64,000 nucleotides of DNA, taken from IMG/VR virus record IMGVR_UViG_3300021962_005968, positions 1 to 64,000 of that record; one strand, given 5' to 3'. Positions 1 to 64,000 of this stretch are shown here, piece by piece; within the stretch, counting starts at the first letter, position 1; each line of letters starts with the position of its first letter. The notes under the pieces were generated by a model that made no database searches, was not told the DNA's origin, and was given only the letters and a program-made list of their open reading frames with translations. Made by a program: the position numbers and the translations under genes. The stretch is from a virus.

Positions 1-1
1 T

Positions 2-9
2 TATAAATA
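2..9 (+). promoter_or_regulatory. T4-type late promoter for gp22/gp23
   Basis: Exact TATAAATA, the T4 late -10 consensus read by the gp55 sigma factor, which is also encoded in this window. It lies 29 bases before the gp22 start, as expected for a capsid gene. Confidence 0.7.
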
Positions 10-38
10 ATTTGAAACAATCCATTTAGGAGACACTA

Positions 39-1187
39 ATGTCAGTAGAAAGCAAAATTAAACAATTGCTAGAGCGTGTAGATGCGAAATCTAGCCTAGA
101 AGAAGCAGACGCTATGGGTGCAGCTAAAGGTAAAGATACCTCTATCAAAGCAGCTAATGGCGGCGATGCCTCTTCCCCAAAACAAGGTGACTCTGAAGGC
201 GCAAGCTATGAAGAGCGCGATGAAAAGGATGAGAACCAAGGTGCTATTACAGCTAAAGGTATTAGTCAAAATACCATTAAGATGAAGGGACCTGTTGGAG
301 GAACTCCTGATTTTAAAACAGTTGGCGACCTTTCATCCGCAGTAAACCAACCCAATTCTAAGGGCAATGTTCCTGTTGGTGAGGAAGAAGAAGTTGCAGG
401 CGAAGTAATTGCAGAAGAAGAAGTTGAATCAGAAGTTCAGGCTCCTGCAGCAATTGACTTATCCCCAATTTTTGGCGATGATCTCTCAGAAGATTTCAAA
501 GCTAAAGCAACATCTATTTTCGAAGCAGCAGTTATTGCTCGCGTAAATGCAGAAATGGATAAAGTTGCAGCATCTCTAGAAGAGAAATATGCGACTGATG
601 TTGCAGAATACAAAGACGGTATCGTCGAAAAGATTGATTCATATCTCAACTATGTTGTTGAGAATTGGATGAAAGAAAATGAACTAGCCTTAGAAAACGG
701 TCTTCGCACTGAGATTGCTGAAGACTTTATGGCTGGGTTAAAAGTACTATTCAAAGAGCACTACATTGAAGTGCCTGAAGAGAAATACGATGTAATCGGT
801 GAACTACAAGCCAAAGCTGCTGAACTCGAAGCAAAACTAGACGAAGCAATTGGCAGCAATGTAGACCTTAACAAAGAAGTCACTTCTTTAAAGCGTCAAG
901 CAGTTGTAGAAGAATTGTCCAAGGATTTAGCTGACACAGAAGCTGCAAAATTGGGCAAGCTATTAGAGGGTGTTGATTTTGAAAATGAAGATCTTTACAG
1001 AGAAAAAGTTTCTGTAATTAAAGAGAATTATTTTCCAAAGAATGTAGTAACAGAAGGCACTAGCCAATCTGTTCAAGCACAACAGACTTTAACAGAAGAA
1101 ACAGATGTTCCAACTGAATTTACAGATGGTTCGTCAGTAGTTTCTGCATATGCTAAAGCACTTTCAAGATCAATTAAAAGAGCGTAA
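39..1187 (+). CDS. 22: Prohead core scaffolding protein (gp22-like)
   Basis: The 382-residue, strongly acidic, Glu/Ala/Lys-rich protein is predicted to form long helices and coiled coils, especially over residues 150-300. In T4, gp22 is the internal scaffold around which gp23 assembles; it is degraded by the prohead protease during maturation. The call rests on composition, size and position directly upstream of the major capsid gene, as in T4 and cyanophages. The N-terminal ~130 residues are low-complexity (Gly, Ser, Asp, Glu). A good ribosome site (AGGAGA) precedes the ATG. Confidence 0.85.
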   Translation: MSVESKIKQLLERVDAKSSLEEADAMGAAKGKDTSIKAANGGDASSPKQGDSEGASYEERDEKDENQGAITAKGISQNTIKMKGPVGGTPDFKTVGDLSSAVNQPNSKGNVPVGEEEEVAGEVIAEEEVESEVQAPAAIDLSPIFGDDLSEDFKAKATSIFEAAVIARVNAEMDKVAASLEEKYATDVAEYKDGIVEKIDSYLNYVVENWMKENELALENGLRTEIAEDFMAGLKVLFKEHYIEVPEEKYDVIGELQAKAAELEAKLDEAIGSNVDLNKEVTSLKRQAVVEELSKDLADTEAAKLGKLLEGVDFENEDLYREKVSVIKENYFPKNVVTEGTSQSVQAQQTLTEETDVPTEFTDGSSVVSAYAKALSRSIKRA

Positions 1188-1216
1188 TTTTACGACATTC
1201 CATCAAGGAGAAAAAA

Positions 1217-2530
1217 ATGTTTTTATCTGAAAACCTACAACAAAAATGGCAAGCCATTTTAGAGCACCCTGATCTTCCAGAGATCAAGGATTCCTACAAG
1301 CGTGCAGTTACATCTGTATTGTTAGAGAACCAAGAGCGTTCACTACGTGAAGAGCGTAGCGCAATGTTTGAGGCAGCTCCAGCAAACAATATTTCCGCAA
1401 CAAACGGTATTGACAAGTATGATCCAATCATGATTGGTCTAGTACGCCGTGCAATGCCTAACCTAATGGCTTATGACATTTGCGGTGTTCAACCAATGAC
1501 TGGCCCAACAGGCTTGATCTTCGCAATGCGTTCTACTTACGGCGGTGCTCGTACACCTTCAACAAGAACAGAAGCATTGTACAACGAAGCAAACACAGCA
1601 TTCTCAGGCACAGGCGTTGCTCAAACACCAGCAGCAGGAACTTCTTTAGATCCTACAGGTACATTTACTTCTACAACAGCTGGTGGCGTAGCTACAGCAA
1701 CAGCTGAAGCATTAGGTACTTCTGGTTCTGCAGCGTTCAACGAAATGTCTTTCTCTATTGATAAGACAACAGTTACTGCAAAATCACGTGCATTGAAAGC
1801 AGAATACACAGTTGAATTAGCACAAGACTTGAAAGCTATTCACGGTCTTGACGCTGAAGCAGAATTATCAAACATCTTGTCACAAGAATTTATGTTTGAA
1901 ATTAATCGTGAAGTTGTTCGTACAATTTACAAAGTTGCTAAGCCTGGTTCACCAGCAACAGCAACTGCAGGTACATTCGACTTAGACGTTGACTCTAACG
2001 GACGTTGGTCTGTTGAGCGTTTCAAAGGTCTATTGTTCAACATTGAGCGCGATGCTAATCACATTGCTCAAGACACACGTCGTGGTAAAGGTAACTTCAT
2101 CGTTTGCTCTGCAGACGTTGCAAGTGCATTAGCTATGTCAGGTGTTCTAGACTACGCTCCAGCTTTGAGCACAGGTCTAAATGTTGACGATACAGGTAAC
2201 ACATTCGCAGGTGTATTGAATGGCCGTTACAGAGTTTACATTGATCCGTATTCCAGCAACCTAGGTGCAGCAAATCAGTTTTACATGGTTGGTTATAAGG
2301 GTTCTTCTCCTTATGACGCAGGTATGTTCTACTGCCCATATGTTCCTTTACAAATGGTTCGCGCAGTTGATCCTAACAGCTTCCAGCCAAAGATTGGTTT
2401 CAAGACACGTTATGGTTTAATTGCTAACCCATACGTTGTACAATCAGACGGTTATACAAATGATGCAGACACATTTACGGCTGATCGTAATCAGTACTAT
2501 CGTCGTACACGTGTATTGAACTTAATGTAA
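1217..2530 (+). CDS. 23: Major capsid protein (gp23-like)
   Basis: The 437-residue protein has the characteristic gp23 N-terminus (LQQKWQAILEHPDLPEI) and C-terminal half (RYRVYIDPYSSN, then YVPLQMVRAVDPNSFQPKIG). It forms the hexamers of the T4-type head. It is shorter than T4 gp23 (521 residues) and close to cyanophage versions. A Thr/Ala/Gly-rich segment around residues 115-175 is probably a surface-exposed insertion loop. It follows gp22 by 29 bases with AAGGAG as ribosome site, and a strong terminator follows it. Codon use is smoother and more GC-rich than in neighbours, typical of a highly expressed gene. Confidence 0.97.
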   Translation: MFLSENLQQKWQAILEHPDLPEIKDSYKRAVTSVLLENQERSLREERSAMFEAAPANNISATNGIDKYDPIMIGLVRRAMPNLMAYDICGVQPMTGPTGLIFAMRSTYGGARTPSTRTEALYNEANTAFSGTGVAQTPAAGTSLDPTGTFTSTTAGGVATATAEALGTSGSAAFNEMSFSIDKTTVTAKSRALKAEYTVELAQDLKAIHGLDAEAELSNILSQEFMFEINREVVRTIYKVAKPGSPATATAGTFDLDVDSNGRWSVERFKGLLFNIERDANHIAQDTRRGKGNFIVCSADVASALAMSGVLDYAPALSTGLNVDDTGNTFAGVLNGRYRVYIDPYSSNLGAANQFYMVGYKGSSPYDAGMFYCPYVPLQMVRAVDPNSFQPKIGFKTRYGLIANPYVVQSDGYTNDADTFTADRNQYYRRTRVLNLM

Positions 2531-2582
2531 TCTATACATTATTAAACCGACATTAAGATCGGTACAGTCCTAGACTGATTTA

Positions 2583-2608
2583 AAGGGGGAAGAAATTCCC
2601 CCTTTTTT
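2583..2608 (+). terminator. Rho-independent terminator after gp23
   Basis: A perfect 9-bp stem (AAGGGGGAA / TTCCCCCTT) is closed by a GAAA (GNRA-type) tetraloop and followed by a run of T. It ends the gp22-gp23 transcript just before a new late promoter. Confidence 0.9.
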
Positions 2609-2613
2609 GCCTT

Positions 2614-2621
2614 TATAAATA
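2614..2621 (+). promoter_or_regulatory. T4-type late promoter
   Basis: Exact TATAAATA immediately after the gp23 terminator and 23 bases before the tail-tube-fold gene. Confidence 0.65.
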
Positions 2622-2644
2622 TTAATGTTAGCAAAGGATGTTAA

Positions 2645-3229
2645 ATGTACACTGCAAATATAGATGTTTTACAACAGAACTATAATAGTTCTCTTCCTAA
2701 GACATACGATTTTCTAAGACCAAACGCGTTTAAATTTTCGGTAAAAGATTTACCTGGTACTTCTTTTACTTGTCAATCGGCAAATTTACCGCAATTGTCT
2801 TTGGGTTTTGCAGTACAGCCAACACCCTTTGTTGATGTTCCTCGTATTGGTGATAAATTAGATTTCGGAGAATTCACTATTAGATTTATTATATCTGAAG
2901 ATATGTCAAATTATTTAGAATTATATAGATGGCTAATTGCATTGGGATTTCCTCAAGACTACACGCAATTTGGACAATTTGTTAAGAATAGACCAAGTGC
3001 ATTTCCATTTAAAACAAACTTAAAAGGTGAATCAGAAGTTTTGGCATACTCGGATGGTACTTTAACGATTTTAGACTCGACAAATACCCCTAAAGTAAAT
3101 ATAATATATAAAGACATATTCCCGGTGTCTTTGGAAGCTTTGGATTTTGATATAGCTTCAGCAAGCGTTGAATATTTTACGGCAATCGCTTCATTTAAAT
3201 ATACCCTGTTTGAGGTGGAGCAACTTTAA
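2645..3229 (+). CDS. Tail-tube-fold structural protein (gp19/gp54/gp3-like)
   Basis: 194-residue protein. Residues 20-100 show the pattern of T4-like tube proteins: an F-x-V-x-x-LPG start of the tube domain, a CQSANLP segment, and an ED-x-SNYLELYRWL helix. The C-terminus (LDFDIASASVEYFTAIASFKYTLFEV) resembles the last strands of gp19/gp54. In cyanophages the gene after gp23 is often gp3 (tail completion), so it could be the tube, tube cap or terminator. I am confident of a tail-tube-type fold but not of the exact role. It is late-expressed from its own TATAAATA promoter. Confidence 0.6.
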   Translation: MYTANIDVLQQNYNSSLPKTYDFLRPNAFKFSVKDLPGTSFTCQSANLPQLSLGFAVQPTPFVDVPRIGDKLDFGEFTIRFIISEDMSNYLELYRWLIALGFPQDYTQFGQFVKNRPSAFPFKTNLKGESEVLAYSDGTLTILDSTNTPKVNIIYKDIFPVSLEALDFDIASASVEYFTAIASFKYTLFEVEQL

Positions 3230-3246
3230 TTAACTATGGAGATTTT

Positions 3247-4146
3247 ATGGCAAATAATAAAACTGGTTTGAAAAACATTCCAAAAATTCCGGTACCAAAA
3301 TTTAACAAACCGGCCGCAGCACCAGCTGCTCCTCAACAACCTCAACAAGGACAATTGCAAATCAACATTGATGATTTGCGTAAAGAGAAAATCTTTATTG
3401 CTACTCCCTGTTACGGCGGCATGCTTACAGAAGCATATTTCCGTTCAATGGTTCGCACATTGACCTTCTTTAACCAACACCAAATTCCTATTGCGTTTGG
3501 TACTATTGCGAATGAGTCTTTAGTTACTCGTGCCCGTAATGTGTTGGTTGCTTACTTCCTTCAAAGCAATTACACACGTTTATTATTCATTGACGCAGAC
3601 ATTGAATTTCAAGTTGAAGATGTGTTGAAGCTAATTGCTCACAACAAAGAAGTTTGTGTTGGTGCATATCCTAAGAAGGGTGTTAACTGGCAACGTATTA
3701 AAGATAGCATTAATTCTAAACAAGGCAAAGAAATTTCTGATCGCGAAATTGCGGCTGCTGGTTCAGACTATGCAATTAACTTCAAATTCGTTAATCGCGA
3801 CTTGAAACAAATTGCTATTGAGAATGGTGTTATTAAATTGCACGATGGAGCTACAGGCTTTATGATGATTAAGCGTGAAGCAGTCGACAAGATGATCGCA
3901 GCATATCCTGAGTTGAAGTATAACAATGACTTGAATACTCCTCCAGATTTGCAAGACTTCTTCTATGCATTCTTCGACACTATGATCGATCCGAAAGACA
4001 AGCGTTATTTGTCTGAGGACTACACATTCAGCAGACGCTGGCAAGATATTGGTGGAGATATTTGGCTCGACCCAACAATCTCATTGAACCACTATGGTTC
4101 TTTTAACTTCCAGGGTAATCCTGCACAAATTATTCAAATTGGGTAA
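3247..4146 (+). CDS. GT-A family glycosyltransferase
   Basis: 299 residues. After a Pro/Ala/Gln-rich N-terminal tail (residues 10-40) comes a GT-A-like domain: FIATPCYGG at about 50, RARNVLV at about 96, and the metal-binding DAD (IDADIEF) at 116-118. Related phage and bacterial proteins carry the same RARN...DAD layout. The acceptor is unknown; a virion protein, modified DNA or a host surface sugar are all possible. It lies between structural genes and uvsY with an 8-base gap to uvsY. Confidence 0.75.
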   Translation: MANNKTGLKNIPKIPVPKFNKPAAAPAAPQQPQQGQLQINIDDLRKEKIFIATPCYGGMLTEAYFRSMVRTLTFFNQHQIPIAFGTIANESLVTRARNVLVAYFLQSNYTRLLFIDADIEFQVEDVLKLIAHNKEVCVGAYPKKGVNWQRIKDSINSKQGKEISDREIAAAGSDYAINFKFVNRDLKQIAIENGVIKLHDGATGFMMIKREAVDKMIAAYPELKYNNDLNTPPDLQDFFYAFFDTMIDPKDKRYLSEDYTFSRRWQDIGGDIWLDPTISLNHYGSFNFQGNPAQIIQIG

Positions 4147-4153
4147 TTAAAAT

Positions 4154-4594
4154 ATGAAGCTCACAGATTTACAAAATCTGTGGGCAGATGATTGCAAGAT
4201 TGACGAAACTAATCTAGGTCATGAATCTGCTCGCACACCCACCTTACATTCTAAGTATTTAAATTTTTTATCATCTACTCGACTTAATTTACGAAAAGCT
4301 GAGTCTGACTACTTAAACCTTCGCCGCAAAAAGTACAAATATTTCAGAGGAGAAATGACTCAACTGGAATTAACTGACGAAGGCTGGGAACAATGGCAAG
4401 GAAATAAACCATTAAAAAATGAAATGGATGAATTTCTACAAGTAGATCCTGATCTAATTATTTTGCAAGACAAAATTGAATATTTTAAAACAGTCATGTA
4501 TCAGCTTGAACAAATTATTAGATCATTGAACAGTCGAACATGGGATATTAAAAATGCAATCGAATGGACTAAATTTACTAACGGTATGATGTAA
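4154..4594 (+). CDS. uvsY: UvsY recombination mediator
   Basis: 146 residues (T4 UvsY is 137). UvsY loads the UvsX recombinase onto gp32-coated single-stranded DNA. The start (LTDLQNLWADDCKID) and the helical region with FLSSTRLNLRKAESDYLNLRR and KYKYFRGEM match the family. It is fused by a 1-base overlap (TAATG) to uvsW, as in related phages, which supports coupled translation. Confidence 0.9.
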   Translation: MKLTDLQNLWADDCKIDETNLGHESARTPTLHSKYLNFLSSTRLNLRKAESDYLNLRRKKYKYFRGEMTQLELTDEGWEQWQGNKPLKNEMDEFLQVDPDLIILQDKIEYFKTVMYQLEQIIRSLNSRTWDIKNAIEWTKFTNGMM

Positions 4595-6078
4595 TGTCTG
4601 ATATAAGAATAAGAAAAAAGAATGAAGTATATTTAAATGTTGATGCTGAACCTTCAATTGCACAAGAATTGAACGATCATTTTTCATTTGAAGTACCCGG
4701 CGCAAAATTCCATCCTCTTTATAGATCAAAGATGTGGGATGGCCGTGTCCGTCTTTTTTCGATGTTCACAAAAGAACTGTATGTTGGTTTAAAAGATTAT
4801 GTTGAACATTTTGCTAAAGAACGTGGATATACTGTGGATTATTCCGAGTATGTTCATACTGCTGACACCTGCACCCTTGAAGAAATACGAGAGTTTATTG
4901 CAAACTTAAATATTGGTTCAAAGGGCCAACCTCTTGAGATGAGAGATTATCAGGTTGAAGCTGTTTATAAAGCTATTAGCGATGGTAGACGTTTGCTTTT
5001 ATCCCCTACAGGTTCTGGTAAATCGTATATCATTTACTGTATTATGCGTTGGCACGAACAATTTAATCGTAGACAATTAGTTCTTGTTCCTACTACATCG
5101 CTTGTTGAGCAGATGTATTCCGATTTTCAAGATTATTCTTGTTTAAATGGATGGAAAGCATCTACCCATTGTCATCGTATTTACGGCGGCCATGAGAAGT
5201 CTAACGAATATGATGTTGTTATTAGTACTTGGCAATCAATCTATAAATTACCTAAAAAATTCTTTGATGATTTTCAGGCAATTTACGGAGACGAAGCCCA
5301 CTTATTTAAGGCAAAATCGTTAACGGGTATTCTAAATAAATGTCCCGGTGCACCGTATCGTGTAGGTACTACTGGCACATTGGATGGTACTCAAACGCAC
5401 AAACTAGTATTAGAGGGTTTATTTGGACCCGTGTATAAAGTTACTACAACTAAGAAACTTATTACAAGTAAGACCTTAGCAGATCTGCAAATATATAATT
5501 TAATATTAGATTATTCGGATGAAATTAAAAAGGCACTTAAAGGAAAGACATATCAAGAAGAAATGGACTTTCTAGTACAGCATGAACCTCGAAATAAATT
5601 TATCCGCAATTTAACATTAAAGCAAGAGGGCAACAGTCTTGTACTATTTCAGTATGTTGAAAAACACGGTAAAGTATTATATGAGATGATTAATTCGAAA
5701 GCCGAAAATCGAAAGGTGTTTTTTGTGTACGGAGGTACAGATACTGAACAGAGAGAACAAATTCGAGCATTGACAGAAACCGAAAAGGATGCTATAATAG
5801 TAGCATCATATGGAACTTTCTCTACAGGAATAAATATTAAAAACCTACATAATATTATTTTTGCATCTCCCTCTAAATCTCGTATTAGAAATTTGCAATC
5901 TATTGGTAGGGGATTGAGAACAAGTGAGACTAAAAGTAGTTGTAACTTATATGATATAGGCGATGATTTGACTTGGAAGTCTAAAAAGAATTATACTTTA
6001 TTACACATGATAGAACGAATCAAAATCTATAACGATGAACATTTTGAATACAAACTAATAAAAGTAAAACTACAATGA
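4594..6078 (+). CDS. uvsW: UvsW DNA/RNA helicase (SF2)
   Basis: The 494-residue protein has an N-terminal UvsW-specific domain (1-110), Walker A SPTGSGKS at 137-144, DEAH at 233-236, and a C-terminal helicase domain ending with motif VI (QSIGRGLR). UvsW unwinds R-loops and branched recombination intermediates and helps switch T4 from origin- to recombination-dependent replication. The length fits the family (T4 503). It overlaps the next gene by four bases (ATGA). Confidence 0.95.
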   Translation: MSDIRIRKKNEVYLNVDAEPSIAQELNDHFSFEVPGAKFHPLYRSKMWDGRVRLFSMFTKELYVGLKDYVEHFAKERGYTVDYSEYVHTADTCTLEEIREFIANLNIGSKGQPLEMRDYQVEAVYKAISDGRRLLLSPTGSGKSYIIYCIMRWHEQFNRRQLVLVPTTSLVEQMYSDFQDYSCLNGWKASTHCHRIYGGHEKSNEYDVVISTWQSIYKLPKKFFDDFQAIYGDEAHLFKAKSLTGILNKCPGAPYRVGTTGTLDGTQTHKLVLEGLFGPVYKVTTTKKLITSKTLADLQIYNLILDYSDEIKKALKGKTYQEEMDFLVQHEPRNKFIRNLTLKQEGNSLVLFQYVEKHGKVLYEMINSKAENRKVFFVYGGTDTEQREQIRALTETEKDAIIVASYGTFSTGINIKNLHNIIFASPSKSRIRNLQSIGRGLRTSETKSSCNLYDIGDDLTWKSKKNYTLLHMIERIKIYNDEHFEYKLIKVKLQ

Positions 6079-6503
6079 ACCAAACATATAAACTATTAAA
6101 ACTTAACAGCGGTGAAGACATAGTTTGTAAAACTGAAGAAAACTTATCATTAACGGATAAACAGAGTATATTCATTCAAGATCCAATGGTTTTGAATCAA
6201 GTAAGGACTCAGTTTGGAGCAGGGGTAATGGAATCATATACATTGTCCCCTTGGCTTGCTTTATCCGATGATGAGTTTTATGAAATACCTGTACATTATA
6301 TTATATTAGCTGCTAATGTTAAAGACACATTGAAAGATAATTATATCAAGTATGTACAAGATCGTAAAGAAGCTGAATTAAATGAAAGAATGACAGCCGA
6401 AGATCTTGAAGTTGAAGAATCTGATAACCAAATTGAAAAAGAAGATAACCATGAAAACAGTAGCAACACCCCCAGAATTAGACGCGGAAAACTTGTCCAC
6501 TAA
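6075..6503 (+). CDS. Conserved phage protein, Sm-like architecture
   Basis: 142 residues, no assigned function. The N-terminus (YKLLKLNSGEDIVCKTEE) followed by IFIQDPMVL and PWLAL resembles small Sm/LSm-like beta-barrel proteins common in T4-like marine phages. It shares this layout with the protein at 46446-46763, so the two look like paralogues. The C-terminal 35 residues are acidic and disordered and overlap the start of gp55 in another frame. RNA binding is only a guess from the fold resemblance. Confidence 0.6.
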   Translation: MNQTYKLLKLNSGEDIVCKTEENLSLTDKQSIFIQDPMVLNQVRTQFGAGVMESYTLSPWLALSDDEFYEIPVHYIILAANVKDTLKDNYIKYVQDRKEAELNERMTAEDLEVEESDNQIEKEDNHENSSNTPRIRRGKLVH

Positions 6504-7056
6504 AAAGGCAATGCCTGTATCGTCGCATTATGTAGATAATAAAAAGTTTCTACAGGCACTTATAGAATATAGACAACTTGTAGATGAAGCCGCAGCTAGA
6601 GGCGAGGAAGCCCCGGTAGTTTCTAGATATATCGGTGAATGTTTTATTAAGATTGCTACGCACTTATCATATAAATCTAATTTTATTAATTACACATTTA
6701 AAGATGATATGATTTCAGACGGCATTGAAAACTGTCTAACAGCTGTTGTAAAATTTGATCCTTCAAAATCTTCAAACCCATTTGCATACTACACACAAAT
6801 TATTTACTTTGCTTTTATTCGTCGTATCCAAAAAGAGAAAAAGCAACAGGCTACTAAATATAAATTGATTGAGAATATGGATATTGATTCATTAATCTTA
6901 CAAGAACATGACAATGGTGAATTTGGCACACAATTCCTAGATTACCTAAAACGACAAATGGACACAGTCGATATTGAGAAACGGGTAATGAACATTCCGA
7001 AAAAGGCTAAAAAAGTTCAAGATGATATCGAAAATCCGCTTGACCTTGATGACTAA
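6451..7056 (+). CDS. 55: Late-transcription sigma factor (gp55-like)
   Basis: 201 residues from the ATG at 6451; an upstream in-frame start at 6406 would lie deep inside the previous gene and add a Lys-rich tail. gp55 is the T4 sigma factor that recognises TATAAATA with the sliding clamp as co-activator. The central region (DDMISDGIENCLTAVVKFDPSKSSNPFAYYTQIIYFAFIRRI, a sigma region 2-like stretch) is diagnostic. Its promoters are visible across this window. Confidence 0.9.
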   Translation: MKTVATPPELDAENLSTKKAMPVSSHYVDNKKFLQALIEYRQLVDEAAARGEEAPVVSRYIGECFIKIATHLSYKSNFINYTFKDDMISDGIENCLTAVVKFDPSKSSNPFAYYTQIIYFAFIRRIQKEKKQQATKYKLIENMDIDSLILQEHDNGEFGTQFLDYLKRQMDTVDIEKRVMNIPKKAKKVQDDIENPLDLDD

Positions 7057-7068
7057 ACACTATATAAT
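7040..7068 (+). promoter_or_regulatory. Sigma70-like promoter upstream of the queE operon
   Basis: TTGACC (7040-7045), 17-bp spacer, TATAAT (7063-7068), 26 bases before the small membrane gene at 7095. A near-late motif TATAAATT at 7075-7082 overlaps the expected start region. Confidence 0.65.
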
Positions 7069-7094
7069 ATGTAGTATAAATTCTCGGAGATGTT

Positions 7095-7265
7095 ATGGAA
7101 GTACAACCTAAAGATACGAGCAAGGGACATTTTTATGTTAGCCTTGCAAAAAGTTTTATTCGCATAGGAGCAGGCATTGCTCTTATTTGGCCAGAAAGTA
7201 TTTTACTTGCTGGTTTTTTGTTAATTGTTGCAGAGATGCTCGGCATTCTTGAGGAGCTAGTATAA
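7095..7265 (+). CDS. Small membrane protein
   Basis: A 56-residue open frame begins MEVQPKDTSKG and has a hydrophobic stretch over residues 21-50 consistent with one or two membrane passes. It has a ribosome site (CGGAG), follows a clear promoter, and its stop overlaps the queE start (TAATG), so it is very probably translated. No function recognised. Confidence 0.6.
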   Translation: MEVQPKDTSKGHFYVSLAKSFIRIGAGIALIWPESILLAGFLLIVAEMLGILEELV

Positions 7266-8134
7266 TGGCAAAATTGAAAGTATCAGAATTATTTTATAGT
7301 ATTCAGGGTGAAGGTAGGTACATGGGAGTACCTTCCGTGTTCTTGAGAACGTTCGGTTGCAACTTTACTTGCGACGGTTTTGGAATGCCGAAAGGTGAAA
7401 AAAGCGATGAAAGAAATGTTATTGCGATTAAGGCTGATAGCTTTAAAAATTATAATGACTTGCCTCTTGTACATACTGGTTGTGATTCCTATGCTAGTTG
7501 GGATCCTCGTTTTAAGCATCTTAGCCCTGTACTCGACATTGAAGCTGTTGTGGAAGCAATCGTCGATTCCCTCCCAGGAAAAGAATGGCAAGACGAACAC
7601 CTAGTAATTACAGGTGGTGAACCTTTATTGGGTTGGCAAAAACAATATCCCGAATTATTGAATCACTCTAAAATGTTAGCATTGAAAGAACTAACATTTG
7701 AGACAAATGGCACTCAGCCACTGACATCTGATTTTAAACAATATCTTTTAAATTGGACTTTGAATAATAAAGGGCGTACTAGTAGAAGAGGAGCAGATGC
7801 TTTAACATTCTCAGTATCTCCTAAGTTATCAGTATCAGGTGAAAAATGGGAAGATGCTATTTGCCCTGAAATTGTAGCAGGTTATGAGTGGTGTGGATAC
7901 ACATATCTTAAATTTGTAATCGCATCACCTCAAGATGCAGAAGAAGCAGAAGAAGCAGTAAATGCATATCGTAAAGCTGGTTTTTCGGGTCCTGTGTATC
8001 TTATGCCTCTCGGCGGTACTGAGCAGTTGTACTCTATTAATAATCGCAATGTTGCAGAACTCGCAATGCGAAAAGGTTGGAGATATTCAGATAGACTCCA
8101 AATTCCATTGTTTAAAAATGCCTGGGGCACTTGA
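7265..8134 (+). CDS. queE: QueE-like 7-carboxy-7-deazaguanine synthase (radical SAM)
   Basis: 289 residues. QueE converts 6-carboxy-tetrahydropterin to 7-carboxy-7-deazaguanine (CDG). Seen: FYSIQGEGRYMGVPSVFLRTFGC (substrate/SAM region), C32 and C36, C73, and the SAM-binding GGEP at 117-120. The usual bacterial cluster CxxxCxxC is not present: after C36 the next Cys is C73, so the iron-sulfur triad probably uses an insertion-bearing arrangement. It works with folE, queD and dpdA nearby. It overlaps the next gene by four bases. Confidence 0.88.
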   Translation: MAKLKVSELFYSIQGEGRYMGVPSVFLRTFGCNFTCDGFGMPKGEKSDERNVIAIKADSFKNYNDLPLVHTGCDSYASWDPRFKHLSPVLDIEAVVEAIVDSLPGKEWQDEHLVITGGEPLLGWQKQYPELLNHSKMLALKELTFETNGTQPLTSDFKQYLLNWTLNNKGRTSRRGADALTFSVSPKLSVSGEKWEDAICPEIVAGYEWCGYTYLKFVIASPQDAEEAEEAVNAYRKAGFSGPVYLMPLGGTEQLYSINNRNVAELAMRKGWRYSDRLQIPLFKNAWGT

Positions 8135-9048
8135 TGATCAATATAAACACCGATAAAGATCTTTATAGGTGTGACCCTGAAGATTATATTTTTAAGTCTT
8201 TAGACTTTGCGAAGTCTTTGCCTATAGTAGAAGCAAACGATGTAAATATTCATTTCTTCTGGAAAGTGCCAGGGGTGTTCGGCCGTAAACAATTATTGCC
8301 TATTAAATCTGCAATAGCAACTCAAAATTTAAATACTACAAAAATTATACTATGGTCTAATGTAGATTTAAGTGACAATGAATATTTAAAACCATATCTT
8401 AAATATATTGATTTGAAAATATGGGATTTGCAAGCTGAGGCAAAAAATACTATTTTAGAAGATTGTCAATTTTTAAATAATGCGGAAGATGGACTTAGAT
8501 ATTTAGATAGCGATATTTTTAGACTTTTATGTCTGCACAAGTATGGCGGTTTCTATTGCGATATGGACATGGTATTGTTGAGAGATTTTAATCCGTTGAC
8601 ACCATATCAATTTGCTTATCAGTGGTCTGCGTCAGGTGTTGAATCTAAAATTAAATGGGCAGAATGGGATACAACTGTTTTAAATGTGAACAATGCAATT
8701 GTTAATATTCACAGAGGCAGCAAGTTGTCGTTGGACTTATTGAATACGTTGAAACATACCAGACCGCAATCTCAATCAAATTGTTGGGGAAGAGATTTGC
8801 TTAACAGAGTAATCATTGGAAGAGATGATTGTGTTGTTTTCCCGTGTGCTTGGTTTAACACCGAATGGTTATATGTGGACAAACCAATATTGTCATTTAG
8901 TGCATCATATGAGGCTAAGGATAAAGAATTTGATGGGGCGTTTACATGGCATTGGCATAATCAATGGGGCGCTGAAATTGAAGAGCACAGTAAGTTTTAT
9001 AATTTAGAACAAAAAATTGAAAGACTTTTTATTGAAAAGGGGTTATAA
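8131..9048 (+). CDS. DXD sugar-binding glycosyltransferase (GT32-like)
   Basis: 305 residues. The segment SDIFRLLCLHKYGGFYCDMD, with DMD at 144-146, is the signature of the Gly_transf_sug/GT32-type family, which transfers a hexose from a nucleotide sugar. HFFWKVPG near residue 41 matches the N-terminal IHxxW strand. It lies between queE and folE in the deazaguanine module, which raises the possibility that it acts on modified DNA rather than on a surface glycan. This link is positional only. Confidence 0.75.
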   Translation: MMININTDKDLYRCDPEDYIFKSLDFAKSLPIVEANDVNIHFFWKVPGVFGRKQLLPIKSAIATQNLNTTKIILWSNVDLSDNEYLKPYLKYIDLKIWDLQAEAKNTILEDCQFLNNAEDGLRYLDSDIFRLLCLHKYGGFYCDMDMVLLRDFNPLTPYQFAYQWSASGVESKIKWAEWDTTVLNVNNAIVNIHRGSKLSLDLLNTLKHTRPQSQSNCWGRDLLNRVIIGRDDCVVFPCAWFNTEWLYVDKPILSFSASYEAKDKEFDGAFTWHWHNQWGAEIEEHSKFYNLEQKIERLFIEKGL

Positions 9049-9049
9049 T

Positions 9050-9256
9050 ATGAATAGAATGAAATGGGATGTTGAAGAAATGGGACGCGAAATGCGTTCA
9101 CCATATAACGATGGATTTTATACATTTGAAATTAAAAAGAAATTGTATGAAATTAAATGGGCAGTAGATAAACAACTAGAAAATTCGCCAACATATGTAG
9201 GTGAACCAGAATGGTTAGAAGAAAACAATATAAATAATAAAGTTACACAACGGTAA
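9050..9256 (+). CDS. Hypothetical protein
   Basis: 68 residues from the ATG at 9050, one base after the previous stop; a longer frame from 9017 would overlap the glycosyltransferase. Charged, mostly helical, beginning MNRMKWDVEEMGREMRSPYN. No family recognised. Confidence 0.5.
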   Translation: MNRMKWDVEEMGREMRSPYNDGFYTFEIKKKLYEIKWAVDKQLENSPTYVGEPEWLEENNINNKVTQR

Positions 9257-9297
9257 CGAATTTCAATTATCATATCCGAGTTAGGAAGGATTCTAAA

Positions 9298-9984
9298 ATG
9301 TCATATAACAAAACAAAATGCGACCCCGAGTTAGGTCTTAAAGTTCACGAACATCTAGTTAAAATGGGAGTCGAAACTCCTATTAAAGAAACAGGTCAAT
9401 TAATTGATCGTAAGGGTAAGATCGATGTTATCGAATCTTTATTTACAGATATTATGAAAACACTTGGACTAGATCTTACAGATGATAGTCTAATTGAAAC
9501 ACCTAAGCGTGTTGCTAAAATGTATGTGAATGAAATTTTTTGGGGACTCGATTATGAGGCATTCCCAAAATGTACTACTGTAGATAACAAAATGCAGTAT
9601 AACGAAATGGTATGTGAACGAAATGTTAATGTTCAAAGTAATTGTGAGCATCACTTTGTTGTAATTGATGGATTAGCTACTGTTGCTTATGTTCCAAAGA
9701 CTAGAGTACTTGGTTTGTCTAAGATCAATCGCATTGTAGAATATTTTAGTAAACGTCCTCAGATTCAAGAACGTCTAACAGAACAAGTATTCCACACACT
9801 ACAATATATTCTTGAGACTGAAGATGTTGCTGTATTAATCGATGCGCAGCATTACTGTGTTAAATCTCGAGGTGTTGAAGATACAGGTAGTTCAACAGTA
9901 ACAGTTCGTCTAGGCGGCGGTTTTAAAAATGATCCAGCAGTAAGAAATGAATTTTATCAGATTGCTAGACAAGGTTGCAAATGA
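9298..9984 (+). CDS. folE: GTP cyclohydrolase I
   Basis: 228 residues. FolE opens GTP to dihydroneopterin triphosphate, the first step toward 7-deazaguanines. Zn ligands are visible as C116 and H119 (SNCEHHF) and C187 (QHYCVKSRG); the 71-residue spacing equals that of E. coli FolE. SKINRIVEYFSKRPQIQERLT is the conserved catalytic core. AGGAAGG lies before the ATG. Its presence with queD, queE and dpdA argues for base modification rather than folate supply. Confidence 0.95.
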   Translation: MSYNKTKCDPELGLKVHEHLVKMGVETPIKETGQLIDRKGKIDVIESLFTDIMKTLGLDLTDDSLIETPKRVAKMYVNEIFWGLDYEAFPKCTTVDNKMQYNEMVCERNVNVQSNCEHHFVVIDGLATVAYVPKTRVLGLSKINRIVEYFSKRPQIQERLTEQVFHTLQYILETEDVAVLIDAQHYCVKSRGVEDTGSSTVTVRLGGGFKNDPAVRNEFYQIARQGCK

Positions 9985-10157
9985 TGGATTATATTAATTT
10001 CAATTATTTGGCAATTGGTATTATAATTGGATATATTGCTAATCCACTAATGGCTGCGTTTTCAGCAATTATAATGAAGATATTATTCGAAACTAATTCT
10101 AATTGTACGCATAATTGCAATCAAGGGCGTAACTGCACTTGTAAGGAAAATAAATGA
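9981..10157 (+). CDS. Small membrane protein with Cys-rich tail
   Basis: 58 residues starting MMDYIN at the ATGA overlap with folE. One hydrophobic segment (about residues 8-35) is followed by a tail with four cysteines in CTHNCNQGRNCTC, suggestive of metal binding or disulfides. Function unknown. Confidence 0.55.
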   Translation: MMDYINFNYLAIGIIIGYIANPLMAAFSAIIMKILFETNSNCTHNCNQGRNCTCKENK

Positions 10158-10663
10158 CAGTGAATGTAATGGTTGACTTGGAAACAATGTCAACAAGATC
10201 TAATGCAGCAATTTGTTCTATTGGTGCAGTAAAATTTGAAGGTGGAAAAATCATTGATAAGTTCTACTGCACAATAGATCTTGCTAGCTGCAAAGAAGCT
10301 GGTATGCATATCTCTAAAGATACTGTCGAATGGTGGTCTAAACAAAATAAAGAAGCATTGCGCGAATTAACTAAAAACAATATCTCATTACAAGAAGCTC
10401 TTGATAAATTTGAATTGTGGTTTGGCCCTAAGAGTTTGCCTATTTGGGGCAATGGTGCAGTATTTGATAATACTATCTTAGGGAATGCTTATTTTATTAC
10501 AGGTAGAGAACCACCGTGGAAGTGCTGGGATGATCGTTGCTATAGAACAGCCAAAGCAATGTTTAATTGGATTCCTGCAGATGCGCGCGAAGGCACATAC
10601 CATAACGCATTAGATGATGCGATTTATCAGACAAAACACTTAATTAAAATTCTTGGTGAGTAA
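10154..10663 (+). CDS. DEDD-type 3'-5' exonuclease (Rv2179c-like)
   Basis: 169 residues. MVDLETMSTRSNAAICSIGAV holds the first D/E pair (D8, E10), WGNGAVFDNTIL the second Asp, and HNALDDAIYQTKHL the final His/Asp. This matches the Rv2179c-like exoribonuclease family found in many phages, related to T4 DexA-type enzymes. Substrate (RNA or DNA) cannot be told. Four-base overlap with the previous gene. Confidence 0.8.
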   Translation: MTVNVMVDLETMSTRSNAAICSIGAVKFEGGKIIDKFYCTIDLASCKEAGMHISKDTVEWWSKQNKEALRELTKNNISLQEALDKFELWFGPKSLPIWGNGAVFDNTILGNAYFITGREPPWKCWDDRCYRTAKAMFNWIPADAREGTYHNALDDAIYQTKHLIKILGE

Positions 10664-10664
10664 T

Positions 10665-12026
10665 ATGCGACTTTATAAAAAGAGAGTTGCGTTTTGTATT
10701 AGCGATCAACACCTTGTTCCTCACGGTGGCATCGGACAATTCGCAAAAGGTTTTGTTGAAATGGCAAATATTATTAACTGGAAAGTTGATATTATTACAG
10801 ACAAACCAACAACAAATGAATTTGCTAAATTGGTAGAATCTTTAGGGGCTAATTTAATTGCTCCGAAAAATGCCATGTCTTATAAGAATCATACTGGCAC
10901 ATTTGCATTTACAGATTCAATTAATTTTGAAAAGATGATTAACTTCAGAGATGCAGTTATGAATGCGTTTCATACTAACATCTATGATATGGTTGTTTGT
11001 AATTCATTAGAAGCAATGCCTGCAGTATTAAGTTTTGATCTTAATAATTACATCCCAGTAGTTCTATACACGCATGAAGAAAGCATGGTCTTCCGTGATA
11101 CTCGCAAATTTAAAGGTGTGTTTTTAGAAAGTTGTAATGAGTTCTTTAATAATTTAATGAACCTTGAGAACTGTCATATTGGTACACAATCTGCACGTAA
11201 TGTAGCTGAGATTAAAAACAATGGCGGAGTTAATGTAGAGCATTTAAGTATGCCTATGTCTGAAAGAGAATTACTCACAGGCGGTTATACAGAACGAAAA
11301 GGTGTCTTGTATATTGGTCGTTGGGAAGATCGTAAAAACCCCGAAGCATTTTTAAAGGTAATTAAAGAGACGGGATTGCCTGCAAAAATCATGACCAATG
11401 CCAACGGCAAAAAGAAATTTGAAGCTCGTCTTGCAGAATTGGGTATTACAGATTATGAAATTAAAGCAAGTATTGTGGGCAAAGAAAAAGTTGATTTTAT
11501 CAAATCTGCTAAGGTGCACTTCAATCCCTCTTTAAGAGAAAATTATCCATTTACTTTCTTTGAATGTTTGGGTCATATGCCCTGCATTGTAATCGATAAA
11601 TCTGAATGGGTTACAAATTTTGATAGTAAATATTATATTCGTTTGCCATTAAATGAAGTTGCTGCAACATTAAAAATTGAATATGATGCTGATCGAAAAG
11701 ATCGTAATCATGATGCGCTTCAGTATATTAAACATTTGGATTTCCAAACATCTGATAGATGGGTTAAATTCTTAAATTCATATAATCAAACATCTTTGGC
11801 CCGATCCGATTCTGCAAAAATTAATGATTATTCCGAAATTAAATATGCGGAATTTATTCGTATACTAAATAGAACACAATTGGCTATCGACGATGTTAAA
11901 AGTGTATTGACAAATAAGTCTAAATATAATATAATCTATACAGACAACGACACATACTTAACTAAAGATCCTAATTTTATACCAAAAGAAGAAGCAACTT
12001 CTTCATTAGAAAGCCTATTTGAATGA
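10665..12026 (+). CDS. GT4-like glycosyltransferase
   Basis: 453 residues from ATG 10665, one base after the exonuclease stop. The N-terminal Rossmann domain has HGGIGQFAKGFVEMA (donor loop). The C-terminal domain has YIGRWEDRKNPEAFLKVI and FNPSLRENYPFTFFECLGHMP, which occupy the places of the GT4 donor-binding E-x7-E region. Retaining hexosyl transfer is expected. It overlaps dpdA by four bases, so the two are translationally coupled. Confidence 0.78.
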   Translation: MRLYKKRVAFCISDQHLVPHGGIGQFAKGFVEMANIINWKVDIITDKPTTNEFAKLVESLGANLIAPKNAMSYKNHTGTFAFTDSINFEKMINFRDAVMNAFHTNIYDMVVCNSLEAMPAVLSFDLNNYIPVVLYTHEESMVFRDTRKFKGVFLESCNEFFNNLMNLENCHIGTQSARNVAEIKNNGGVNVEHLSMPMSERELLTGGYTERKGVLYIGRWEDRKNPEAFLKVIKETGLPAKIMTNANGKKKFEARLAELGITDYEIKASIVGKEKVDFIKSAKVHFNPSLRENYPFTFFECLGHMPCIVIDKSEWVTNFDSKYYIRLPLNEVAATLKIEYDADRKDRNHDALQYIKHLDFQTSDRWVKFLNSYNQTSLARSDSAKINDYSEIKYAEFIRILNRTQLAIDDVKSVLTNKSKYNIIYTDNDTYLTKDPNFIPKEEATSSLESLFE

Positions 12027-13309
12027 GAACATATGAATATGTAATTTCTGGTCCAGCATATTTGCGCCTCGGTGCAGAACAATGTAATGATCCAGATGTA
12101 TTAGAAATGATGCTTGACATGATTGGTCGAGTATGTCACAACCAAAATAATCATACATTCTCATTATTGTATAATGGTTTTACTGAAAAGAACTTTGGAC
12201 CCAAGTTACAAAAGTTTCGCCCCTCAATTAATAACATTCATGCTGACTCTGGTGGTTTGCAGATTATTACTCGCGGATTGAAAAATACTCCAGAAGTCAG
12301 AGAAAAGGTATATTCGAATCAAGGCACATACGCAGACATTGGTATGGCATTTGACGAGATTCCGGTTAAGACAACTTCTACAAGTGGCGTATCATCTAAG
12401 ATTGATACCAAGCGTAGATATGCGGATATGGATAATTTTGACGAGTATGCAAGACAAACGGGTCGAAATGTAAAAGCACAAATTGAAACATTTGATAGAA
12501 TGGGTAGTTCTTGCAGACCATTTGTTATTATGCAGGGATCATCTCAAGAATCATATTCTCGTTGGGCGGAATTAGTTCTAGAAGAAATTACTCCCGCATT
12601 GCATCATCGTATCGGTGGTCTTGCTATGGGATCAGCTGCACTAGGTATGGGTCAATTGGAAGATGTTAAACGGGCATTCTATGTTACACAGATGCCGTAC
12701 ACAAGACCATTTCATTTACACGTCTTAGGCGTAGGTGCATTACGTCGTATTCTTCCTTATATTTGTTTTAGTCAATCTGGTCTATATGAAGGCATTGATA
12801 TTTCATATGACTCAACAACTCATTCTATGTCATTGGATAATGGATTGTTTTATTTCTCATTTGCTAAAAAAGCAGCTGGCTCACCGTATGGTGGCACATC
12901 TGTAAAAATGGGTAGAGAGTATTCTAACATTTATAGAACAGTTACTACAGAAATTAATACAGTATGCGGAACAAATTATACTCCTGAAGAATATCATATA
13001 TTAATGAACAGAGGTGTTGGTGTTCATTTAGAAGCAGGTGGAAAATTTGTAGATATTATGCGTGCTCGTCTTGCCTTTATTTTAACAAACGTACACAATT
13101 TTACTCACGATGTAAATGCTTTAACAGAATCTAAAGAATTGTTTTTAAAATTCTGTAGAGAAAAAGATTGTGAAAATGAATATGCTACATTATTTGATGT
13201 TAAGACTCTTTCCGATTTCGAAGACTGGGAAAAGAATGTAGGCAGGTATATGGAGTCTGAACCAGTTAACACACAACCACCAGTTTCACTTGAGGATTTA
13301 TTTGCATGA
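12023..13309 (+). CDS. dpdA: DpdA-like DNA 7-deazaguanine transglycosylase
   Basis: 428 residues, related to tRNA-guanine transglycosylase. Seen: HADSGGLQI with D75 (general acid in TGTs), IGGLAMGS (substrate loop), LHVLGVG, and ISYDST with D263 in the place of the TGT nucleophile. The zinc CxCxxC site of tRNA enzymes is not seen. Phage TGT paralogues of this type swap guanine in DNA for a 7-deazaguanine. The setting with folE, queD and queE strongly supports DNA modification over tRNA queuosine. Confidence 0.85.
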   Translation: MRTYEYVISGPAYLRLGAEQCNDPDVLEMMLDMIGRVCHNQNNHTFSLLYNGFTEKNFGPKLQKFRPSINNIHADSGGLQIITRGLKNTPEVREKVYSNQGTYADIGMAFDEIPVKTTSTSGVSSKIDTKRRYADMDNFDEYARQTGRNVKAQIETFDRMGSSCRPFVIMQGSSQESYSRWAELVLEEITPALHHRIGGLAMGSAALGMGQLEDVKRAFYVTQMPYTRPFHLHVLGVGALRRILPYICFSQSGLYEGIDISYDSTTHSMSLDNGLFYFSFAKKAAGSPYGGTSVKMGREYSNIYRTVTTEINTVCGTNYTPEEYHILMNRGVGVHLEAGGKFVDIMRARLAFILTNVHNFTHDVNALTESKELFLKFCREKDCENEYATLFDVKTLSDFEDWEKNVGRYMESEPVNTQPPVSLEDLFA

Positions 13310-13758
13310 GCACTATTATTTCAGACGATACAGTATTTTTTACAGATACAATTATACATAGTAAATTAGTTAAAAAGAAAAGTTCTATTTGGGTTACCTT
13401 TCAGAAAGAAGGTATTCATAAATATCCACAAGCGGCAACTGATCCTAAATTAGCAACAGGTGATTGGCTTGATGTTTCATTCTTAGGAACACCTCATAGA
13501 CATATATTTCATTTCCGAGTAGAGATGGAAGTATTTCATGATGATCGAGATGTAGAATTTATTCAGGCAAAACGTATTATGGAAAGATGGTATTCCGATG
13601 GTACATTACAATTAGATTTTAAATCTTGTGAGATGATGGCAAATGATCTATATGACAAATGTAGTGTTCAATGGCCTAATAGAGATTATACTATTGAAGT
13701 ATCAGAAGACGGTGAAAACGGGTGTAGAATTAGTTTTGAAAGGGTAGCAGGTGAGTAA
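13306..13758 (+). CDS. T-fold-like protein coupled to dpdA, possible deazaguanine-processing enzyme
   Basis: 150 residues. The segment TPHRHIFHFRVEMEVFHDDR followed by DVEFIQAKR and a C-terminal YTIEVSEDGENG recalls the QueD/PTPS tunnelling fold: a His-x-His strand, an E/D-F-x-x-x-K helix, and a closing strand with Glu. It is not the main QueD (that is at 15959). It overlaps dpdA by four bases. Since the path to CDG is complete and QueC is absent, it could act on CDG, for instance as a decarboxylase of the type named DpdL in other phages. I cannot confirm homology to DpdL. Confidence 0.5.
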   Translation: MSTIISDDTVFFTDTIIHSKLVKKKSSIWVTFQKEGIHKYPQAATDPKLATGDWLDVSFLGTPHRHIFHFRVEMEVFHDDRDVEFIQAKRIMERWYSDGTLQLDFKSCEMMANDLYDKCSVQWPNRDYTIEVSEDGENGCRISFERVAGE

Positions 13759-14920
13759 ATTATATTATATGGGTTTAGAACCCTATGAAGGTCGGTATAC
13801 TCTACAGTTGCAACAATGGAGTGAAGCTGCATTTAAACGTAGAGGTATTGACTATGAAGTAATTCATGGTGATATTCTAGATGACTCTAAAGCAATTGTA
13901 ACAGGTCAAGTACTTGATGCACACGGCCGTAGTTATTATTCGTTGACACAGATGGCTAATCTTATTAAGAAGATGAAAGCTGGTGAAATTACTTGGCAGG
14001 ATACAATCTTTTTTGAAGATATGTTTACCCCTGGAATTGAAGCATTACCCTATATAATGGATCAAGTAAGCTATGAATATCAACCTCGCATCTTTGTTCG
14101 TTGTCTTGCACAATCTATTGACCCTGATGATTTTGTTCACGTATGGGATATGCAGAAGTGGATGGGTATGTACGAGAAGATGACAGATCAATTTGTTACA
14201 GGTGTACTTGCATCTAACGAAGAGATGGTTGCTCATATGAAAATTGCAGGTTGGGAAGCACCAATCTTTAATATCTCTGGACTTGCATTTGATAAAGATG
14301 AAGTTCGTAGTCGTGTAGCAAATCGTATTCCATTTAATCAGCGCAAACAGCGTGTAGTCTTTGCTGCAAGATTCGATCAAGAGAAACAACCCGATTTCTT
14401 TATGGATTTAATTGAACGCTATTATACAATTAATCCAAATGTAGAATTTGCTGTTCTTTCAGGCGGCCCTTTGCGTAGTAACAATGAAAAGTATTTGACT
14501 CGCGCGCGAGCATTGGAAAAGACTCATAATTTTAAAATCTATGAGAATCTTAAAAAGAATGAATACTATGAATTGTTAGGCGATTCTCGAGTATTATTTA
14601 ATTGTGCATTGCAGGATTGGGTAAGCAATACCGCATCAGAAGCAGATGCATTAGGTACAAATTGTTTATATCCTGCATATAGATCATTCCCAGAATCATT
14701 TGCTAATGATCGTGAATGTCTTTATATTCCATGGTCACAAGATGATGCAGTATTTAAATTAAATACATTGCTGTTTCAAGAGCGAACTAATCTAGGTAAG
14801 TTGTCTGATTGGACATCTGGTACTATTGATCGTTGCTTAGATATTATGTTTGAAGATAATGCTAAATGGTATCGTAGCGGTAAGGATTACAGAGATTATG
14901 TCCCAGCAGCCAAGTACTAA
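13751..14920 (+). CDS. GT4-like glycosyltransferase
   Basis: 389 residues from a GTG start that overlaps the previous gene by 8 bases. The C-terminal half has VVFAARFDQEKQPDFFMDLI, then FAVLSGGPL and NCALQDWVSNTASEADALG, a typical GT-B donor domain in which the E of TASEAD would contact the nucleotide sugar. The N-terminal half carries DTIFFEDMFTPGIEAL, seen in phage relatives. Its place between dpdA and a galE-like gene suggests coordinated sugar transfer, target unknown. Confidence 0.7.
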   Translation: MSKLYYMGLEPYEGRYTLQLQQWSEAAFKRRGIDYEVIHGDILDDSKAIVTGQVLDAHGRSYYSLTQMANLIKKMKAGEITWQDTIFFEDMFTPGIEALPYIMDQVSYEYQPRIFVRCLAQSIDPDDFVHVWDMQKWMGMYEKMTDQFVTGVLASNEEMVAHMKIAGWEAPIFNISGLAFDKDEVRSRVANRIPFNQRKQRVVFAARFDQEKQPDFFMDLIERYYTINPNVEFAVLSGGPLRSNNEKYLTRARALEKTHNFKIYENLKKNEYYELLGDSRVLFNCALQDWVSNTASEADALGTNCLYPAYRSFPESFANDRECLYIPWSQDDAVFKLNTLLFQERTNLGKLSDWTSGTIDRCLDIMFEDNAKWYRSGKDYRDYVPAAKY

Positions 14921-15920
14921 ATTAGTTGTTGTCACCGGTTCCGCTGGTTATATCGGCGGACAGACTTGTATCGAATTAAAGAAACAAGGATACGAAGTTA
15001 TCGGCATTGATAACAGACATAACGAACATCTTGATGCATTTCAAGATGAATATTTGCAATGCGACTTTACAGACTTAGAGGCATTTAGTCTTTATAAAAA
15101 GGTGTATCCTGTTGCAATTATACATTGTGCTGGTACTAGTCTAGTTGGTCCTAGTATGAAAAATCCAGGACATTACTTTCATAATAATGTATCTAAAACA
15201 AATTTACTTTTAGACTTTGTTGCTAAACAAATCCCAAAGACTAAAATTATTTTTAGTAGTAGCGCATCTGTTTATGGTATTCCTAAAACAAAAACACCGT
15301 TGAGAGAAAACGATAAGGTTGATCCTATTTCCCCATACGGTGAATCTAAATTGATGGTCGAGCATCTATTAGAATGGTATCATAGGTGTCACAATTTAAA
15401 CTATACAGCATTTAGATATTTTAATGCTTGCGGTGCAGATGATAACGGTCAACATGGCCAAGAACCAGATGCAACACATATCTTTGCCAAACTATTTGAA
15501 GCAGCTAAAAACAACACATCATTTACTTTAAATGGTGCAGACTATGGCACACCAGACGGAACTTGTATTAGAGATTATATTCATGTTCAAGATATTGCAC
15601 TTGCACACATAAAAGCTATTGACAAATCTATTCAAGGCATATATAATTTAGGAATGCTTCAGGGACATTCTAATCTACAAATTCAAATGCTTGTAGAAAA
15701 AATTACCAATAAAGAAATTGTAACATTTATTAATAGACGACGCGAGGGCGATCCGCCATCGTTAGTTGCTGATAGTACAATGTTTAAACGTCTTGCAGAT
15801 TGGAATCCTGTATATGATATGTCAGATATTTTAACATCTTTAAATACATGGTATAATTCTCCGACATATGATGCTTTAACAAAGCAGCGGTCTTATTCGA
15901 ACATTCACCCCGCTTTATAA
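14898..15920 (+). CDS. galE: UDP-glucose 4-epimerase-like (GalE)
   Basis: 340 residues from ATG 14898, overlapping the glycosyltransferase by 23 bases. Extended SDR: NAD motif TGSAGYIGG at the N-terminus, SSSASVYG, catalytic YGESK, FRYFNACGAD, and RDYIHVQDIA near the C-terminus, all as in GalE. It would supply UDP-galactose or a related sugar to the neighbouring glycosyltransferases. Length matches GalE (about 338). Confidence 0.85.
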   Translation: MSQQPSTKLVVVTGSAGYIGGQTCIELKKQGYEVIGIDNRHNEHLDAFQDEYLQCDFTDLEAFSLYKKVYPVAIIHCAGTSLVGPSMKNPGHYFHNNVSKTNLLLDFVAKQIPKTKIIFSSSASVYGIPKTKTPLRENDKVDPISPYGESKLMVEHLLEWYHRCHNLNYTAFRYFNACGADDNGQHGQEPDATHIFAKLFEAAKNNTSFTLNGADYGTPDGTCIRDYIHVQDIALAHIKAIDKSIQGIYNLGMLQGHSNLQIQMLVEKITNKEIVTFINRRREGDPPSLVADSTMFKRLADWNPVYDMSDILTSLNTWYNSPTYDALTKQRSYSNIHPAL

Positions 15921-15923
15921 ATT
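15916..15923 (+). promoter_or_regulatory. Near-consensus late motif before queD
   Basis: TATAAATT, one change from the late consensus, overlapping the galE stop codon and 36 bases before queD. The motif is short, so this is a weak call. Confidence 0.3.
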
Positions 15924-15958
15924 CTGCATGTCGTCAAACTTACTTAAAGAGGCAAGAG

Positions 15959-16441
15959 ATGGCAAATAAAAAATTCTTCTCAACAAAAACATATAGACAA
16001 ATAGGTCCCGTAGCTTATAGGCAATGGCGCGCTGATTCACATTGCAATTTAATTCATGGTTATGCTATGAGTTTTCACTTTGAATTTGAAGCAGATACGT
16101 TGGATGCTCGTAACTGGGTAACTGATTTTGGTGGACTGCGCCCACTTAAAGACAAGCTAGAAGAATGGTTTGACCATACTCTTTTGGTTGCACAAGATGA
16201 TCCTATGCGTGAACATCTATTGGAACTAGGTAGATTAAAACTAGCAAAGATTACAGAAGTAGAACGTACGGGGTGTGAGGGTCTAGCTGACTTCTTATAC
16301 GAATATATTAACACTATTTTCTTACCTAACTGCGGTAGCGAAGAAGCAAAACGTGTTTGGTGTTGCAGAGTAGAAGTTCGAGAGACTGATAGCAATATGG
16401 CTGGTCGTTCTGGTCATAGAGAAGATAGAGAATTTGAATAG
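15959..16441 (+). CDS. queD: QueD, 6-carboxy-tetrahydropterin synthase
   Basis: 160 residues. QueD turns dihydroneopterin triphosphate into 6-carboxy-tetrahydropterin, linking FolE and QueE. Seen: SHCNLIHGY with C29 (catalytic Cys) and H33, FHFEFEAD, DFGGLRPLK, FDHTLLV with the catalytic Asp/His pair, and a late VEVRET. The classical HGH zinc motif reads HGY here, so one of the three zinc His is replaced or supplied by H28. AAGAGG ribosome site. Confidence 0.88.
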   Translation: MANKKFFSTKTYRQIGPVAYRQWRADSHCNLIHGYAMSFHFEFEADTLDARNWVTDFGGLRPLKDKLEEWFDHTLLVAQDDPMREHLLELGRLKLAKITEVERTGCEGLADFLYEYINTIFLPNCGSEEAKRVWCCRVEVRETDSNMAGRSGHREDREFE

Positions 16442-16445
16442 AATA

Positions 16446-17030
16446 ATGACAATGCTGCCCCAGATTGGCGACATTGATGTATTTGATAGTATATCTTCAG
16501 ATGATCTTTGGTGCGTAGATAAATTAATCTTATCAAAAAAATTAGGTTACAAATGTGGCCCGGCAGGAATACCTCCGTCTGTGCCAGGACAGTATATAGT
16601 GCGCCCTATTGTAAATCTAAAAATGATGGGGGTAGGTGCCACAATAAAATACCTAGACTCTGACTCAATTCCAGATGGTTATTTCTGGTGTGAGATGTTT
16701 ACTGGCCGTCATTTGAGTTTTGATTATCATTGGGGCAAACAAACATTAGCGGTTGAAGGATTTAGATCCGATACAAATCGACTAGATCGATTTAGTCGAT
16801 GGACCCGTGTTGTTGATATGTTTGTATTACCAGAGGTACTGCAAAATGTTGCAGATCGATATGCTTGGTTCAACGTAGAAGTTATAGGCGATAAAGTGAT
16901 TGAAGTACATTTTAGATATAATGATGACTTTGCTAACCACAACGCAAATACTATTATACCTGTTTGGCAGGAAGAGTTTTACCCCAGTCCTGCAGGAGAT
17001 AGATTAGGATTTATTTTAAAATATGAATAG
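16446..17030 (+). CDS. Conserved phage protein of unknown function
   Basis: 194 residues from ATG 16446 (a TTG at 16434 would overlap queD). Mixed alpha/beta with VPGQYIVRPIVNLKMMGVGA, faintly like the nucleotide-binding strand of ATP-grasp proteins, and FWCEMFTGRHLSFDYHWG. I do not recognise the family. It sits between queD and gp47 and could belong to either transcript. Confidence 0.6.
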   Translation: MTMLPQIGDIDVFDSISSDDLWCVDKLILSKKLGYKCGPAGIPPSVPGQYIVRPIVNLKMMGVGATIKYLDSDSIPDGYFWCEMFTGRHLSFDYHWGKQTLAVEGFRSDTNRLDRFSRWTRVVDMFVLPEVLQNVADRYAWFNVEVIGDKVIEVHFRYNDDFANHNANTIIPVWQEEFYPSPAGDRLGFILKYE

Positions 17031-17042
17031 TTTAGAAAAAGT

Positions 17043-18098
17043 ATGAAAATCTGTTTATTAGGTGATACCCATTTTGGTGTTAGGAATGATTCTAAAGCAT
17101 TTCACGCATACTATGAGAAATTTTACAGCGAGATATTTGTTCCATATTTGTTGGAACATAATATTGATACTGTAATTCAATTAGGTGATTTGTTTGATCG
17201 TCGAAAATATATTAACTTTAATTCACTTGCTGAAGCAAGAAGATACTTCTTTGACGCTTTAGAAACGCACGGTATTAAATTAGTAACTTTAATTGGAAAC
17301 CATGACATTTTCTGGAAAGAAAGTCTCAATGTTAATTCGCCCGATCTTTTATTAAAAGACTATGGCAACATTACTATCTATCAAGAACCAGGTAAATTTG
17401 TTTATGACAATATTACCTTTGATATTATTCCTTGGATATGTAAAGAAAATGAAGCAGCAATTGCAACATTTATGGATACAAGTTCTGCAGATTATTGTAT
17501 AGGTCATTTTGAGATTGCAGGGTTTCAGATGATGAAAGGTATTGACAATCATGAAGGCGTTGATCGTAGTTATTTTAAACAATATAAACAAGTACTAAGC
17601 GGACATTTTCATACTAAATCATCTGAAGGAAACATCACATACTTAGGTACTCCTTACGAGCTAACATGGAATGATGAAAGTGACCCTAAAGGGTTTTTCA
17701 TATTTGATACCGAGACACATGGGTTAGAATTTATTCAAAATCCATATACGATTTTTACAAAGTTTTATTACGATGATGATAAGTTTGATCCTGACAGTAT
17801 AGATGTTAGTGAATTTTCAAATCAACATATTAAACTCATTGTTGTTAAAAAGAAAGACTTTGTTAAATTTGAGAAGTTTATAGAAAGAATCTATAAACAA
17901 GATCCCTTAGAACTAAAAATTATTGAAGACTTTTCTGAGTTTGAATCTGAAGCATTAGATGATTCTATTGATTTAGAAGATACTATGACTCTGTTATCTA
18001 ATTATGTAGATAGCGTTGAGACTGATGTGGATAAAGAAAGACTTAAGACATTGCTAAAGACATTATACGTTGAAGCACAACATTACGAACAAGCATGA
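17043..18098 (+). CDS. 47: Recombination endonuclease subunit gp47 (SbcD/Mre11-like)
   Basis: 351 residues. Metallophosphoesterase motifs in order: GDTHFG (D8, H10), LGDLFDRR, GNHD, and GHFHT. With gp46 it resects DNA ends in T4 recombination-dependent replication and host DNA breakdown. Length is typical (T4 339). It overlaps gp46 by four bases. Confidence 0.95.
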   Translation: MKICLLGDTHFGVRNDSKAFHAYYEKFYSEIFVPYLLEHNIDTVIQLGDLFDRRKYINFNSLAEARRYFFDALETHGIKLVTLIGNHDIFWKESLNVNSPDLLLKDYGNITIYQEPGKFVYDNITFDIIPWICKENEAAIATFMDTSSADYCIGHFEIAGFQMMKGIDNHEGVDRSYFKQYKQVLSGHFHTKSSEGNITYLGTPYELTWNDESDPKGFFIFDTETHGLEFIQNPYTIFTKFYYDDDKFDPDSIDVSEFSNQHIKLIVVKKKDFVKFEKFIERIYKQDPLELKIIEDFSEFESEALDDSIDLEDTMTLLSNYVDSVETDVDKERLKTLLKTLYVEAQHYEQA

Positions 18099-19807
18099 TT
18101 AGATTTACAAAGATCAGATGGAAAAACTTCCTTTCAACGGGCGGCCAATTTACAGAGATTGATTTTGAGAGTTCACCGTCAACTTTAATTGTTGGTGAAA
18201 ATGGTGCGGGTAAAAGTACAATACTAGATGCTATTTGTTTTGTGTTATTTAATAAACCGTTTAGGAATATTAATAAACCGCAATTAATGAATACAATTAA
18301 TGGTAAGAATCTTCTTGTTGAAGTTGAATTTAGTATCGGCAAAAAAGACTATAAAGTAGTTCGAGGAATGAAACCCGGTATATTTGAAATATACTGTGAC
18401 GGTGACATTCTTAATCAAGATGCTGCTGCAAAAGACTATCAAAAGTATCTTGAAGAAGCAATTTTAAAATTAAACTATAAATCATTTACACAGATTGTTA
18501 TTCTTGGATCTGCTTCATTTACTCCCTTTATGCAATTGTCTTTAGGTAATAGGCGTGAAATTATTGAAGACATTTTGGATATCCAAGTATTTTCAGTAAT
18601 GAATTCTGTATTAAAGGATAAGTCTTCAGAATTAAAATCTAAAATAACTGACATTGAAACTGTTATTGAAATTGGTAAAAACAAGGTTAAGTTGCAGCAA
18701 CAATACATTGCAACGCTTGAAAGTGATAAACAAAAGAAAGTAGAAGATGTACAAAAGCGCATACTTGAATCGAATGCTGAGATATCACAACTTAATGCAG
18801 GAATGTTGGGAGAGCAAGAAAAAGAAGCGGGTTGTAAATCCTCTATATCTGACGCCGATGAGAAGCGTAACAAGCGTACGGAGATGGGAGCTTTGCTTAG
18901 AAAGCTTTCCGAAAGAATTACTGCTCAAGAAACAAGCATACAATTTTACCACGACAATGATGTTTGTCCAACGTGTAGCCAGAATCTTGACGAACATCTC
19001 AAAGGATCCGCAATCGAACTTCATACACATAAACGTGAAGAAGTGCAATCTGCGATTGAATCCCTTACCTCGCAACTTGAAGGTATTGAAATTAGACTTA
19101 ATGAGATTGATGCGATCGAAAAGGAAATCTCTCAACATAAGAGCAACATCATTACCTACAGCTCAAAAATCATTGCGGCGCAAAATTATATTCAAAAGTT
19201 ACAGGCGGACCTGGCAGGTAACACTAATGACACGGCAAATATTGTCGATGAAACGAGTAAGCTTAAAGCGCTCGCTAAGGAAGTTGTCACTCATGCAGGC
19301 GAGAAGAGTAAGTTATCGGAGGATAAACATTATTTAGATATTGCCGCAGTATTGTTAAAAGACACAGGTATTAAAACAAAGATCATTAGACAATACTTGC
19401 CTGTTATAAATAAATTAGTAAATAAGTATTTAACAGCAATGGACTTCTTTGTTCACTTTGAATTAGATGAATCATTTAATGAAGTAATTAAATCGAGACA
19501 CAGAGATGAATTTAGTTATGCTTCATTTAGTGAAGGTGAGAAGCAAAGAATAGATTTAGCTTTATTGTTTACATGGCGTACTATTGCTAAAATGAAAAAC
19601 AGTGCAAGTACAAACTTGTTATTGTTAGATGAAGTGTTTGATTCTTCATTAGATGCAAATGGTACAGACTATGTTATGAATTTGTTAAATACTATAGGTG
19701 ACGATACAAATGTGTTTGTTATTTCGCATAAAGGCGATCAATTGATAGACAAATTTAAGTCGGTTATTAAATTTCAAAAGTATCAAAATTTTAGTAGACT
19801 AGTATGA
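18095..19807 (+). CDS. 46: Recombination endonuclease subunit gp46 (SbcC/Rad50-like)
   Basis: 570 residues. Walker A GENGAGKST at 34-42, long coiled coil broken by the zinc hook CPTC (residues 291-294), ABC signature FSEGEKQRIDLALLF, and Walker B LLLLDEVFD. ATPase partner of gp47. The coiled coils between about 760 and 1240 bases into the gene create long open frames in other phases that are not genes. Confidence 0.95.
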   Translation: MIRFTKIRWKNFLSTGGQFTEIDFESSPSTLIVGENGAGKSTILDAICFVLFNKPFRNINKPQLMNTINGKNLLVEVEFSIGKKDYKVVRGMKPGIFEIYCDGDILNQDAAAKDYQKYLEEAILKLNYKSFTQIVILGSASFTPFMQLSLGNRREIIEDILDIQVFSVMNSVLKDKSSELKSKITDIETVIEIGKNKVKLQQQYIATLESDKQKKVEDVQKRILESNAEISQLNAGMLGEQEKEAGCKSSISDADEKRNKRTEMGALLRKLSERITAQETSIQFYHDNDVCPTCSQNLDEHLKGSAIELHTHKREEVQSAIESLTSQLEGIEIRLNEIDAIEKEISQHKSNIITYSSKIIAAQNYIQKLQADLAGNTNDTANIVDETSKLKALAKEVVTHAGEKSKLSEDKHYLDIAAVLLKDTGIKTKIIRQYLPVINKLVNKYLTAMDFFVHFELDESFNEVIKSRHRDEFSYASFSEGEKQRIDLALLFTWRTIAKMKNSASTNLLLLDEVFDSSLDANGTDYVMNLLNTIGDDTNVFVISHKGDQLIDKFKSVIKFQKYQNFSRLV

Positions 19808-20385
19808 TTATATTAAGAAAAGACAAACTGAATCTTGTTGAACCCTCAGATCCAGCAATGACTAAAGCGCCTGCACCGTATGACTTTGAGACAGAAGGTG
19901 AAAGCGCCCCGGGTGTTGCTAGTGTTTTATTTGAAAGAATGAAACAATTAGGGGGCGTTGGTCTAAGCGCAAACCAAGTGGGTTTAGATATGCGATTATT
20001 TGTAATGGGTCTCGGCGAAACTAAAATTGCAGTATTTAATCCCATCATAATTAAATATAGTAAAACAGAAGAATTGTTCAATGAGGGATGTTTATCTTAT
20101 CCCGGTATTATGTTATCTATTAATAGACCAACTAAAATCACAGCTACATATCAAGATGAAACTGGTAAATTTGTTGAGCAAGAATTTAATGGATTGACTG
20201 CAAGAATTTTTCAACATGAATATGATCATATGAATGGCACTGATTTTACAAAGAAGGCATCTAAATTTAAATTAGATTTTGCTAAAAAGAAATTTGAAAA
20301 TAAACGTAAAAAGATTATTAAAAAATACGCAGTAAAAACAATGGTAGAGGCATTAAATGACAGTAAAGATACCAACAGAATATAA
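19804..20385 (+). CDS. def: Peptide deformylase
   Basis: 193 residues. All three PDF motifs are present: GVGLSANQVG (motif 1), EGCLSYPG (motif 2 with metal Cys) and QHEYDHMNG (motif 3 HExxH-type). Removes the formyl group from new proteins. Phage PDFs are known from cyanophages and some vibriophages and may favour phage protein maturation. Overlaps gp46 by four bases. The Lys-rich C-terminal 35 residues resemble the extended tail of bacterial type I enzymes. Confidence 0.95.
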   Translation: MIILRKDKLNLVEPSDPAMTKAPAPYDFETEGESAPGVASVLFERMKQLGGVGLSANQVGLDMRLFVMGLGETKIAVFNPIIIKYSKTEELFNEGCLSYPGIMLSINRPTKITATYQDETGKFVEQEFNGLTARIFQHEYDHMNGTDFTKKASKFKLDFAKKKFENKRKKIIKKYAVKTMVEALNDSKDTNRI

Positions 20386-20770
20386 TGATTTATTTGATTT
20401 TGGATTTACAGCAGTAGAATCAGAAGAATCTATTGTAGAAAAACCGGTAGTTAATACTGCTCCAATGGTGGATGGATTATCTGCGGTTGAAAATAAAGTC
20501 TCTATTATATTAAATAAAATCGATTATCTAGAAGAGATAATCAAAGCAAGCGCGGGAGTTAATAATAATTTTGATATTGATGCATATAAAGCATTAGTAG
20601 AAAAGGATGTTAATGATAAACTCAAAAAGGTTGAAGCATTAATAATGCCATTATTTGCTAATTTATTAAAAAATCCAGATAAAGATTTTATTAAATGGCC
20701 TAATAGAAAACCGATAATCGAAGCGCAAATTGCCAAATTATTAGCCATAACAAGGCCACCAGAAGGCTAA
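20357..20770 (+). CDS. Hypothetical protein
   Basis: 137 residues; overlaps the deformylase by 29 bases. Acidic N-terminus (EYNDLFDFGF), a helical middle and a C-terminal FIKWPNRKPIIEAQIAKLLAITR. The WPNR...I segment recurs in T4-like marine phages, but I know no function. Confidence 0.6.
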   Translation: MTVKIPTEYNDLFDFGFTAVESEESIVEKPVVNTAPMVDGLSAVENKVSIILNKIDYLEEIIKASAGVNNNFDIDAYKALVEKDVNDKLKKVEALIMPLFANLLKNPDKDFIKWPNRKPIIEAQIAKLLAITRPPEG

Positions 20771-20777
20771 AAAGTGC

Positions 20778-20806
20778 TTGACCTTTGTGCCTAACGATGT
20801 TATAAT
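20778..20806 (+). promoter_or_regulatory. Sigma70-like promoter for the cobT-like gene
   Basis: TTGACC, 17-bp spacer, TATAAT (20801-20806); preceded by TGC as in several other promoters of this genome. Start codon follows 21 bases after the -10 box. Confidence 0.8.
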
Positions 20807-20827
20807 ATAGCATCAGCAAGGAAATTT

Positions 20828-22957
20828 ATGGCACTAGCAAACTCAAAATCAGTACTCGCAAAGCTACTCGCACAAGAGAACATCTCTGTCGAGCATCGCA
20901 AAACACAAACCGCATACTTTGATCCCAAGAATCGTGTTCTTGTTCTTCCAATATGGAAAGACATGAGCACCGATCTGTATGACTTACTTGTAGGTCACGA
21001 AGTAGGTCATGCTTGGGAAACACCCGCCGAAGGCTGGCACAATGCCCTTAATGGTCAAAAGCGAGGTTTCAAATCTTATCTTAACGTAGTCGAAGATGCA
21101 CGTATTGAGCGTTGCATCAAGTCTCGCTATCCTGGTCTGCGTTCATGTTTTTATAAAGCATACAAAGATTTAGCAGACAAAGACTTCTTTGGTATTGCAG
21201 AACGAGAAATCTCAACACTTAATTTAATTGATCGTATCAATCTTCATTTTAAAATTGGTCCGTTTCTTGCGGTTCCGTTTAGCATTGAAGAACAATTCTA
21301 TGTTAAACAAATTGAAAATCTTTTATCGTGGGATGATGTAGTTCGTATTGCTACAGAATTATATAATCGTCGTAAACAAGAATTGGAAGAAGAATATGAA
21401 GACAATCATGGCCGCTCGGCCCTCGGTGAAATTCAAGATTATGAGGATGGTGATGGTGATGAGTATGATATTGATTCTGAGTATGACTACGCCAAAGATA
21501 CAATGGCAGACGATGATGCCGGAGGCGTAGGTGCAGGTGGCGAACCCGACTTTGATCCTAAATCGTTAACAGATGAAGAATTCCGCAAGCGTGAATCTGA
21601 ATTAGTATCCGATGAAATCAAACCATATCGTTATGCTACATTGCCAGTAATTAAAACTGAAAATTTTATTATTCCACATAAGAAACTTTACTCTAAAACA
21701 GATTGGTCAATTATTGACGATGATTATAGTCAAACTGACCCATATTATGCAGATTATAATGTTCCTGCCGGTGATGCATTATATGCAGAATATAAACAAA
21801 CAAACTCTAAATTTATTCAATACCTTATAAAAGAATTTGAATTGAAGCGCAATGCTGCTCAATTTGCTAGAGCACACGTTTCTAAAACAGGCGAGCTTGA
21901 TATTGATAAAGTATTTGGTTATAAATTTAAAACAGATTTATTCAAGCGTGTTACTGTTATCCCTGGTGGCAAGAATCATGGCATGGTAATGTTTATTGAT
22001 TGGTCAGGTTCAATGACTGATATTATTAAGCAAACAATTGAACAGACTTTGATACTTGCGGATTTCTGTAAGAAAGTAAATATCCCATTCCGAGTATTTG
22101 CTTTTTCAGACTCAAGCCAAAACGATAAAGAATTAGATTCTACTATTAGAAAAACTAAATATTCTCAACGTATTGGTGATTTATCTTTAGAAAATAATAG
22201 CACATTTATGCTTGAACTATTATCTAATACTATGACAAGTTCTCAATATCATTATGCTCAGAAACGATTATTGCAGATTGGTCATGTATTTGGTCGTGCT
22301 CATCGTAGGCATTATGTTCCTCATGGTTGGAATTTAAGCGGAACTCCTTTAAATGAGGCACTAGTATTTGCTAATTATTATATTCCAGAATTTAAAGAAA
22401 TGCATCGATTAGATATTGTCAATACAATTGTATTAACTGACGGTGAGGCAAATGAGACCGAAGAAATTATTGCAACAGATGGTCGTCGTAGACATATGAA
22501 TTCAGTATATGGAATTGGTTGGAAAGGTAAAGCAAATACTGTTATTACAGATAAACAAACCGGTAAAACCGGTTTTGCTAAACCCGGTCAACCGGTAACA
22601 GCAGCTCTTTTAGATTTATTGAAAAATAGAACTGGAACTAATTTAATTGGTTATTATATTCTAAATAGTCTTTCTAAATATCGAATTAATGGTTTTATTA
22701 TGGGGCAAGGATTAATCAATGAAGATACTCAAAATATTATCCATAAAATAAAGAAAGAAAAGTTTTATGCGATTAACTCTTATGTTTATGATAAATATTT
22801 TCTGGTTAAATCAGATGATTTAAATATTAATGATGAAGAATTAAAAGTAAAATCAGATTCTTCTAAAAAGGATATTCTAAAATCATTCATGCAAAGCCAA
22901 AGATCAAAGATCGTGAACCGTGTACTTTTGAACAAGTTTATTGCAGAAATTGCTTGA
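20828..22957 (+). CDS. CobT-like protein with metalloprotease-like and VWA domains
   Basis: 709 residues. N-terminal HEVGH at 57-61 is a zinc-metallopeptidase-type motif. The middle (190-270) is acidic and disordered. A C-terminal von Willebrand A domain has MIDAS DWSGSM at 391-396 and VLTDGEAN. CobT-type VWA proteins partner with CobS-type AAA+ ATPases; the next gene is such an ATPase. Phage copies are called cobT by resemblance, but with no cobalamin genes nearby a chaperone or remodelling role for other targets is as likely. Confidence 0.8.
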   Translation: MALANSKSVLAKLLAQENISVEHRKTQTAYFDPKNRVLVLPIWKDMSTDLYDLLVGHEVGHAWETPAEGWHNALNGQKRGFKSYLNVVEDARIERCIKSRYPGLRSCFYKAYKDLADKDFFGIAEREISTLNLIDRINLHFKIGPFLAVPFSIEEQFYVKQIENLLSWDDVVRIATELYNRRKQELEEEYEDNHGRSALGEIQDYEDGDGDEYDIDSEYDYAKDTMADDDAGGVGAGGEPDFDPKSLTDEEFRKRESELVSDEIKPYRYATLPVIKTENFIIPHKKLYSKTDWSIIDDDYSQTDPYYADYNVPAGDALYAEYKQTNSKFIQYLIKEFELKRNAAQFARAHVSKTGELDIDKVFGYKFKTDLFKRVTVIPGGKNHGMVMFIDWSGSMTDIIKQTIEQTLILADFCKKVNIPFRVFAFSDSSQNDKELDSTIRKTKYSQRIGDLSLENNSTFMLELLSNTMTSSQYHYAQKRLLQIGHVFGRAHRRHYVPHGWNLSGTPLNEALVFANYYIPEFKEMHRLDIVNTIVLTDGEANETEEIIATDGRRRHMNSVYGIGWKGKANTVITDKQTGKTGFAKPGQPVTAALLDLLKNRTGTNLIGYYILNSLSKYRINGFIMGQGLINEDTQNIIHKIKKEKFYAINSYVYDKYFLVKSDDLNINDEELKVKSDSSKKDILKSFMQSQRSKIVNRVLLNKFIAEIA

Positions 22958-22982
22958 CATCAAACGAAAACGGTGTTATAAT
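22954..22982 (+). promoter_or_regulatory. Sigma70-like promoter for the cobS-like gene
   Basis: Perfect TTGACA, 17-bp spacer, perfect TATAAT (22977-22982). The -35 overlaps the stop codon of the cobT-like gene. Confidence 0.85.
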
Positions 22983-23014
22983 TAATTGTTGAACAAACAT
23001 TTTAGGACTATATT

Positions 23015-24190
23015 ATGAATTCTACTGACATCCAAAAGAAACAGCTTGTATCCGATTTGATTCAAGCATTCGGCAAAACAGCATCACGCAAAGATGTAAT
23101 TGCATTCGTTAAGCAAAAAGACTTGAAGATGCCTAATTGGCTAATCAACGGTGCGGTATATCGAGCAGCTCGTGGTCTAATTAATCTTGACGCATTTGGC
23201 AGTGATAAAGTGAACAACATCCCAGCAATCCCACAACCTCAGATTCAAGATGTTCCTGCATTACAAGCTCAGGTTGTACAACTCCGACAAAAACGTATGG
23301 TATCAGAAGTAGAAGATTTGGTTCCCGTTAAAGACACAAATTATGTACCATTTGGTTTTTACAAAGACTTAGAATCAATTATTAAATCTAAAGTATTTTA
23401 TCCTGTATTCGTTACTGGTCTTACCGGTAACGGTAAAACTACAATGGTAGAACAGGTTTGTTCTAAATTGAAACGTGAGTGTGTTCGTGTTAATGTATCA
23501 ATCGAGACTGATGAGGATGACCTTGTAGGTGGTTCTACATTGATTGACGGTAACGTAACATTCCGTGAAGGTCCCGTTATTCTAGCTATGCGACGTGGCG
23601 CTGTTTTGTTGATTGACGAAATTGATCGTGGTTCAAATAAGTTGATGTGTATTCAGGGTATTCTTGAAGGCAAGCCATACTTCAATAAAAAGAATGGTGA
23701 TGTAATTCATCCTGCTCCTGGTTTCACAGTAATTGCTACAGCAAACACTAAAGGTCAAGGTTCTGATAGCGGCAAGTATATTGCAGCACAAATTCTTGAC
23801 GAAGCGTTCTTAGAGCGTTTCCCAATTACAGTTGAACAAGAATATCCGTCAGCTAAAGTTGAGCGCACAATTATTATGAATAATATGGAACAGCATAGTT
23901 GTGTGGATGAAGAGTTTGCGGACAAGCTTGTAACATGGGCTGAGGTTATTCGTAAGACATATCTTGAAGATGCGGTTGATGAATTGATTTCTACTCGACG
24001 GCTTGTTCATATTGTGAAGGCATTCTCAATGTTCAAAGACCGTCAAAAGGCAATTGAACTTTGTATTAATCGTTTCGATTCAGATACAAAGAATGCGTTC
24101 TTAGACTTATACAAAAAAATGGAATCGCCTGTAGAAGAACCAGTTGCACCGATTCAAGAACAGATTGTAGATGACGAGATTCCATTCTAA
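23015..24190 (+). CDS. cobS: CobS/MoxR-like AAA+ ATPase
   Basis: 391 residues. Residues 1-60 are a small helical domain with KMPNWLINGAVYRAARG. Walker A GLTGNGKT is at 135-142, Walker B is LLIDEIDRG near 195, and sensor 1 is VIATANT. MoxR/CobS-type ATPases act with VWA partners, here the preceding gene, to insert metal or remodel a complex. cobS homologues are widespread in T4-like cyanophages and related marine phages. The C-terminal 25 residues are acidic. Confidence 0.88.
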   Translation: MNSTDIQKKQLVSDLIQAFGKTASRKDVIAFVKQKDLKMPNWLINGAVYRAARGLINLDAFGSDKVNNIPAIPQPQIQDVPALQAQVVQLRQKRMVSEVEDLVPVKDTNYVPFGFYKDLESIIKSKVFYPVFVTGLTGNGKTTMVEQVCSKLKRECVRVNVSIETDEDDLVGGSTLIDGNVTFREGPVILAMRRGAVLLIDEIDRGSNKLMCIQGILEGKPYFNKKNGDVIHPAPGFTVIATANTKGQGSDSGKYIAAQILDEAFLERFPITVEQEYPSAKVERTIIMNNMEQHSCVDEEFADKLVTWAEVIRKTYLEDAVDELISTRRLVHIVKAFSMFKDRQKAIELCINRFDSDTKNAFLDLYKKMESPVEEPVAPIQEQIVDDEIPF

Positions 24191-24210
24191 TACATTATTA
24201 ATTTAACCGA

Positions 24211-24233
24211 AGGGCGCATTTACTGTGCCCTTT
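24211..24233 (+). terminator. Weak terminator after cobS
   Basis: 8-bp stem AGGGCGCA / TGTGCCCT with a 5-base loop and a short T run. Separates the early-type cobS transcript from the late sugar operon. Confidence 0.55.
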
Positions 24234-24246
24234 ACCTACGTAAGCA

Positions 24247-24272
24247 TATAAATAAAAAGTATATTATAAATT
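24247..24272 (+). promoter_or_regulatory. Tandem late promoters of the sugar operon
   Basis: Exact TATAAATA at 24247-24254 and near-consensus TATAAATT at 24265-24272, both in the 100-base gap before the gmd start. No other strong promoter is visible until 41937, so about 17.6 kb of sugar genes probably depend on these. Confidence 0.6.
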
Positions 24273-24289
24273 CATTATAGGGATTGAAA

Positions 24290-25297
24290 ATGAAAACAGC
24301 ACTAATTACTGGCATCACAGGCCAGGACGGGTCTTATCTAGCAGAACTGTTACTTGAAAAAGGTTACATGGTTCATGGCATTATTAGACGTAGCTCGTCA
24401 ATCAACACAGGTCGTATTGACCACATCTACAGTCACCCCAATTTAAAATTACATTATGGCGATGTTACTGATTCTTTATCTTTGATGAACGTATTGAAAA
24501 AATACGAACCAGACGAGATTTATAATCTAGCAGCGCAAAGTCATGTTAAAGTTTCTTTTGAGACCCCCGAATATACCGCAATGGTTGACGCTCTAGGAAC
24601 TTTGAAAATTTTAGAATCGGTTAGACTGTTAAACCTAGAACATAAAACAAAAATTTATCAAGCATCTACATCTGAGCTTTATGGTCTAGTTCAAGAAATT
24701 CCACAAAAAGAAACAACACCTTTTTACCCTCGTTCACCATACGGGGTAGCTAAATTGTATGGATACTGGATTGTTAAAAACTATCGAGAGTCATATAATA
24801 TGTTTGCTTGTTCTGGAATTTTATTTAATCACGAATCACCACGTCGTGGACATAATTTTGTAACAAAGAAAATTGTCAATGGTTTAGAGGCAATTAGCTC
24901 TGGTCGTCAAGAGTGTTTGTATTTGGGTAATCTAAATGCTAAACGCGATTGGGGACACGCAAAGGATTATGTTAAAGCAATGTGGTTAATGTTGCAACAA
25001 GATACTCCGGATGACTATGTTATTTCTACAGGTGAGCAGTATTCAGTAAAAGAGTTTGTAGAAAAATGTTCGCCATATTATCACTTACCCATTCGTTGGG
25101 AAGGTGAAGGCCTTGATGAAGTAGGTATTAATACACTTACTAACAAAGTAGTTATTCGAGTAGATCCGAAATACTTCCGCCCCGCAGAAGTAGAAACATT
25201 ATTGGGAGATTCATCTAAGGCTAGGAGTGTGCTCGGTTGGGTACCTGAGTACTCTTTTGATGCTTTGGTTGATGATATGTGTACTAATTTTGAGTGA
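24290..25297 (+). CDS. gmd: GDP-mannose 4,6-dehydratase
   Basis: 335 residues from ATG 24290 (AGGG upstream). SDR with NADP motif [27 protein letters not shown], the catalytic region STSELYG and SPYGVAK, and FNHESPRRG, all GMD hallmarks. It makes GDP-4-keto-6-deoxy-mannose, the shared precursor of GDP-fucose, GDP-colitose and GDP-perosamine. First gene of the operon. Confidence 0.95.
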
Positions 25298-25305
25298 GAA
25301 CAAAA

Positions 25306-26241
25306 ATGGAGAAAAACAGTAAAATATTTGTAGCAGGTCATCGTGGACTAGTTGGTTCTTCGATTGTGCGAAAACTAAAACAAGAAGGTTATACTAACCT
25401 TATTCTTCGTACGAGACAAGAATTGGATCTACGAGATCAACGGGCAGTTAAAAACTTCTTTAGCACGGAAAGACCAGATTATGTCTTTTTAGCTGCTGCT
25501 AAAGTTGGCGGTATTAATTATAATGCAACTCATCCTGCAGAGTTTATTTATGATAACCTTGCTATTCAGACTAACGTAATTGATGCAGCATATAGAAACA
25601 ATTGTAGTAAATTGTTGTTCTTGGGTTCAGCCTGCATTTATCCTAAGGTTACACCGCAACCGATTAAAGAGGAATACTTGTTAACAGCACCGTTGGAGCC
25701 ATCGAATGAAGGTTACGCATTAGCTAAAATTACAGGTATGCGTATGTGCGAATATTACAGACGTCAATATGGCTTCAACGCTATTAGTTTGATGCCTGCA
25801 AATTTGTATGGACCGCATGACAATTTTATTCCTGAGCAAGGTCACGTTATCCCCGGTATCATTACTAAGTTCTTTAACGCAATGAAGAACAATGAAGATA
25901 GTATTTTGTGCTGGGGCGATGGATCACCTACACGAGAATTTTTATATGTAGATGATTTAGCTGATGCTTGTTTGTTCCTGATGAATAATTACGATCAAGC
26001 TGAATTTATTAATGTAGGCAGTGACGTTGAAATTCCTATTAAAGAACTTTCAGAGTTAATTAAAGATGCTGTTGGTTTCAAGGGTGAAATTAAGTGGGAT
26101 ACGACCCTACCTAATGGCACACCTAGACGCAAAATGGAAAACACAAGATTGTTTGACATGGGATGGAAACCAAAGGTATCCTTTGAGGAAGGACTCAAGC
26201 GTACGATTGATTGGTATAAAACAGAAAAAGGTATACTATGA
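25306..26241 (+). CDS. fcl: GDP-L-fucose synthase-like epimerase/reductase
   Basis: 311 residues from ATG 25306. FVAGHRGLVGSSIVRKL (NADP), FLGSACIYPK, and catalytic YALAKITG match Fcl/WcaG. It converts the GMD product to GDP-L-fucose. Given the adjoining Lys-to-His PLP enzyme, a ColC-like role in making GDP-colitose is possible too. PANLYGPHDNF supports the GDP-fucose synthase family. Confidence 0.93.
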   Translation: MEKNSKIFVAGHRGLVGSSIVRKLKQEGYTNLILRTRQELDLRDQRAVKNFFSTERPDYVFLAAAKVGGINYNATHPAEFIYDNLAIQTNVIDAAYRNNCSKLLFLGSACIYPKVTPQPIKEEYLLTAPLEPSNEGYALAKITGMRMCEYYRRQYGFNAISLMPANLYGPHDNFIPEQGHVIPGIITKFFNAMKNNEDSILCWGDGSPTREFLYVDDLADACLFLMNNYDQAEFINVGSDVEIPIKELSELIKDAVGFKGEIKWDTTLPNGTPRRKMENTRLFDMGWKPKVSFEEGLKRTIDWYKTEKGIL

Positions 26242-27407
26242 GATGGCCGTTGATGGGTGAGACAATCACCTTTATGGACAGATTGAAGATGGCGCATTTT
26301 GCGCTGACAGCTAAGAAATTCACGTTCGGCGAAAAGGTAAAACAATTCGAAAACGAATGGAGTGAATGGCTTGGTGCGAAACATTCTTTATATGTTTCTA
26401 GCGGAAGTACTGCAAACTTCTTATTAGTTGCGGCAGTTAAAGAGTTATACAAATTAAAAGCGGGCGACAAAGTATTAGTTCCTGCTTGCACTTGGATGAC
26501 GAATGTTGCACCTATTATGCAGCTTGGTCTTGAACCAGTATTTTGCGATGTTAATCTAGATAATTTTAGTTTTGATCTCGAAGAAGCTAGATTGATTGCG
26601 TTGAAGCATGATATTAAAATGGTATTCATTACTCATTTGTTGGGCTTCTCTGCAAACAATGAAGGTATTAAACGCATCTTCCCAAGAGCAATTATATTAG
26701 ATGACATCTGCGAATCACATGGTTGCAAAACACCATATGGTGAAAAACGTGGTTCAAATAGTTTAGGCGCAACATTCAGTTTCTATTTTGGACATCATAT
26801 GTCTACAGTAGAAGGTGGAATGATTTCTACAAATAATACTAAGCTTTATGACTTGATGAAAGTTAAACGAAGCCATGGTATGGCAAGAGAATCAATTAAA
26901 TTTGATGAGTATGCTAAAAAATATCCCGAAGTAGATAAACAATTCTTGTTTGTTACTGATGGATACAACTTTAGAAATCATGAGATTTGTGCTGTACTAG
27001 GTATCTCACAATTGAAGCGTTTGGACAAAATGGTTGAGATTCGAAATAGAAATCACAAACTATTTACAGAAATTATTGACAAATATCCTAATCTGTTTTA
27101 TAATATTAAAAATCCCAAAACAATTAGCAGCTTCTGTTTTCCTTTTATCTGCAGATCAAACGAGATCATGCTAGCTATGAAGGATACATTCACTAAACAC
27201 AATATTGAATACAGACCAGTTGTTGCGGGCAATTTATTGTCACAACCTTTCCTTAAAGATTATAAAATAGAAACGACTAAGAAAAAAACCAATGCTGACA
27301 TTATTCAGACACAAGGTGTTTATATCGGTAACAATCATTTTGTTACTGAATCAGACATGAAATTTTTAGATAAAGTAGTAGGAGAAATTAATGACCAATT
27401 TAGGTGA
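26238..27407 (+). CDS. DegT-family PLP enzyme with His at the lysine position (3-dehydratase type)
   Basis: 389 residues, aminotransferase fold (AKHSLYVSSGSTANFLL, DDICESHGC). At the spot where DegT aminotransferases have the PLP lysine, this protein has SFYFGHHMSTVEGG with His at 186. That change defines ColD-like and E1-like 3-dehydratases, which remove the C3 hydroxyl of 4-keto-6-deoxy sugars. With gmd and fcl just upstream, GDP-4-keto-6-deoxymannose 3-dehydration toward colitose is the natural reading. Confidence 0.75.
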   Translation: MRWPLMGETITFMDRLKMAHFALTAKKFTFGEKVKQFENEWSEWLGAKHSLYVSSGSTANFLLVAAVKELYKLKAGDKVLVPACTWMTNVAPIMQLGLEPVFCDVNLDNFSFDLEEARLIALKHDIKMVFITHLLGFSANNEGIKRIFPRAIILDDICESHGCKTPYGEKRGSNSLGATFSFYFGHHMSTVEGGMISTNNTKLYDLMKVKRSHGMARESIKFDEYAKKYPEVDKQFLFVTDGYNFRNHEICAVLGISQLKRLDKMVEIRNRNHKLFTEIIDKYPNLFYNIKNPKTISSFCFPFICRSNEIMLAMKDTFTKHNIEYRPVVAGNLLSQPFLKDYKIETTKKKTNADIIQTQGVYIGNNHFVTESDMKFLDKVVGEINDQFR

Positions 27408-27750
27408 AAGCATTGAGGAAGTTATCAAAAGAACAGTTAACGATGTTTTAGATAATGCTAAAGACTTTGGTATGCCAGATTCTAATTATATCGCAACTGA
27501 CAATCTAGGTGAGATTGTTGAGAAGCTTGCTATCATTCATATTAGAATGTGGATGCTTGAAGATGCATTTCAAACTGCAAAATCAGATGAAGAGATGGCT
27601 GATCTAAAACGCAAAGTTGATATTTGCTTCAAGGTTAAGCGTCCTAAGTATGTTCAAGCTATTAACTTGCTAGTTGATGATGCTATTAAAAATGAAAAAT
27701 CTTTGAGAGAAGATTCTGTTAAATTGTATAAAGGTATTGATAATGTCTAA
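27391..27750 (+). CDS. Hypothetical helical protein (DUF4254-like?)
   Basis: 119 residues, mostly helical. LAIIHIRMWMLEDAFQ followed by KRKVDICFKVKRPKYVQAINLLVDD vaguely recalls DUF4254 proteins found in glycan clusters, but I cannot assert this. Overlaps both neighbours slightly, so it is part of the sugar operon. Confidence 0.55.
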   Translation: MTNLGESIEEVIKRTVNDVLDNAKDFGMPDSNYIATDNLGEIVEKLAIIHIRMWMLEDAFQTAKSDEEMADLKRKVDICFKVKRPKYVQAINLLVDDAIKNEKSLREDSVKLYKGIDNV

Positions 27751-28657
27751 AATTGTTTTCTTTAATCATTATCACAAAGGTGATCTACATACGCATAAAG
27801 AATTTATTCGTCACATTCAATCACAATTACCAGAATTCACATTCGAATATCTGCATAAAAATGCAGAAAAGTTAACTGCAGAATTAGGTATTCCTTTAAT
27901 GGGGTCGCCCGATAATTTAGATAATAAGACTCCATTCTATCAGGATGAGGATACCTTGTTTGTTAATACTTGGGTTGGATGTAACTGGGATGTGTTCTGT
28001 AAGTATGGCGGTATTAATATGAATACTATCTACGAAGAATGGGAAGGCATTGTAGATACAATTAATGAGACATTCGGTACTTCTGTTAAATTACATAAAG
28101 ATAAAGAAGATTATTTGCCTCGTATCAGCTACAATGCTTTAAGTATTGCAGGTGTAGATCAATATGTTAATTCTACAATTGGTGTTCGAAAAGTATTAGT
28201 CTGTAATAATGTACCTCAATCTAATCAATCATTCTCTTCAGATATGAGGGAACACATTTTGCCATTTGCTGAAATGTACCCTGAAACACATTTTATCTGC
28301 ACTAATAAGTTTGATACTGAAGGTGCTAAAAATATTTTATTCACCGGTGATGTTGTAGGTCCTGTTACCGATGGAGATCTACAGGAGATTTCTTATCTAA
28401 GTACATACTGCGATGTTATTGTTGGTAAGAACTCTGGCCCTTATGTATTCTGCGAGACTTATGATAATTATATGGATGACACAAAAACATTTGTATCATT
28501 TAATACTAAGCATCCAGATTATGAAGACGTTCATGAGACAATGTCAAAAGATTTGAAGATCAACTGTAAGTATCATGCAGTCCCAATCTTTAGCAATTCG
28601 TTGACTGACAAAGATCACGAAAACATTATGTCTGTATTGAATGAGGCATTTGCATGA
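27743..28657 (+). CDS. Putative glycan-biosynthesis protein (GT-B-like)
   Basis: 304 residues from ATG 27743. KIVFFNHYHKGDLHTHKEFI at the N-terminus and DVIVGKNSGPYVFCETYDN near the C-terminus look like a GT9/ADP-heptose-type donor site in which a family member recognises a nucleotide sugar. No clear family assignment. Overlaps the next gene by four bases. Confidence 0.5.
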   Translation: MSKIVFFNHYHKGDLHTHKEFIRHIQSQLPEFTFEYLHKNAEKLTAELGIPLMGSPDNLDNKTPFYQDEDTLFVNTWVGCNWDVFCKYGGINMNTIYEEWEGIVDTINETFGTSVKLHKDKEDYLPRISYNALSIAGVDQYVNSTIGVRKVLVCNNVPQSNQSFSSDMREHILPFAEMYPETHFICTNKFDTEGAKNILFTGDVVGPVTDGDLQEISYLSTYCDVIVGKNSGPYVFCETYDNYMDDTKTFVSFNTKHPDYEDVHETMSKDLKINCKYHAVPIFSNSLTDKDHENIMSVLNEAFA

Positions 28658-29529
28658 AGCCACTGAGAATAGCATTTGCAGATACACATGAACATCTTGC
28701 AACGTTCTTCATCTATCTTCTTCAGACTAGGTATGAAGTAGATATTGTAGGCATGCTTGATTCTCCGGACTTTTTATTGTTCGGAGATGATAACTTTGGT
28801 CGCAATAATTTAAATATTACCAGAGATCAATGCACTAAGATATTTTTCACAGGTGAAAATCGTAGACCTGAGAATTTTGATTGTGATTATGCTATTAGTT
28901 TTGACCATACGTTTGAACCATGGCATTACAGGTTGCCATTGTATGTAATTTATATGTGGGCATTAGAACACATTCATGAAACAAGATTCGATTTCAACTA
29001 TATCTTTAATCCTGAGATTAAAAAGAAAACAGACTTTTGTACGTTTGTAGTATCAAATCCTAATTGCACTGAGCGTAATGAGTTCTTCCAAAAGCTAAAT
29101 GCTATTAAACGAGTAGATAGTGGTGGCAAATTGTTTAACAACATCAATGTCAATTTAACAGGCGAAGAGAGCAAAATAGATTTCCTTTCAACAAGAAAAT
29201 TTAATATTTGTTTTGAACACACTTCACATCCTGGTTATACTACGGAGAAAATTCTTCACGCATTCTATGCAGGAACTGTTCCAATTTATTGGGGATCTGA
29301 AACTATTGCAAATGATTTTAATCCTGCCGCATTCATAAATGTACACGATTTCAATAGCCAGGAAGAGGCTATTGCACATATAATGAAGGTTGATCAAGAT
29401 GACGAACTATATGCATCTTATGTTAATGCTCCAAAATTTTTAAACGGAATCCCTCCGTCATTTGTAATATTGGACAACTTCCTTAATTGGTTTGATGCTA
29501 TAGTTTATAATAAAATTTTAAAACGATGA
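28654..29529 (+). CDS. GT10-type alpha-1,3-fucosyltransferase
   Basis: 291 residues. The segment FNICFEHTSHPGYTTEKILH then AFYAGTVPIYWGSETIANDF is the hallmark GT10 C-terminal domain that binds GDP-fucose (Glu and Lys of TEK). Earlier FDHTFEPWHYRLP matches the acceptor domain. GDP-fucose can be supplied by gmd and fcl at the front of the operon. Confidence 0.88.
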   Translation: MKPLRIAFADTHEHLATFFIYLLQTRYEVDIVGMLDSPDFLLFGDDNFGRNNLNITRDQCTKIFFTGENRRPENFDCDYAISFDHTFEPWHYRLPLYVIYMWALEHIHETRFDFNYIFNPEIKKKTDFCTFVVSNPNCTERNEFFQKLNAIKRVDSGGKLFNNINVNLTGEESKIDFLSTRKFNICFEHTSHPGYTTEKILHAFYAGTVPIYWGSETIANDFNPAAFINVHDFNSQEEAIAHIMKVDQDDELYASYVNAPKFLNGIPPSFVILDNFLNWFDAIVYNKILKR

Positions 29530-30236
29530 AAATACAAACATTTATCTTTAACTGGTGTGGTCAGTATGAGAAGACAAAAGAAAAGCAAAAGCAACTGAGT
29601 GCCATTGGGGTTGTGCCTGTCGTTATTAATAGTGACGACACTCACCGTGAGGACGATCCTAATTGGCACAACATTGGCGAGGACAGTTACTTTACAGCAC
29701 AATTTTTAAAAGCAATTGAGTTGTTTGATGCGGATGTAATGTTCCACATTCAGGCAGATGCATCATATGATAATTGGACTGAAATTTATGCAGGTGCTGA
29801 AGAATGTTTCGATACTTATAATTGGGGAATATATGCCCCTAATGTAGATTATACATGGTATAATTCTGACAGAACAGACCTCAAATCGTTTGAATTGGAT
29901 GAACCTCATTTTAGAATGGTTGCTAATCCAGATTGCACTTGTTGGTTCATTCATAAAGATATTATAAATGAGGCAAAGAATAGGGGTGTAGATTTTGCAC
30001 CATACCAAATGGGATGGAGTTTTGATATTGTTTATACTGCTTTAGGATATATTAATAAAAGACCAGTTATCCGAGATTACCGATATACTATTGACCATCC
30101 GCCCGGAACCAATTATAATAAGGCTCAAGCTGAAAAAGAGATGTATACGTTATATGCATCTTTGCCTACAGATATTCAGCAAGCATTCAGAAGTATTAAA
30201 CAAGATAAAGAACAATTAGGAAAATATTACGCATGA
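29526..30236 (+). CDS. Putative GT-A glycosyltransferase
   Basis: 236 residues. IQTFIFNWCGQYEKTKEKQKQL begins a nucleotide-binding strand-helix and MFHIQADASYDNW supplies a DxS/DxD-like site near residue 79. PYQMGWSFDIVY follows. Family not certain; overlaps both neighbours by four bases. Confidence 0.55.
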   Translation: MKIQTFIFNWCGQYEKTKEKQKQLSAIGVVPVVINSDDTHREDDPNWHNIGEDSYFTAQFLKAIELFDADVMFHIQADASYDNWTEIYAGAEECFDTYNWGIYAPNVDYTWYNSDRTDLKSFELDEPHFRMVANPDCTCWFIHKDIINEAKNRGVDFAPYQMGWSFDIVYTALGYINKRPVIRDYRYTIDHPPGTNYNKAQAEKEMYTLYASLPTDIQQAFRSIKQDKEQLGKYYA

Positions 30237-31156
30237 CACATAACTTCTTTCAATTAAATGAACTAATAGGTGATTTGCTTAAAGCAAATGAACCGTTTTC
30301 GTTATTGCGTATTGATAATACAATGGGATACGTATTAGATTCTTTGCAGAAAAATACTACTCCTGTTAGAGAATTTTTCAATGAGAATGCTTTAATTGAG
30401 GGTGGCATATATCCTAATAATATGGATTATGCATATGATGTTGTTATACCAAAAACATTAGAAGCAATGACCTATTGCGATATTCTTGGGTTTGTTGACC
30501 TATCAGGTGAAATACAACGTAATACAGAATTTATTAATTTATTTGGTGAGAAGCCTAAGTTCTATGGGCATGATAGTATATTAGTTCTTGATCCATGTGC
30601 ATTGTTAAATGTGGATGGTATTCATGAATTAGAGAATCCTTGGCCTACATATTTGAGGGGTAAAAAGGTATTAGTTGTTTCTACCCATGCGGAAACAATT
30701 AAACATCAATGGAAAAACATAGATAGCATCTGGGGCTGGAATAAACACCGGGTTGTTCCTTTTGAATTGGTGGATGTTATTAAATCCCCATACCATCCTA
30801 TTATGGATCCTAATCAATATCCTGGATGTAATACGTGGGAAGATACTGTTGAATATATAAAAGCAAAGATTGATACATATGACTACGATGTATTAATTGC
30901 AGGATCATCAACGTCTTCTCCTATGTATGCAGAACATGCTAAACAACAAGGCAAAATAGGAATACAAACTGGCGGCGTGCATCAGTTGTTCTTTGGTATT
31001 CTAGGATATCGTTGGTCACCTGAAGCAAACAACGGTTATAGACCTTGGGCAAAATTATACAATGAGCATTGGATGTATCCTATGCAAATAGATGAACCCA
31101 TGAACAGAGACAAATATAACTCTTTAGAAACTAACTACGCATACTGGAAAAAATGA
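30233..31156 (+). CDS. Putative GT-D-like glycosyltransferase / polysaccharide protein
   Basis: 307 residues. LLRIDNTMGYVLDS at 23-37 and, in the C-terminal half, VLIAGSSTSSPMYAEHAKQQGKIGIQTGGV with LFFGILGYRW resemble the DUF1792/GT-D layout (RxGDxE-like start, product-binding loop). The resemblance is weak. It is fully embedded in the sugar operon (ATGA overlaps at both ends). Confidence 0.45.
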   Translation: MTHNFFQLNELIGDLLKANEPFSLLRIDNTMGYVLDSLQKNTTPVREFFNENALIEGGIYPNNMDYAYDVVIPKTLEAMTYCDILGFVDLSGEIQRNTEFINLFGEKPKFYGHDSILVLDPCALLNVDGIHELENPWPTYLRGKKVLVVSTHAETIKHQWKNIDSIWGWNKHRVVPFELVDVIKSPYHPIMDPNQYPGCNTWEDTVEYIKAKIDTYDYDVLIAGSSTSSPMYAEHAKQQGKIGIQTGGVHQLFFGILGYRWSPEANNGYRPWAKLYNEHWMYPMQIDEPMNRDKYNSLETNYAYWKK

Positions 31157-32475
31157 ATAAACAAGATATTATTAAAAGTGTTGCTGAATTTATTCAAGAG
31201 AAAAACAGCAAAAAGACTTGGGTTGCAGGCAAAGACTTCGTTAACTATGCAGGCCCATATTTTGATGAACACGAAATTACGGCGGCAGTCTCTACATTGT
31301 TAGATAGCTGGCTTGTAATGGGTGATCAATCAATAAAATTTGAGAAACAATTTCCTAAGCAATTTCAAAAGAACTTTGGAATTCTTACTAATTCAGGATC
31401 AAGCTCTAATCTATTAATGATGTCTACGCTTACATCTAAGCGGGGATATAACTTGCCTAAAGGTACAAAGGTATTGATGCCTATTGCAGGCTTTCCCACA
31501 ACATTAAATCCTACATTGCAAGTAGGGTTTGAGCCTGTATTTTTAGATATCGAATTAGACACACTTAATTTAGATTTAACTAGAGCAGAAGAATTAATTA
31601 AGAAACATGATATTAAAGTTATTACATTTGCTCACGTGTTAGGCAATCCCCCTAATATGCGTTGGGTAATGGAATTAGTTAATCGGTATGATTTGATTTT
31701 ATTAGAAGATTGTTGCGATGCGTTAGGTTCCACATATGGTGGTCAACCACTAGGATCATTTGGTGAAATGGCATCTTGCTCATTCTATCCTGCGCATCAT
31801 ATGACAATGGGCGAAGGCGGGTTTGTAGCATGTAAGTCGTATGAGACAGAAGTTATCCTTCGTTCATTTAGAGAATGGGGACGCGGTTGTTATTGCGTAG
31901 GACCCGAAGCTAATAAATTAAAATGTGGTTCCTGCGGCAAGAGATTTCAAGAATGGATTCCTGAAATGCCAGGAGAAATTTTTGACCATAAATATGTATA
32001 TGATGAAATTGGTTATAACCTTAAACCCATCGAATTGCAAGGCGCAATGGGTATGGTACAATTAGAAAAATTGGAGACTATTCATGCCCTACGTCGTCGT
32101 AATTATAGTTTGCTTTTTGATATCTACAGCAAGTACGAGGAGTACTTCCATTTACCTAGAGCACAAGAATACTCAGACCCAAGCTGGTTCGCGTTCCCCT
32201 TAACAATTCGTGCAGGGTCTCCGTTTAAGAGAAGCGACATTGTAGACTATCTCGAGGATAAATTAATTCAGACAAGACCTTATTTTGCTGGCAATATTAT
32301 GTTACAGCCTGCATATTCACATTTGATGAATCCCGCAGAAGCACGAGATAATTTCCCTGTTGCTACAATGACAATGACTAATACTTATTTCCATGGTACA
32401 AGTCCTGTTATTACTCCTGAGCAAATTAAATATATCGGCGAAATAGTAGATAGTTTTATGAGTCTGTTTAGATAG
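31153..32475 (+). CDS. rfbH: RfbH/E1-like CDP-4-keto-6-deoxyglucose 3-dehydrase
   Basis: 440 residues. The Lys-to-His exchange is in FYPAHHMTMGEGG (His215). A Cys set (CYC... and CGSCGKRF around 255-277) corresponds to the iron-sulfur ligands of the E1-type enzymes that remove O3 of CDP-4-keto-6-deoxyglucose together with an E3 reductase. KYVYDEIGYNLKPIELQGAMG is also E1-like. No E3 reductase or CDP-glucose 4,6-dehydratase is obvious, so host enzymes or another NDP-sugar are needed. Confidence 0.85.
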   Translation: MNKQDIIKSVAEFIQEKNSKKTWVAGKDFVNYAGPYFDEHEITAAVSTLLDSWLVMGDQSIKFEKQFPKQFQKNFGILTNSGSSSNLLMMSTLTSKRGYNLPKGTKVLMPIAGFPTTLNPTLQVGFEPVFLDIELDTLNLDLTRAEELIKKHDIKVITFAHVLGNPPNMRWVMELVNRYDLILLEDCCDALGSTYGGQPLGSFGEMASCSFYPAHHMTMGEGGFVACKSYETEVILRSFREWGRGCYCVGPEANKLKCGSCGKRFQEWIPEMPGEIFDHKYVYDEIGYNLKPIELQGAMGMVQLEKLETIHALRRRNYSLLFDIYSKYEEYFHLPRAQEYSDPSWFAFPLTIRAGSPFKRSDIVDYLEDKLIQTRPYFAGNIMLQPAYSHLMNPAEARDNFPVATMTMTNTYFHGTSPVITPEQIKYIGEIVDSFMSLFR

Positions 32476-32540
32476 TAAATATATGGGAAATAAATTCATG
32501 CGCCATTTCGGTGCTTAATTTTTAATTAAAGGAAAATAAA

Positions 32541-33350
32541 ATGAACTTAAAAGAACGACAAATGCTAGATATACTCAAAAAGGGTAAAAATGAATTTGGT
32601 TATGTTGCAGTTAAAGCTGAATTTGAAGCAGAAGGTACTAGAGTAGATGAGCTATTACGTTTAATAGAATTGGCTCGTCGAGCAAATCTTAAAATTGCAC
32701 TTAAGGTTGGCGGTTGTGAGGCTATGACGGATCTAATGATAGCTAAGCAAATCGGGGTTGATTATGTAATTGGGCCTATGATTGAGACTCCATATGCTTT
32801 ATGGAAATTTATTGATGCAAAAAATAAAGTCTTTAACAAGGAAGAACAGGAAAGCACAGAATTCTTATATAACTTAGAAACACACACCGGTTATATCAAT
32901 CGTGAAGGTATGAGCAAGCAGGCCACGGTCGAGGGGGGTGTTAACGGGGTAGTGTTTGGTCGCGTAGATTTTAGCATGAGCCGCCGAGAAGAAGGCTGGG
33001 ACCGTGATGATATTAATCTGCCTAAGGTCACTGAATGTGTTTTAGACGTAGCACAGATTGCCAAGGATGCAGGTCAAGCTATTGTTGTGGGTGGCGGCAT
33101 AAGTTCAGATAGTATTGATGTGCTGAAACAAATTCGGCAAATACATCTAACACGCTTTGAGACCCGTAAGATTGTGTTTGATGGATCTGCTACTGAAGTC
33201 ACTGATCTTGCACAGGGATTAGTAAACGGTATTCACTTTGAACTTCTGTGGTTGCAAAACAAACGCGATTACTATGGCTCAATCTTTACTGAGGATGACA
33301 AGCGTATCAAGATGTTAGATGACCGTTGGAAAATTTTGGCCGCACAATGA
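32541..33350 (+). CDS. HpcH/HpaI-type aldolase/lyase
   Basis: 269 residues. TIM-barrel signs: LKIALKVGGCEAMTD, GVDYVIGPMIETPYALWKF, FGRVDFSMSRREEGW, and IVVGGGISSDS. The family adds or removes pyruvate-type or acetyl units. AAGGAAA ribosome site. Coupled by four bases to an SDR, then a dehydroquinate-synthase-like gene and a ThDP enzyme, which suggests one pathway. Product not known. Confidence 0.7.
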   Translation: MNLKERQMLDILKKGKNEFGYVAVKAEFEAEGTRVDELLRLIELARRANLKIALKVGGCEAMTDLMIAKQIGVDYVIGPMIETPYALWKFIDAKNKVFNKEEQESTEFLYNLETHTGYINREGMSKQATVEGGVNGVVFGRVDFSMSRREEGWDRDDINLPKVTECVLDVAQIAKDAGQAIVVGGGISSDSIDVLKQIRQIHLTRFETRKIVFDGSATEVTDLAQGLVNGIHFELLWLQNKRDYYGSIFTEDDKRIKMLDDRWKILAAQ

Positions 33351-34039
33351 AAGTTCTTGTAACTGGCGCTACTCGGGGAATAGGTAAAAGTATTGCAAGT
33401 TTATTCCACCTCCAGGGACATAAAGTTATTGGTACGGGTACACCGGGTACTGCTAAACCCGATTATTTAGATTATTATTTTGAGGCAAATTTTACTAAAA
33501 AGGATCAAGTAGAGTCGTTAGCAAGTATAATTAACGATTTGCAAATTGATGCGTTAGTTAATAATGCAGGTATTAATCGTATTAAACCTTTTCTTGAAAT
33601 TACGCCCGACGATTGGAACGATCAACATATGGTTAATGTATATGCGCCATATAGATTCTGCCAAGCAGCATTACCTCATATGATTGAAAATGGGGGACAT
33701 ATTGTAAATATTGCTAGCGTATGGAGTAAAATAAGTAAATCGGGAAGAGCGGCATATAGTGCAAATAAATTTGCATTAGAGGGCATGACCAAATCCTTAG
33801 CTGCAGAATTTAGTTCTCATAATATACGTATTAACTGCGTTAGTCCAGGTTTTATAGATACTGATCTTACGAGAAAAAATTTGGGAGAGGCAGGCATTAA
33901 AAAAATACTAGAGAGAGTTCCTATTAATAGGTTAGGACATACTGCTGATATTTCGGAATATGTATATTGGCTGTGTACTCAAAATAGTTATATCACTGGG
34001 CAAAATATTGTAATTGACGGGGGATTTACCTGTGCTTGA
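33347..34039 (+). CDS. Short-chain dehydrogenase/reductase
   Basis: 230 residues from ATG 33347. TGATRGIGKS (NAD(P)), NNAG, catalytic Ser region VNIASVWSK and YSANK (YxxxK), then PGFIDTDL: a complete classical FabG-like SDR. Probably reduces a keto intermediate of the surrounding pathway. Confidence 0.88.
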   Translation: MKVLVTGATRGIGKSIASLFHLQGHKVIGTGTPGTAKPDYLDYYFEANFTKKDQVESLASIINDLQIDALVNNAGINRIKPFLEITPDDWNDQHMVNVYAPYRFCQAALPHMIENGGHIVNIASVWSKISKSGRAAYSANKFALEGMTKSLAAEFSSHNIRINCVSPGFIDTDLTRKNLGEAGIKKILERVPINRLGHTADISEYVYWLCTQNSYITGQNIVIDGGFTCA

Positions 34040-35039
34040 TTTTGAAGTAAAAAGTAAATTTGGTAATTATAACGTAGAATTTTGTAGTATAAATACTATC
34101 AATATTGCTAAAATTGGCACTCACTTTATTATTGACAAAACTGTAGTAGACTATTATAATATAAACTTTAATAATGCTATTATTATTAATGCAAACGAAT
34201 CCGAAAAAAGCTATCAGGCGGCGGATAGTATTATAGATAATTTGGTTAAAATGAATATGCGAAGAGATAGTCATTTGATTGCAATAGGTGGGGGTATTAC
34301 CCAGGATATAACTTGTTGGATTGCCTCAACTTTTATGAGAGGGATACCCTGGAGTTTTGTCCCAACTACTTTACTTGCGCAAACGGATAGTTGTATTGGT
34401 AGTAAAAGTTCAATTAATTTTAATCAATATAAAAATCTGTTAGGTACATTTAATCCTCCAAGAAATGTTTACATTGATAATAAGTTTCGTAATACATTGG
34501 AAAATCGAGATATAAAAAGCGGATTGTCGGAATTAATTAAACTTATGATAATTAATAATTGCGATAAAAAAGAAATTTTTAAAGTAGCATCCTCTAGACC
34601 AGTTACAGATGAGCATATAGCTAAAGCATTACTCATCAAAAAATATTTTATTGAGACAGATGAATTTGATAAAGGTATTCGTAATTTATTAAATTACGGA
34701 CATTGTTTTGGGCATGCAATAGAAAGTGCTAGTAACTATGATATACCGCACGGCATAGCTGTTGCAATGGGAATGGATTTAGCAAATGCATTAACTAATA
34801 AAGAGTGGTATGATAAATACCATAACATCTTATATATTCTATATGCAGAATTTTTAGATATTTTAAATAATATAGAATTAGATAAAGTATTTGAAGCTAT
34901 GAATAAAGACAAAAAGAATATTGGTGGTAAATTAAGTATTATTGCCCCAACTAATTTTGGTTTAGAAAAACAACAATTTATAAATGATTTTAAGTTTAGA
35001 ACGAAATGCATTGATATATTTAAAATGCTAAAGGATTAA
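34032..35039 (+). CDS. 3-dehydroquinate-synthase-like sugar phosphate cyclase
   Basis: 335 residues from GTG 34032, which has a strong GGGGGA site; a TTG at 34014 is less likely. IAIGGGITQD, VPTTLLAQTDSCIGSK, GLSELIKLM with E167, LNYGHCFGHAIE with H224 and IPHG with H240 reproduce the DHQ synthase metal ligands with the same 16-residue His spacing as in AroB. The glycine-rich 'GGK' step reads GSK. No shikimate genes are near, so a cyclitol or other cyclisation product (valiolone-, aminoDHQ-type) is plausible. Confidence 0.8.
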   Translation: MLDFEVKSKFGNYNVEFCSINTINIAKIGTHFIIDKTVVDYYNINFNNAIIINANESEKSYQAADSIIDNLVKMNMRRDSHLIAIGGGITQDITCWIASTFMRGIPWSFVPTTLLAQTDSCIGSKSSINFNQYKNLLGTFNPPRNVYIDNKFRNTLENRDIKSGLSELIKLMIINNCDKKEIFKVASSRPVTDEHIAKALLIKKYFIETDEFDKGIRNLLNYGHCFGHAIESASNYDIPHGIAVAMGMDLANALTNKEWYDKYHNILYILYAEFLDILNNIELDKVFEAMNKDKKNIGGKLSIIAPTNFGLEKQQFINDFKFRTKCIDIFKMLKD

Positions 35040-35041
35040 AA

Positions 35042-36820
35042 ATGCGAGTATGTGATTATATTGCTAAAAAGTTAAATGATATAGGTGTAACTAAAGTATA
35101 TGGGTTAGTTGGCGGAAGTACTGCCGGTCTAAATGATGGATTTATCAGCAATCCACATATTGACTACATTGCATTTCACCACGAACAAGGTGCAGGCCAT
35201 GCTGCAGTAGGATCTGCGAGAACTAATAAGCAACTTAGTGTTTGTAATGTTACTGCAGGCTGCGGTGTAACTAATGCAATGACTAGTTTGTTAAATGCTT
35301 ATGAGGAAAGTGCTCCTGTATTATTCTTAAGTGGAAATACCGGCATGTCTAATCAGGCAAAGTACATTAATAAGGAAAAAGGAATACATCTTCGTAAATA
35401 TGGTATTCAAGATCTCGATGCTATTAAAACGGTTGAGGGAATTTGTAAATATTCTATAGCTATAGAAAATGCTAAAGATATACCATATGAATTAACCAAA
35501 GCCATACATATTGCACAAGACGGGCGCCCAGGACCAGTGTGGATTGATGTTCCGGGAAATATACAGACTGCGCAAATTCCAGAAGGTTGCGAAGAATACG
35601 TTGAGGATAAAATAGACCACGCATCCAAACACATCGATGGCGCGCTGGATGCTTTACAAGTTTTATTTAAATCTGAACGCCCTGTTATTGTGGCAGGCAA
35701 TGGAATTGCCCTGGGCAATGCTAGAGAATTGTTTAGAAATATTGTTGACAAATATAATATTCCTTTTGTTACGACATTTCTTTCTAGGGATTTAATTGAA
35801 TATGAACATGATCAGAATTTAGGAATGATGGGCATCAAAGGTGCACGCTCTGCAAATTTTGCATTACAAAATGCAGACTGTTTGCTTATTTTAGGTTGTT
35901 CAATGAACGTAACACATATAGGGTATGATTCAAAAACCTTTAGTCCGTATAGTACAAAAATCATGGTTGATATTGATCCTAGTGAACTTAAAAAAGATAT
36001 CTTTAAAGTTGATAACGCAATTAACTGTAACGTATACGATTTTCTATATACAATGCAACTTAACCCGAGCGATTATAAATTAAACACTTGGACCAATAAA
36101 TGTTTGTATTGGAAAAATAAATGGCCACTATATCAACCAGAAGTTCATCGTCCAGATATAGGGGGATTAAATCTATATGAAATTGTAGAAAGTATTAATC
36201 GTAACATGGAACCGAAGGATTGTTTTGTTGTAGACGCAGGGCAACCATGTTATATACTTTCTACTAACGGTAAGTATAAAAAAGACTGCCGTTATATGGC
36301 TCAATCTGCCCAGGGTGATATGGGGTATGCTTTGCCCGCGAGTGTCGGGGTTCACTTTGCGGATCCTAGTCTAAATATTGTTTTAGTTATTGGAGAAGGT
36401 AGTTTTTATACTAATATGCAGGAACTTGCTGTAATCAGACAACATAATATTCCTATTAAGATTTTTGTTATTAATAACGATGGTTATATGAGTATTAAAC
36501 AAACACAAAATAAAATGTTCGGCGGACGTCAATGGGGAGTTAGTAATTCAACCGGCGTATATTTTGCAGATATTTCTAAGATTGCAGATGCATTTGAAAT
36601 TCCTTATTTTAAAATAACTAATAATCAAAGTTTAGACACATACATGTCGAGTGTTATGCGCGGAAATAATCCTGTTATTGTTGAGTTTATGAGTCAGCAC
36701 GAACTAGACGTACAGCCAGCACAGGCAATGAAACCAAATGGGAAACAGGGTGGTCTACATGAAATGAGTCCTTTCTTAAGTCAGGAAGAGCTTGACGCAG
36801 AGATGATTGTTAAGATATGA
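35042..36820 (+). CDS. ThDP-dependent enzyme (acetolactate-synthase-like)
   Basis: 592 residues with the three ThDP domains: catalytic HHEQGAGHAA (E48), central domain with SERPVIVAGNGIALGNA, and the C-terminal cofactor site GEGS (451-454) ... INNDGY. GEG replaces the usual GDG, so the metal ligand is Glu. C-C bond making enzymes of this type create branched-chain sugars (YerE-like) or cyclic products. Overlaps the next gene by four bases. Confidence 0.85.
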   Translation: MRVCDYIAKKLNDIGVTKVYGLVGGSTAGLNDGFISNPHIDYIAFHHEQGAGHAAVGSARTNKQLSVCNVTAGCGVTNAMTSLLNAYEESAPVLFLSGNTGMSNQAKYINKEKGIHLRKYGIQDLDAIKTVEGICKYSIAIENAKDIPYELTKAIHIAQDGRPGPVWIDVPGNIQTAQIPEGCEEYVEDKIDHASKHIDGALDALQVLFKSERPVIVAGNGIALGNARELFRNIVDKYNIPFVTTFLSRDLIEYEHDQNLGMMGIKGARSANFALQNADCLLILGCSMNVTHIGYDSKTFSPYSTKIMVDIDPSELKKDIFKVDNAINCNVYDFLYTMQLNPSDYKLNTWTNKCLYWKNKWPLYQPEVHRPDIGGLNLYEIVESINRNMEPKDCFVVDAGQPCYILSTNGKYKKDCRYMAQSAQGDMGYALPASVGVHFADPSLNIVLVIGEGSFYTNMQELAVIRQHNIPIKIFVINNDGYMSIKQTQNKMFGGRQWGVSNSTGVYFADISKIADAFEIPYFKITNNQSLDTYMSSVMRGNNPVIVEFMSQHELDVQPAQAMKPNGKQGGLHEMSPFLSQEELDAEMIVKI

Positions 36821-37605
36821 GAATAGCCGTTTTAGGTGCAAAGGGTTTTGTTGGGCGAAACCTTGCGAGACATTTAATAAGCAATCACCATGTGACTCCT
36901 GTAACCAGGGACATATTAGATATGCTTAATCCTAATGCGGTTACAATGTTTTTAAAAGAAGGACACTTTGATGTAGTTATCAATTGTGCGGCAATTATGA
37001 CTAATGACGAGTTATTAAATGATGCTAGAAATAACCTAAGTATCTTTATGAACTTCTATAATAATAGAGAATTATTTGGTAAATTTATTAATACTGCGTC
37101 GGGCGCGGAGTTTGATAGGTCCACAAATATTGATTGTGCAATAGAATCGGATATTTTTAATCATATGCCTAAAGACAGTTACGGTTGGGGGCAAAATATA
37201 AAAGCAAGATTGTCTGCAAAAACTGATAATTTTTATAATATTCGTATCTTTAATTGTTTTGGATATGGCGAATTAGAAACAAGATTGTTTTCACGATTTC
37301 TAAAACAAAGATATCTAGAAATTAGTAACGATAGATATTTTGATTATTTTAGTATAAATGATTTATGTAAAGTAGTTGATTATTATATAAAGCAAACATT
37401 GCCAATCAGTGATGTTAATGCTGTTTATGAAAATAAAATTAAAATTAGTGAGGCATTAGAACTGTTTTGCAAAGTTTGTAACATAGAACCAACCTTCAAA
37501 GTTATCAGTACTAGTTTTAATAACTACACTGGGAGTAGTTCGAGGTTAAAAACTTTGGGAATTGAACTGGATGGTTTAGAAAAAGGGTTTGAGGATTATA
37601 TATGA
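36817..37605 (+). CDS. Sugar-nucleotide reductase (RmlD-like extended SDR)
   Basis: 262 residues. NAD motif LGAKGFVGRNLARHL and NCAAIM. Where YxxxK is expected the sequence is SYGWGQNIKAR, so the active-site Lys is not at the standard spacing. It may be an inactive or redesigned reductase, or the Lys three residues later serves. Next gene overlaps by four bases. Confidence 0.65.
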   Translation: MRIAVLGAKGFVGRNLARHLISNHHVTPVTRDILDMLNPNAVTMFLKEGHFDVVINCAAIMTNDELLNDARNNLSIFMNFYNNRELFGKFINTASGAEFDRSTNIDCAIESDIFNHMPKDSYGWGQNIKARLSAKTDNFYNIRIFNCFGYGELETRLFSRFLKQRYLEISNDRYFDYFSINDLCKVVDYYIKQTLPISDVNAVYENKIKISEALELFCKVCNIEPTFKVISTSFNNYTGSSSRLKTLGIELDGLEKGFEDYI

Positions 37606-38549
37606 AAATACTTTATGTTACAGGGTGTTTAGGGTTTATAGGTTATCATGTAACTAAAAAATTCTTAGATAAAGGCCACTATGTTTATGGTATAGATAGT
37701 AAAACGTATGCTAGTAATAAAGACTTCCTTTATAAATTACTAGAATATAAAAATTTTACATTTGGCGGGTGCGATATAAACGATATCGACCGCTTGGTTG
37801 ACTGTGACTACTTTATTAATACTGCCGCAGAGACACATGTGGACAATAGTATTGTCAGCTCAGATGTTTTTCTGCGTAGCAACATCAACGGAGTTCATAA
37901 GATATTAGAACTCATCAAACAAAAACCAAAATCAAGAAGACCGACATTACTACACTTCAGTACCGATGAAGTGTATGGCGATATTGTAGATGGTTTTCAT
38001 ACTGAAACAGATTTACTAAAACCAAGCAATCCCTATTCGGCAACAAAAGCAGCAGCTGATATGTTGGTAAGTGCCTGGGCAAGAACATATGACGTTCCCT
38101 ATGTTATTGTTAGACCAACTAATAATTATGGTATAGGTCAATATGTTGAGAAGTTCATTCCTAAAGCAATAAAGAATTTGTCTTTAGGTCGACCTATTAT
38201 AATGCACGATAATGGGTCCCCGAAGAGAACTTGGTTGCACGTGTCCGATACAGCAAACGCAGTATTGACAATTATTGAATCAGGTGTTGTAAACGAGACC
38301 TATAATATTTCAGGCAACTATGAAGAACAAAATATTGTTGTTGCTAAGCATTTAATAGATTTGTTCTCCAATTATACTGTTACAACCTATCTGAAATATA
38401 TGGATTTTTCAGAGAAACGTATAGGTCAAGATGTTAGATATGCTATAGATGATTCGAAACTAAAAGCATTAGGATGGAAACCTGAAGCAGACTTTGGTAA
38501 AGAATTAATTGAGATTGTTAAGTATTATAAAGAAAATTTCATATGGTAA
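37602..38549 (+). CDS. dTDP-glucose 4,6-dehydratase-like (RmlB family)
   Basis: 315 residues. TGCLGFIGYHVTKKFL, FINTAAETHVDNSI, STDEVYGD with the DE pair of 4,6-dehydratases, and NPYSATKAAADML (YxxxK). RTWLHVSDTANAV also matches RmlB. Makes a 4-keto-6-deoxy sugar nucleotide; the substrate nucleotide cannot be read off. Shares the last bases with the next gene. Confidence 0.85.
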   Translation: MKILYVTGCLGFIGYHVTKKFLDKGHYVYGIDSKTYASNKDFLYKLLEYKNFTFGGCDINDIDRLVDCDYFINTAAETHVDNSIVSSDVFLRSNINGVHKILELIKQKPKSRRPTLLHFSTDEVYGDIVDGFHTETDLLKPSNPYSATKAAADMLVSAWARTYDVPYVIVRPTNNYGIGQYVEKFIPKAIKNLSLGRPIIMHDNGSPKRTWLHVSDTANAVLTIIESGVVNETYNISGNYEEQNIVVAKHLIDLFSNYTVTTYLKYMDFSEKRIGQDVRYAIDDSKLKALGWKPEADFGKELIEIVKYYKENFIW

Positions 38550-39244
38550 AGAAGATTATATCATTAAGCGTTTGGGGCAATGATTCTAGATATATTACAG
38601 GCGCAAATCGACAATATGCTTTGGCAAAACAGTTCTATCCTGATTGGGAATTTAGAATTTACACAGATGACAAAAACAAATTCGCCAATTTAACAGATGC
38701 CAATATTATAGAAGTGACCGATGGTTCATATGGTATGTACTGGCGATTCCGAGCAATGTTTGAAGATGAAAACAATATTGTAATTGTTCGAGATTCTGAT
38801 AGCAGAATTACTTTCAGAGAACATCGAGCAGTCAATCAATGGTTAGAATCTGATAAGAAGTTTCACACATTCCGAGATCACGAAGCACATTTTGAATTTC
38901 CTATTATCGGATGTGCATTTGGATACAAAGGTAAATTTGGAACACCTATATTAAATTTAATGAATTCTTATACAACAAAATTAAATTATTATGTAGGTGA
39001 TCAAATATTTTTAAAAGAAGTCATTTGGCCGTTAGTTGAAGATAGCGCAATGATCCATTGCATGAAGGATGGATGGTTCAAAGAAACAAGAGCACAATTA
39101 GCCAATCCATACGATTTTTGTGGTAACGGATATGACGAAAATGATATGCCGTTATATCCACCTACACTAGCAGAATGCGCAGGATTTGATCCTAAGAATA
39201 CCCCTAAAGAATTTAAATTTAACAAAGGCATTTTAACACAATGA
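38543..39244 (+). CDS. Putative glycosyltransferase
   Basis: 233 residues. FYPDWEFRIYTDD, GMYWRFRAMF, and IVRDSDSRI (DSD) resemble small GT-A proteins in capsular clusters. Acceptor unknown. Confidence 0.6.
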   Translation: MVKKIISLSVWGNDSRYITGANRQYALAKQFYPDWEFRIYTDDKNKFANLTDANIIEVTDGSYGMYWRFRAMFEDENNIVIVRDSDSRITFREHRAVNQWLESDKKFHTFRDHEAHFEFPIIGCAFGYKGKFGTPILNLMNSYTTKLNYYVGDQIFLKEVIWPLVEDSAMIHCMKDGWFKETRAQLANPYDFCGNGYDENDMPLYPPTLAECAGFDPKNTPKEFKFNKGILTQ

Positions 39245-40035
39245 AAAGCTATTTTATTACTCCCGTATTCAATAAAGAGAATATGATTGGGAAAGTACTT
39301 GAAGGAATCGCGCAATCCGTTGCAGGTGATTATACTGCAATTTTTATTATTGATGGATGCACTGACAACAGCTTAGAAGTTATTAAAAGCTATAACAATC
39401 CAAATGTTATTATATTGCACGCACCGAATGTTCATGAGATTAAAAGTCTAAACATTGGTCTATCCTACATTAGAGATAATTGTAACCCAGACCCAGATGA
39501 CTTAATCTTCACAGTGCAAGATGATGTAATCATCGAAGAAGAAAATATTGATATACTATTTGCTAATTTGTTTGAAGAATATACTGATCTCGGTTATATG
39601 TCTTTTAGACTAGGCATTAGTATGCAGTTAGCAGGCGATGGGATTTCCGAATATAATTTTGCAGAGTCTGAGTTCGGCCATTGGAAACAATTGGGAATGA
39701 ATCATTTTCAAGAAATTAAACACGGTGAATTAGTTGAAGCCGAAGCAGTTATTAGAAGTCCGACCTGTGTACTATGGAAGCGATATCAGGAAATAGGATT
39801 CTATAATGATGATCTTGCACCATGCGGTTACGACTGCCAAGATTTTAGTATTCGTATGAATATGCACGGTTATCGCAATGGAGTGTATGCTTTAAAATAT
39901 AGAAGCGATATTGATTGGGGTTCGACAAGAGAAAAATCTGAAACAGAAGTTAATTCTAAAATAGGACAGATTCAAGAACGTAATAGACAATATTTGGCAA
40001 AAACATATAGAAATTATTTTGAGGGAAAACGATGA
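39241..40035 (+). CDS. GT2-family glycosyltransferase
   Basis: 264 residues. ITPVFNKENMIGKVLEGI, IIDGCTDNS, QDDVII (DD metal site) form a standard GT2 fold; MNMHGYRNGVY near the end. Inverting transfer from a nucleotide sugar expected. Confidence 0.85.
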   Translation: MKSYFITPVFNKENMIGKVLEGIAQSVAGDYTAIFIIDGCTDNSLEVIKSYNNPNVIILHAPNVHEIKSLNIGLSYIRDNCNPDPDDLIFTVQDDVIIEEENIDILFANLFEEYTDLGYMSFRLGISMQLAGDGISEYNFAESEFGHWKQLGMNHFQEIKHGELVEAEAVIRSPTCVLWKRYQEIGFYNDDLAPCGYDCQDFSIRMNMHGYRNGVYALKYRSDIDWGSTREKSETEVNSKIGQIQERNRQYLAKTYRNYFEGKR

Positions 40036-40757
40036 GTAAAGTGACTATTATAACAGCAACAACTGGTTCTGATTATCTTCACGATAATATTAAATCAGTT
40101 CAATTGCAGACACATAAAGATGTTCAACATCTGATTGTGGTTGACGGCGAAGAACATTTTGAAAAGGTTGCTGCTATATTAGCGGAACATGATTTTCCAA
40201 ATATAGATATGGTTGTTCTACCTTACGCTACGGGCAAAGAACAATATAATGGTCATCGAATTTATGGCGGGTTTACACATATTGCCAAAGGCGACTACAT
40301 TGGTTACCTTGATGAAGATAACTGGTTAGAGCCAGAACATGTGGAAGTATTACTTGATACTGTAAAAGATAATCAATGGGCAGCAACCTTGCGTAAAATC
40401 GTAGATAATGAAGGTAAGTTCATTTGTAATGATGATTGCGAAAGTCTGTGTAATTGGGAATCGGTTATCCGAGATTATTTTGTAGATGTAAATTGTTTCT
40501 TTTTCTCTAAACCACTTGCACTTCAATTAAGTCCTATTTGGTATAGACGTGCAAGACATCCAGACGATCAACCTGAAGTAGATCGAGCATTGACGTACAC
40601 GCTAAAAGATAATAAAATAGTATGTGAGGTGACGGGAAAGTATACTGTAAACTACAGAGCAGGAAATAGAGCAGATTCGGTTCAAGCTAAATTTTTCCTG
40701 CAAGGCAATGAAATAATGAAACAAAAATATAATGGAGCGCTACCATGGCGGAAATAG
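40032..40757 (+). CDS. GT2-family glycosyltransferase
   Basis: 241 residues. Nucleotide-binding VTIITATTGSDYL at the N-terminus, HLIVVDGEEH, and DxD as LDEDNWLEPEH. Four-base overlap with the previous GT2. Confidence 0.85.
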   Translation: MSKVTIITATTGSDYLHDNIKSVQLQTHKDVQHLIVVDGEEHFEKVAAILAEHDFPNIDMVVLPYATGKEQYNGHRIYGGFTHIAKGDYIGYLDEDNWLEPEHVEVLLDTVKDNQWAATLRKIVDNEGKFICNDDCESLCNWESVIRDYFVDVNCFFFSKPLALQLSPIWYRRARHPDDQPEVDRALTYTLKDNKIVCEVTGKYTVNYRAGNRADSVQAKFFLQGNEIMKQKYNGALPWRK

Positions 40758-41062
40758 ACTACAAATATAATGAAGGTGAGTTAATTAAAGAATTTCAAGA
40801 ATACATTGATGCAACATACGGCCAACATTATTCAATGAATAGATTCCAGGCATCTGAGTTTATTATTGATAATGGACATGGTGTAGGATTTACTGCAGGC
40901 AATGTAATGAAATACGTACAACGATATGGCAAAAAAGCCGGTCGTAACAGACAAGACTTGTTAAAGGTTCTACACTACGCATTGATGTTGTTATATGTGC
41001 ATGATCTTGAAACAGGCAAAGGCAATACTGATAATTTTGAAATCCGTAAGGTAAATAAATGA
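40745..41062 (+). CDS. DUF3310-like protein
   Basis: 105 residues. FIIDNGHGVGFTAGNVMKYVQRYGKKAGRNRQDLLKVLHYALML follows the DUF3310 pattern FxxGNVIKYVxRxGKKxxxxDLxKAxHY, a short protein widespread in phages without proven function. It is wedged between sugar genes with overlaps at both ends. Confidence 0.75.
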   Translation: MAEIDYKYNEGELIKEFQEYIDATYGQHYSMNRFQASEFIIDNGHGVGFTAGNVMKYVQRYGKKAGRNRQDLLKVLHYALMLLYVHDLETGKGNTDNFEIRKVNK

Positions 41063-41934
41063 GTACTATTCTTCTAGGTTCAAGCGGGTTTCTAGGCCCA
41101 CAAATATTAGAAAAATATCCTGATATTGTTTCTGTTGGTCGCACAAAACCCGCAACAGGCATGAAACACGTGGATTGCCCTACATTAGAACATCTACCTG
41201 AAGTTCTAGACAAATTAGATTTTGATAAAGTGATTATGATGATTGGTAGTTCTAATCATACAGAATTAAATTGTCAGAATATGTTAGCGATTGAAAAAAA
41301 TGTAATTCCTTTGAAAAAGGTATTTGCATATTTCAAGAATAGACCAATTAAAAAGCTATTAAGTTTTAGTTCTATTCTTTTATATGATCGCAGTAAAATG
41401 ACTTTGCCGGTTGACGAATCTCAACCATTAAGTACTTATCAGAATGAATACATTTTCAGTAAGTTCTTAGGCGAAGAAGTAGCAAAATTTTATTCTGATG
41501 TGCCCAACATCATTGTGAGATTAACAAACATTTACGGACCAACCACTGCATTGAATCGACCAGATTTGGTAAATCAATTAGTCGAAGGTTTAGTCATTCG
41601 TAAAAAAGCACGAGTATTAAATTTAAGACCACAGCGAGATTTTATTTATACTGCAGATGCTTCTGACGCAATTGTAAAATTATTGGATACTGATTATACA
41701 GGTCCCGTTAATGTTGCAACGGGTCAAATGCACTCCGTGGGTGACGTTGTTAGAATTTTAGAAAAACTTTCTGGAATTAAAATTGAAATAGGTGACGGTC
41801 CAGCAACTGGACATATGCAATTTGTTTCGGACAACACATTGATTAAGAAATTAATTAACTGGGAACCGAAATACAATTTGGAAGAAGGTCTAACGGAGAC
41901 CTATGAAAAAATGATGGCTATGTATGGGAAATAG
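41059..41934 (+). CDS. NAD-dependent epimerase/dehydratase
   Basis: 291 residues. LLGSSGFLGPQIL (degenerate GxxGxxG), SFSSILLYD, YIFSKFLGEE (YxxxK as YIFSK), and RDFIYTADASDAI. A sugar-nucleotide SDR closing the operon. Next gene belongs to a different transcript. Confidence 0.8.
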   Translation: MSTILLGSSGFLGPQILEKYPDIVSVGRTKPATGMKHVDCPTLEHLPEVLDKLDFDKVIMMIGSSNHTELNCQNMLAIEKNVIPLKKVFAYFKNRPIKKLLSFSSILLYDRSKMTLPVDESQPLSTYQNEYIFSKFLGEEVAKFYSDVPNIIVRLTNIYGPTTALNRPDLVNQLVEGLVIRKKARVLNLRPQRDFIYTADASDAIVKLLDTDYTGPVNVATGQMHSVGDVVRILEKLSGIKIEIGDGPATGHMQFVSDNTLIKKLINWEPKYNLEEGLTETYEKMMAMYGK

Positions 41935-41936
41935 TA

Positions 41937-41965
41937 TAGACTTATCCTTGCGTAGGTGTTATAAT
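41937..41965 (+). promoter_or_regulatory. Sigma70-like promoter of gp45
   Basis: TAGACT (-35 variant, within TATAGACTT), 17-bp spacer, TATAAT. The same unusual -35 precedes uvsX. Likely early or middle promoter of the replication genes. Confidence 0.75.
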
Positions 41966-42004
41966 ATATTTTTATGTAAATGATATTGCAATTTAGGAGA
42001 TATA

Positions 42005-42661
42005 ATGCAAATTAGTAATGAAACGATCCAACTCTTGAAGAATTTTGCTGCAGTTAACAGCAATATTCTAATTCGTAAAGGTAAGACTTTATCTACAATC
42101 AGCACAGCAAAGAACATCTTTGCTAAGGCAACAGTAGCAGAAGACTTCCCAGTTGAGGTTGCTGTGTATGATTTGAATTCATTGTTGGCATTGTTGACAT
42201 TGATGGAAAATCAAGATGTTGAGTTTGGTGAGAAGTCATTGACTATCTCTAAGAACAATGGTAAGTTTGAGTACTTCTACTCTAACGCAAACGTAATTGT
42301 TGCAGCACCAGACAAATCTATTGAGATTGATAATCACTTTCAATTCCAGTTGTCAGCAGAAGATGTTAACATGATTATGAAGGCAGCAAATATTACAGCA
42401 GCGCCTACAATTTCAGTAACAGCTAAAGATGGAACAGTTGTATTGACTATCGGTGATAAGAAAAACGATACTGCAAATACTTATAAGAAAACAATTGGTG
42501 CAAGTGACGAATCATTTGAATGCCATATGTCTGTAGACAATTTTAAAATTGTTCCTGATGCTTATACAGTAACAGTCTCTAAAAAGAAATTGTTCCACTT
42601 CCAACATGCTACAAAGGCATTGGAATATTTTATCGCAATGGAACCCGATTCAGTAGTATGA
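42005..42661 (+). CDS. 45: Sliding clamp gp45
   Basis: 218 residues. N-terminus MQISNETIQLLKNFAAVNSNILI is diagnostic; the two clamp domains split near residue 110. Trimeric processivity clamp for gp43 and the co-activator of late transcription with gp55. AGGAGA ribosome site. Length is near T4 gp45 (228). Confidence 0.96.
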   Translation: MQISNETIQLLKNFAAVNSNILIRKGKTLSTISTAKNIFAKATVAEDFPVEVAVYDLNSLLALLTLMENQDVEFGEKSLTISKNNGKFEYFYSNANVIVAAPDKSIEIDNHFQFQLSAEDVNMIMKAANITAAPTISVTAKDGTVVLTIGDKKNDTANTYKKTIGASDESFECHMSVDNFKIVPDAYTVTVSKKKLFHFQHATKALEYFIAMEPDSVV

Positions 42662-43008
42662 ATCCCGTAAATCGTAGATCATTTGCTAAAGGCCTAGGTA
42701 TTCTGGGCCTTGTGGGTGCAGGTGTTGCGGGCTATAAAGAAACCAAAGAGCGACTTATGCCCGCACCTGATGAATTAGCATCTAAAGAAGTTGTTGCCGT
42801 ATTAGAAGATCAAATTGCAACTCTCGCACTTAACGCAACATACGGTGAAAAGTTGCCACCTACATACACCCCCTACGGTCAATTTTATGTTACGGGCATA
42901 GGCCCTAATTATAAACCGGGAACTGAAAAACAAGTGCAAGCTAGAATGCAGGTTGGACCTGACGGAAAGCTATACGTTAAAGAGAATGACATTTGGCGTA
43001 AAATTTAA
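42658..43008 (+). CDS. Small secreted protein with Tat-type signal
   Basis: 116 residues. The N-terminus NRRSFAKGLGILGLVGAGVAG matches the twin-arginine pattern (S/T)RRxF-x-K followed by a hydrophobic h-region, so it may be exported folded by the host Tat system. The rest (GQFYVTGIGPNYKPGTEKQVQARMQ) is unfamiliar. Odd position between gp45 and gp44, overlapping gp45 by four bases. Confidence 0.6.
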   Translation: MNPVNRRSFAKGLGILGLVGAGVAGYKETKERLMPAPDELASKEVVAVLEDQIATLALNATYGEKLPPTYTPYGQFYVTGIGPNYKPGTEKQVQARMQVGPDGKLYVKENDIWRKI

Positions 43009-43023
43009 TATTATGGAGTTATT

Positions 43024-43965
43024 ATGGATATTCGTGAACAAGAGTTTTTGTGGGTTGAGAAGTATCGCCCACGCACATTAGCCGATTGTATTCTTCCTGC
43101 AGATCAAAAGAAGATCTTTCAGGAAATGCTCTCTAAAGGAGAGATTCAAAATATGCTATTGTGCGGTGGCGCAGGCATGGGCAAGACCACAATTGCTCGA
43201 GCATTATGTGAAGAATTACAAACAGACTATATCATCATTAACGGTTCAGAAGAATCTGGTATTGATGTTCTTCGTACAAAGATTAAACAGTTTGCTTCTA
43301 CTGTTTCATTCAGCGGTAAGCCAAAAGTTGTTATTCTAGACGAAGCTGATTATTTGAATCCCAATTCTACTCAACCTGCTCTTAGAGCATTTATGGAAGA
43401 GTTCTCATCGAATTGCAGATTTATCTTTACTTGTAACTTTAAGAATCGTATCATCCCTCCGCTTCATTCTAGAACTGCAGTGGTTGAATTTAAGTTGCCT
43501 AAGTCTGAGAAGCCAAGAATCGCAGCTGCATTCTTTAAGCGTGTACTTGAAATTCTTAAGCATGAGGGTGTTCAAGCAGACGATAAAGTTATTGCAAAAG
43601 TAATTGAAAAGCATTTCCCCGATTATCGTCGTATTCTAAATGAATTACAGCGTTATAGTTCTTCGGGCAATATTGATGAAGGTATCCTTGTCAATATGGG
43701 TGAGATCAATATGCAAGAACTTACAGCTGCTCTTAAAGATAAAGACTGGAAGAAGATGCGCACATGGGTTGTTAATAATATTGACAATGACCCGCAGACG
43801 TTATTTAGAAAATTCTATGATACATTGAGTGATAACGTAGTACAGGTTCCTCAGCTTGTTTTATTACTTGCAGACTATCAGTATAAATCAGCATTTTGTG
43901 CAGACCAAGAAATTAATCTTGTTGCGTGTTTAACAGAAATTATGGCAGCGGTAGAGTTCAAATGA
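43024..43965 (+). CDS. 44: Clamp-loader large subunit gp44
   Basis: 313 residues. RFC-type AAA+: EKYRPRTL box, Walker A GGAGMGKTT at 48-56, DEAD at 106-109, sensor FTCNFKNRI, arginine finger SRT. Loads gp45 with gp62. Length matches T4 gp44 (319). Confidence 0.96.
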   Translation: MDIREQEFLWVEKYRPRTLADCILPADQKKIFQEMLSKGEIQNMLLCGGAGMGKTTIARALCEELQTDYIIINGSEESGIDVLRTKIKQFASTVSFSGKPKVVILDEADYLNPNSTQPALRAFMEEFSSNCRFIFTCNFKNRIIPPLHSRTAVVEFKLPKSEKPRIAAAFFKRVLEILKHEGVQADDKVIAKVIEKHFPDYRRILNELQRYSSSGNIDEGILVNMGEINMQELTAALKDKDWKKMRTWVVNNIDNDPQTLFRKFYDTLSDNVVQVPQLVLLLADYQYKSAFCADQEINLVACLTEIMAAVEFK

Positions 43966-44249
43966 TTGAACTATTAAAACCTACATTTGATTGGATTAAA
44001 GATGACTATACTAGCAATCGCTTTCGTTTTATCATTGAGTTTATTGCTTGGGGTATTTCTATTGGCTGTTCAATTACCATGGCTCTCACAGTCCCCAATC
44101 CGCCCTTACTTACTCTTTATCCTATTTGGATCATCGGCTGTGGTCTCTATGCTTGGGCTGCTTGGACTAGGAAATCTTTTGGGATGCTGGCTAACTACAT
44201 GCTATTGGTAACGATTGATTCAGTTGGACTAATTAGGATGCTAGCATGA
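43962..44249 (+). CDS. Small membrane protein
   Basis: 95 residues from ATG 43962 at the end of gp44; overlaps gp62 by four bases. Two to three hydrophobic segments (about 20-38, 44-66, 72-93). No signal-like start and no known family. Position between gp44 and gp62 is unusual compared with T4. Confidence 0.6.
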   Translation: MIELLKPTFDWIKDDYTSNRFRFIIEFIAWGISIGCSITMALTVPNPPLLTLYPIWIIGCGLYAWAAWTRKSFGMLANYMLLVTIDSVGLIRMLA

Positions 44250-44686
44250 GTTTATTTGGAACCCCTGTAGAAAGACCAGCAGAAGTTCCATATAAGGCTC
44301 CTGCGATTTCACCCTTCGACTTCATTAATGCTATACATTATAGCAAAGATAACCTCATCGTAGATGATTGGTCGGAGAAACAGTATAACCCGTTTATCAT
44401 TAATAAAGGACTATCTTACGGACACGACACAGTAATCCCTGCGAATGAGATGAATTCCCGCCCGCATCTTGAGAAAAAGATGCAGTTTTCGTTTCTTATA
44501 AATACAATTAGGCCCCGTAAAAGATTCAACAAATGGATCAAAGCGGACAAACTTGAATCGATCGAAGTAATTAAAGAATACTATGGATATAGCACAGAAA
44601 AAGCCCGCCAAGTACTCCCTCTTCTCGACGACTCAAAATTAGATTATTTAAGAACAAAACTAATAAAAGGTGGTCGTAATGGCTGA
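44246..44686 (+). CDS. 62: Clamp-loader small subunit gp62
   Basis: 146 residues. FIINKGLSYGHDTVIPANEM, then QFSFLINTIRPRKRFNKWIK is the conserved gp62 core. Forms the 4:1 clamp loader with gp44. Shorter than T4 gp62 (187), as in cyanophages. Confidence 0.9.
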   Translation: MSLFGTPVERPAEVPYKAPAISPFDFINAIHYSKDNLIVDDWSEKQYNPFIINKGLSYGHDTVIPANEMNSRPHLEKKMQFSFLINTIRPRKRFNKWIKADKLESIEVIKEYYGYSTEKARQVLPLLDDSKLDYLRTKLIKGGRNG

Positions 44687-45110
44687 AGATATTTTTCACA
44701 TTGATTATCCTGGGTACACTCCGCTAGAAGTAACCTTGGTACAACCTGACGATTTTTTGAAGGTCAGGGAAACTCTTACACGTATCGGTGTAGCATCTAG
44801 AAAAGATAAAGTACTATATCAATCTTGTCATATCCTACATAAACAAGGTAGATATTTTATTGTACATTTTAAAGAATTATTTGCGTTAGATGGCAAGTCT
44901 GCAGATCTAACAGAAAACGATTTACAAAGACGTAACACAATTGCTAAACTGCTAATAGATTGGGGTTTAGTACAAATTATAAATCCGGAGAAATTTACTG
45001 ATTTGGCGCCATTATCGCAGATCAAAGTAATCGCATTCAAAGATAAAAACGAATGGTCTCTGCAAACAAAATATAATATTGGTAAGAAAAAACAAACTAC
45101 AGATCAATAA
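44679..45110 (+). CDS. regA: RegA translational repressor
   Basis: 143 residues from ATG 44679 (a GTG at 44670 is less likely). Begins MAEDIFHIDYPGYTPLEVTL and has VLYQSCHILHKQGRYFIVHFKELFALDGK, the RegA signature. It binds ribosome sites of early phage mRNAs. The location after gp62 is conserved. Confidence 0.92.
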   Translation: MAEDIFHIDYPGYTPLEVTLVQPDDFLKVRETLTRIGVASRKDKVLYQSCHILHKQGRYFIVHFKELFALDGKSADLTENDLQRRNTIAKLLIDWGLVQIINPEKFTDLAPLSQIKVIAFKDKNEWSLQTKYNIGKKKQTTDQ

Positions 45111-45114
45111 TCTG

Positions 45115-45122
45115 TATAAATA
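45115..45122 (+). promoter_or_regulatory. T4-type late promoter
   Basis: Exact TATAAATA immediately after regA, predicted start near 45129, feeding the structured leader and the phasin-like/Hsp20 genes. Confidence 0.65.
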
Positions 45123-45128
45123 ATTATA

Positions 45129-45312
45129 TCCCCGGGATGGGAAACGCAGCAATCGGTGTGGGCTGTATAAACCAGAAGCCGAACTAATTTAAGTCCCACT
45201 ACCTTGGGAACGTCTAAAGCTGGTACAACGTATGGTACCCCTGTAGTCAGTAAGCAGGATCACGCTATGCCTTCGGGGTAGCAAAATTATAAACTCGCTT
45301 AATAGGAGAACT
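45129..45312 (+). ncRNA. Structured leader or small RNA
   Basis: About 185 bases without an ORF. Stem A: 45155-45164 (GGTGTGGGCT) pairs with 45192-45203 (AGTCCCACTACC) with two single-base bulges. Stem B: GGTAC 45222-45226 with GTACC 45235-45239. Stem C: CCTG / CAGG (45240-45258). Stem D: GCTA...TAGC closing a C(TTCG)G tetraloop at 45264-45282. TACCCC (45236-45241) could alternatively pair with GGGGTA (45275-45280), so mutually exclusive folds exist. It does not match a riboswitch class I recognise. Ends at the ribosome site (AGGAG) of the next gene. Confidence 0.6.
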
Positions 45313-45314
45313 AT

Positions 45315-45539
45315 ATGTTTTACTCAAACATGGCTATCGATTCAATTCAAAACGCCAAAATCAACTTCCTTAAACAAACAGTTAAGGATTCTACTCTTCA
45401 AAAACCCCTAGTCGATTTTGTTGAAGCACAACGTGTTTTTACAAAACAGATTTTCAAATCTGCGTCTGATGTAATGAATATTGCTTCAGAAACAGTTGCA
45501 AATACAATTAGCGGTATTACAAGTAAAAAAGGAGAGTAA
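45315..45539 (+). CDS. Phasin-like small helical protein
   Basis: 74 residues, amphipathic helical. LQKPLVDFVEAQRVFTKQIFKSASDVMNIASETV resembles the helix repeats of phasins, which coat polyhydroxyalkanoate granules. Short for a phasin, so the match is tentative. Follows the structured leader with AGGAG. Confidence 0.45.
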   Translation: MFYSNMAIDSIQNAKINFLKQTVKDSTLQKPLVDFVEAQRVFTKQIFKSASDVMNIASETVANTISGITSKKGE

Positions 45540-45540
45540 T

Positions 45541-46062
45541 ATGACATTTGTTAAAGATGTTTTTGGTCGTGATTTATTCAAAGACTTTGATAAACTATAT
45601 GTTGGCTTTGACGATCAATTTAATAAGATGGCAAAAATTCATGATGATCTAACAAAGAGCATTCCAAACTACCCACCTTATAATATTAAGAAAACTGGCG
45701 ATAACACTTATGTTATCGAAGTAGCGGTTGCTGGCTTTGCAAGACAAGATATTGAAATTGAACTTGATAATGGCAAAATGATTATTAAGGGTAACGTACA
45801 TAATACAGAAGCAGAAGAAAACTTCTTATTTAAAGGTATTGCTAATAGAGCATTTACCCGTACATTTGCACTTGAAGATCAAATTGAAGTTAAAGATGCT
45901 GAAATGTTCAATGGCATGCTTAAAGTATGTTTAGAAAGAATTATTCCAGAACATAAAAAGCCTAAGAAAATTGAAGTTAAAGATGCTGAAGCAAGCGTAA
46001 AGCCTGCAAAGAAATCTAAACCGCAATTACTTATGGAAGATCCAGTCGGAAGAGATCTTTAA
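45541..46062 (+). CDS. hsp20: Small heat-shock protein Hsp20
   Basis: 173 residues from ATG 45541. Alpha-crystallin domain: YPPYNIKKTGDNTYVIEVAVAGFARQDIEIELDNGKMIIKGN, FKGIANRAFTRTFALEDQIEV, then FNGMLKVCLERIIPEHKKPK. A holdase chaperone; hsp20 next to the replication cluster is a known feature of T4-like cyanophages. The C-terminal 30 residues are Lys-rich. Confidence 0.92.
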   Translation: MTFVKDVFGRDLFKDFDKLYVGFDDQFNKMAKIHDDLTKSIPNYPPYNIKKTGDNTYVIEVAVAGFARQDIEIELDNGKMIIKGNVHNTEAEENFLFKGIANRAFTRTFALEDQIEVKDAEMFNGMLKVCLERIIPEHKKPKKIEVKDAEASVKPAKKSKPQLLMEDPVGRDL

Positions 46063-46248
46063 ATGAATAATGATTTGAAAGCATTTGGAGGAGTCCATGT
46101 TCCTTCAATAAAAGACTTTTGGAAATGGGTTGAAAAAGCATTCACTCCATCATATCAAAAAGAAATTGATATGTATTTGAAAGATTCTGTAGATCATAAA
46201 GATTTGCAGGCCAGAATGGATGTATTAATGCGGAGAGGCCTATTATGA
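46063..46248 (+). CDS. DUF3563-like small protein
   Basis: 61 residues. YQKEIDMYLKDSVDHKDLQARMDVLMRRGLL matches the pattern of short proteobacterial proteins with YL-x-x-S-x-D-x-x-DL-x-x-R-M (DUF3563). This suggests host origin. Starts directly after the hsp20 stop. Confidence 0.5.
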   Translation: MNNDLKAFGGVHVPSIKDFWKWVEKAFTPSYQKEIDMYLKDSVDHKDLQARMDVLMRRGLL

Positions 46249-46337
46249 AATTCATTAAAGCCTTTATAGCATTAGTTCATGAAGTTCGACAACGATTAGC
46301 CACACGTAGGGGTAAATATCCTAATACGGGCTCTTAA
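46245..46337 (+). CDS. Tiny hypothetical protein
   Basis: 30 residues, basic, beginning MKFIKAFIALVHEVRQRLATR. ATGA overlap with the previous gene supports coupled translation. Not recognised. Confidence 0.4.
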   Translation: MKFIKAFIALVHEVRQRLATRRGKYPNTGS

Positions 46338-46342
46338 AAATA

Positions 46343-46363
46343 CTGGGGATTAAAAATCCCCAG
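46343..46363 (+). terminator. Hairpin terminator after the hsp20 cluster
   Basis: 8-bp stem CTGGGGAT / ATCCCCAG with a 5-base loop. The T tract is poor (TTGTCC), so it may be a processing or Rho-type end. Confidence 0.6.
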
Positions 46364-46425
46364 TTGTCCATTATACATATAAGTATAGCAATTAAATGCT
46401 AATTATAATATAATGTGACATAGCT

Positions 46426-46433
46426 TATAAATT
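46426..46433 (+). promoter_or_regulatory. Near-consensus late motif
   Basis: TATAAATT 13 bases before the ATG at 46446, with GGAG between. One change from the late consensus. A TATAAT at 46404-46409 lacks a -35 box. Confidence 0.35.
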
Positions 46434-46445
46434 TGCGGAGATAAT

Positions 46446-46763
46446 ATGACTACTAAAATTTTAAAATTAAAAACAGGTGAAGAACTTGTTGCTGATATTA
46501 CATTCAAAGGCCAGGTATATACATTGGTAAAACCATTTATGTTACAAATGGCGCGTGATCCTTCGGGGCAGAAACAGGAATTGCAACTAGCATTATTCCC
46601 ATATGCACCATATACAAAAGATCACATAATTCATGTTTCTAAAGAAAACGTAATTTGGTTTGAAGATTTGCCTGAGTCTATGATTCGAGACTACAATACT
46701 GCATTAGTTAATCTTGCAGTTACATTGAAAAAACACGAAGACTCTGATATTACTGACGTATGA
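46446..46763 (+). CDS. Sm-like conserved phage protein
   Basis: 105 residues. TKILKLKTGEELVADITF, KPFMLQM, then LFPYAPY and VSKENVIW follow the same strand pattern as the protein at 6075-6503, suggesting an Sm/LSm-like barrel. Function unknown. Overlaps the next gene by four bases. Confidence 0.6.
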   Translation: MTTKILKLKTGEELVADITFKGQVYTLVKPFMLQMARDPSGQKQELQLALFPYAPYTKDHIIHVSKENVIWFEDLPESMIRDYNTALVNLAVTLKKHEDSDITDV

Positions 46764-47050
46764 AAAAACAGTTGAATGGCCCGGTAATTTATATTGATCC
46801 TAAAACAGGTCAACCGGTTTGCGATTCTGAAAAATGTAAAAAGAAGTTTACTATTGGTAAATATTCTATTAAAGAGACAAATTACAAATGGTCTGGCGGA
46901 CCGGTTGTACATAAATTCTTTTATTCATTATGTGAAGAATGTGGAAGAAGCAACTCTACTAGTAAAGATAAAGGCTTAACTGGACAGAGTTTTAGACGTG
47001 GTACTATGAACGCAGGTGTTGATCCTGAAATTAAGGAAACAGAATTATGA
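46760..47050 (+). CDS. Hypothetical protein with Cys pairs
   Basis: 96 residues. CDSEKC (x4 spacing) and CEEC form a possible zinc site; KETNYKWSGGPVVHKFFYSL between. No family known to me. Confidence 0.55.
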   Translation: MKKQLNGPVIYIDPKTGQPVCDSEKCKKKFTIGKYSIKETNYKWSGGPVVHKFFYSLCEECGRSNSTSKDKGLTGQSFRRGTMNAGVDPEIKETEL

Positions 47051-47169
47051 GCGCTAAAAAAGTTACAAATTTTAAAAAACGGACTTGCCAAGGTGGCAAG
47101 GCAAAAACATCGTCGATGAATAAAACACAGAAACGATCATATAAGGCTTATCGAGGGCAAGGTAAATAA
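47047..47169 (+). CDS. Small basic conserved phage protein
   Basis: 40 residues, Lys/Arg-rich, ending MNKTQKRSYKAYRGQGK. Similar very short basic proteins recur in T4-like cyanophages. ATGA overlap upstream. Nucleic-acid binding is plausible from charge only. Confidence 0.55.
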   Translation: MSAKKVTNFKKRTCQGGKAKTSSMNKTQKRSYKAYRGQGK

Positions 47170-47174
47170 AAGAC

Positions 47175-47182
47175 TATAAATA
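47175..47182 (+). promoter_or_regulatory. T4-type late promoter before the tRNA
   Basis: Exact TATAAATA; the predicted start lies only about 3 bases before the tRNA 5' end. Confidence 0.6.
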
Positions 47183-47191
47183 AATTATTGC

Positions 47192-47265
47192 CGCGGATTG
47201 GTGAAATGGTATCACAAAGGACTCATAATCCTTAGTTCCTAGTTCAACTCTGGGGTCCGCATCCA
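47192..47265 (+). tRNA. tRNA-Met(CAT), initiator-like
   Basis: 74 bases with encoded CCA. Acceptor CGCGGAT / GTCCGCA has a C1-A72 mismatch, the classic initiator feature. U8 is present, D stem GTGA/TCAC, anticodon loop CTCATAA (CAT at 47224-47226), anticodon stem AAGGA/TCCTT, T stem CCTAG/CTGGG with loop TTCAACT. The anticodon stem has two G-C pairs rather than the initiator's three. Could also be elongator Met or Ile2. It overlaps no gene, and the next start codon is 3 bases downstream. Confidence 0.8.
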
Positions 47266-47267
47266 TT

Positions 47268-47570
47268 ATGAAAAAACTTATATTATCACTGCTATTAGCT
47301 GTATCTACAATTGCTTGTAGTAAAGAAACAAACAAACCTGTTATCTGTTTAGATGCAAAGGAAATGTTTGACGCAATTTTTGAGGAATATCGCGAGACAA
47401 TACTTATGGTATTTGATCAAGATTCATTCTCCACAAAAATTGTTTTAACAGTTAATCCTGCAACAAAGACATGGTCAATAGTCGAATATAATACTGAGAT
47501 AGCTTGTTTGCTAGGTTCAGGAAACAATTATAAGATAATGGGTCGTGTACCAAGTAAAGATTACTTATGA
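47268..47570 (+). CDS. Small lipoprotein
   Basis: 100 residues. Signal with lipobox (LLLAVSTIAC), so Cys17 is the predicted lipidated residue, followed by SKETN. The mature part is unfamiliar. Phage lipoproteins can block superinfection or serve as an outer spanin; neither is shown. Overlaps the DD-peptidase by four bases. Confidence 0.7.
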   Translation: MKKLILSLLLAVSTIACSKETNKPVICLDAKEMFDAIFEEYRETILMVFDQDSFSTKIVLTVNPATKTWSIVEYNTEIACLLGSGNNYKIMGRVPSKDYL

Positions 47571-48277
47571 AGTCTATATTATTATTGGCATTACTTATAA
47601 CGGGTAATGCCTTTTCCATGAAAGTAACAGCGCATTCCTGGCTTGTTACTGATGGGAACGGAAAAATTATTGAAGGGCAAAGTATTGATGAATCTCGTTC
47701 AATTGCCAGTATCACAAAACTTATGACTGCAATGGTTATAATTGATGCCGGTCAAGACCCAAAACAAATGCTCGGCAAATTTACAAGAGAACAACACATA
47801 AAGTTATCACTTGTAAACTCGAGTAATGAATCTTCAATTATACTATGTGACAACTACCCTGGCGGTAAATCTAATTGTATACGAGATATGAATTTAAAAG
47901 CTATGGCAATTAATATGCCCAATACTAAATTTGTAGAGGCGTCTGGATTGAGTCCAATGAACATTAGTACAGCTAGAGATTTATTGGAACTAACTCTTTC
48001 TGCAAGGTATTATCCTGAGATTGTTGAGGCAAGTAAAACACCGCAAGTAAAAATTCAGATTAAAAAGAGATGGTTCTTTTTTAATAATACTAATCCTATT
48101 ATTGGAAAGAGACACGATTTTATTGTGAGTAAAACTGGAACAACAAATGCTGCGGGTGGTTGCATCGTTATGATGCTTGATACCGATATCGGCAGACGAA
48201 TCGTTGTTGTTCTTGGTAGTAGAAATGGAAAGACTAGAATACCCGAAGCGGAATTTATCGCACTCCGGGAATACTAA
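47567..48277 (+). CDS. S11-family D-Ala-D-Ala carboxypeptidase/endopeptidase
   Basis: 236 residues. Signal peptide MKSILLLALLITGNAFS. The three penicilloyl-serine motifs are SITK (48-51), SSN (85-87), and KTG (189-191, within SKTGTTNAAGGC). It matches PBP5/7-type peptidases without the C-terminal domain. It would trim peptidoglycan peptides in the periplasm. Uncommon for a phage; may act in lysis, wall remodelling or entry. Confidence 0.85.
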   Translation: MKSILLLALLITGNAFSMKVTAHSWLVTDGNGKIIEGQSIDESRSIASITKLMTAMVIIDAGQDPKQMLGKFTREQHIKLSLVNSSNESSIILCDNYPGGKSNCIRDMNLKAMAINMPNTKFVEASGLSPMNISTARDLLELTLSARYYPEIVEASKTPQVKIQIKKRWFFFNNTNPIIGKRHDFIVSKTGTTNAAGGCIVMMLDTDIGRRIVVVLGSRNGKTRIPEAEFIALREY

Positions 48278-48826
48278 TTAGAGAACAATAGGTAACCAAA
48301 GCCATATACCCTGACTCATTAACAACGCGGATAATGCGCCAACAGCAATACTTGCAATATATAATGCAGGTGCAACAGCTAATATACTAGCTGACAATAA
48401 CACAATCGCAATTTGAAATCCAGAACCGGCAAATGTCATCCATGGACCTGACTTGCGTATCTCATCGCGCTCAGCTTCCAATGCTCGTGCTTTAGCCATA
48501 AGTTCTTTTTTGCCTTCCCCTGTTGCAGGCTCAGATTCGTATCTATTAATTTTCGCAGTTAACTTGTCTGCCTTCTCAAATTGTTTTCTTTCAATTGCAT
48601 CATCTCTTGCCATTTCAGCAAGAGTCTGTTTAATAGATTTTGCTTGAAAGAATGCCCAAGTATCATTAGCTTTAATTGTATTGTTTAATACTTTAGAACT
48701 ATTGCCTGACGCAATATAAGTATTAATTGCTAAAAGAGCAGCAAGCACAGTAATTAACCAACCTGCTTTGTCTTTAATCTGTGCTTCTCTTTCGCTTCTG
48801 CTAAGAGGTTTCTTTTCTTCTGTCAT
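48278..48826 (-). CDS. DUF4337-like membrane protein
   Basis: 182 residues. One TM near residues 22-38, then a charged coiled coil (70-125), then two C-terminal hydrophobic segments. NTIKANDTWAFFQAKSIKQTLAEMA is the DUF4337 core. Last gene of the minus-strand operon; converges on the DD-peptidase with no gap. Confidence 0.6.
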   Translation of the reverse strand: MTEEKKPLSRSEREAQIKDKAGWLITVLAALLAINTYIASGNSSKVLNNTIKANDTWAFFQAKSIKQTLAEMARDDAIERKQFEKADKLTAKINRYESEPATGEGKKELMAKARALEAERDEIRKSGPWMTFAGSGFQIAIVLLSASILAVAPALYIASIAVGALSALLMSQGIWLWLPIVL

Positions 48827-48827
48827 T

Positions 48828-49097
48828 TTACTTTCCTTTTTGTTTCAATTCTAAAACTTCTTTACGAAGGTACTCAAAATCCTTTTTCAACAGTTCGAGA
48901 TCCGCTGTATTTCTTCCAGGTTGCTTTATGTAGGAAGAAAATCTTTCGTCTGATAACATTAACGAATGTTCTAAGTCTGTAATTCTAGCCTGTGTAGTAA
49001 ACACATACCAGCTGGCTATAACAATAGCACTCACTACCGAAAGCAAAGTTTTTAATGGAACAGTTACTTCTGTCTTTTCATCTATTTGTACAGCCAT
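48828..49097 (-). CDS. Small TM and coiled-coil protein
   Basis: 89 residues: TM at about 15-34, then DLELLKKDFEYLRKEVLELKQ coiled coil. The size and shape recall an inner-membrane spanin, but no evidence beyond topology. Directly abuts the lipase gene. Confidence 0.5.
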   Translation of the reverse strand: MAVQIDEKTEVTVPLKTLLSVVSAIVIASWYVFTTQARITDLEHSLMLSDERFSSYIKQPGRNTADLELLKKDFEYLRKEVLELKQKGK

Positions 49098-49823
49098 TTA
49101 GTTGTTCTTTGACTTCTCTAATTTAGCAATGTAATTAGCCATTAAGTGATCGAATACTCCGATAAACTTTTGTCCCTTTGCTCTTGCTCTTAACCTACTT
49201 CGAACCATATCTTTTATACGTTGCCACGGTGTCAAATCTCTAAACTCACCATAGAAATTCATATACTTATGAGTCCCGTGATGTCTAAATCCCATAAGTC
49301 TAAAAGGAACCTTAGTTACATCATCGCAGTTGTTTTGCACTCTATAATGAGTAACATTTAAACTGCTTACAAACTCTTGATTTCCTACTCTAGGAGAACC
49401 AAACGTTATTAATGCTGCAACTTTTGATTGCATTCTACTAGCAGCAATAGTTGCCATTGCCGCTCCTAGGCTATGGCCTGTTACATACAACGTATCAATA
49501 TTCGCAATTGCTTTTTCTATCGCAGGCCAAACTTTATTAATCTCGCCTTTAAATCCTACGTGTACCTTACCACCGCATGCTTCGATATTTTTGCCTGACT
49601 TTAGATCGGCCAGTATATCTGACTTCTGTGTTACTTCAGTGCCTCTAAAACTTAAAACGTGTATGCCGTTCATGTCTTTTAGCAAATATGCTTGAGCACC
49701 CTCAATATCAAAAAATTCAACAATATTAAATCCAAAAGATTTAAATTTGTTTTTGGAATCTTTCGGATTATCGTATGTGATTGCAGATATGTTAGCAAAC
49801 ATTATTAGTTGATTTAGTTCCAT
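49098..49823 (-). CDS. Class 3 lipase-like alpha/beta hydrolase
   Basis: 241 residues. Nucleophile elbow VTGHSLGAAMA with S118, FGSPRVGNQEF, catalytic Asp in NNCDDVTKVP and His in the HHGTHKY region. VLSFRGTE supplies the oxyanion loop. No signal peptide, so it reaches lipid either at lysis or as a virion part. Lipase 3 genes occur in some large phages; substrate unknown. Confidence 0.85.
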   Translation of the reverse strand: MELNQLIMFANISAITYDNPKDSKNKFKSFGFNIVEFFDIEGAQAYLLKDMNGIHVLSFRGTEVTQKSDILADLKSGKNIEACGGKVHVGFKGEINKVWPAIEKAIANIDTLYVTGHSLGAAMATIAASRMQSKVAALITFGSPRVGNQEFVSSLNVTHYRVQNNCDDVTKVPFRLMGFRHHGTHKYMNFYGEFRDLTPWQRIKDMVRSRLRARAKGQKFIGVFDHLMANYIAKLEKSKNN

Positions 49824-49857
49824 GATTTTATCCTATGTTTAATTTTAATATTTATTA

Positions 49858-50007
49858 TCAAGGTAAAAATCTACCTATTAGACCATTAACGATTTTATCA
49901 GATAAATCATTTGGTAAAAATTTAAGAAATCCTAAAAAGTACATTGCCACCGAACCATATACAAATATCTTTAAACACATATCAAATGTTTTTTGGTATT
50001 CGTTCAT
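49858..50007 (-). CDS. Small membrane protein
   Basis: 49 residues, MNEYQKTFDMCLKIFVYGSV... with a TM around 11-30. ATGA overlap with the upstream gene supports translation. A plus-strand open frame here is only a shadow. Confidence 0.5.
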   Translation of the reverse strand: MNEYQKTFDMCLKIFVYGSVAMYFLGFLKFLPNDLSDKIVNGLIGRFLP

Positions 50008-50501
50008 CTTCCGCACCTATTACCTGTTTGGCAAAACTGCATTAGTTCATATCCACCTATAAACAATACAAATAAAACAAATGCAGCTCCACCAATTATC
50101 ATGGCCCATTCGTTTAATTCTTCTTCTTTTTGTTTACGTTTACGCTCTTGGTCGTTGAACATTCTTATATCATTAGCATCGTCTGCATCCATTTCTGCTT
50201 GACGGGCTTTGATCTTATTCCATACGTCAATCTTGCCTGTTTGCATAAACAACATTTTAAGTTCTTCTTCAAATGCTCTGGCCTGTTCTAATGCCATTTC
50301 AATCTGAAGTGCGGTTCCCATGTTGGAACCTTTCTTAGATTTTTTAGCCTCCATTAATGCTTTAGTAGCAGTACTCTTAGCATCAAACATCTTGCCAATC
50401 ATAGGAGCAAGTGAACCTAAGTCATTGGCTACTTTACTAGCCTTTTTAACCATGCTTATTGCAGACTGTATACCTGCAAGTGCCGTTATTGGATCTATCA
50501 T
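50004..50501 (-). CDS. Membrane protein with coiled coil
   Basis: 165 residues. Glycine/alanine-rich N-terminus, coiled coil (70-130), C-terminal TM (IIGGAAFVLFVLFIGG). Similar proteins are seen in other T4-like marine phages, function unknown. Confidence 0.6.
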   Translation of the reverse strand: MIDPITALAGIQSAISMVKKASKVANDLGSLAPMIGKMFDAKSTATKALMEAKKSKKGSNMGTALQIEMALEQARAFEEELKMLFMQTGKIDVWNKIKARQAEMDADDANDIRMFNDQERKRKQKEEELNEWAMIIGGAAFVLFVLFIGGYELMQFCQTGNRCGR

Positions 50502-50644
50502 TTTTGTTTACCTTTTTTTTCTTCTTTTTCTTTTCTCCACTCAAGGCAAATCACTTTTCTATTATAGACATCTCCACCCCATGTCCATCGTATACATTCT
50601 GGTTTTTGAATGTACATATACATAGCAAGGGCAGTAGCAAACAT
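50498..50644 (-). CDS. Small protein
   Basis: 48 residues, MFATALAMYMYIQKPECIRW then a highly charged Lys/Glu C-terminus. Start overlaps the upstream stop (TAATG) and its end overlaps the next start (ATGA), so it fits the operon. Confidence 0.5.
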   Translation of the reverse strand: MFATALAMYMYIQKPECIRWTWGGDVYNRKVICLEWRKEKEEKKGKQK

Positions 50645-51231
50645 TATTTATTCGCCAATGGATTATCAATAGCTTTTTGAATTTTATTATCAACTTCCTT
50701 CTTCAACACTTCAACTTCTCTGCTAATCTCTCTACGAGCATCTGCCATCTCTTTACGTATAGCATTTACTTCGCCTCTAGCTTTATCTAAATCTTCTCGT
50801 ATATCTTTGCGAGCCTGGCGCATTTCTTGCTCCGTCTCTCTTTGTGCTTGTTTAACACTACGCTCTACCTGTTCTGTAACTGATTCATTACGACGAATAT
50901 CATTCTTTAAGTCAGTCTTAATATCGCGAGTGTAGTCGGATGTTTTGGAACTGTTTTCTTCAATAACTGCTAATCGTTTATCAAATCCCGATAAGTCAGG
51001 TGCCTCATATGAAGCAATCTTTTTCTTCATACCGATGTAATCTTTATATACTTCAAATGTTCCATACAATCCACCTAATACAGAACTAACAATAGTTGCA
51101 GCTACCATAAGTTTTGCTGGGGTAAATTCATATCCGCCTATGCTAATAACAGTATCTTTACTTGCATACTTCTTCATTGCCGCTTCTGCTTCGTCAATCT
51201 TAGCATTAACGTTTTTAATTTCTTCTGACAT
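50644..51231 (-). CDS. TM-anchored coiled-coil protein
   Basis: 195 residues from the ATG at 51231 (GGAAGT upstream). One TM (about 44-62), then long coiled coil from 85 to 185 rich in Arg/Glu. Possibly a membrane-anchored spanin-like or lysis-associated factor; no family recognised. Confidence 0.6.
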   Translation of the reverse strand: MSEEIKNVNAKIDEAEAAMKKYASKDTVISIGGYEFTPAKLMVAATIVSSVLGGLYGTFEVYKDYIGMKKKIASYEAPDLSGFDKRLAVIEENSSKTSDYTRDIKTDLKNDIRRNESVTEQVERSVKQAQRETEQEMRQARKDIREDLDKARGEVNAIRKEMADARREISREVEVLKKEVDNKIQKAIDNPLANK

Positions 51232-51245
51232 TTTACTTCCTTTTT

Positions 51246-51335
51246 TTATTGTAAAACTATAAGACATACCACTGCGATTATTCCCAAAACTACTATGGTT
51301 CCGCACACAAAATCATATATGTGCTGTCCGTTCAT
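51246..51335 (-). CDS. Tiny membrane protein
   Basis: 29 residues, MNGQHIYDFVCGTIVVLGII..., almost entirely one TM helix. Found in a short gap between two genes of the operon. Confidence 0.4.
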   Translation of the reverse strand: MNGQHIYDFVCGTIVVLGIIAVVCLIVLQ

Positions 51336-51336
51336 T

Positions 51337-53274
51337 TCATTCTCCTAGTTTGTATTGTCGATTAACCATTTCTTGATGGAGTCTATCGCTTCCCAATCCT
51401 CTTAATAGTCTAACATTATCTGTAACCGTTTGATTTTTATAAATTTCCTTTGGTGCATAAAATGCAACATCTGGCATCATAAAGAAATATTGTGAATAAT
51501 TTGCAGGTTGTTTTGCAATTGATTCTATTGTTATATTCCCCGCCAATTCATTATTGTTCACATTTCTTACAACAGTGTTATTTTGCTGAGAGTTATCATT
51601 TGTGGAAGGCATAAAGGGTTTTGCATCTATTGCATTGTCAACTACACTTTTATTTCCAAATTTTATACCTTCATTCGAGGGCATATCAATTTGTATTTGC
51701 GGAGTATAACGTATTGGTGCGTTTAAATTATACGATAATGTTGGCGATGCTATTGATACAGTTAATTCTTGTCTTATAACCGGAGGTTGATATTGCACAG
51801 AATTCACTGTAGGTTGAGTATAAAAAGACTCTACCTTAGGAGGTTCATATTTAGGAGTAGGTAAACTAAATTGACCTACATTTACATTATCTTGTTTTGT
51901 AGCAGAAGGTGTGTTTTGTTGACTGTTACCAAAAGAATTAGAAGTCTGTTGACCCGCTGAACTACTTGCCATTGATTGCTCTAATCTGGTAGTATTAACT
52001 ACAGTATTAGATTGTAGATTGCCTTGTAATGCTAAAGCACCACTTTGCATTGGATTTGAGAATGATTGAGCAGATCCGGGTTGTACTACACTTGTTGCTT
52101 GAGAACTATTAGCTGCAGCACTTTGCGACTGTGCATCTCCTGCAATTTTTTCTGCTTGTTGTTTAGCAGTTTCCCCTGCGGAAAATGCTTGTGCATCCGC
52201 GGCCTGCACTACAGACTTTTCTAACGCCGCAGTCTTTTCTTGATTTGCCCCAATCATACTAAGAACCGAAGATAAAGATACTGTTGATTTAGAACCACCT
52301 GAAGAATCTGACACCTCACCGGCTTTAGTTTGTTGGCCACCCGGTGCTGGTTGTGTAGATGCAACTTGGGGTGCTGGACCTGATGGAGGAGGAGGTTGCG
52401 AACCTTGTGGTGGAGGACTTCCAGGAGGAGGTTGCGAACCTTGTGGTGGTGGAGGACTTCCAGGAGGAGGTGCAATTCCAGTTGTCGTAATTGTAACATT
52501 ATCAATCGTAGTTTGAACTCCCATTAGTGTTGGTTCTGTAACTATTGTAGTTGTTAATGTTTGTGGAGTCAATTTAGCAAGTGCCTCAAAATAACCAGGA
52601 CACGTTGGGCTACTCAATACATTACCAGCACATGGGTCTACAGAATACTTCAGACTGAAATTTACATTGTAAATTTCAGGACCATACGGACCTGCCCAAA
52701 AGTTATTGTCTCTTCCCACAAAACCATATTGAACACTACCCAAATCTTTAGATGCAAAAGGACTATTGAATGTTTCAGAATAATTGAAGGTAGTCCAGTT
52801 AAATCTAGAATTCAAATCATAATTTTTATTGAATACAGTAGAACCTTTTGGATCATAGAAACTGACATATGCAGTAAGATAGTCCAGTCTACCATCATCC
52901 CACCCATTTCCATTCTTAGCAGTAAATCCAAAATTATATCCATCTACTCTAAGTCCTGTTCCTGTATTTGAAAGAACATTTGCAATTGTTTGCATCTGAT
53001 AAAGATTAGTCATACCATATGAAAAGTTAATGCTATCACCAGGTCGAACGATTGGATTTGGTCCACAGTAACCTGGATCGCCATATCCCCAACAAGTGAG
53101 ATTGTTCTGATAGACACCATTTACCCAAGGCGTAGGTCCACCTTGGGGAGTTGTCTGGACAATATTCCCTGTACTGTATACTTGTCCAGCTTCTAGTGTT
53201 TGCGCTTTACTTAAAAGCGGCGTGAACAAGAATGCCGAGCAAAGAGCCAACGCCAATGTTTTTAGCAGTTTCAT
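51337..53274 (-). CDS. Secreted multi-domain protein with Pro-rich repeat
   Basis: 645 residues from the ATG at 53274; an upstream in-frame extension to 53379 would lack a signal. Signal peptide MKLLKTLALALCSAFLFTPL (cleavage after SKAQ). Residues 30-210 form a beta-rich domain with CWGYGDPGYCGP; residues about 275-310 are Pro/Gly/Ser/Gln repeats; the rest is Gln/Ser/Asn-rich. Could be a secreted adhesin or virion decoration; no homologue known to me. Its N-terminus overlaps the C-terminus of the upstream gene by 68 bases. Confidence 0.6.
   Translation of the reverse strand: MKLLKTLALALCSAFLFTPLLSKAQTLEAGQVYSTGNIVQTTPQGGPTPWVNGVYQNNLTCWGYGDPGYCGPNPIVRPGDSINFSYGMTNLYQMQTIANVLSNTGTGLRVDGYNFGFTAKNGNGWDDGRLDYLTAYVSFYDPKGSTVFNKNYDLNSRFNWTTFNYSETFNSPFASKDLGSVQYGFVGRDNNFWAGPYGPEIYNVNFSLKYSVDPCAGNVLSSPTCPGYFEALAKLTPQTLTTTIVTEPTLMGVQTTIDNVTITTTGIAPPPGSPPPPQGSQPPPGSPPPQGSQPPPPSGPAPQVASTQPAPGGQQTKAGEVSDSSGGSKSTVSLSSVLSMIGANQEKTAALEKSVVQAADAQAFSAGETAKQQAEKIAGDAQSQSAAANSSQATSVVQPGSAQSFSNPMQSGALALQGNLQSNTVVNTTRLEQSMASSSAGQQTSNSFGNSQQNTPSATKQDNVNVGQFSLPTPKYEPPKVESFYTQPTVNSVQYQPPVIRQELTVSIASPTLSYNLNAPIRYTPQIQIDMPSNEGIKFGNKSVVDNAIDAKPFMPSTNDNSQQNNTVVRNVNNNELAGNITIESIAKQPANYSQYFFMMPDVAFYAPKEIYKNQTVTDNVRLLRGLGSDRLHQEMVNRQYKLGE
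52385..52475. repeat. Pro-rich coding repeat
   Basis: Near-identical tandem units encoding PPPGSPPP-QGSQ, two copies on the minus strand. Likely a flexible linker and a spot for slippage. Confidence 0.75.
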
Positions 53275-54577
53275 ATTTGTCTTCTTTAGGTGTTTGTGGG
53301 ATTTTATCTTTATTATCTTCCCATGCAAGTTTAGCTTGTTCGCCAATTTTACCTTCAATAGGACAAGGGGTGCCTGCATTTAACATTGCTCTAAACACTC
53401 GATCGTCCTGACACATGACTGCTACTGCAGCAACTTTCATTCCCATATCATAAAGGGTTTTAGAAAGTTTTAATCTTTCACAATTTAAATCTCTTATTGT
53501 TCCGCCAGATGAAACACCAAATACTTGTGTTTGAACTGAACCAGATGATCCCGTACTACATAAATCATTGTTACCTCCACTCATCATTGCTGGAGCAACG
53601 GCTGTCGGCGGGGGTTGAATTACTTTCTGCGTAATAGTAGTTTCATTAATATTCCTATTTGTCATATCACCAGAATTAATGTTTTGATTTATATTGGCAT
53701 TTTGATTAACGTTTGTATTATTGCTAGTACTTGTTGATGTGTTAATATTACGATTTGTCATATCACCAGTATTGACATTATTATTCTGATTTGTAGACGT
53801 ACTTACATTATTATTTTGATTTGTAGATGTACTTACATTATTATTGTTGTAAGTCATTGTACCAGTATTTTCGTTTTTGTTAACATTAGTAGATGTACTA
53901 ACACTATTGTTATTGTTATTAAACGTCTGAGTACCGCTATTTACATTGTAGTTTGTATTGGTATTTGATGATGTGGATGTATTAATATTACGATTCGTCA
54001 TATCACCAGTGTTCACATTGTTGTTTGTATTAACGTTCGTACTGGTGCTTGCATTAGTGTTTTGATTAACATTCGTTAGCGTACCGCTTTGAATATTATT
54101 GTTAGTGTTAACATTATTGTTTGAGCTGGTGCTCGTATTGACGTTATTATTATTGTTCGTCATTGTACCAGAATTAACGTTGTTATTATTGTACGTCATT
54201 GTACCAGAATTAACGTTGTTATTATTAAACGTCTGCGTACCGCTATTTATGTTATTATTTGTATTAACATTGGTACTTGTGCTAGTACTTGCGTTGTTGT
54301 TATTGTTAGTATTTGTAGATGTACTATTTACTGTTGAATTGCTTGTAGCAGTTGATGTGCTTGTAGCAGTACTGTTACTATTTACTGTGCTAACACTATT
54401 TGAAGTGCTATTTGTGTCTACTAACGTTTTGCTGTCGTAAGTTCCTTGATTTATGAGACTTGTAGTCCCCGTTGTCGTTCCCCCTGTTGTACTAGAGGTT
54501 CCACTTGTAGTTTGCGCTAAAGTGCTACCAAACATCATAACAAAAAGTGCCAGTGCGGCCGCCTTTTTGTTGAACAT
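53207..54577 (-). CDS. Secreted Asn/Thr-rich repeat protein
   Basis: 456 residues. Signal peptide MFNKKAAALALFVMMFGSTLAQ. Residues 60-310 are repeats of units such as NVNSGTMTYNNN and NVNTGDMTNRN, which may form a beta-solenoid or amyloid-like stack. The C-terminal ~100 residues are globular with four or more Cys (LNCERLKLS, MCQDDR, GTPCPIE). First gene of the minus-strand operon. Possible exported curli-like or surface fibre. Confidence 0.65.
   Translation of the reverse strand: MFNKKAAALALFVMMFGSTLAQTTSGTSSTTGGTTTGTTSLINQGTYDSKTLVDTNSTSNSVSTVNSNSTATSTSTATSNSTVNSTSTNTNNNNNASTSTSTNVNTNNNINSGTQTFNNNNVNSGTMTYNNNNVNSGTMTNNNNNVNTSTSSNNNVNTNNNIQSGTLTNVNQNTNASTSTNVNTNNNVNTGDMTNRNINTSTSSNTNTNYNVNSGTQTFNNNNNSVSTSTNVNKNENTGTMTYNNNNVSTSTNQNNNVSTSTNQNNNVNTGDMTNRNINTSTSTSNNTNVNQNANINQNINSGDMTNRNINETTITQKVIQPPPTAVAPAMMSGGNNDLCSTGSSGSVQTQVFGVSSGGTIRDLNCERLKLSKTLYDMGMKVAAVAVMCQDDRVFRAMLNAGTPCPIEGKIGEQAKLAWEDNKDKIPQTPKEDKYETAKNIGVGSLLGILVHAAFK
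53640..54440. repeat. Asn-rich coding repeat array
   Basis: Tandem degenerate 12-45-base units built of GTTATT/ATTATT blocks encode the Asn/Thr/Ser array of the gene above. The mirrored plus-strand open frame (54099-54440, all Leu/Val) is an artefact. Confidence 0.85.
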
Positions 54578-54633
54578 TTTATCTCCTTTGATTGTTATTT
54601 AATTATATTTGGTCATCTTAATAAATAATTTTA

Positions 54634-54662
54634 TTGACATTTCATTGGGTTTGCTATATAAT
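54634..54662 (+). promoter_or_regulatory. Sigma70-like promoter of gp43
   Basis: TTGACA, 17-bp spacer, TATAAT; 36 bases before the gp43 ATG. Back to back with the minus-strand late promoter. Confidence 0.8.
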
Positions 54663-54670
54663 GATACAAT

Positions 54671-54678
54671 TATTTATA
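54671..54678 (-). promoter_or_regulatory. T4-type late promoter for the minus-strand operon
   Basis: TATTTATA on plus, TATAAATA on minus, exact late consensus, about 94 bases before the start of the repeat-protein gene. Confidence 0.55.
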
Positions 54679-54697
54679 ATGTCTAAGAAAGTTTTTA

Positions 54698-57187
54698 ATG
54701 AAGTTTTATACAAACGTGAATCAGTATGGCAATCGGATTCTAGTTCGAGGCGTAAATAACGGCAAAACGGTTCAAGATAAGATTGAATTTAAGCCAAGTT
54801 TATATACGAAATCTCAAAAACAAACTCAGCATAAGTCGTTATTCGGAGATTTTCTTGAGGAAATCGAGTTCGCAGATATCAATGACGCCAAAGATTATGT
54901 CAGTCGATATAAAGAAGTTGAGAATTTCCCCATCTTCGGTAACACGAATTATGCTTATCAGTATATCACAAAGACGTTTCCTGGCGAAGTAGAGTTCGAT
55001 ATTTCGCAAATTAAAATATGGTCTCTTGATATTGAGACATCTGCAGAACTTGGATTCCCTGATGTGCGCGATCCAAAAGAAGCATTACTATTAATTACTA
55101 TTCAAGATGCAAATACCAAAGAACTTACTACATTCGGAACAAAGCATTTCAATGTAACCAAACAGAATCATACATATATCCAATGTAGGGATGAGTATGA
55201 TCTATTACAGAAGTTTGTTCTATATACTCAAGAAAATTGTCCTCACATTCTAACAGGTTGGAATCTAGAGTTTTTCGATATTCCATATTTGTGTTCTCGT
55301 ATTGCCCGTATTCTTGGAGATGAGTATGTTCGCAAGCTATCACCTTGGGGTGTAGTAAAGGCAAAAGAGTTTACCCGTATGAATCGTACAGAACTTACAT
55401 ACGATATCCTAGGTGTAGCTATTCTAGACTATCTTGATCTGTATAAGAAGTTTACATACTCGGCGCAAGAATCATATAAGTTGGATCACATTGCCAAAGT
55501 AGAATTGGGCAAAGAGAAGTTATCGTATGCAGAATATACTTCATTTCGAGACTTCTATAAAAATGATTGGCAAAAGTTTGTTGAGTATAACGTAATTGAC
55601 GTAGAGCTTGTTGACCAACTTGAAGATAAGATGAAGTTAATTGAGCTGATTCTAACAATGGCGTATGATGCTAAGTGTAATTATGTAGATGTATTCTCAG
55701 CTGTAAGAACATGGGATTGTATCTTGTGGAATCATTTGTGGAATCAGAATATTGTTGTTCATCAGCGAGAAGGGTTGCCTGGTAGACCAATCGTCGGAGC
55801 ATTTGTTCAAGAGCCAAAGCCTGGACAGTATGATTGGGTTGTATCGTTTGATGCAACAAGTCTATATCCAAGTATTATTATGCAGTACAATCTATCTCCA
55901 GAAACTCAGGTTAAGAGAGAAACAAAGAGTACTACTGTTGAACAATTGCTACAGAACAAGTATAATTTAGATGATCTAAAAGAAAAGAACTTGTGTATGT
56001 CGGCAAATGGGTTCTGTTACACTAGAGAAAAGCAAGGCCTGTTTCCTGAGATTGTACAAAAGTTATTTGACGATCGACAAAAATATAAGAAACTAATGTT
56101 GGCCGCTCAATCTAAATATGAAGAGACAAAAGATAAGAAATGGCAAAAAGAGATTGCGAAGTTTAATAACTTTCAGATGGCTCGTAAGATTCAATTGAAC
56201 TCGTTGTTTGGCGCATGGGGTAATGAGTTTTTCCGATTCTATGATGCTAACATTGCTGAAGGCATTACTATGTCAGGGCAATATATTATTCAGACAGTCG
56301 GCGCAGCATTGGATGAATATTTAAATAAAGTATGTGGTACAAAAGATCGCGTATATTCATTCTATTCAGATACAGATGCTTGTTATATTACACTTGATCC
56401 ATTGGTTCAAAAGTTCTATAAAGATCAACCAAAAGAAAAGATTGTTGAAATTCTAGATAAAATTTGTAATGAGAAGATTGAAAAAGCAATTAACAAGGCA
56501 TGCGACGGACTTGCTGATTACACTAATGCGTTTGAAACAAAGATTTATTTTAAGCGTGAGGTTATTGCAGATCGAGGTATTTGGGTTGCTAAGAAACGAT
56601 ATGCGTTGAATGTTTATAATAATGAGGGAGTTCAATATAAAGAACCAAAGTTAAAGGTCATGGGATTGGAGATTGTTAGATCTTCTACCCCCGAACCTGT
56701 TCGAGATGCTTTAAAGGCAGCAGTTAAATTGGCATTGACAGGAACTGAACAACAGCTACAAGATTATATCAGAGAGTTCGAATCCAAGTATCGTAAGATG
56801 GCACCCGAATTAATTGCGTTCCCGAGAGGCGTAAACGGAGTCGATAAATATACAGACAGAGGTAGCATTTATAAACAAGGCACACCGATGCACGTTCGAG
56901 GTGCTCTGTTGTATAACTTCTATCTAAAAGAAAAACAAATCGATAAAAAGTATGAACTTATAAATGAAGGCGATAAGATCAAATTCATTTACTTGAAAGA
57001 ACCAAACTTGATTAAAGAAAATTGCATTGCCTTTATCAATGTTATTCCCGAAGAGTTCAATTTGAAGCAGTATGTAGATTATGACATTATGTTTGAGAAA
57101 TCATTTCTTGAACCATTAACAACAATTTTAAATGGCGTAGGTTGGTCGGCAAAACCACAAGCAACATTAGAAGGATTATTCGCATGA
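54698..57187 (+). CDS. 43: Family B DNA polymerase gp43
   Basis: 829 residues (T4 898). Exonuclease motif SLDIETS (D110, E112), polymerase motif A FDATSLYPSIIMQYNLSPET, motif B KIQLNSLFGAWGN, motif C YSDTDACY. C-terminal ATLEGLFA is the clamp-interaction tail. Replicative polymerase with proofreading. Confidence 0.98.
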   Translation: MKFYTNVNQYGNRILVRGVNNGKTVQDKIEFKPSLYTKSQKQTQHKSLFGDFLEEIEFADINDAKDYVSRYKEVENFPIFGNTNYAYQYITKTFPGEVEFDISQIKIWSLDIETSAELGFPDVRDPKEALLLITIQDANTKELTTFGTKHFNVTKQNHTYIQCRDEYDLLQKFVLYTQENCPHILTGWNLEFFDIPYLCSRIARILGDEYVRKLSPWGVVKAKEFTRMNRTELTYDILGVAILDYLDLYKKFTYSAQESYKLDHIAKVELGKEKLSYAEYTSFRDFYKNDWQKFVEYNVIDVELVDQLEDKMKLIELILTMAYDAKCNYVDVFSAVRTWDCILWNHLWNQNIVVHQREGLPGRPIVGAFVQEPKPGQYDWVVSFDATSLYPSIIMQYNLSPETQVKRETKSTTVEQLLQNKYNLDDLKEKNLCMSANGFCYTREKQGLFPEIVQKLFDDRQKYKKLMLAAQSKYEETKDKKWQKEIAKFNNFQMARKIQLNSLFGAWGNEFFRFYDANIAEGITMSGQYIIQTVGAALDEYLNKVCGTKDRVYSFYSDTDACYITLDPLVQKFYKDQPKEKIVEILDKICNEKIEKAINKACDGLADYTNAFETKIYFKREVIADRGIWVAKKRYALNVYNNEGVQYKEPKLKVMGLEIVRSSTPEPVRDALKAAVKLALTGTEQQLQDYIREFESKYRKMAPELIAFPRGVNGVDKYTDRGSIYKQGTPMHVRGALLYNFYLKEKQIDKKYELINEGDKIKFIYLKEPNLIKENCIAFINVIPEEFNLKQYVDYDIMFEKSFLEPLTTILNGVGWSAKPQATLEGLFA

Positions 57188-57639
57188 AAACAATTAAATT
57201 ACTGTCTATTTTGTTAGCTACACTTAGCTTTGCATCTTATGCACAAAAGACACCGCAAGGCGCTACATATGACGCACAAATTTTACGAGTGAGCGATGGC
57301 GACACAGTTGTGATCGCCGCGCCCTTTCTACCCAAGCCGCTCAAACCAGAATTGGCTGTCCGAATCTTTGGCGTTGACACTCCTGAAAAAGGACACAGAG
57401 CAATGTGCCCTAGCGAAGCTCAGCGAGGAGAAGCAGCATCAGCTTTCACTAAAAATGCGATTGCTACAGCAGCAGCACAAGGCGGCAAGTTTCAGGCAAC
57501 TCTTTATGGATGGGACAAGTTTGGAGGTCGTATTCTTGGCGACATTCTAATTAATGGACAAAGTCTACGTGCTGGATTGATTGCAAATGGATTCGCTCGT
57601 GAGTATTATGGTGAAGCCAAACAAAGTTGGTGCAATTAA
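57184..57639 (+). CDS. Secreted staphylococcal-nuclease-like (SNase) protein
   Basis: 151 residues from ATG 57184 (overlapping gp43 by four bases). Signal peptide MKTIKLLSILLATLSFASYA. SNase pattern: LRVSDGDTVVIAA, VRIFGVDTPEKG (catalytic Arg/Asp), ..., GGRILGDILINGQSLRAGLIANGFAREYYG. Would cut DNA or RNA in the periplasm or outside; a DNase to clear released or incoming DNA is one idea. Confidence 0.85.
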   Translation: MKTIKLLSILLATLSFASYAQKTPQGATYDAQILRVSDGDTVVIAAPFLPKPLKPELAVRIFGVDTPEKGHRAMCPSEAQRGEAASAFTKNAIATAAAQGGKFQATLYGWDKFGGRILGDILINGQSLRAGLIANGFAREYYGEAKQSWCN

Positions 57640-57642
57640 GTA

Positions 57643-57671
57643 TAGACTTTTTGCCTAGAATATATTATAAT
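57643..57671 (+). promoter_or_regulatory. Sigma70-like promoter of uvsX
   Basis: TAGACT in TATAGACTT, 17-bp spacer, TATAAT; same -35 variant as gp45. Confidence 0.75.
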
Positions 57672-57695
57672 ATTGAAATTACTTAAGGAGTTATT

Positions 57696-58775
57696 ATGTC
57701 GTTACTTGAAAAATTAAAAAAGAATTCTACAATTAAAGAAACCGAAATTCTAAACAAATCTAAATTCTTTGCAAAGAAGGATATGATTCAGACTTCGGTT
57801 CCTATGATGAATGTGGCATTGTCGGGATCTCTTGAAGGTGGATTGACTCCTGGTCTAACAGTATTTGCAGGTCCATCTAAGCATTTTAAAACAGCATTTT
57901 CCTTGTTGCTTGCTAAAGCATACACTGACAAATATCCCGATGCTGTTATTTTATTTTATGATTCAGAGTTTGGTTCACCTCAAGCATACTTTGATAACTT
58001 TGGAATTGATACAGGTCGCATTCTTCATACACCTATTACAGACATTGAGCAATTAAAATTTGATCTAATGTCTCAGGTTAATAATATTGAGCGCGGTGAG
58101 CATATCATTATTGTTATTGACTCTGTAGGTAACCTAGCTTCTAAGAAAGAAGTTGATGATGCACTAGAAGGCAAGTCTGTTGCAGATATGACTCGTGCTA
58201 AACAGATGAAGTCGTTGTTTAGAATGGTAACACCTCATTTGACTATTAAAGATATTCCAATGGTTGTTGTTAATCATACTTATTCTGAAATTGGTTTATT
58301 CCCTAAACAAATTGTTTCGGGTGGTACGGGTTTGTATTATTCTGCAGATAACATCTTTATCATTGGTCGTCAGCAAGAAAAAGAAGGCACAGAAGTTGTT
58401 GGATATAACTTCATTGTTAATGTTGAGAAGTCTAGATTTGTTCGTGAGAAGTCTAAGATTCCAGTTGAGGTAACGTTTGAGGGTGGTATTAGCAAATGGT
58501 CTGGTCTATTAGATGTAGCAATTGCTGGCGGGTTTGTTATTAAACCATCTAACGGTTGGTACTCAGCAGTTAATAAAGCAACCGGCGAAGTATCTGATAA
58601 GAAGTTTAGACTCAAAGATACTTACACTAAAGAATTCTGGATTCCTATTATCACATCTGATTTGTTTAGAACTTATATCGAAGACAGCTATCGCATTGCA
58701 GGTTCAAATATGTTAGGTACAAGTTTTGATGAAGCAATTATTGATGAGGAGTTTGATAATGCCAGTGAAGTATAA
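57696..58775 (+). CDS. uvsX: UvsX recombinase (RecA-like)
   Basis: 359 residues. Walker A-like GPSKHFKT at 59-66, typical of UvsX; VIDSVGNLASKKEVDDA is the Walker B/L1 region; GGTGLYYSADNIF is L2. Forms presynaptic filament with UvsY. AAGGAG site. Confidence 0.97.
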   Translation: MSLLEKLKKNSTIKETEILNKSKFFAKKDMIQTSVPMMNVALSGSLEGGLTPGLTVFAGPSKHFKTAFSLLLAKAYTDKYPDAVILFYDSEFGSPQAYFDNFGIDTGRILHTPITDIEQLKFDLMSQVNNIERGEHIIIVIDSVGNLASKKEVDDALEGKSVADMTRAKQMKSLFRMVTPHLTIKDIPMVVVNHTYSEIGLFPKQIVSGGTGLYYSADNIFIIGRQQEKEGTEVVGYNFIVNVEKSRFVREKSKIPVEVTFEGGISKWSGLLDVAIAGGFVIKPSNGWYSAVNKATGEVSDKKFRLKDTYTKEFWIPIITSDLFRTYIEDSYRIAGSNMLGTSFDEAIIDEEFDNASEV

Positions 58776-59058
58776 ACCTTGGTCAATTCAAAATGAAAAA
58801 ACTGATTTATGGGGCTTTGAACTTTTGGAAGGTGAGTTTGCCGGAACAACCATTGCAATTACTTCCCTCTCGATGGAAAATAGTGATGACGGGACAATCG
58901 CACTCGACTTCACGGTTTTTAAACAACCCGAAGGAAAAGAAATAGATACACAATCTGATAGTTTTAATGAAGCCCTTAATGGGGTAGTGAATGATGTTTT
59001 GACAAAGGCTATTAATGAATTCGAAAATCGAAAAAGTAATTCTACAAAATCTGATTAA
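58759..59058 (+). CDS. Hypothetical protein between uvsX and gp41
   Basis: 99 residues from ATG 58759 (GAGGAG upstream, overlapping uvsX by 17 bases). FELLEGEFAGTTIAITSLSME, then acidic beta strands and a helical C-terminus. Conserved position in related phages; role in replication is conceivable. Confidence 0.6.
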   Translation: MPVKYKPWSIQNEKTDLWGFELLEGEFAGTTIAITSLSMENSDDGTIALDFTVFKQPEGKEIDTQSDSFNEALNGVVNDVLTKAINEFENRKSNSTKSD

Positions 59059-60427
59059 TGATGATGAGTATATGAGAAAAGTAATCCCGTTCTTAAAACG
59101 GGAGTATTTTATTGACAACAATGAAAAGATAATTTACGATAGAATTAAAGATTTTATTGATCTATATAATGCAGTACCAAACAAAGATGCTTTGGTTATT
59201 GCTGTTCAAAATGATAAAAATCTAACAGAAGATCAGTATAAAGAGATCGTAGATACAGTTAATTTACTTGATCCAACTGAACATAACCGGGATTGGTTAT
59301 ATAAAGAAACAGAGAAGTTCTGTAAAGACAAAGCAATTTATAATGCAATCCTCTCATCCATTGCTATTATTGATGGTAGAGACAAAGGAAAGTCTGAAGA
59401 TGGAATCCCTTCATTATTACAAGAAGCACTAGGAGTGTGTTTTGACAACAATGTTGGACATGATTATTTACAAAGTGCTGAATCTCGATATGAATTTTAT
59501 CATCGTGTAGAATCAAGAACACCATTTGATCTTGAGTATTTTAACAAAATTACTAACGGCGGTTTGCCTAACAAGACATTGAATGTTGTTCTTGCAGGTA
59601 CGGGCGTTGGTAAATCGTTGTTTATGTGTCACGTGGCAGCATCTACTTTATCTCAAGGTAAGAATGTTTTGTATATTACTCTTGAGATGGCGGAAGAAAG
59701 AATTGCAGAACGTATTGATGCAAACTTGATGAACATTACTATGGATCAATTAAAAGATTTACCGAAGTCTATGTTTGAATCTCGTATTGAAAAGATTCGT
59801 AACAAGACTGAAGGCAATCTAATTATTAAAGAATATCCTACAGCTGGTGCGCACGTTGGCCACTTTAAAGCATTGTTAAATGAATTGCAATTGAAAAAAC
59901 AATTTAAACCAGCAATGATTATTATTGATTATTTAAATATTTGTGCAAGCTCAAGATTCAAAGCAGGGTCTAATATTAATTCTTATACTTTGATTAAGTC
60001 TATTGCTGAAGAACTTCGTGGGTTGGCGGTTGAAGAGAATGTGCCTATTTTATCCGCTACACAGACAACTCGAGGTGGTTATGGTAACACAGACGTTGAA
60101 CTTACAGATACATCTGAATCTTTTGGTTTGCCTGCAACAGTTGACTTTATGTTTGCTTTGATTTCGACTGAAGAACTTGAGCAATTGAATCAGCTTATGG
60201 TTAAGCAATTGAAGAATAGATATAATGATCCAACAGCGAATAAACGATTTATGATTGGCGTGGATAGAGCTAAGATGAAGCTATATGATTTAGAACAATC
60301 TGCTCAAAAGGGTCTTAGCGATGCTAATTTGGATATTGATAGGGTTGACAGGCAACCTAAAAGCACTTATAATATGAATGATATTATAAGTAAAGGCAAA
60401 CGAGACTTCTCGTCAATTAAGGTCTAA
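59015..60427 (+). CDS. 41: Replicative helicase gp41 (DnaB-like)
   Basis: 470 residues. N-terminal helical domain, Walker A AGTGVGKS at 194-201, Walker B MIIIDYLNI, and FMIGVDRAKMKLYD. Hexameric 5'-3' helicase working with gp61 primase. Overlaps the upstream gene by 44 bases. Confidence 0.96.
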   Translation: MNSKIEKVILQNLINDDEYMRKVIPFLKREYFIDNNEKIIYDRIKDFIDLYNAVPNKDALVIAVQNDKNLTEDQYKEIVDTVNLLDPTEHNRDWLYKETEKFCKDKAIYNAILSSIAIIDGRDKGKSEDGIPSLLQEALGVCFDNNVGHDYLQSAESRYEFYHRVESRTPFDLEYFNKITNGGLPNKTLNVVLAGTGVGKSLFMCHVAASTLSQGKNVLYITLEMAEERIAERIDANLMNITMDQLKDLPKSMFESRIEKIRNKTEGNLIIKEYPTAGAHVGHFKALLNELQLKKQFKPAMIIIDYLNICASSRFKAGSNINSYTLIKSIAEELRGLAVEENVPILSATQTTRGGYGNTDVELTDTSESFGLPATVDFMFALISTEELEQLNQLMVKQLKNRYNDPTANKRFMIGVDRAKMKLYDLEQSAQKGLSDANLDIDRVDRQPKSTYNMNDIISKGKRDFSSIKV

Positions 60428-60428
60428 A

Positions 60429-61241
60429 ATGAAAACATATTGGTCAAACACAAAAATTGCAGATTGGATTAGAGGCACAGCAAAGCCTACATCCGCAACT
60501 AGTGGCGGGTGGCATACATGGGAGAAAAATGCAAAAGAAACTCATCCAATTCGTTATTGGATTGTAGAAGAAGCCTTTGATAAAATTCAAACCTTTATTC
60601 GTTTACCAATAGATACATTATACAATGCAAAATATTACGTTAACAATCGTTGGGTTACTCGCACTCATAGCCTCACTGCTCATCCCCGTGACATCAAGCC
60701 TGGCAATTGGTGCGATGTCGGTAATCGTTTTTTGCCTTGTCTCTTTAACGAGTTAGTTGATTTTGTTGAAGTAGAAACAGCTTGGTTACACATTGCATGG
60801 GATGACGATGCAACTAAGAAATATAATCCTCCATTCTATGCTAAAGGTTGGTTCCGTTGGAGAACATGGCGAAGTGCTCAAGCAGGTCTAGAGCATCTTG
60901 ATTGGGCAGCAACACTTACGCATGAGGATGAAAATGGCAAAGTGGAGGATACAAGTCAAGCATCTTCTGCAAAAGAAATTAAAGAGCTTTATTTGTGGTG
61001 GACTACCGTATATCGCAATAGACCAGATGCACATGAAGCAAGCGGATGGTCTGCATACTGTGAAAAACGCCGACTAAAATCTGGAGGTGATTTTTGGGGG
61101 CATGAGAATGAGACAGAAGAAGAACGAAAAGAATGTATGGATGCTTTAGATCTATCTCATAAAATTGAAGCAGAGTATATGGCAGAGGATGAAGCAATGT
61201 TGATTCGCCTCATTAAAATTAGACAATCGCTTTGGACTTAA
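60429..61241 (+). CDS. Conserved phage hypothetical protein
   Basis: 270 residues, Trp-rich (about 18 Trp): YWSNTKIADWIRG, GWFRWRTWRSAQAGLEHLDWA, and YCEKRRLKSGGDFWGHEN. Similar proteins follow gp41 in several T4-like cyanophages, function unknown. Confidence 0.7.
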   Translation: MKTYWSNTKIADWIRGTAKPTSATSGGWHTWEKNAKETHPIRYWIVEEAFDKIQTFIRLPIDTLYNAKYYVNNRWVTRTHSLTAHPRDIKPGNWCDVGNRFLPCLFNELVDFVEVETAWLHIAWDDDATKKYNPPFYAKGWFRWRTWRSAQAGLEHLDWAATLTHEDENGKVEDTSQASSAKEIKELYLWWTTVYRNRPDAHEASGWSAYCEKRRLKSGGDFWGHENETEEERKECMDALDLSHKIEAEYMAEDEAMLIRLIKIRQSLWT

Positions 61242-61255
61242 GGAAATATATTAGG

Positions 61256-61263
61256 TATAAATA
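61256..61263 (+). promoter_or_regulatory. T4-type late promoter
   Basis: Exact TATAAATA, 19 bases before the SprT-like gene, with a very strong ribosome site GAGGAGG following. Confidence 0.65.
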
Positions 61264-61282
61264 AAATTAGAGGAGGACAAAA

Positions 61283-61786
61283 ATGATTGTTTCCGTAAGA
61301 AATGCAAGAGATAGAACGCTAGTATATTTGTTAAAATTAGCAGCCGAATCATTTGCCAAGAATTTAATGTCCCCTCAATTGTCTAAAAACATATCTATTA
61401 AAATTATTGTACGTGATAAGCTAGATGCCGGAGGCTTTTGTGATTACGAAATTGATCGAGATGGCAATCCAAGAGAATTTAATATTGAACTATTAAGAAC
61501 ACGAAAAAAGATTAATATGTTCAAAGTGCTCGCACATGAAATGGTTCATGTGAAACAGCATGCCAAAGGCGAAGCTAAAGATAAGTTTAAAAAAGATAAG
61601 TATATTACATTATGGTTTGGCGAGAAGTATGATGATGATACTTCTTACTGGGATCAACCCTGGGAAATAGAAGCCTATGGTTTGGAAAACAGTCTTGTTG
61701 CAAAATTCCTAGTGGAACATGACCAGTTCAAAAATCTAAGACAGAAACACGCAGATTGGTTCGCAGAGGAGTTGACAAAAGAATAA
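61283..61786 (+). CDS. SprT-like zinc metallopeptidase
   Basis: 167 residues. HExxH in FKVLAHEMVHVKQHA and a downstream WEIEAYG. SprT-like proteins of phages and bacteria are predicted metalloproteases; eukaryotic kin remove DNA-protein crosslinks. No signal. Confidence 0.75.
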   Translation: MIVSVRNARDRTLVYLLKLAAESFAKNLMSPQLSKNISIKIIVRDKLDAGGFCDYEIDRDGNPREFNIELLRTRKKINMFKVLAHEMVHVKQHAKGEAKDKFKKDKYITLWFGEKYDDDTSYWDQPWEIEAYGLENSLVAKFLVEHDQFKNLRQKHADWFAEELTKE

Positions 61787-61804
61787 TTACAAAAGGAGCG
61801 ATAC

Positions 61805-61960
61805 ATGGAAAATATTACATTCACTCTATATGATTTAATACAAATAGGATTAATGTTAGCAGCTTGCTTTGCATGCTACAAATGGGGACACAATAAAGGC
61901 GTAGATGACGCAATCGACTTTTTTGAAGCAGAAGGAATTATCGAAAAGGAAAATGCTTAA
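61805..61960 (+). CDS. Small membrane protein
   Basis: 51 residues; TM at about 10-27, then acidic tail ending GIIEKENA. AAAGGAG before the ATG. No family known. Confidence 0.5.
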   Translation: MENITFTLYDLIQIGLMLAACFACYKWGHNKGVDDAIDFFEAEGIIEKENA

Positions 61961-62000
61961 TTTTTAAGCAAATTTAATCCGTTGTACTAGAACAACACTT

Positions 62001-62032
62001 AGAACCCGAGCATTTGACTCGGGTTCTTTTTT
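62001..62032 (+). terminator. Rho-independent terminator
   Basis: Perfect 10-bp stem AGAACCCGAG / CTCGGGTTCT with 7-base loop and T6 tail. A second short hairpin GTTGT/ACAAC lies just upstream (61981-61996). Confidence 0.93.
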
Positions 62033-62042
62033 CTGTTATAAT
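62014..62042 (+). promoter_or_regulatory. Sigma70-like promoter nested in the terminator
   Basis: TTGACT (62014-62019) starts in the terminator loop, with a 17-bp spacer made of the stem's 3' arm and T tract, then TATAAT (62037-62042). The -10 to start distance to the next ATG is 6 bases, so the transcript would be leaderless. Confidence 0.65.
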
Positions 62043-62048
62043 AAGCAC

Positions 62049-62432
62049 ATGATAAAGAACTTTTCAATCGGTGCAGAAGTCGAGATTCAAACTCGATGGA
62101 AGTCGAATATATTAGGTGAAGAATATCAGTATAATATATTCAAGGGCAAAGTCGTTAATAATCCTAAATGGTTAGATAATGATTATGTCTCTGTATATAC
62201 AGGTAATCCAGAATATCCTACATCTCATATTAATAAGCGATTTATCGTTGGATTTGATTTTCCGGATAATCGAGTAGAAACTCGGATATTCAAAGTTAAA
62301 TCTAAATCGAAAGGGCATATCTATAATGTCGTTTCGGATAATGGTATTGTTTCCTGCAGTTGTGTAGGATTTCAATTCCGCAGGACTTGCAAGCATGCAA
62401 ATAAAGTTAAAGAATTTATCCAAAATGCTTGA
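62049..62432 (+). CDS. SWIM zinc-finger-like protein
   Basis: 127 residues. C-terminal CSCVGFQFRRTCKHANKV fits the SWIM pattern CxC...CxH. N-terminal ~80 residues resemble a beta-barrel. No ribosome site upstream (TTATAATAAGCAC), in line with leaderless expression. Function unknown, DNA- or protein-binding possible. Confidence 0.7.
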   Translation: MIKNFSIGAEVEIQTRWKSNILGEEYQYNIFKGKVVNNPKWLDNDYVSVYTGNPEYPTSHINKRFIVGFDFPDNRVETRIFKVKSKSKGHIYNVVSDNGIVSCSCVGFQFRRTCKHANKVKEFIQNA

Positions 62433-62457
62433 CAAGGTAGTCGAAAGGCTATATAAT
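62429..62457 (+). promoter_or_regulatory. Sigma70-like promoter
   Basis: TTGACA overlapping the SWIM gene stop, 17-bp spacer, TATAAT. Confidence 0.85.
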
Positions 62458-62505
62458 ATGAATTGTGAAGTTGTTAATTTTTACATTTTTTGAAGGATCT
62501 TTATT

Positions 62506-62919
62506 ATGAGTACATTCACAGTAGTCGGCGTTTCCACACAGTATGGCGTCACAAAAGTTCGTTTTGCTAATGACTTGGCATCACGCGTTAAACTCTTGTC
62601 TAAGGGTGGTCACTCACCTCTTGAGTTAATTGAGTTGCCTAAGGCAATGACCAAAGCAGAAGCATGCCAACATCTTCTTGATGTAGGCGGTATCTTCAAA
62701 CAATGGGCACCTCTCATTACTGAGACAATGGGAAAGAAACAAGGTACAGTTATTAGCAAGCCAGTCAAGGTAAAAGCTAAAGCAGCACCAGTAAAGACAA
62801 AGGCAGTTGCTCCTAAGAAAGTAGCAGCACCTAAAGTAGTCAAGGCAAAGGTTGTTGATGATGACCTCGAACTTGAAGAATTGAAGCAATTGGCTGAGTT
62901 GGAAGACGCGCCAATGTAA
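62506..62919 (+). CDS. Protein with basic Ala/Lys/Pro-rich tail
   Basis: 137 residues. N-terminal 75 residues are globular (FTVVGVSTQYGVTKVRFAND, KAEACQHLLDVGGIF). Residues 80-118 are a histone H1-like Lys/Ala/Pro/Val stretch (VKVKAKAAPVKTKAVAPKKV), followed by an acidic end. DNA binding by the tail is plausible. Function not known. Confidence 0.6.
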   Translation: MSTFTVVGVSTQYGVTKVRFANDLASRVKLLSKGGHSPLELIELPKAMTKAEACQHLLDVGGIFKQWAPLITETMGKKQGTVISKPVKVKAKAAPVKTKAVAPKKVAAPKVVKAKVVDDDLELEELKQLAELEDAPM

Positions 62920-63106
62920 TTTTAACAAAGCACCACTAGTTTGGTGCCGAGATGTATAAATATTTTTATGGGAAATAATTTTAACCTTTTCTGTCAGCAT
63001 CAAGAACCGACTTCTTATATTAGAATGTCAGAGCGCTTTGCAGACAAAAATTCATGGAGTGTGCTCCAGGGTTAAAATTTAAATTTTTCATACAAGTTTA
63101 TCTTAG
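62920..63106. other. Intergenic stretch with hairpin, late motif and possible micro-ORF
   Basis: Contains hairpin GCACCA / TGGTGC (62930-62947) without a T tract, TATAAATA at 62955-62962, and a 35-codon frame at 62968-63075 (MGNNFNLFCQHQEPTSYIRM...) that lacks a ribosome site. I cannot tell whether it is translated. Confidence 0.4.
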
Positions 63107-63140
63107 AACCCTCGGCACTCCAACAGTCCGAGGGTTTTCC
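63107..63140 (+). terminator. Rho-independent terminator
   Basis: 9-bp stem AACCCTCGG / CCGAGGGTT with T-rich tail (TTTTCCTTTT), ahead of the tRNA array promoter. Confidence 0.9.
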
Positions 63141-63169
63141 TTTTGTGGCATGCTTTAATACCCCTTTGC

Positions 63170-63198
63170 TTGACAAGGGTATTAAAAGATGTTATAAT
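63170..63198 (+). promoter_or_regulatory. Sigma70-like promoter of the tRNA array
   Basis: TTGACA, 17-bp spacer, TATAAT, about 59 bases before tRNA-Ile. Confidence 0.85.
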
Positions 63199-63256
63199 AT
63201 AGTTTAAATAGATCGTTATTTAAGCTAAGTTCTTTAATAAATTAGCATACCATTGT

Positions 63257-63330
63257 ATCCGGTTAGCTCAATAGTAGAGCACTCGACTGATAATCGAAAG
63301 ACAGAGGAGCGTTACCTCTACTGGATACCA
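63257..63330 (+). tRNA. tRNA-Ile(GAT), irregular
   Basis: 74 bases with CCA encoded. Acceptor ATCCGGT/ACTGGAT, U8, D stem GCTC/GAGC, anticodon GAT at 63289-63291. Irregular points: C82/A98 mismatch at the top of the anticodon stem and a T loop reading AGCGTTA instead of TTCRANN. It may be weakly active or degrading. Confidence 0.8.
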
Positions 63331-63333
63331 ATT

Positions 63334-63409
63334 GTCCCGTTCGTCTAGAGGCCTAGGACATTACCCTTTCACGGTAAGTACACCAGTTCGAATCTGGTAC
63401 GGGACGCCA
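63334..63409 (+). tRNA. tRNA-Glu(TTC)
   Basis: 76 bases. Acceptor GTCCCGT/ACGGGAC, G73, CCA; anticodon stem TTACC/GGTAA with TTC at 63368-63370; T loop TTCGAAT. Regular. Confidence 0.95.
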
Positions 63410-63528
63410 TTAATTTGTGATCTGCAGGCTCAGAGGCACAGATCATGCGTTATGTAAGCATAACAATAAACAGTAATCGATCGTAAAGCTGTTGAGTTAG
63501 CTAGATAGTGCAGATCACAAATTAATGG
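63407..63528 (+). ncRNA. Structured non-coding RNA between tRNA-Glu and tRNA-Cys
   Basis: The whole interval is closed by a perfect 19-bp inverted repeat, CCATTAATTTGTGATCTGC (63407-63425) and its reverse complement (63510-63528). Inside, GTTATG/CATAAC (about 63454-63469) forms a hairpin and AACAG / CTGTT another, plus CTCA/TGAG closing. The left arm starts with the tRNA-Glu CCA and the right arm ends 4 bases before tRNA-Cys. TGATCTG can alternatively pair with an inner CAGATCA. No ORF or tRNA fold. Stable RNAs in T4's tRNA cluster are a known parallel. Confidence 0.75.
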
Positions 63529-63532
63529 TTAC

Positions 63533-63610
63533 GCCTGGGTGGCAGAGTGGTCAAATGCAACGGATTGCAAATCCGTAAGATCGTCAGTTCGAATCTGACC
63601 CCAGGTTCCA
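63533..63610 (+). tRNA. tRNA-Cys(GCA)
   Basis: 78 bases. Acceptor GCCTGGG/CCCAGGT, U73 (usual for Cys), encoded CCA; anticodon GCA at 63567-63569 in loop TTGCAAA; T loop TTCGAAT. Confidence 0.92.
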
Positions 63611-63620
63611 AAAATAATGC

Positions 63621-63649
63621 TTGACACAAGTGTGTTAAGGTGTTATAAT
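63621..63649 (+). promoter_or_regulatory. Sigma70-like promoter
   Basis: TTGACA, 17-bp spacer, TATAAT, feeding the next RNA segment and tRNA-Asp. Confidence 0.85.
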
Positions 63650-63655
63650 AAGACA

Positions 63656-63868
63656 TATTAAAAGAATCCCGTTACTATTTTCGTTAAAATAGCGTTTGAT
63701 TAGCGATAGAGATCCGGTGGCAGAAAACCGTTAGCGTGAGGATTAAAAATACCCTCGCAGGCTCTGATAGGCAGAATCTCACTGCACACAGACTTTGAAT
63801 AAATGAGATGGACAGAGTAACCGCTCAATTAAGGGCTCGCCTGGAAACGAGTAGCTTATCTATATTTT
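63656..63868 (+). ncRNA. Structured non-coding segment before tRNA-Asp
   Basis: About 210 bases lacking an ORF. Hairpins: CTATTTT/AAAATAG with CGTT loop (63675-63692), CGGT/ACCG (near 63714), GAGG/CCTC flanking ATTAAAAATA, and CTCG/CGAG extended by AAG/CTT (about 63830-63860). GAGAT/ATCTC could close the middle part. It is not tRNA-like. Confidence 0.5.
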
Positions 63869-63944
63869 GGTCTGTTAGTGTTAGCGGTAAGCACGCGAGC
63901 CTGTCACGCTTGTAGGAGGGATTCGAATTCCCTACAGACCGCCA
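63869..63944 (+). tRNA. tRNA-Asp(GTC)
   Basis: 76 bases. Acceptor GGTCTGT/ACAGACC, G73, CCA; anticodon GTC at 63903-63905 in loop CTGTCAC; T loop TTCGAAT. Regular Asp identity elements. Confidence 0.95.
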
Positions 63945-64000
63945 AGTTATGGTCTTAGTCTATAAATGCATAAAGAAAGTCTAAGTTAAATGGCAACCCA

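Follow-up and report, generated by a model that had tools for sequence, protein, structure and literature searches.

The window analysed here (64,000 nucleotides, positions 1–64,000 of the IMG/VR record IMGVR_UViG_3300021962_005968, which may be a fragment) carries a seven-gene cassette whose product is most likely an unusual branched sugar for a surface polysaccharide, probably with a small carbon ring within the sugar branch. Family membership, conserved active sites, conservation of the genes as a unit and patterns of enzyme exchange were computed. From these we infer a phage cassette for branched sugars akin to yersiniose and erwiniose, extended by a ring-forming module, including its reactions, its substrates and an order in which coupling precedes cyclisation; we put the probability of this model as a whole at roughly 0.5. 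A branched carbocyclic sugar had already been suggested in a first-pass annotation of this DNA and is still the best current reading. If the model is correct, phages possess a YerE-type branched-sugar pathway, viral orthologues of which were only speculated on in a 2025 review. The model predicts a type of sugar whose branch is carbocyclic and offers a testable reaction for the function-less TIGR04425 family.

The first-pass annotation described five overlapping genes at 32541–37605. All five open reading frames lie at those coordinates and their junctions overlap or nearly touch, but the true unit comprises seven genes, with RfbH added upstream and a 4,6-dehydratase downstream (Table 1). The aldolase and SDR genes share an ATGA provided that the SDR starts at ATG 33347, which is likelier than TTG 33326. 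The SDR and cyclase genes overlap, the cyclase and ThDP enzyme genes are 2 nt apart, and the junctions on either side of the reductase-like gene are both −4 nt. The cassette lies among genes for glycosyltransferases and sugar dehydratases. In a promoter scan, matches were not in excess of those in shuffled sequence. RfbH and the 4,6-dehydratase, which would supply the ketone acceptor, the YerE/JanthE kinship of the ThDP enzyme and the bacterial copies of the unit were absent from the first-pass annotation.

Table 1. Genes of the cassette, with predicted roles and remarks.
Feature	Position	Strand	Remark
RfbH-type PLP 3-dehydrase (E1)	31153..32475	+	Predicted maker of NDP-4-keto-3,6-dideoxyhexose acceptor
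HpaI-fold aldolase-like protein	32541..33350	+	Predicted product: phosphorylated 3-deoxy-2-ulosonate from pyruvate
SDR (classical short-chain dehydrogenase)	33347..34039	+	Paired with cyclase; predicted substrate is the ring ketone
DHQ-synthase-like cyclase, TIGR04425 clade	34014..35039	+	Alternative start GTG 34032 possible
YerE/JanthE-like ThDP enzyme, GEG instead of GDG	35042..36820	+	Predicted coupling of 2-keto acid to keto-sugar C4
Extended-SDR reductase/epimerase-like protein	36817..37605	+	Epimerase and RmlD matches
4,6-dehydratase-like protein, dTDP-glucose type	37602..38549	+	TIGR01181 score under equivalog cut-off

In the proposed pathway, the 4,6-dehydratase and RfbH would provide an NDP-4-keto-3,6-dideoxyhexose (step 1), and the aldolase would join pyruvate to an aldose phosphate, for which erythrose 4-phosphate is a guess, giving a phosphorylated 3-deoxy-2-ulosonate (step 2). 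The YerE/JanthE-type ThDP enzyme would decarboxylate a 2-keto acid of this kind and join the resulting acyl group to the keto sugar at C4, generating a tertiary alcohol (step 3). Using DHQS chemistry (oxidation, phosphate elimination and aldol closure), the cyclase would convert the phosphorylated chain to a carbocycle, the ring ketone of which the SDR would work on (step 4). The reductase-like protein would complete the nucleotide sugar, which would pass to the flanking glycosyltransferases (step 5). We favour coupling before cyclisation because cyclisation of the free 2-keto acid would use up the keto group needed by the ThDP enzyme.

Judged by its sequence, RfbH is a true 3-dehydrase. It scored 436.6 bits against NF011936 (cut-off 423), its best PDB match was 3bcx, a CDP-6-deoxy-4-hexulose-3-dehydrase (E = 1e-94), and it has His216 in place of the PLP lysine together with Fe–S residues Cys188, 246, 248 and 261, all of them conserved wherever a homologue spans the position. 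A PF00175 search of the record, possibly a fragment, gave no E3-type reductase partner, which the host might supply. The 4,6-dehydratase reached 293 bits against TIGR01181 (cut-off 365), keeps the catalytic TDE and YxxxK motifs, and its gene accompanies the block in relatives. The reductase-like protein is an extended SDR (Epimerase, 45.6 bits; RmlD, 42 bits) in which the lysine of YxxxK is Gln, so that the catalytic lysine has been lost in this lineage; its gene accompanies that of the ThDP enzyme in relatives.

The ThDP enzyme has three ThDP domains with strong Pfam matches and is nearer to the YerE-like ligase JanthE than to acetolactate synthase. JanthE, a ketone-accepting enzyme from Janthinobacterium (PDB 8rph; PMC12188165), is its closest solved relative over the full length at 310 bits, compared with 200 for acetolactate synthase I, and acetolactate synthase large-subunit models gave up to 312 bits against a cut-off of 538. 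A ketone acceptor is predicted for the phage enzyme as well. The HHEQ and NN motifs are kept. The GEG in place of GDG that had been pointed out as unusual is real, although it is no one-off, being fixed in one phage lineage of 17 contigs; the corresponding motif of JanthE, CDG, is also non-standard. A 4-keto-3,6-dideoxyhexose context is provided by the adjoining RfbH and 4,6-dehydratase and, in bacteria, by RfbF and RfbG. YerE, ErwE and MMAR_2332 act in pathways for branched sugars in which 2-keto acids are substrates; ErwE has a preference for 4-hydroxy-2-oxo acids (PMC12247030), the type of compound made by a pyruvate aldolase. The yersiniose, erwiniose and caryophyllose pathways share with the window a 4-keto-3,6-dideoxyhexose acceptor, predicted here from the presence of RfbH, and a YerE-like ThDP enzyme that, by prediction in the phage, attaches a branch derived from a 2-keto acid. 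However, they are bacterial and are described without a cyclase (PMC12247030), whereas the window cassette is phage-borne and has an added DHQS-like cyclase and SDR, a dTDP-type dehydratase and the GEG motif.

The putative donor-forming enzyme had been called an HpcH-type aldolase. The fold assignment holds in an AF2 model (HpaI aldolases in Foldseek, E = 4e-8, TM about 0.6; one of five models was confident), but the protein scored 19.3 bits against Pfam HpcH_HpaI, below the cut-off of 25, and is about 15% identical to solved members. Its relatives L133, L193 and L134 exceed that cut-off (31–48 bits). As in the TIM-barrel HpcH/HpaI class II pyruvate aldolases, with their invariant metal-ligand Glu and Asp, E113 and D143 are invariant and align with the metal-ligand positions of the family. 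All 31 ThDP enzyme plus cyclase clusters in IMG/VR encode exactly one ulosonate-forming enzyme, the aldolase in 20 and NeuB in 11, never both or neither. A sugar-kinase-like protein, assigned to the FGGY fold from its predicted structure (Pfam and PDB sequence searches gave no match), is found on 11 of 15 NeuB contigs (the other 4 lack it) and on 0 of 25 aldolase contigs. A HAD phosphatase is present at 5/5 bacterial aldolase loci without a cyclase and 0/8 with one; exact tests of these counts ignore shared ancestry. The phage aldolase locus L134 has neither cyclase nor phosphatase. Together the three patterns fit a phosphorylated 3-deoxy-ulosonate that sheds its phosphate through ring closure or hydrolysis. 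Against the model stand the sub-threshold aldolase score, the lost lysine of the reductase-like protein, the missing E3-type partner, L134 and the NeuB contigs without a kinase.

The cyclase belongs, by sequence and phylogeny, to the TIGR04425 clade and is separate from AroB. It was singled out at first pass as AroB-like with complete metal ligands, and the E, H and H ligands of DHQ synthase are indeed intact. The DHQ synthase Pfam domain gave a strong match, and the protein shares with AroB the fold and all 12 compared active-site residues of DHQS. Yet in our tree it falls in its own clade on a long branch apart from AroB (support 100/100, branch 1.36), is linked to sugar genes, and has bacterial counterparts whose carriers each possess their own AroB. 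The clade includes 12 bacterial members, 11 of which exceed the cut-off of TIGR04425 (NCBIfam, AroB-related putative sugar phosphate phospholyase (cyclizing)), a hypothetical equivalog. The phage member shares the clade and DHQS residues but scored 369.7 bits, below the 400-bit cut-off.

R264 and its partner residues in DHQS serve a carboxylate-bearing substrate. Their retention suits cyclisation before decarboxylation and counts against step 3 preceding step 4. An alternative pathway would run through the cyclase first: aldolase, cyclase and SDR would turn a DAHP-like sugar acid into a free acid resembling dehydroquinate or quinate, to be attached to the sugar or glycan later, and the ThDP enzyme would add a separate pyruvate-derived, yersiniose-like branch. 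Besides the full set of DHQS residues, including those absent from cyclases of non-carboxylate substrates, this route is supported by ThDP–RfbH cassettes that lack aldolase, SDR and cyclase (L040, L089 and L091), which make the two modules separable. We nevertheless consider it unlikely, though worth keeping in view, as the aldolase accompanies the ThDP enzyme even where a phosphatase replaces the cyclase, and no shared acid-activating ligase or transferase was recognised next to the cyclase in these cassettes. The coupling-first model in its most specific form would define an undescribed class of phage nucleotide sugars: YerE-type coupling at C4 of a 3,6-dideoxy-4-ketohexose, with a phosphorylated ulosonic acid as donor, followed by closure of a carbocycle on the nucleotide sugar by a DHQS relative, with aldolase or NeuB plus kinase exchanged between lineages and surface-glycan chemistry diversified by such donor-module swaps. 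This version is tentative and falls somewhat short of even odds.

A sugar phosphate cyclase with intact metal ligands could also make a valiolone-type C7 cyclitol from sedoheptulose 7-phosphate, with the other enzymes decorating it, and a protein resembling GmhA (sedoheptulose-7-phosphate isomerase) occurs in related isomerase-type cassettes. This EEVS-like route, raised at first pass, is improbable because the cyclase keeps K250, R264, N268, H275 and K356 (numbered as in A. nidulans), every one of which differs in the three SH7P cyclases used for comparison, and on these residues we rejected the reading of the protein as such a cyclase; it also lies outside the SH7P cyclase clade, and the aldolase/NeuB alternation indicates an ulosonate. 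A DOIS reading was likewise rejected on residues: R264, N268 and K356, substituted in 2-deoxy-scyllo-inosose synthase, are those of DHQS in the window cyclase. Most improbable is auxiliary metabolism that boosts the host with a spare AroB (shikimate) and a spare acetolactate synthase (branched-chain amino acids), since both proteins, although members of those superfamilies, fall well below the equivalog cut-offs (244.2 of 305 bits for the cyclase against the aroB model TIGR01357), and the tree, the bacterial AroB copies and the glycosyltransferase and sugar dehydratase context speak against plain AroB/AHAS genes.

The SDR matched adh_short_C2 strongly (178 bits), in agreement with its first assignment; S123, Y136 and K140 are invariant in 22 homologues, and its gene adjoins that of the cyclase in all of the first 12 bacterial loci. 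Conservation of the block as a unit, like the separation of the cyclase from ordinary AroB, had been named as decisive, and the block is conserved in bacterial loci and on 25 IMG/VR contigs that carry aldolase, cyclase and ThDP enzyme together, far from chance. Among 13 bacterial genomes with the aldolase, the ThDP enzyme is close by in 12 and RfbF, RfbG or RfbH in 10; bacterial relatives encode a glucose-1-phosphate cytidylyltransferase (464 bits, cut-off 300) and a CDP-glucose 4,6-dehydratase (485 bits, cut-off 278). Bradyrhizose was considered as a comparison, as its genes are believed to form an 11-gene cluster that includes a dTDP-glucose 4,6-dehydratase (PMC4743980), but we claim no kinship with it. 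The earlier remark was that no phage pathway of this kind is known to have been described; among 50,697 public phage records, no close relative of the cyclase or the ThDP enzyme was found. The tblastn hits in that collection resemble ordinary AroB and acetolactate synthase, often lie in unannotated fragments or bacterial records, and were set aside. Literature searches for a DHQ synthase or a cyclase in phages found nothing, and a search of genome contigs with one protein returned only two loci (209 and 258 bits, far under the TIGR04425 cut-off). Related viruses retain a common core and exchange the branch-making enzymes. Related cyclases occur on more than 100 viral contigs, and phages may thus remodel surface glycans by uncharacterised chemistry.

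The first-pass annotation singled out five window genes at 32541-37605, for an aldolase, an SDR, a DHQ-synthase-like cyclase, a ThDP enzyme and a reductase-like protein, and all five ORFs were found where reported, overlapping or tightly packed, within a long stretch of sugar and glycosyltransferase-like genes (about 24-42 kb of the window). The concern that the block might not be conserved as a unit was not borne out: the conserved unit is one of seven genes, the five plus RfbH upstream and a 4,6-dehydratase-like gene downstream, both of which accompany the block in most other phages. The window itself is phage DNA, covering 64,000 of the record's 64,490 bases, with T4-like genes for the major head protein, scaffold, DNA polymerase and helicases. 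The host may be a methylotroph, a guess from the major head protein, which shares 66% identity with its counterpart in Methylophilales phage Melnitz. Across the window and three other phage contigs (L002-L004), identity is 88-100% for the five genes but only 58-77% for several flanking glycosyltransferase-like genes, which suggests exchange of flanking genes around a conserved core.

Positions of block genes in the window and of related features at compared loci
Locus	Feature	Positions	Remark
Window	RfbH	31153-32475	upstream of the five genes; 436.6 bits, curated cut-off 423
Window	cyclase	34014-35039	
Window	reductase-like protein	36817-37605	
Window	4,6-dehydratase-like protein	37602-38549	downstream of the five genes
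L040 (phage)	split ThDP enzyme	8001-9786	342+261 aa
L089 (phage)	split ThDP enzyme	6245-8004	337+249 aa
L110 (bacterial)	radical-SAM/SPASM enzyme	7198-8364	
L111 (bacterial)	radical-SAM/SPASM enzyme	7341-8465	
L112 (bacterial)	radical-SAM/SPASM enzyme	2663-3766	
L083 (Streptomyces sp. NBC_01456 plasmid)	DHQS-family cluster	2704-7584	

The top NCBIfam model for the cyclase was TIGR04425 ("AroB-related putative sugar phosphate phospholyase (cyclizing)"; 369.7 bits, slightly below the cut-off of 400), and the aroB model gave 244 bits against a cut-off of 305. TIGR04425 was carried by 4 of 398 Pseudomonadota and 8 of 296 Bacteroidota sampled (11 of the 12 above the cut-off), and each of these 12 genomes encodes a separate true AroB. 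Maximum-likelihood analysis grouped TIGR04425 proteins from phages and bacteria in a single clade (100/100, branch 1.36), separate from aminoDHQ synthase, DOIS, SH7P cyclases and ordinary AroB; clustering with AroB, which would have spoken against the first-pass reading, was not seen. The window cyclase belongs to the TIGR04425 clade, with a score under the family cut-off. The roles of the DHQS active-site residues are established. At twelve such positions (A. nidulans numbering) the cyclase family keeps every residue except K197, which is His in 27 of 33 cyclases from isomerase-type cassettes. K250, R264, N268, H275 and K356 are altered in the three SH7P cyclases compared and R264, N268 and K356 in the one DOIS; their retention in the cyclase family makes a substrate of the DAHP type more likely than SH7P.

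The window aldolase fell under the Pfam HpcH_HpaI cut-off and its relatives over it. Its AlphaFold model (pLDDT 90.7; four of five models were poor) resembles pyruvate aldolases of the HpaI type (E 4e-8, TM about 0.6), and its invariant E113 and D143 align to the Glu and Asp that are metal ligands in the HpaI family. The best solved relative of the ThDP enzyme was 8rph (310 bits over nearly the whole length, versus 200 for acetolactate synthase I). This is JanthE, a YerE-like enzyme that uses ketones as acceptors for 2-keto acids; its ThDP motif, CDG, is likewise unusual (PMC12188165; PMC12247030). YerE attaches acetaldehyde derived from pyruvate to CDP-3,6-dideoxy-4-keto-D-glucose, ErwE acts similarly but with hydroxylated 2-keto acids, and MMAR_2332 has been linked to caryophyllose (PMC12247030). 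Nearest solved homologue and gene context place the window enzyme in the YerE-like group, with a predicted activity of this type.

The model score of RfbH and its key residues, a diagnostic histidine plus four cysteines, place it in the RfbH family; its top PDB relative was CDP-6-deoxy-4-hexulose-3-dehydrase. A partner reductase was not found in the record, which may be a fragment, and RfbF is absent from the window. The phage dehydratase is of the dTDP type. Among the bacterial block neighbours, curated models recognised glucose-1-phosphate cytidylyltransferase and CDP-glucose 4,6-dehydratase, and by this gene content the nucleotide in the bacterial versions would be CDP.

An aldolase profile search gave 13 strong bacterial hits, with neighbourhoods of 8-20 kb searched. 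A ThDP enzyme was present in the fetched region of 12 loci, RfbF, RfbG or RfbH in 10 (the other three are short contigs or stretches, 8-13 kb) and cyclase plus SDR in eight. One HAD phosphatase family occurred in 5/5 loci without cyclase and SDR and in 0/8 with them (Fisher p 0.0008, a statistic that ignores shared ancestry). Three aldolase-phosphatase clusters (L110-L112) encode a radical-SAM/SPASM enzyme, 65-70% identical.

Relatives of the cyclase were found in 137 IMG/VR contigs, which may include misassigned bacterial DNA; 80 were kept, and for each of them the cyclase model outscored AroB by a wide margin. Clustering at 90% identity reduced them to 66, of which 20 carry aldolase plus ThDP enzyme, 11 NeuB plus ThDP enzyme, and 32 a GmhA-like isomerase without ThDP enzyme; one has the isomerase and a ThDP enzyme on a contig edge, and two are of other kinds. 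NeuB-family enzymes use PEP to form 3-deoxy-2-ulosonic acids, and aldolase and NeuB co-occurred in none of the 31 clusters of the first two kinds. After the cyclase, 11 of 15 NeuB contigs encode a kinase-like protein with a predicted FGGY sugar-kinase fold; the 25 aldolase contigs lack it. Donor enzymes were probably exchanged more than once, since a quick tree of the cyclase intermixes the cassette types, with 15 label changes.

Given these swaps (aldolase versus NeuB usually with kinase, and phosphatase where the cyclase is absent), the simplest reading is a cyclase that requires a 3-deoxy-ulosonate chain in phosphorylated form. The aldolase would supply it already phosphorylated, NeuB would do so with the kinase that usually accompanies it, and where the cyclase is missing the phosphatase would remove the phosphate. 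RfbH and the dehydratase would provide a keto-sugar acceptor, to which the ThDP enzyme would couple the chain before ring closure. We favour this order since the ThDP enzyme needs the keto group, which ring closure of the free keto acid would use up; retention of R264 in the cyclase argues the other way, for cyclisation before coupling. The block is predicted to work like a YerE/ErwE-type branched-sugar pathway, from which it differs by an added ring-closing module. The first-pass observation is confirmed, and its interpretation, a possible route to a cyclitol or branched carbocyclic sugar, is supported in part.

The ThDP motif is GEG in 17/17 contigs of one aldolase-phage group, which includes the window's relatives; eight further aldolase phages, every NeuB-type phage and the bacterial copies examined have GDG. 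Of the 17 GEG contigs, 16 have Gln, Glu or Leu in place of the YxxxK lysine of the reductase-like protein, a lysine kept in aldolase and NeuB phages with GDG; the two sites may have changed together. Phages L040 and L089 encode a YerE-like ThDP enzyme as two neighbouring ORFs, divided at about the same point; RfbH, the dehydratase and the reductase-like gene accompany it, and aldolase, SDR and cyclase are missing. The L083 cluster looks unrelated but shows the cyclase-ThDP pairing again: a DHQS-family protein adjoins a ThDP enzyme, with a BadF-type ATPase and an inositol monophosphatase alongside. The second, commoner phage cassette (L152-L203, for example L160, L173 and L159) combines cyclase, SDR and GmhA-like isomerase, often a cupin-fused CMP-type cytidylyltransferase, and an aminotransferase of the class III or DegT type; it looks like an activated amino-carbocycle pathway.

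Follow-up and report, generated by a model that had tools for sequence, protein, structure and literature searches.

What occupies the gap between two tRNA genes in a viral tRNA array, when that gap is spanned almost entirely by one inverted repeat? The array in question lies at the end of the 64,000-nucleotide stretch analysed here (the window), positions 1 to 64,000 of IMG/VR virus record IMGVR_UViG_3300021962_005968. It includes tRNA-Ile(GAT) at 63257-63330, tRNA-Glu(TTC) at 63334-63409 and tRNA-Cys(GCA) at 63533-63610, all on the plus strand, and tRNA-Asp(GTC) at 63869-63944; the parent record (64,490 bases) continues with tRNA-Leu(TAG) and tRNA-Ala(TGC). A sigma-70-type promoter, TTGACA-17-TATAAT, is found at 63170-63198 of the plus strand (3170-3198 of locus L005, from the same record). 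It matches 12 of 12 hexamer positions and has TG before the second hexamer, being a consensus match only, and we infer that it is the start of a predicted transcript of tRNA-Ile, tRNA-Glu, the element in the gap and tRNA-Cys.

The first-pass annotation of this DNA described a perfect 19-bp stem that fills the gap between the two tRNAs exactly. The inverted repeat is real and perfect (CCATTAATTTGTGATCTGCA / TGCAGATCACAAATTAATGG, 63407-63426 and 63509-63528), and it ranks first of the 21 inverted repeats reported for the window, but it comprises 20 bp. As annotated, it begins at the CCA of tRNA-Glu, the encoded CCA (63407-63409) being the first three bases of its left arm. It nearly fills the gap, with four nucleotides (TTAC) remaining between the right arm and tRNA-Cys. 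The RNA of the whole element (63407-63528, plus strand, 122 nt) folds at -44.7 kcal/mol, compared with -23.05 ± 3.31 kcal/mol for shuffled sequences (z = -6.5; none of 200 as good), and a near-identical copy is present in a second contig, L004. The alternative pairing TGATCTG/CAGATCA, previously read as a sign of selection for structure, can be found in the letters of the window phage and L004 and in none of the other members examined; confined in this way, it gives no evidence of selection.

The element belongs to a family, here called W. Three further elements resembling the window interior were used to build a search pattern, GTAANNNNNNNNATAAACRGTAN{9,18}YYGTTGAG, which matched at least 119 uncultured viral contigs or stretches. 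The matches listed yielded 91 distinct copies that have a closing stem, giving a family of about 122 nt. These copies are related, so that the following counts do not represent independent events: 88 of the 91 lie on a strand with tRNAs, 64 have a tRNA within 40 nt downstream, and 26 directly follow a tRNA, which is tRNA-Glu in 16 cases. The CCA is fully paired in 17 of these 26 tRNA-abutting copies and is not paired as a whole in the other nine; CCA pairing in W is therefore a tendency.

Two subtypes were aligned, A (the window element and 17 relatives, 18 sequences) and B (21 sequences). The 37 pairs of subtype A are kept in 98.6% of cells, and 20 of them have changes on both sides; the covariation score is 0.450, against 0.151 for shuffled alignments (none of 500 as high), and pairing falls to 31-44% when partners are slid by 1-3 columns. 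Subtype B has 38 pairs kept in 96.8% of cells, 21 pairs with double changes and a covariation score of 0.303 versus 0.120 shuffled (0 of 500). Because the structures were derived from the same alignments, the paired percentages lean towards them; the double changes are independent of this. The first-pass annotation had proposed a previously undescribed non-coding RNA within the tRNA array and had tied this proposal to covariation, which we looked for and found to be strongly present, in support of the proposal.

The structure consists of four helices, given here with their positions on the plus strand of the window. P1 is formed by the two arms of the inverted repeat, and 16 of its 21 helix pairs are doubly changed in the 18-member subset. 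P2 has its 5' arm at 63431-63437, a loop containing GATC at 63438-63446 and its 3' arm at 63447-63454; in subtype A its six pairs are paired in 100% of cells, with double changes at two. P3 was placed from its outer and inner pairs and by inspection of the alignment, and joins GC(A)TAAC (63458-63464), which has a bulged A in the window member, to GTTAGC (63496-63501). P4 pairs AACAGT (63469-63474) with GCTGTT (63488-63493), for which relatives have ACAG/CTGT, ACGG/CCGT and TGCG/CGCA. Several pairs of P2-P4 are invariant in subtype A, so that support for these helices comes mainly from subtype B. Family W is defined by a P1 of at least 18 bp closing a core of about 80 nt with P2, P3 and P4 in order, and the window element has all of these. 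The interior is more conserved in sequence than P1, and its conserved single-stranded stretches, GUAAC, AUAAAC and AAAUAGUG, are candidate binding sites.

The main feature of the element, which the first-pass annotation missed along with its membership in a large class, is the self-complementary apical loop of P4. In the window this loop contains CGATCG (63478-63483, plus strand), the proposed kissing site of a homodimer. All 33 distinct loops carry a perfect palindrome of 6-12 nt in a fixed place, with a mean length of 7.8 versus 4.1 in shuffled loops, and a hexamer palindrome is expected by chance at 0.247 per shuffled loop. Symmetry is conserved and sequence is not, as the central hexamer takes 11 forms: CGATCG, CTCGAG, CACGTG, CATATG, CGGCCG, TGGCCA, CAGCTG, CTGCAG, TTGCAA, TAGCTA and TCTAGA. 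In subtype A, pairing of the hexamer columns is complete (100% of cells) and includes 15 double changes (0 of 500 shuffles); it extends to the two adjacent middle bases, which are unable to pair within one chain. The palindromic centre is left unexplained by a hairpin and can be explained by pairing between two copies, the signature of a homodimeric kissing loop; two W copies can probably stick together through their tip loops. Palindrome switching has likewise been used as an argument for the kissing loops of OLE and GOLLD (PMC12286853). The P2 loop is also often palindromic (GATC, TGATCA, ACGT, GCGC; mean 4.3 versus 3.0), which is only suggestive of further self-pairing. An excess of palindromic loops was sought in the other cargo families described below and was found in none of them, W alone having it.

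The closing stem recurs around other interiors. The protein encoded just upstream (62506-62919), for which no isolate relatives were found, was used to fetch 80 related viral loci. Nearly every relative with a Glu-Cys gap has a hairpin there that runs from CCA to TGG, around interiors that are unrelated, and the gap measures 35-39 nt (bare hairpin), 112-150 nt or up to 235 nt. With a score of at least 28 and a 3' arm ending in TGG required, a CCA-anchored stem follows 189 of 2,266 distinct tRNA 3' ends and none when the downstream sequence is shuffled; many of these loci were fetched by stem sequence, and the frequency is biased accordingly. A smaller survey with no TGG requirement found 44 of 148 gaps significant at 0.01, most stems beginning on CCA. 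When CCA was not required, 69 of 112 elements had CCA/TGG as their three outermost pairs, and the others mostly had compensated pairs there (CTA/TGG, CTT/AAG, TTA/TAA, GCA/TGC). Pairing of the tRNA discriminator base (73) with the base after UGG was rejected, since that base is mostly U whatever the discriminator.

The common stem pattern, CCATATTGAA...TTCAATATGG, matched at least 119 viral stretches; in 257 Gb of bacterial and archaeal genomes it gave 19 matches, none with an extended stem, which corresponds to chance background. Among 99 oriented viral examples, pairing is at least 93% as far as base pair 17 and then falls to 78, 54 and 35%, the stem length of the class being tightly kept at 17-20 bp. 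Stem positions 11-17, which are not fixed by the search, were scored on the tRNA-sense strand in 50 examples oriented by tRNA alone. They hold 68 G.U and one A.C combination (p about 2e-19), which shows selection on the RNA of that strand; the corresponding count for elements with other stem sequences is 98 versus 39. At blastn sensitivity the 266 distinct interiors form 173 groups, of which 129 have a single member, and W is one of these about 170 unrelated cargo groups that share a stem design in the arrays examined. The window's own record carries a second stem-clamped element just beyond the window, in the Leu-Ala gap (CCATATTGAAACA.../...TGTTTCAATATGG, L005 4323-4419). The TGG of its 3' arm overlaps tRNA-Ala at the first two G, so that this stem competes with the tRNA-Ala acceptor stem. 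Two cargos elsewhere, L129 6802-6901 and L088 8768-8868 (minus strand), are tRNA-like, with D-arm-, anticodon-arm- and T-arm-like parts and a long stem in place of the acceptor stem; the anticodon-like loop of L088 is without the usual U33.

Could the stem, as the first-pass annotation suggested in the alternative, be a processing hairpin and nothing else, with P1 as a site at which RNase III or a similar enzyme separates the tRNAs and the interior as filler? The length of P1 would allow RNase III cleavage, the narrow range of stem lengths would suit such a site, and in relatives the Glu-Cys and Leu-Ala gaps contain bare hairpins, 33-39 nt long and nearly devoid of cargo. Filler, however, would not be conserved above P1, would not covary in P2-P4 and would not maintain a palindromic loop, and we consider this reading unlikely. 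A phage RNase III was rejected as the processor, as its domain is found in none of the 25 carrier or relative records; RNase III would have to be the host's. A phage RNA ligase, as a partner sealing a dumbbell, was also rejected, being present in only six of the 25 records.

Another reading takes the RNAs of the class as imitations of tRNAs that soak up host nucleases or defence effectors attacking tRNA. Phages are known to resist tRNA-cleaving defences by means of their own tRNAs (PMC13096335), a T-arm-like hairpin occurs in 19 of the 266 class members against 0.45 expected, and by inspection a few members also have D-arm- and anticodon-arm-like parts. W itself has no T-arm motif, 63410-63532 contains no match to a tRNA model, and most cargos are not tRNA-like, which makes a decoy role improbable here.

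A DNA-level element, in which a mobile element has its ends or sites in the repeat and palindromes, or a protein binds there, appears very unlikely. Cargo families do recur after different tRNAs, in L269 the W interior is carried by the generic stem found with other cargos, and a palindromic loop could in principle act in DNA. The excess of G.U over A.C, however, is predicted by RNA pairing and not by DNA repeats, W is mostly present in a single copy per genome, and the palindrome is conserved in its symmetry alone. The chance that the repeat is a coincidence or an assembly artefact is negligible, as the same element recurs in L004 and in the 91 family copies, and the family with its covariation already refutes it.

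The favoured reading is an RNA gene. It is likely, judging from sequence conservation and covariation, that 63407-63528 is a W non-coding RNA gene of uncultured T4-like phages, co-transcribed with tRNAs, whose product folds into P1-P4 with a palindromic P4 loop and is probably a stable, self-associating RNA. Comparison of the copies shows that P1, as part of the precursor, reaches into the upstream tRNA to include its CCA, in most cases where a tRNA abuts, and stops beside the following tRNA. RNase P, acting at tRNA-Cys, and host 3' processing of tRNA-Glu would free W from the tRNAs, and P1 would protect its ends. Two copies would then join by their P4 loops into a kissing homodimer, or perhaps a larger assembly if the P2 loop also self-pairs. 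During infection, such an RNA would probably bind a partner from the host or the phage. Our best guess, held with low confidence, is that it serves as a self-associating scaffold or sponge.

The same kind of stem on about 170 unrelated cargos in related arrays suggests that these arrays act as cassettes for phage RNAs. As a tentative wider proposal, uncultured T4-like phages may possess an RNA cassette system in which a CCA-started stem of 17-20 bp carries well over 100 unrelated cargos that would be released with the tRNAs, W being a cargo that self-assembles and may recognise its own kind. If this is true, the sequence of the kissing loop drifts while its symmetry is kept, and the RNA of each phage may recognise only its own kind. 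The self-complementary loop predicts homodimerisation that compensatory loop changes would restore. What had been an isolated hairpin becomes a widespread RNA family with measurable structure, large enough to study the role of extra stable RNAs in phage tRNA clusters, and the tRNA arrays of uncultured T4-like phages appear to hold a large unannotated RNA repertoire in one common frame.

Other gaps of these arrays have features of their own. The 258-nt Cys-Asp gap (63611-63868) contains a perfect promoter of its own (63621-63649, 12/12), and it probably holds another structured RNA of about 210 nt. Many relatives maintain a gap length close to 250 nt here, and a hairpin near the 3' end of the gap shows a compensated C-G to T-A change in L004 (CTCG/CGAG to CTTG/CAAG); the window sequence of this gap, taken alone, folds no better than shuffles. 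The 304-nt Asp-Leu gap just beyond the window (L005 3945-4248) is without a CCA stem, and its 3' end, ATTACCGCCGG(A/G)GGATGCAGAGCA, is found again in other phages, ahead of stem-clamped elements; the gap probably holds another conserved RNA. The Val-Arg (284-298 nt) and Pro-Asn (about 219 nt) gaps of L009-L077 are conserved in length, have no CCA stems and are likely further unannotated RNAs. Elsewhere in the window, 24284-41934 is a long run of genes resembling those of nucleotide-sugar and glycan biosynthesis (epimerases, aminotransferases, glycosyltransferases) in a T4-like phage, and 51337-54577 (minus strand) contains two adjacent long ORFs with low-complexity Asn/Thr/Ser and Pro/Gln repeats, which overlap in different frames.

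The W model detected the family in 13 of 25 large records, with a single copy in each except for one that has two. The window's T4-type capsid protein is matched by 21 of the 25, with 36-85% identity over 19 long matches, and this range of major capsid protein identity among carriers and relatives suggests that W RNA is probably old. A search of Rfam 15 at gathering score gave no match to the window element, a limit relaxed to E = 5 around it gave none either, and the W sites of W-bearing relatives had no significant match up to E = 1. A blastn search of 50,697 phage records with the window element, a subtype-B member and about 30 other cargos returned no match, and no description of W was found in the open-access literature. 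Family W is thus apparently widespread and undescribed, and the class with the shared stem may represent a separate new kind.

The nearest known RNAs by position are T4 RNAs C and D (species 1 and 2; rnaC, rnaD), small stable RNAs without known function that a T4-type phage encodes in its tRNA cluster. The first-pass annotation suggested W as their counterpart, and the resemblance in position holds; descent and a common architecture are not supported. With filters off, the W model has no significant match in the T4 region (best 9 bits, outside rnaC and rnaD; at best 6.5 bits, E 2.7, within rnaC), and as it finds neither RNA we rejected a counterpart by descent. A T-arm-like hairpin is present in rnaC, as in some members of the wider class, whereas no long terminal stem paired with CCA was seen in rnaC or rnaD, nor any evident sequence relation to W.

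GOLLD and ROOL, structured RNAs of phages or prophages that often lie close to tRNA islands and form homo-oligomers through kissing loops and other contacts (PMC12286853), are closest to W in place and in predicted self-association, and W would be their small counterpart in principle. Both exceed W several-fold in size (GOLLD is often longer than 800 nt) and have their own Rfam families, whereas W has about 122 nt and another fold; their Rfam covariance models do not match W, and the oligomerisation of W is only predicted, from its palindromic loop. At the level of the loop, W is predicted to work like the HIV-1 DIS, in which a purine-flanked six-base palindrome in an apical loop joins two identical RNAs (PMC7357161). 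The W apical loop also has a six-base palindrome with flanking purines, but is larger (13-18 nt), and the comparison implies no relation by descent. Finally, the arrays described here share with other tRNA arrays of phages and bacteria whose spacers are structured the arrangement as polycistronic tRNA clusters in phage genomes, and differ in that their spacers follow one stem design, reaching into the tRNA CCA and carrying, among those examined, about 170 different RNA cargos.
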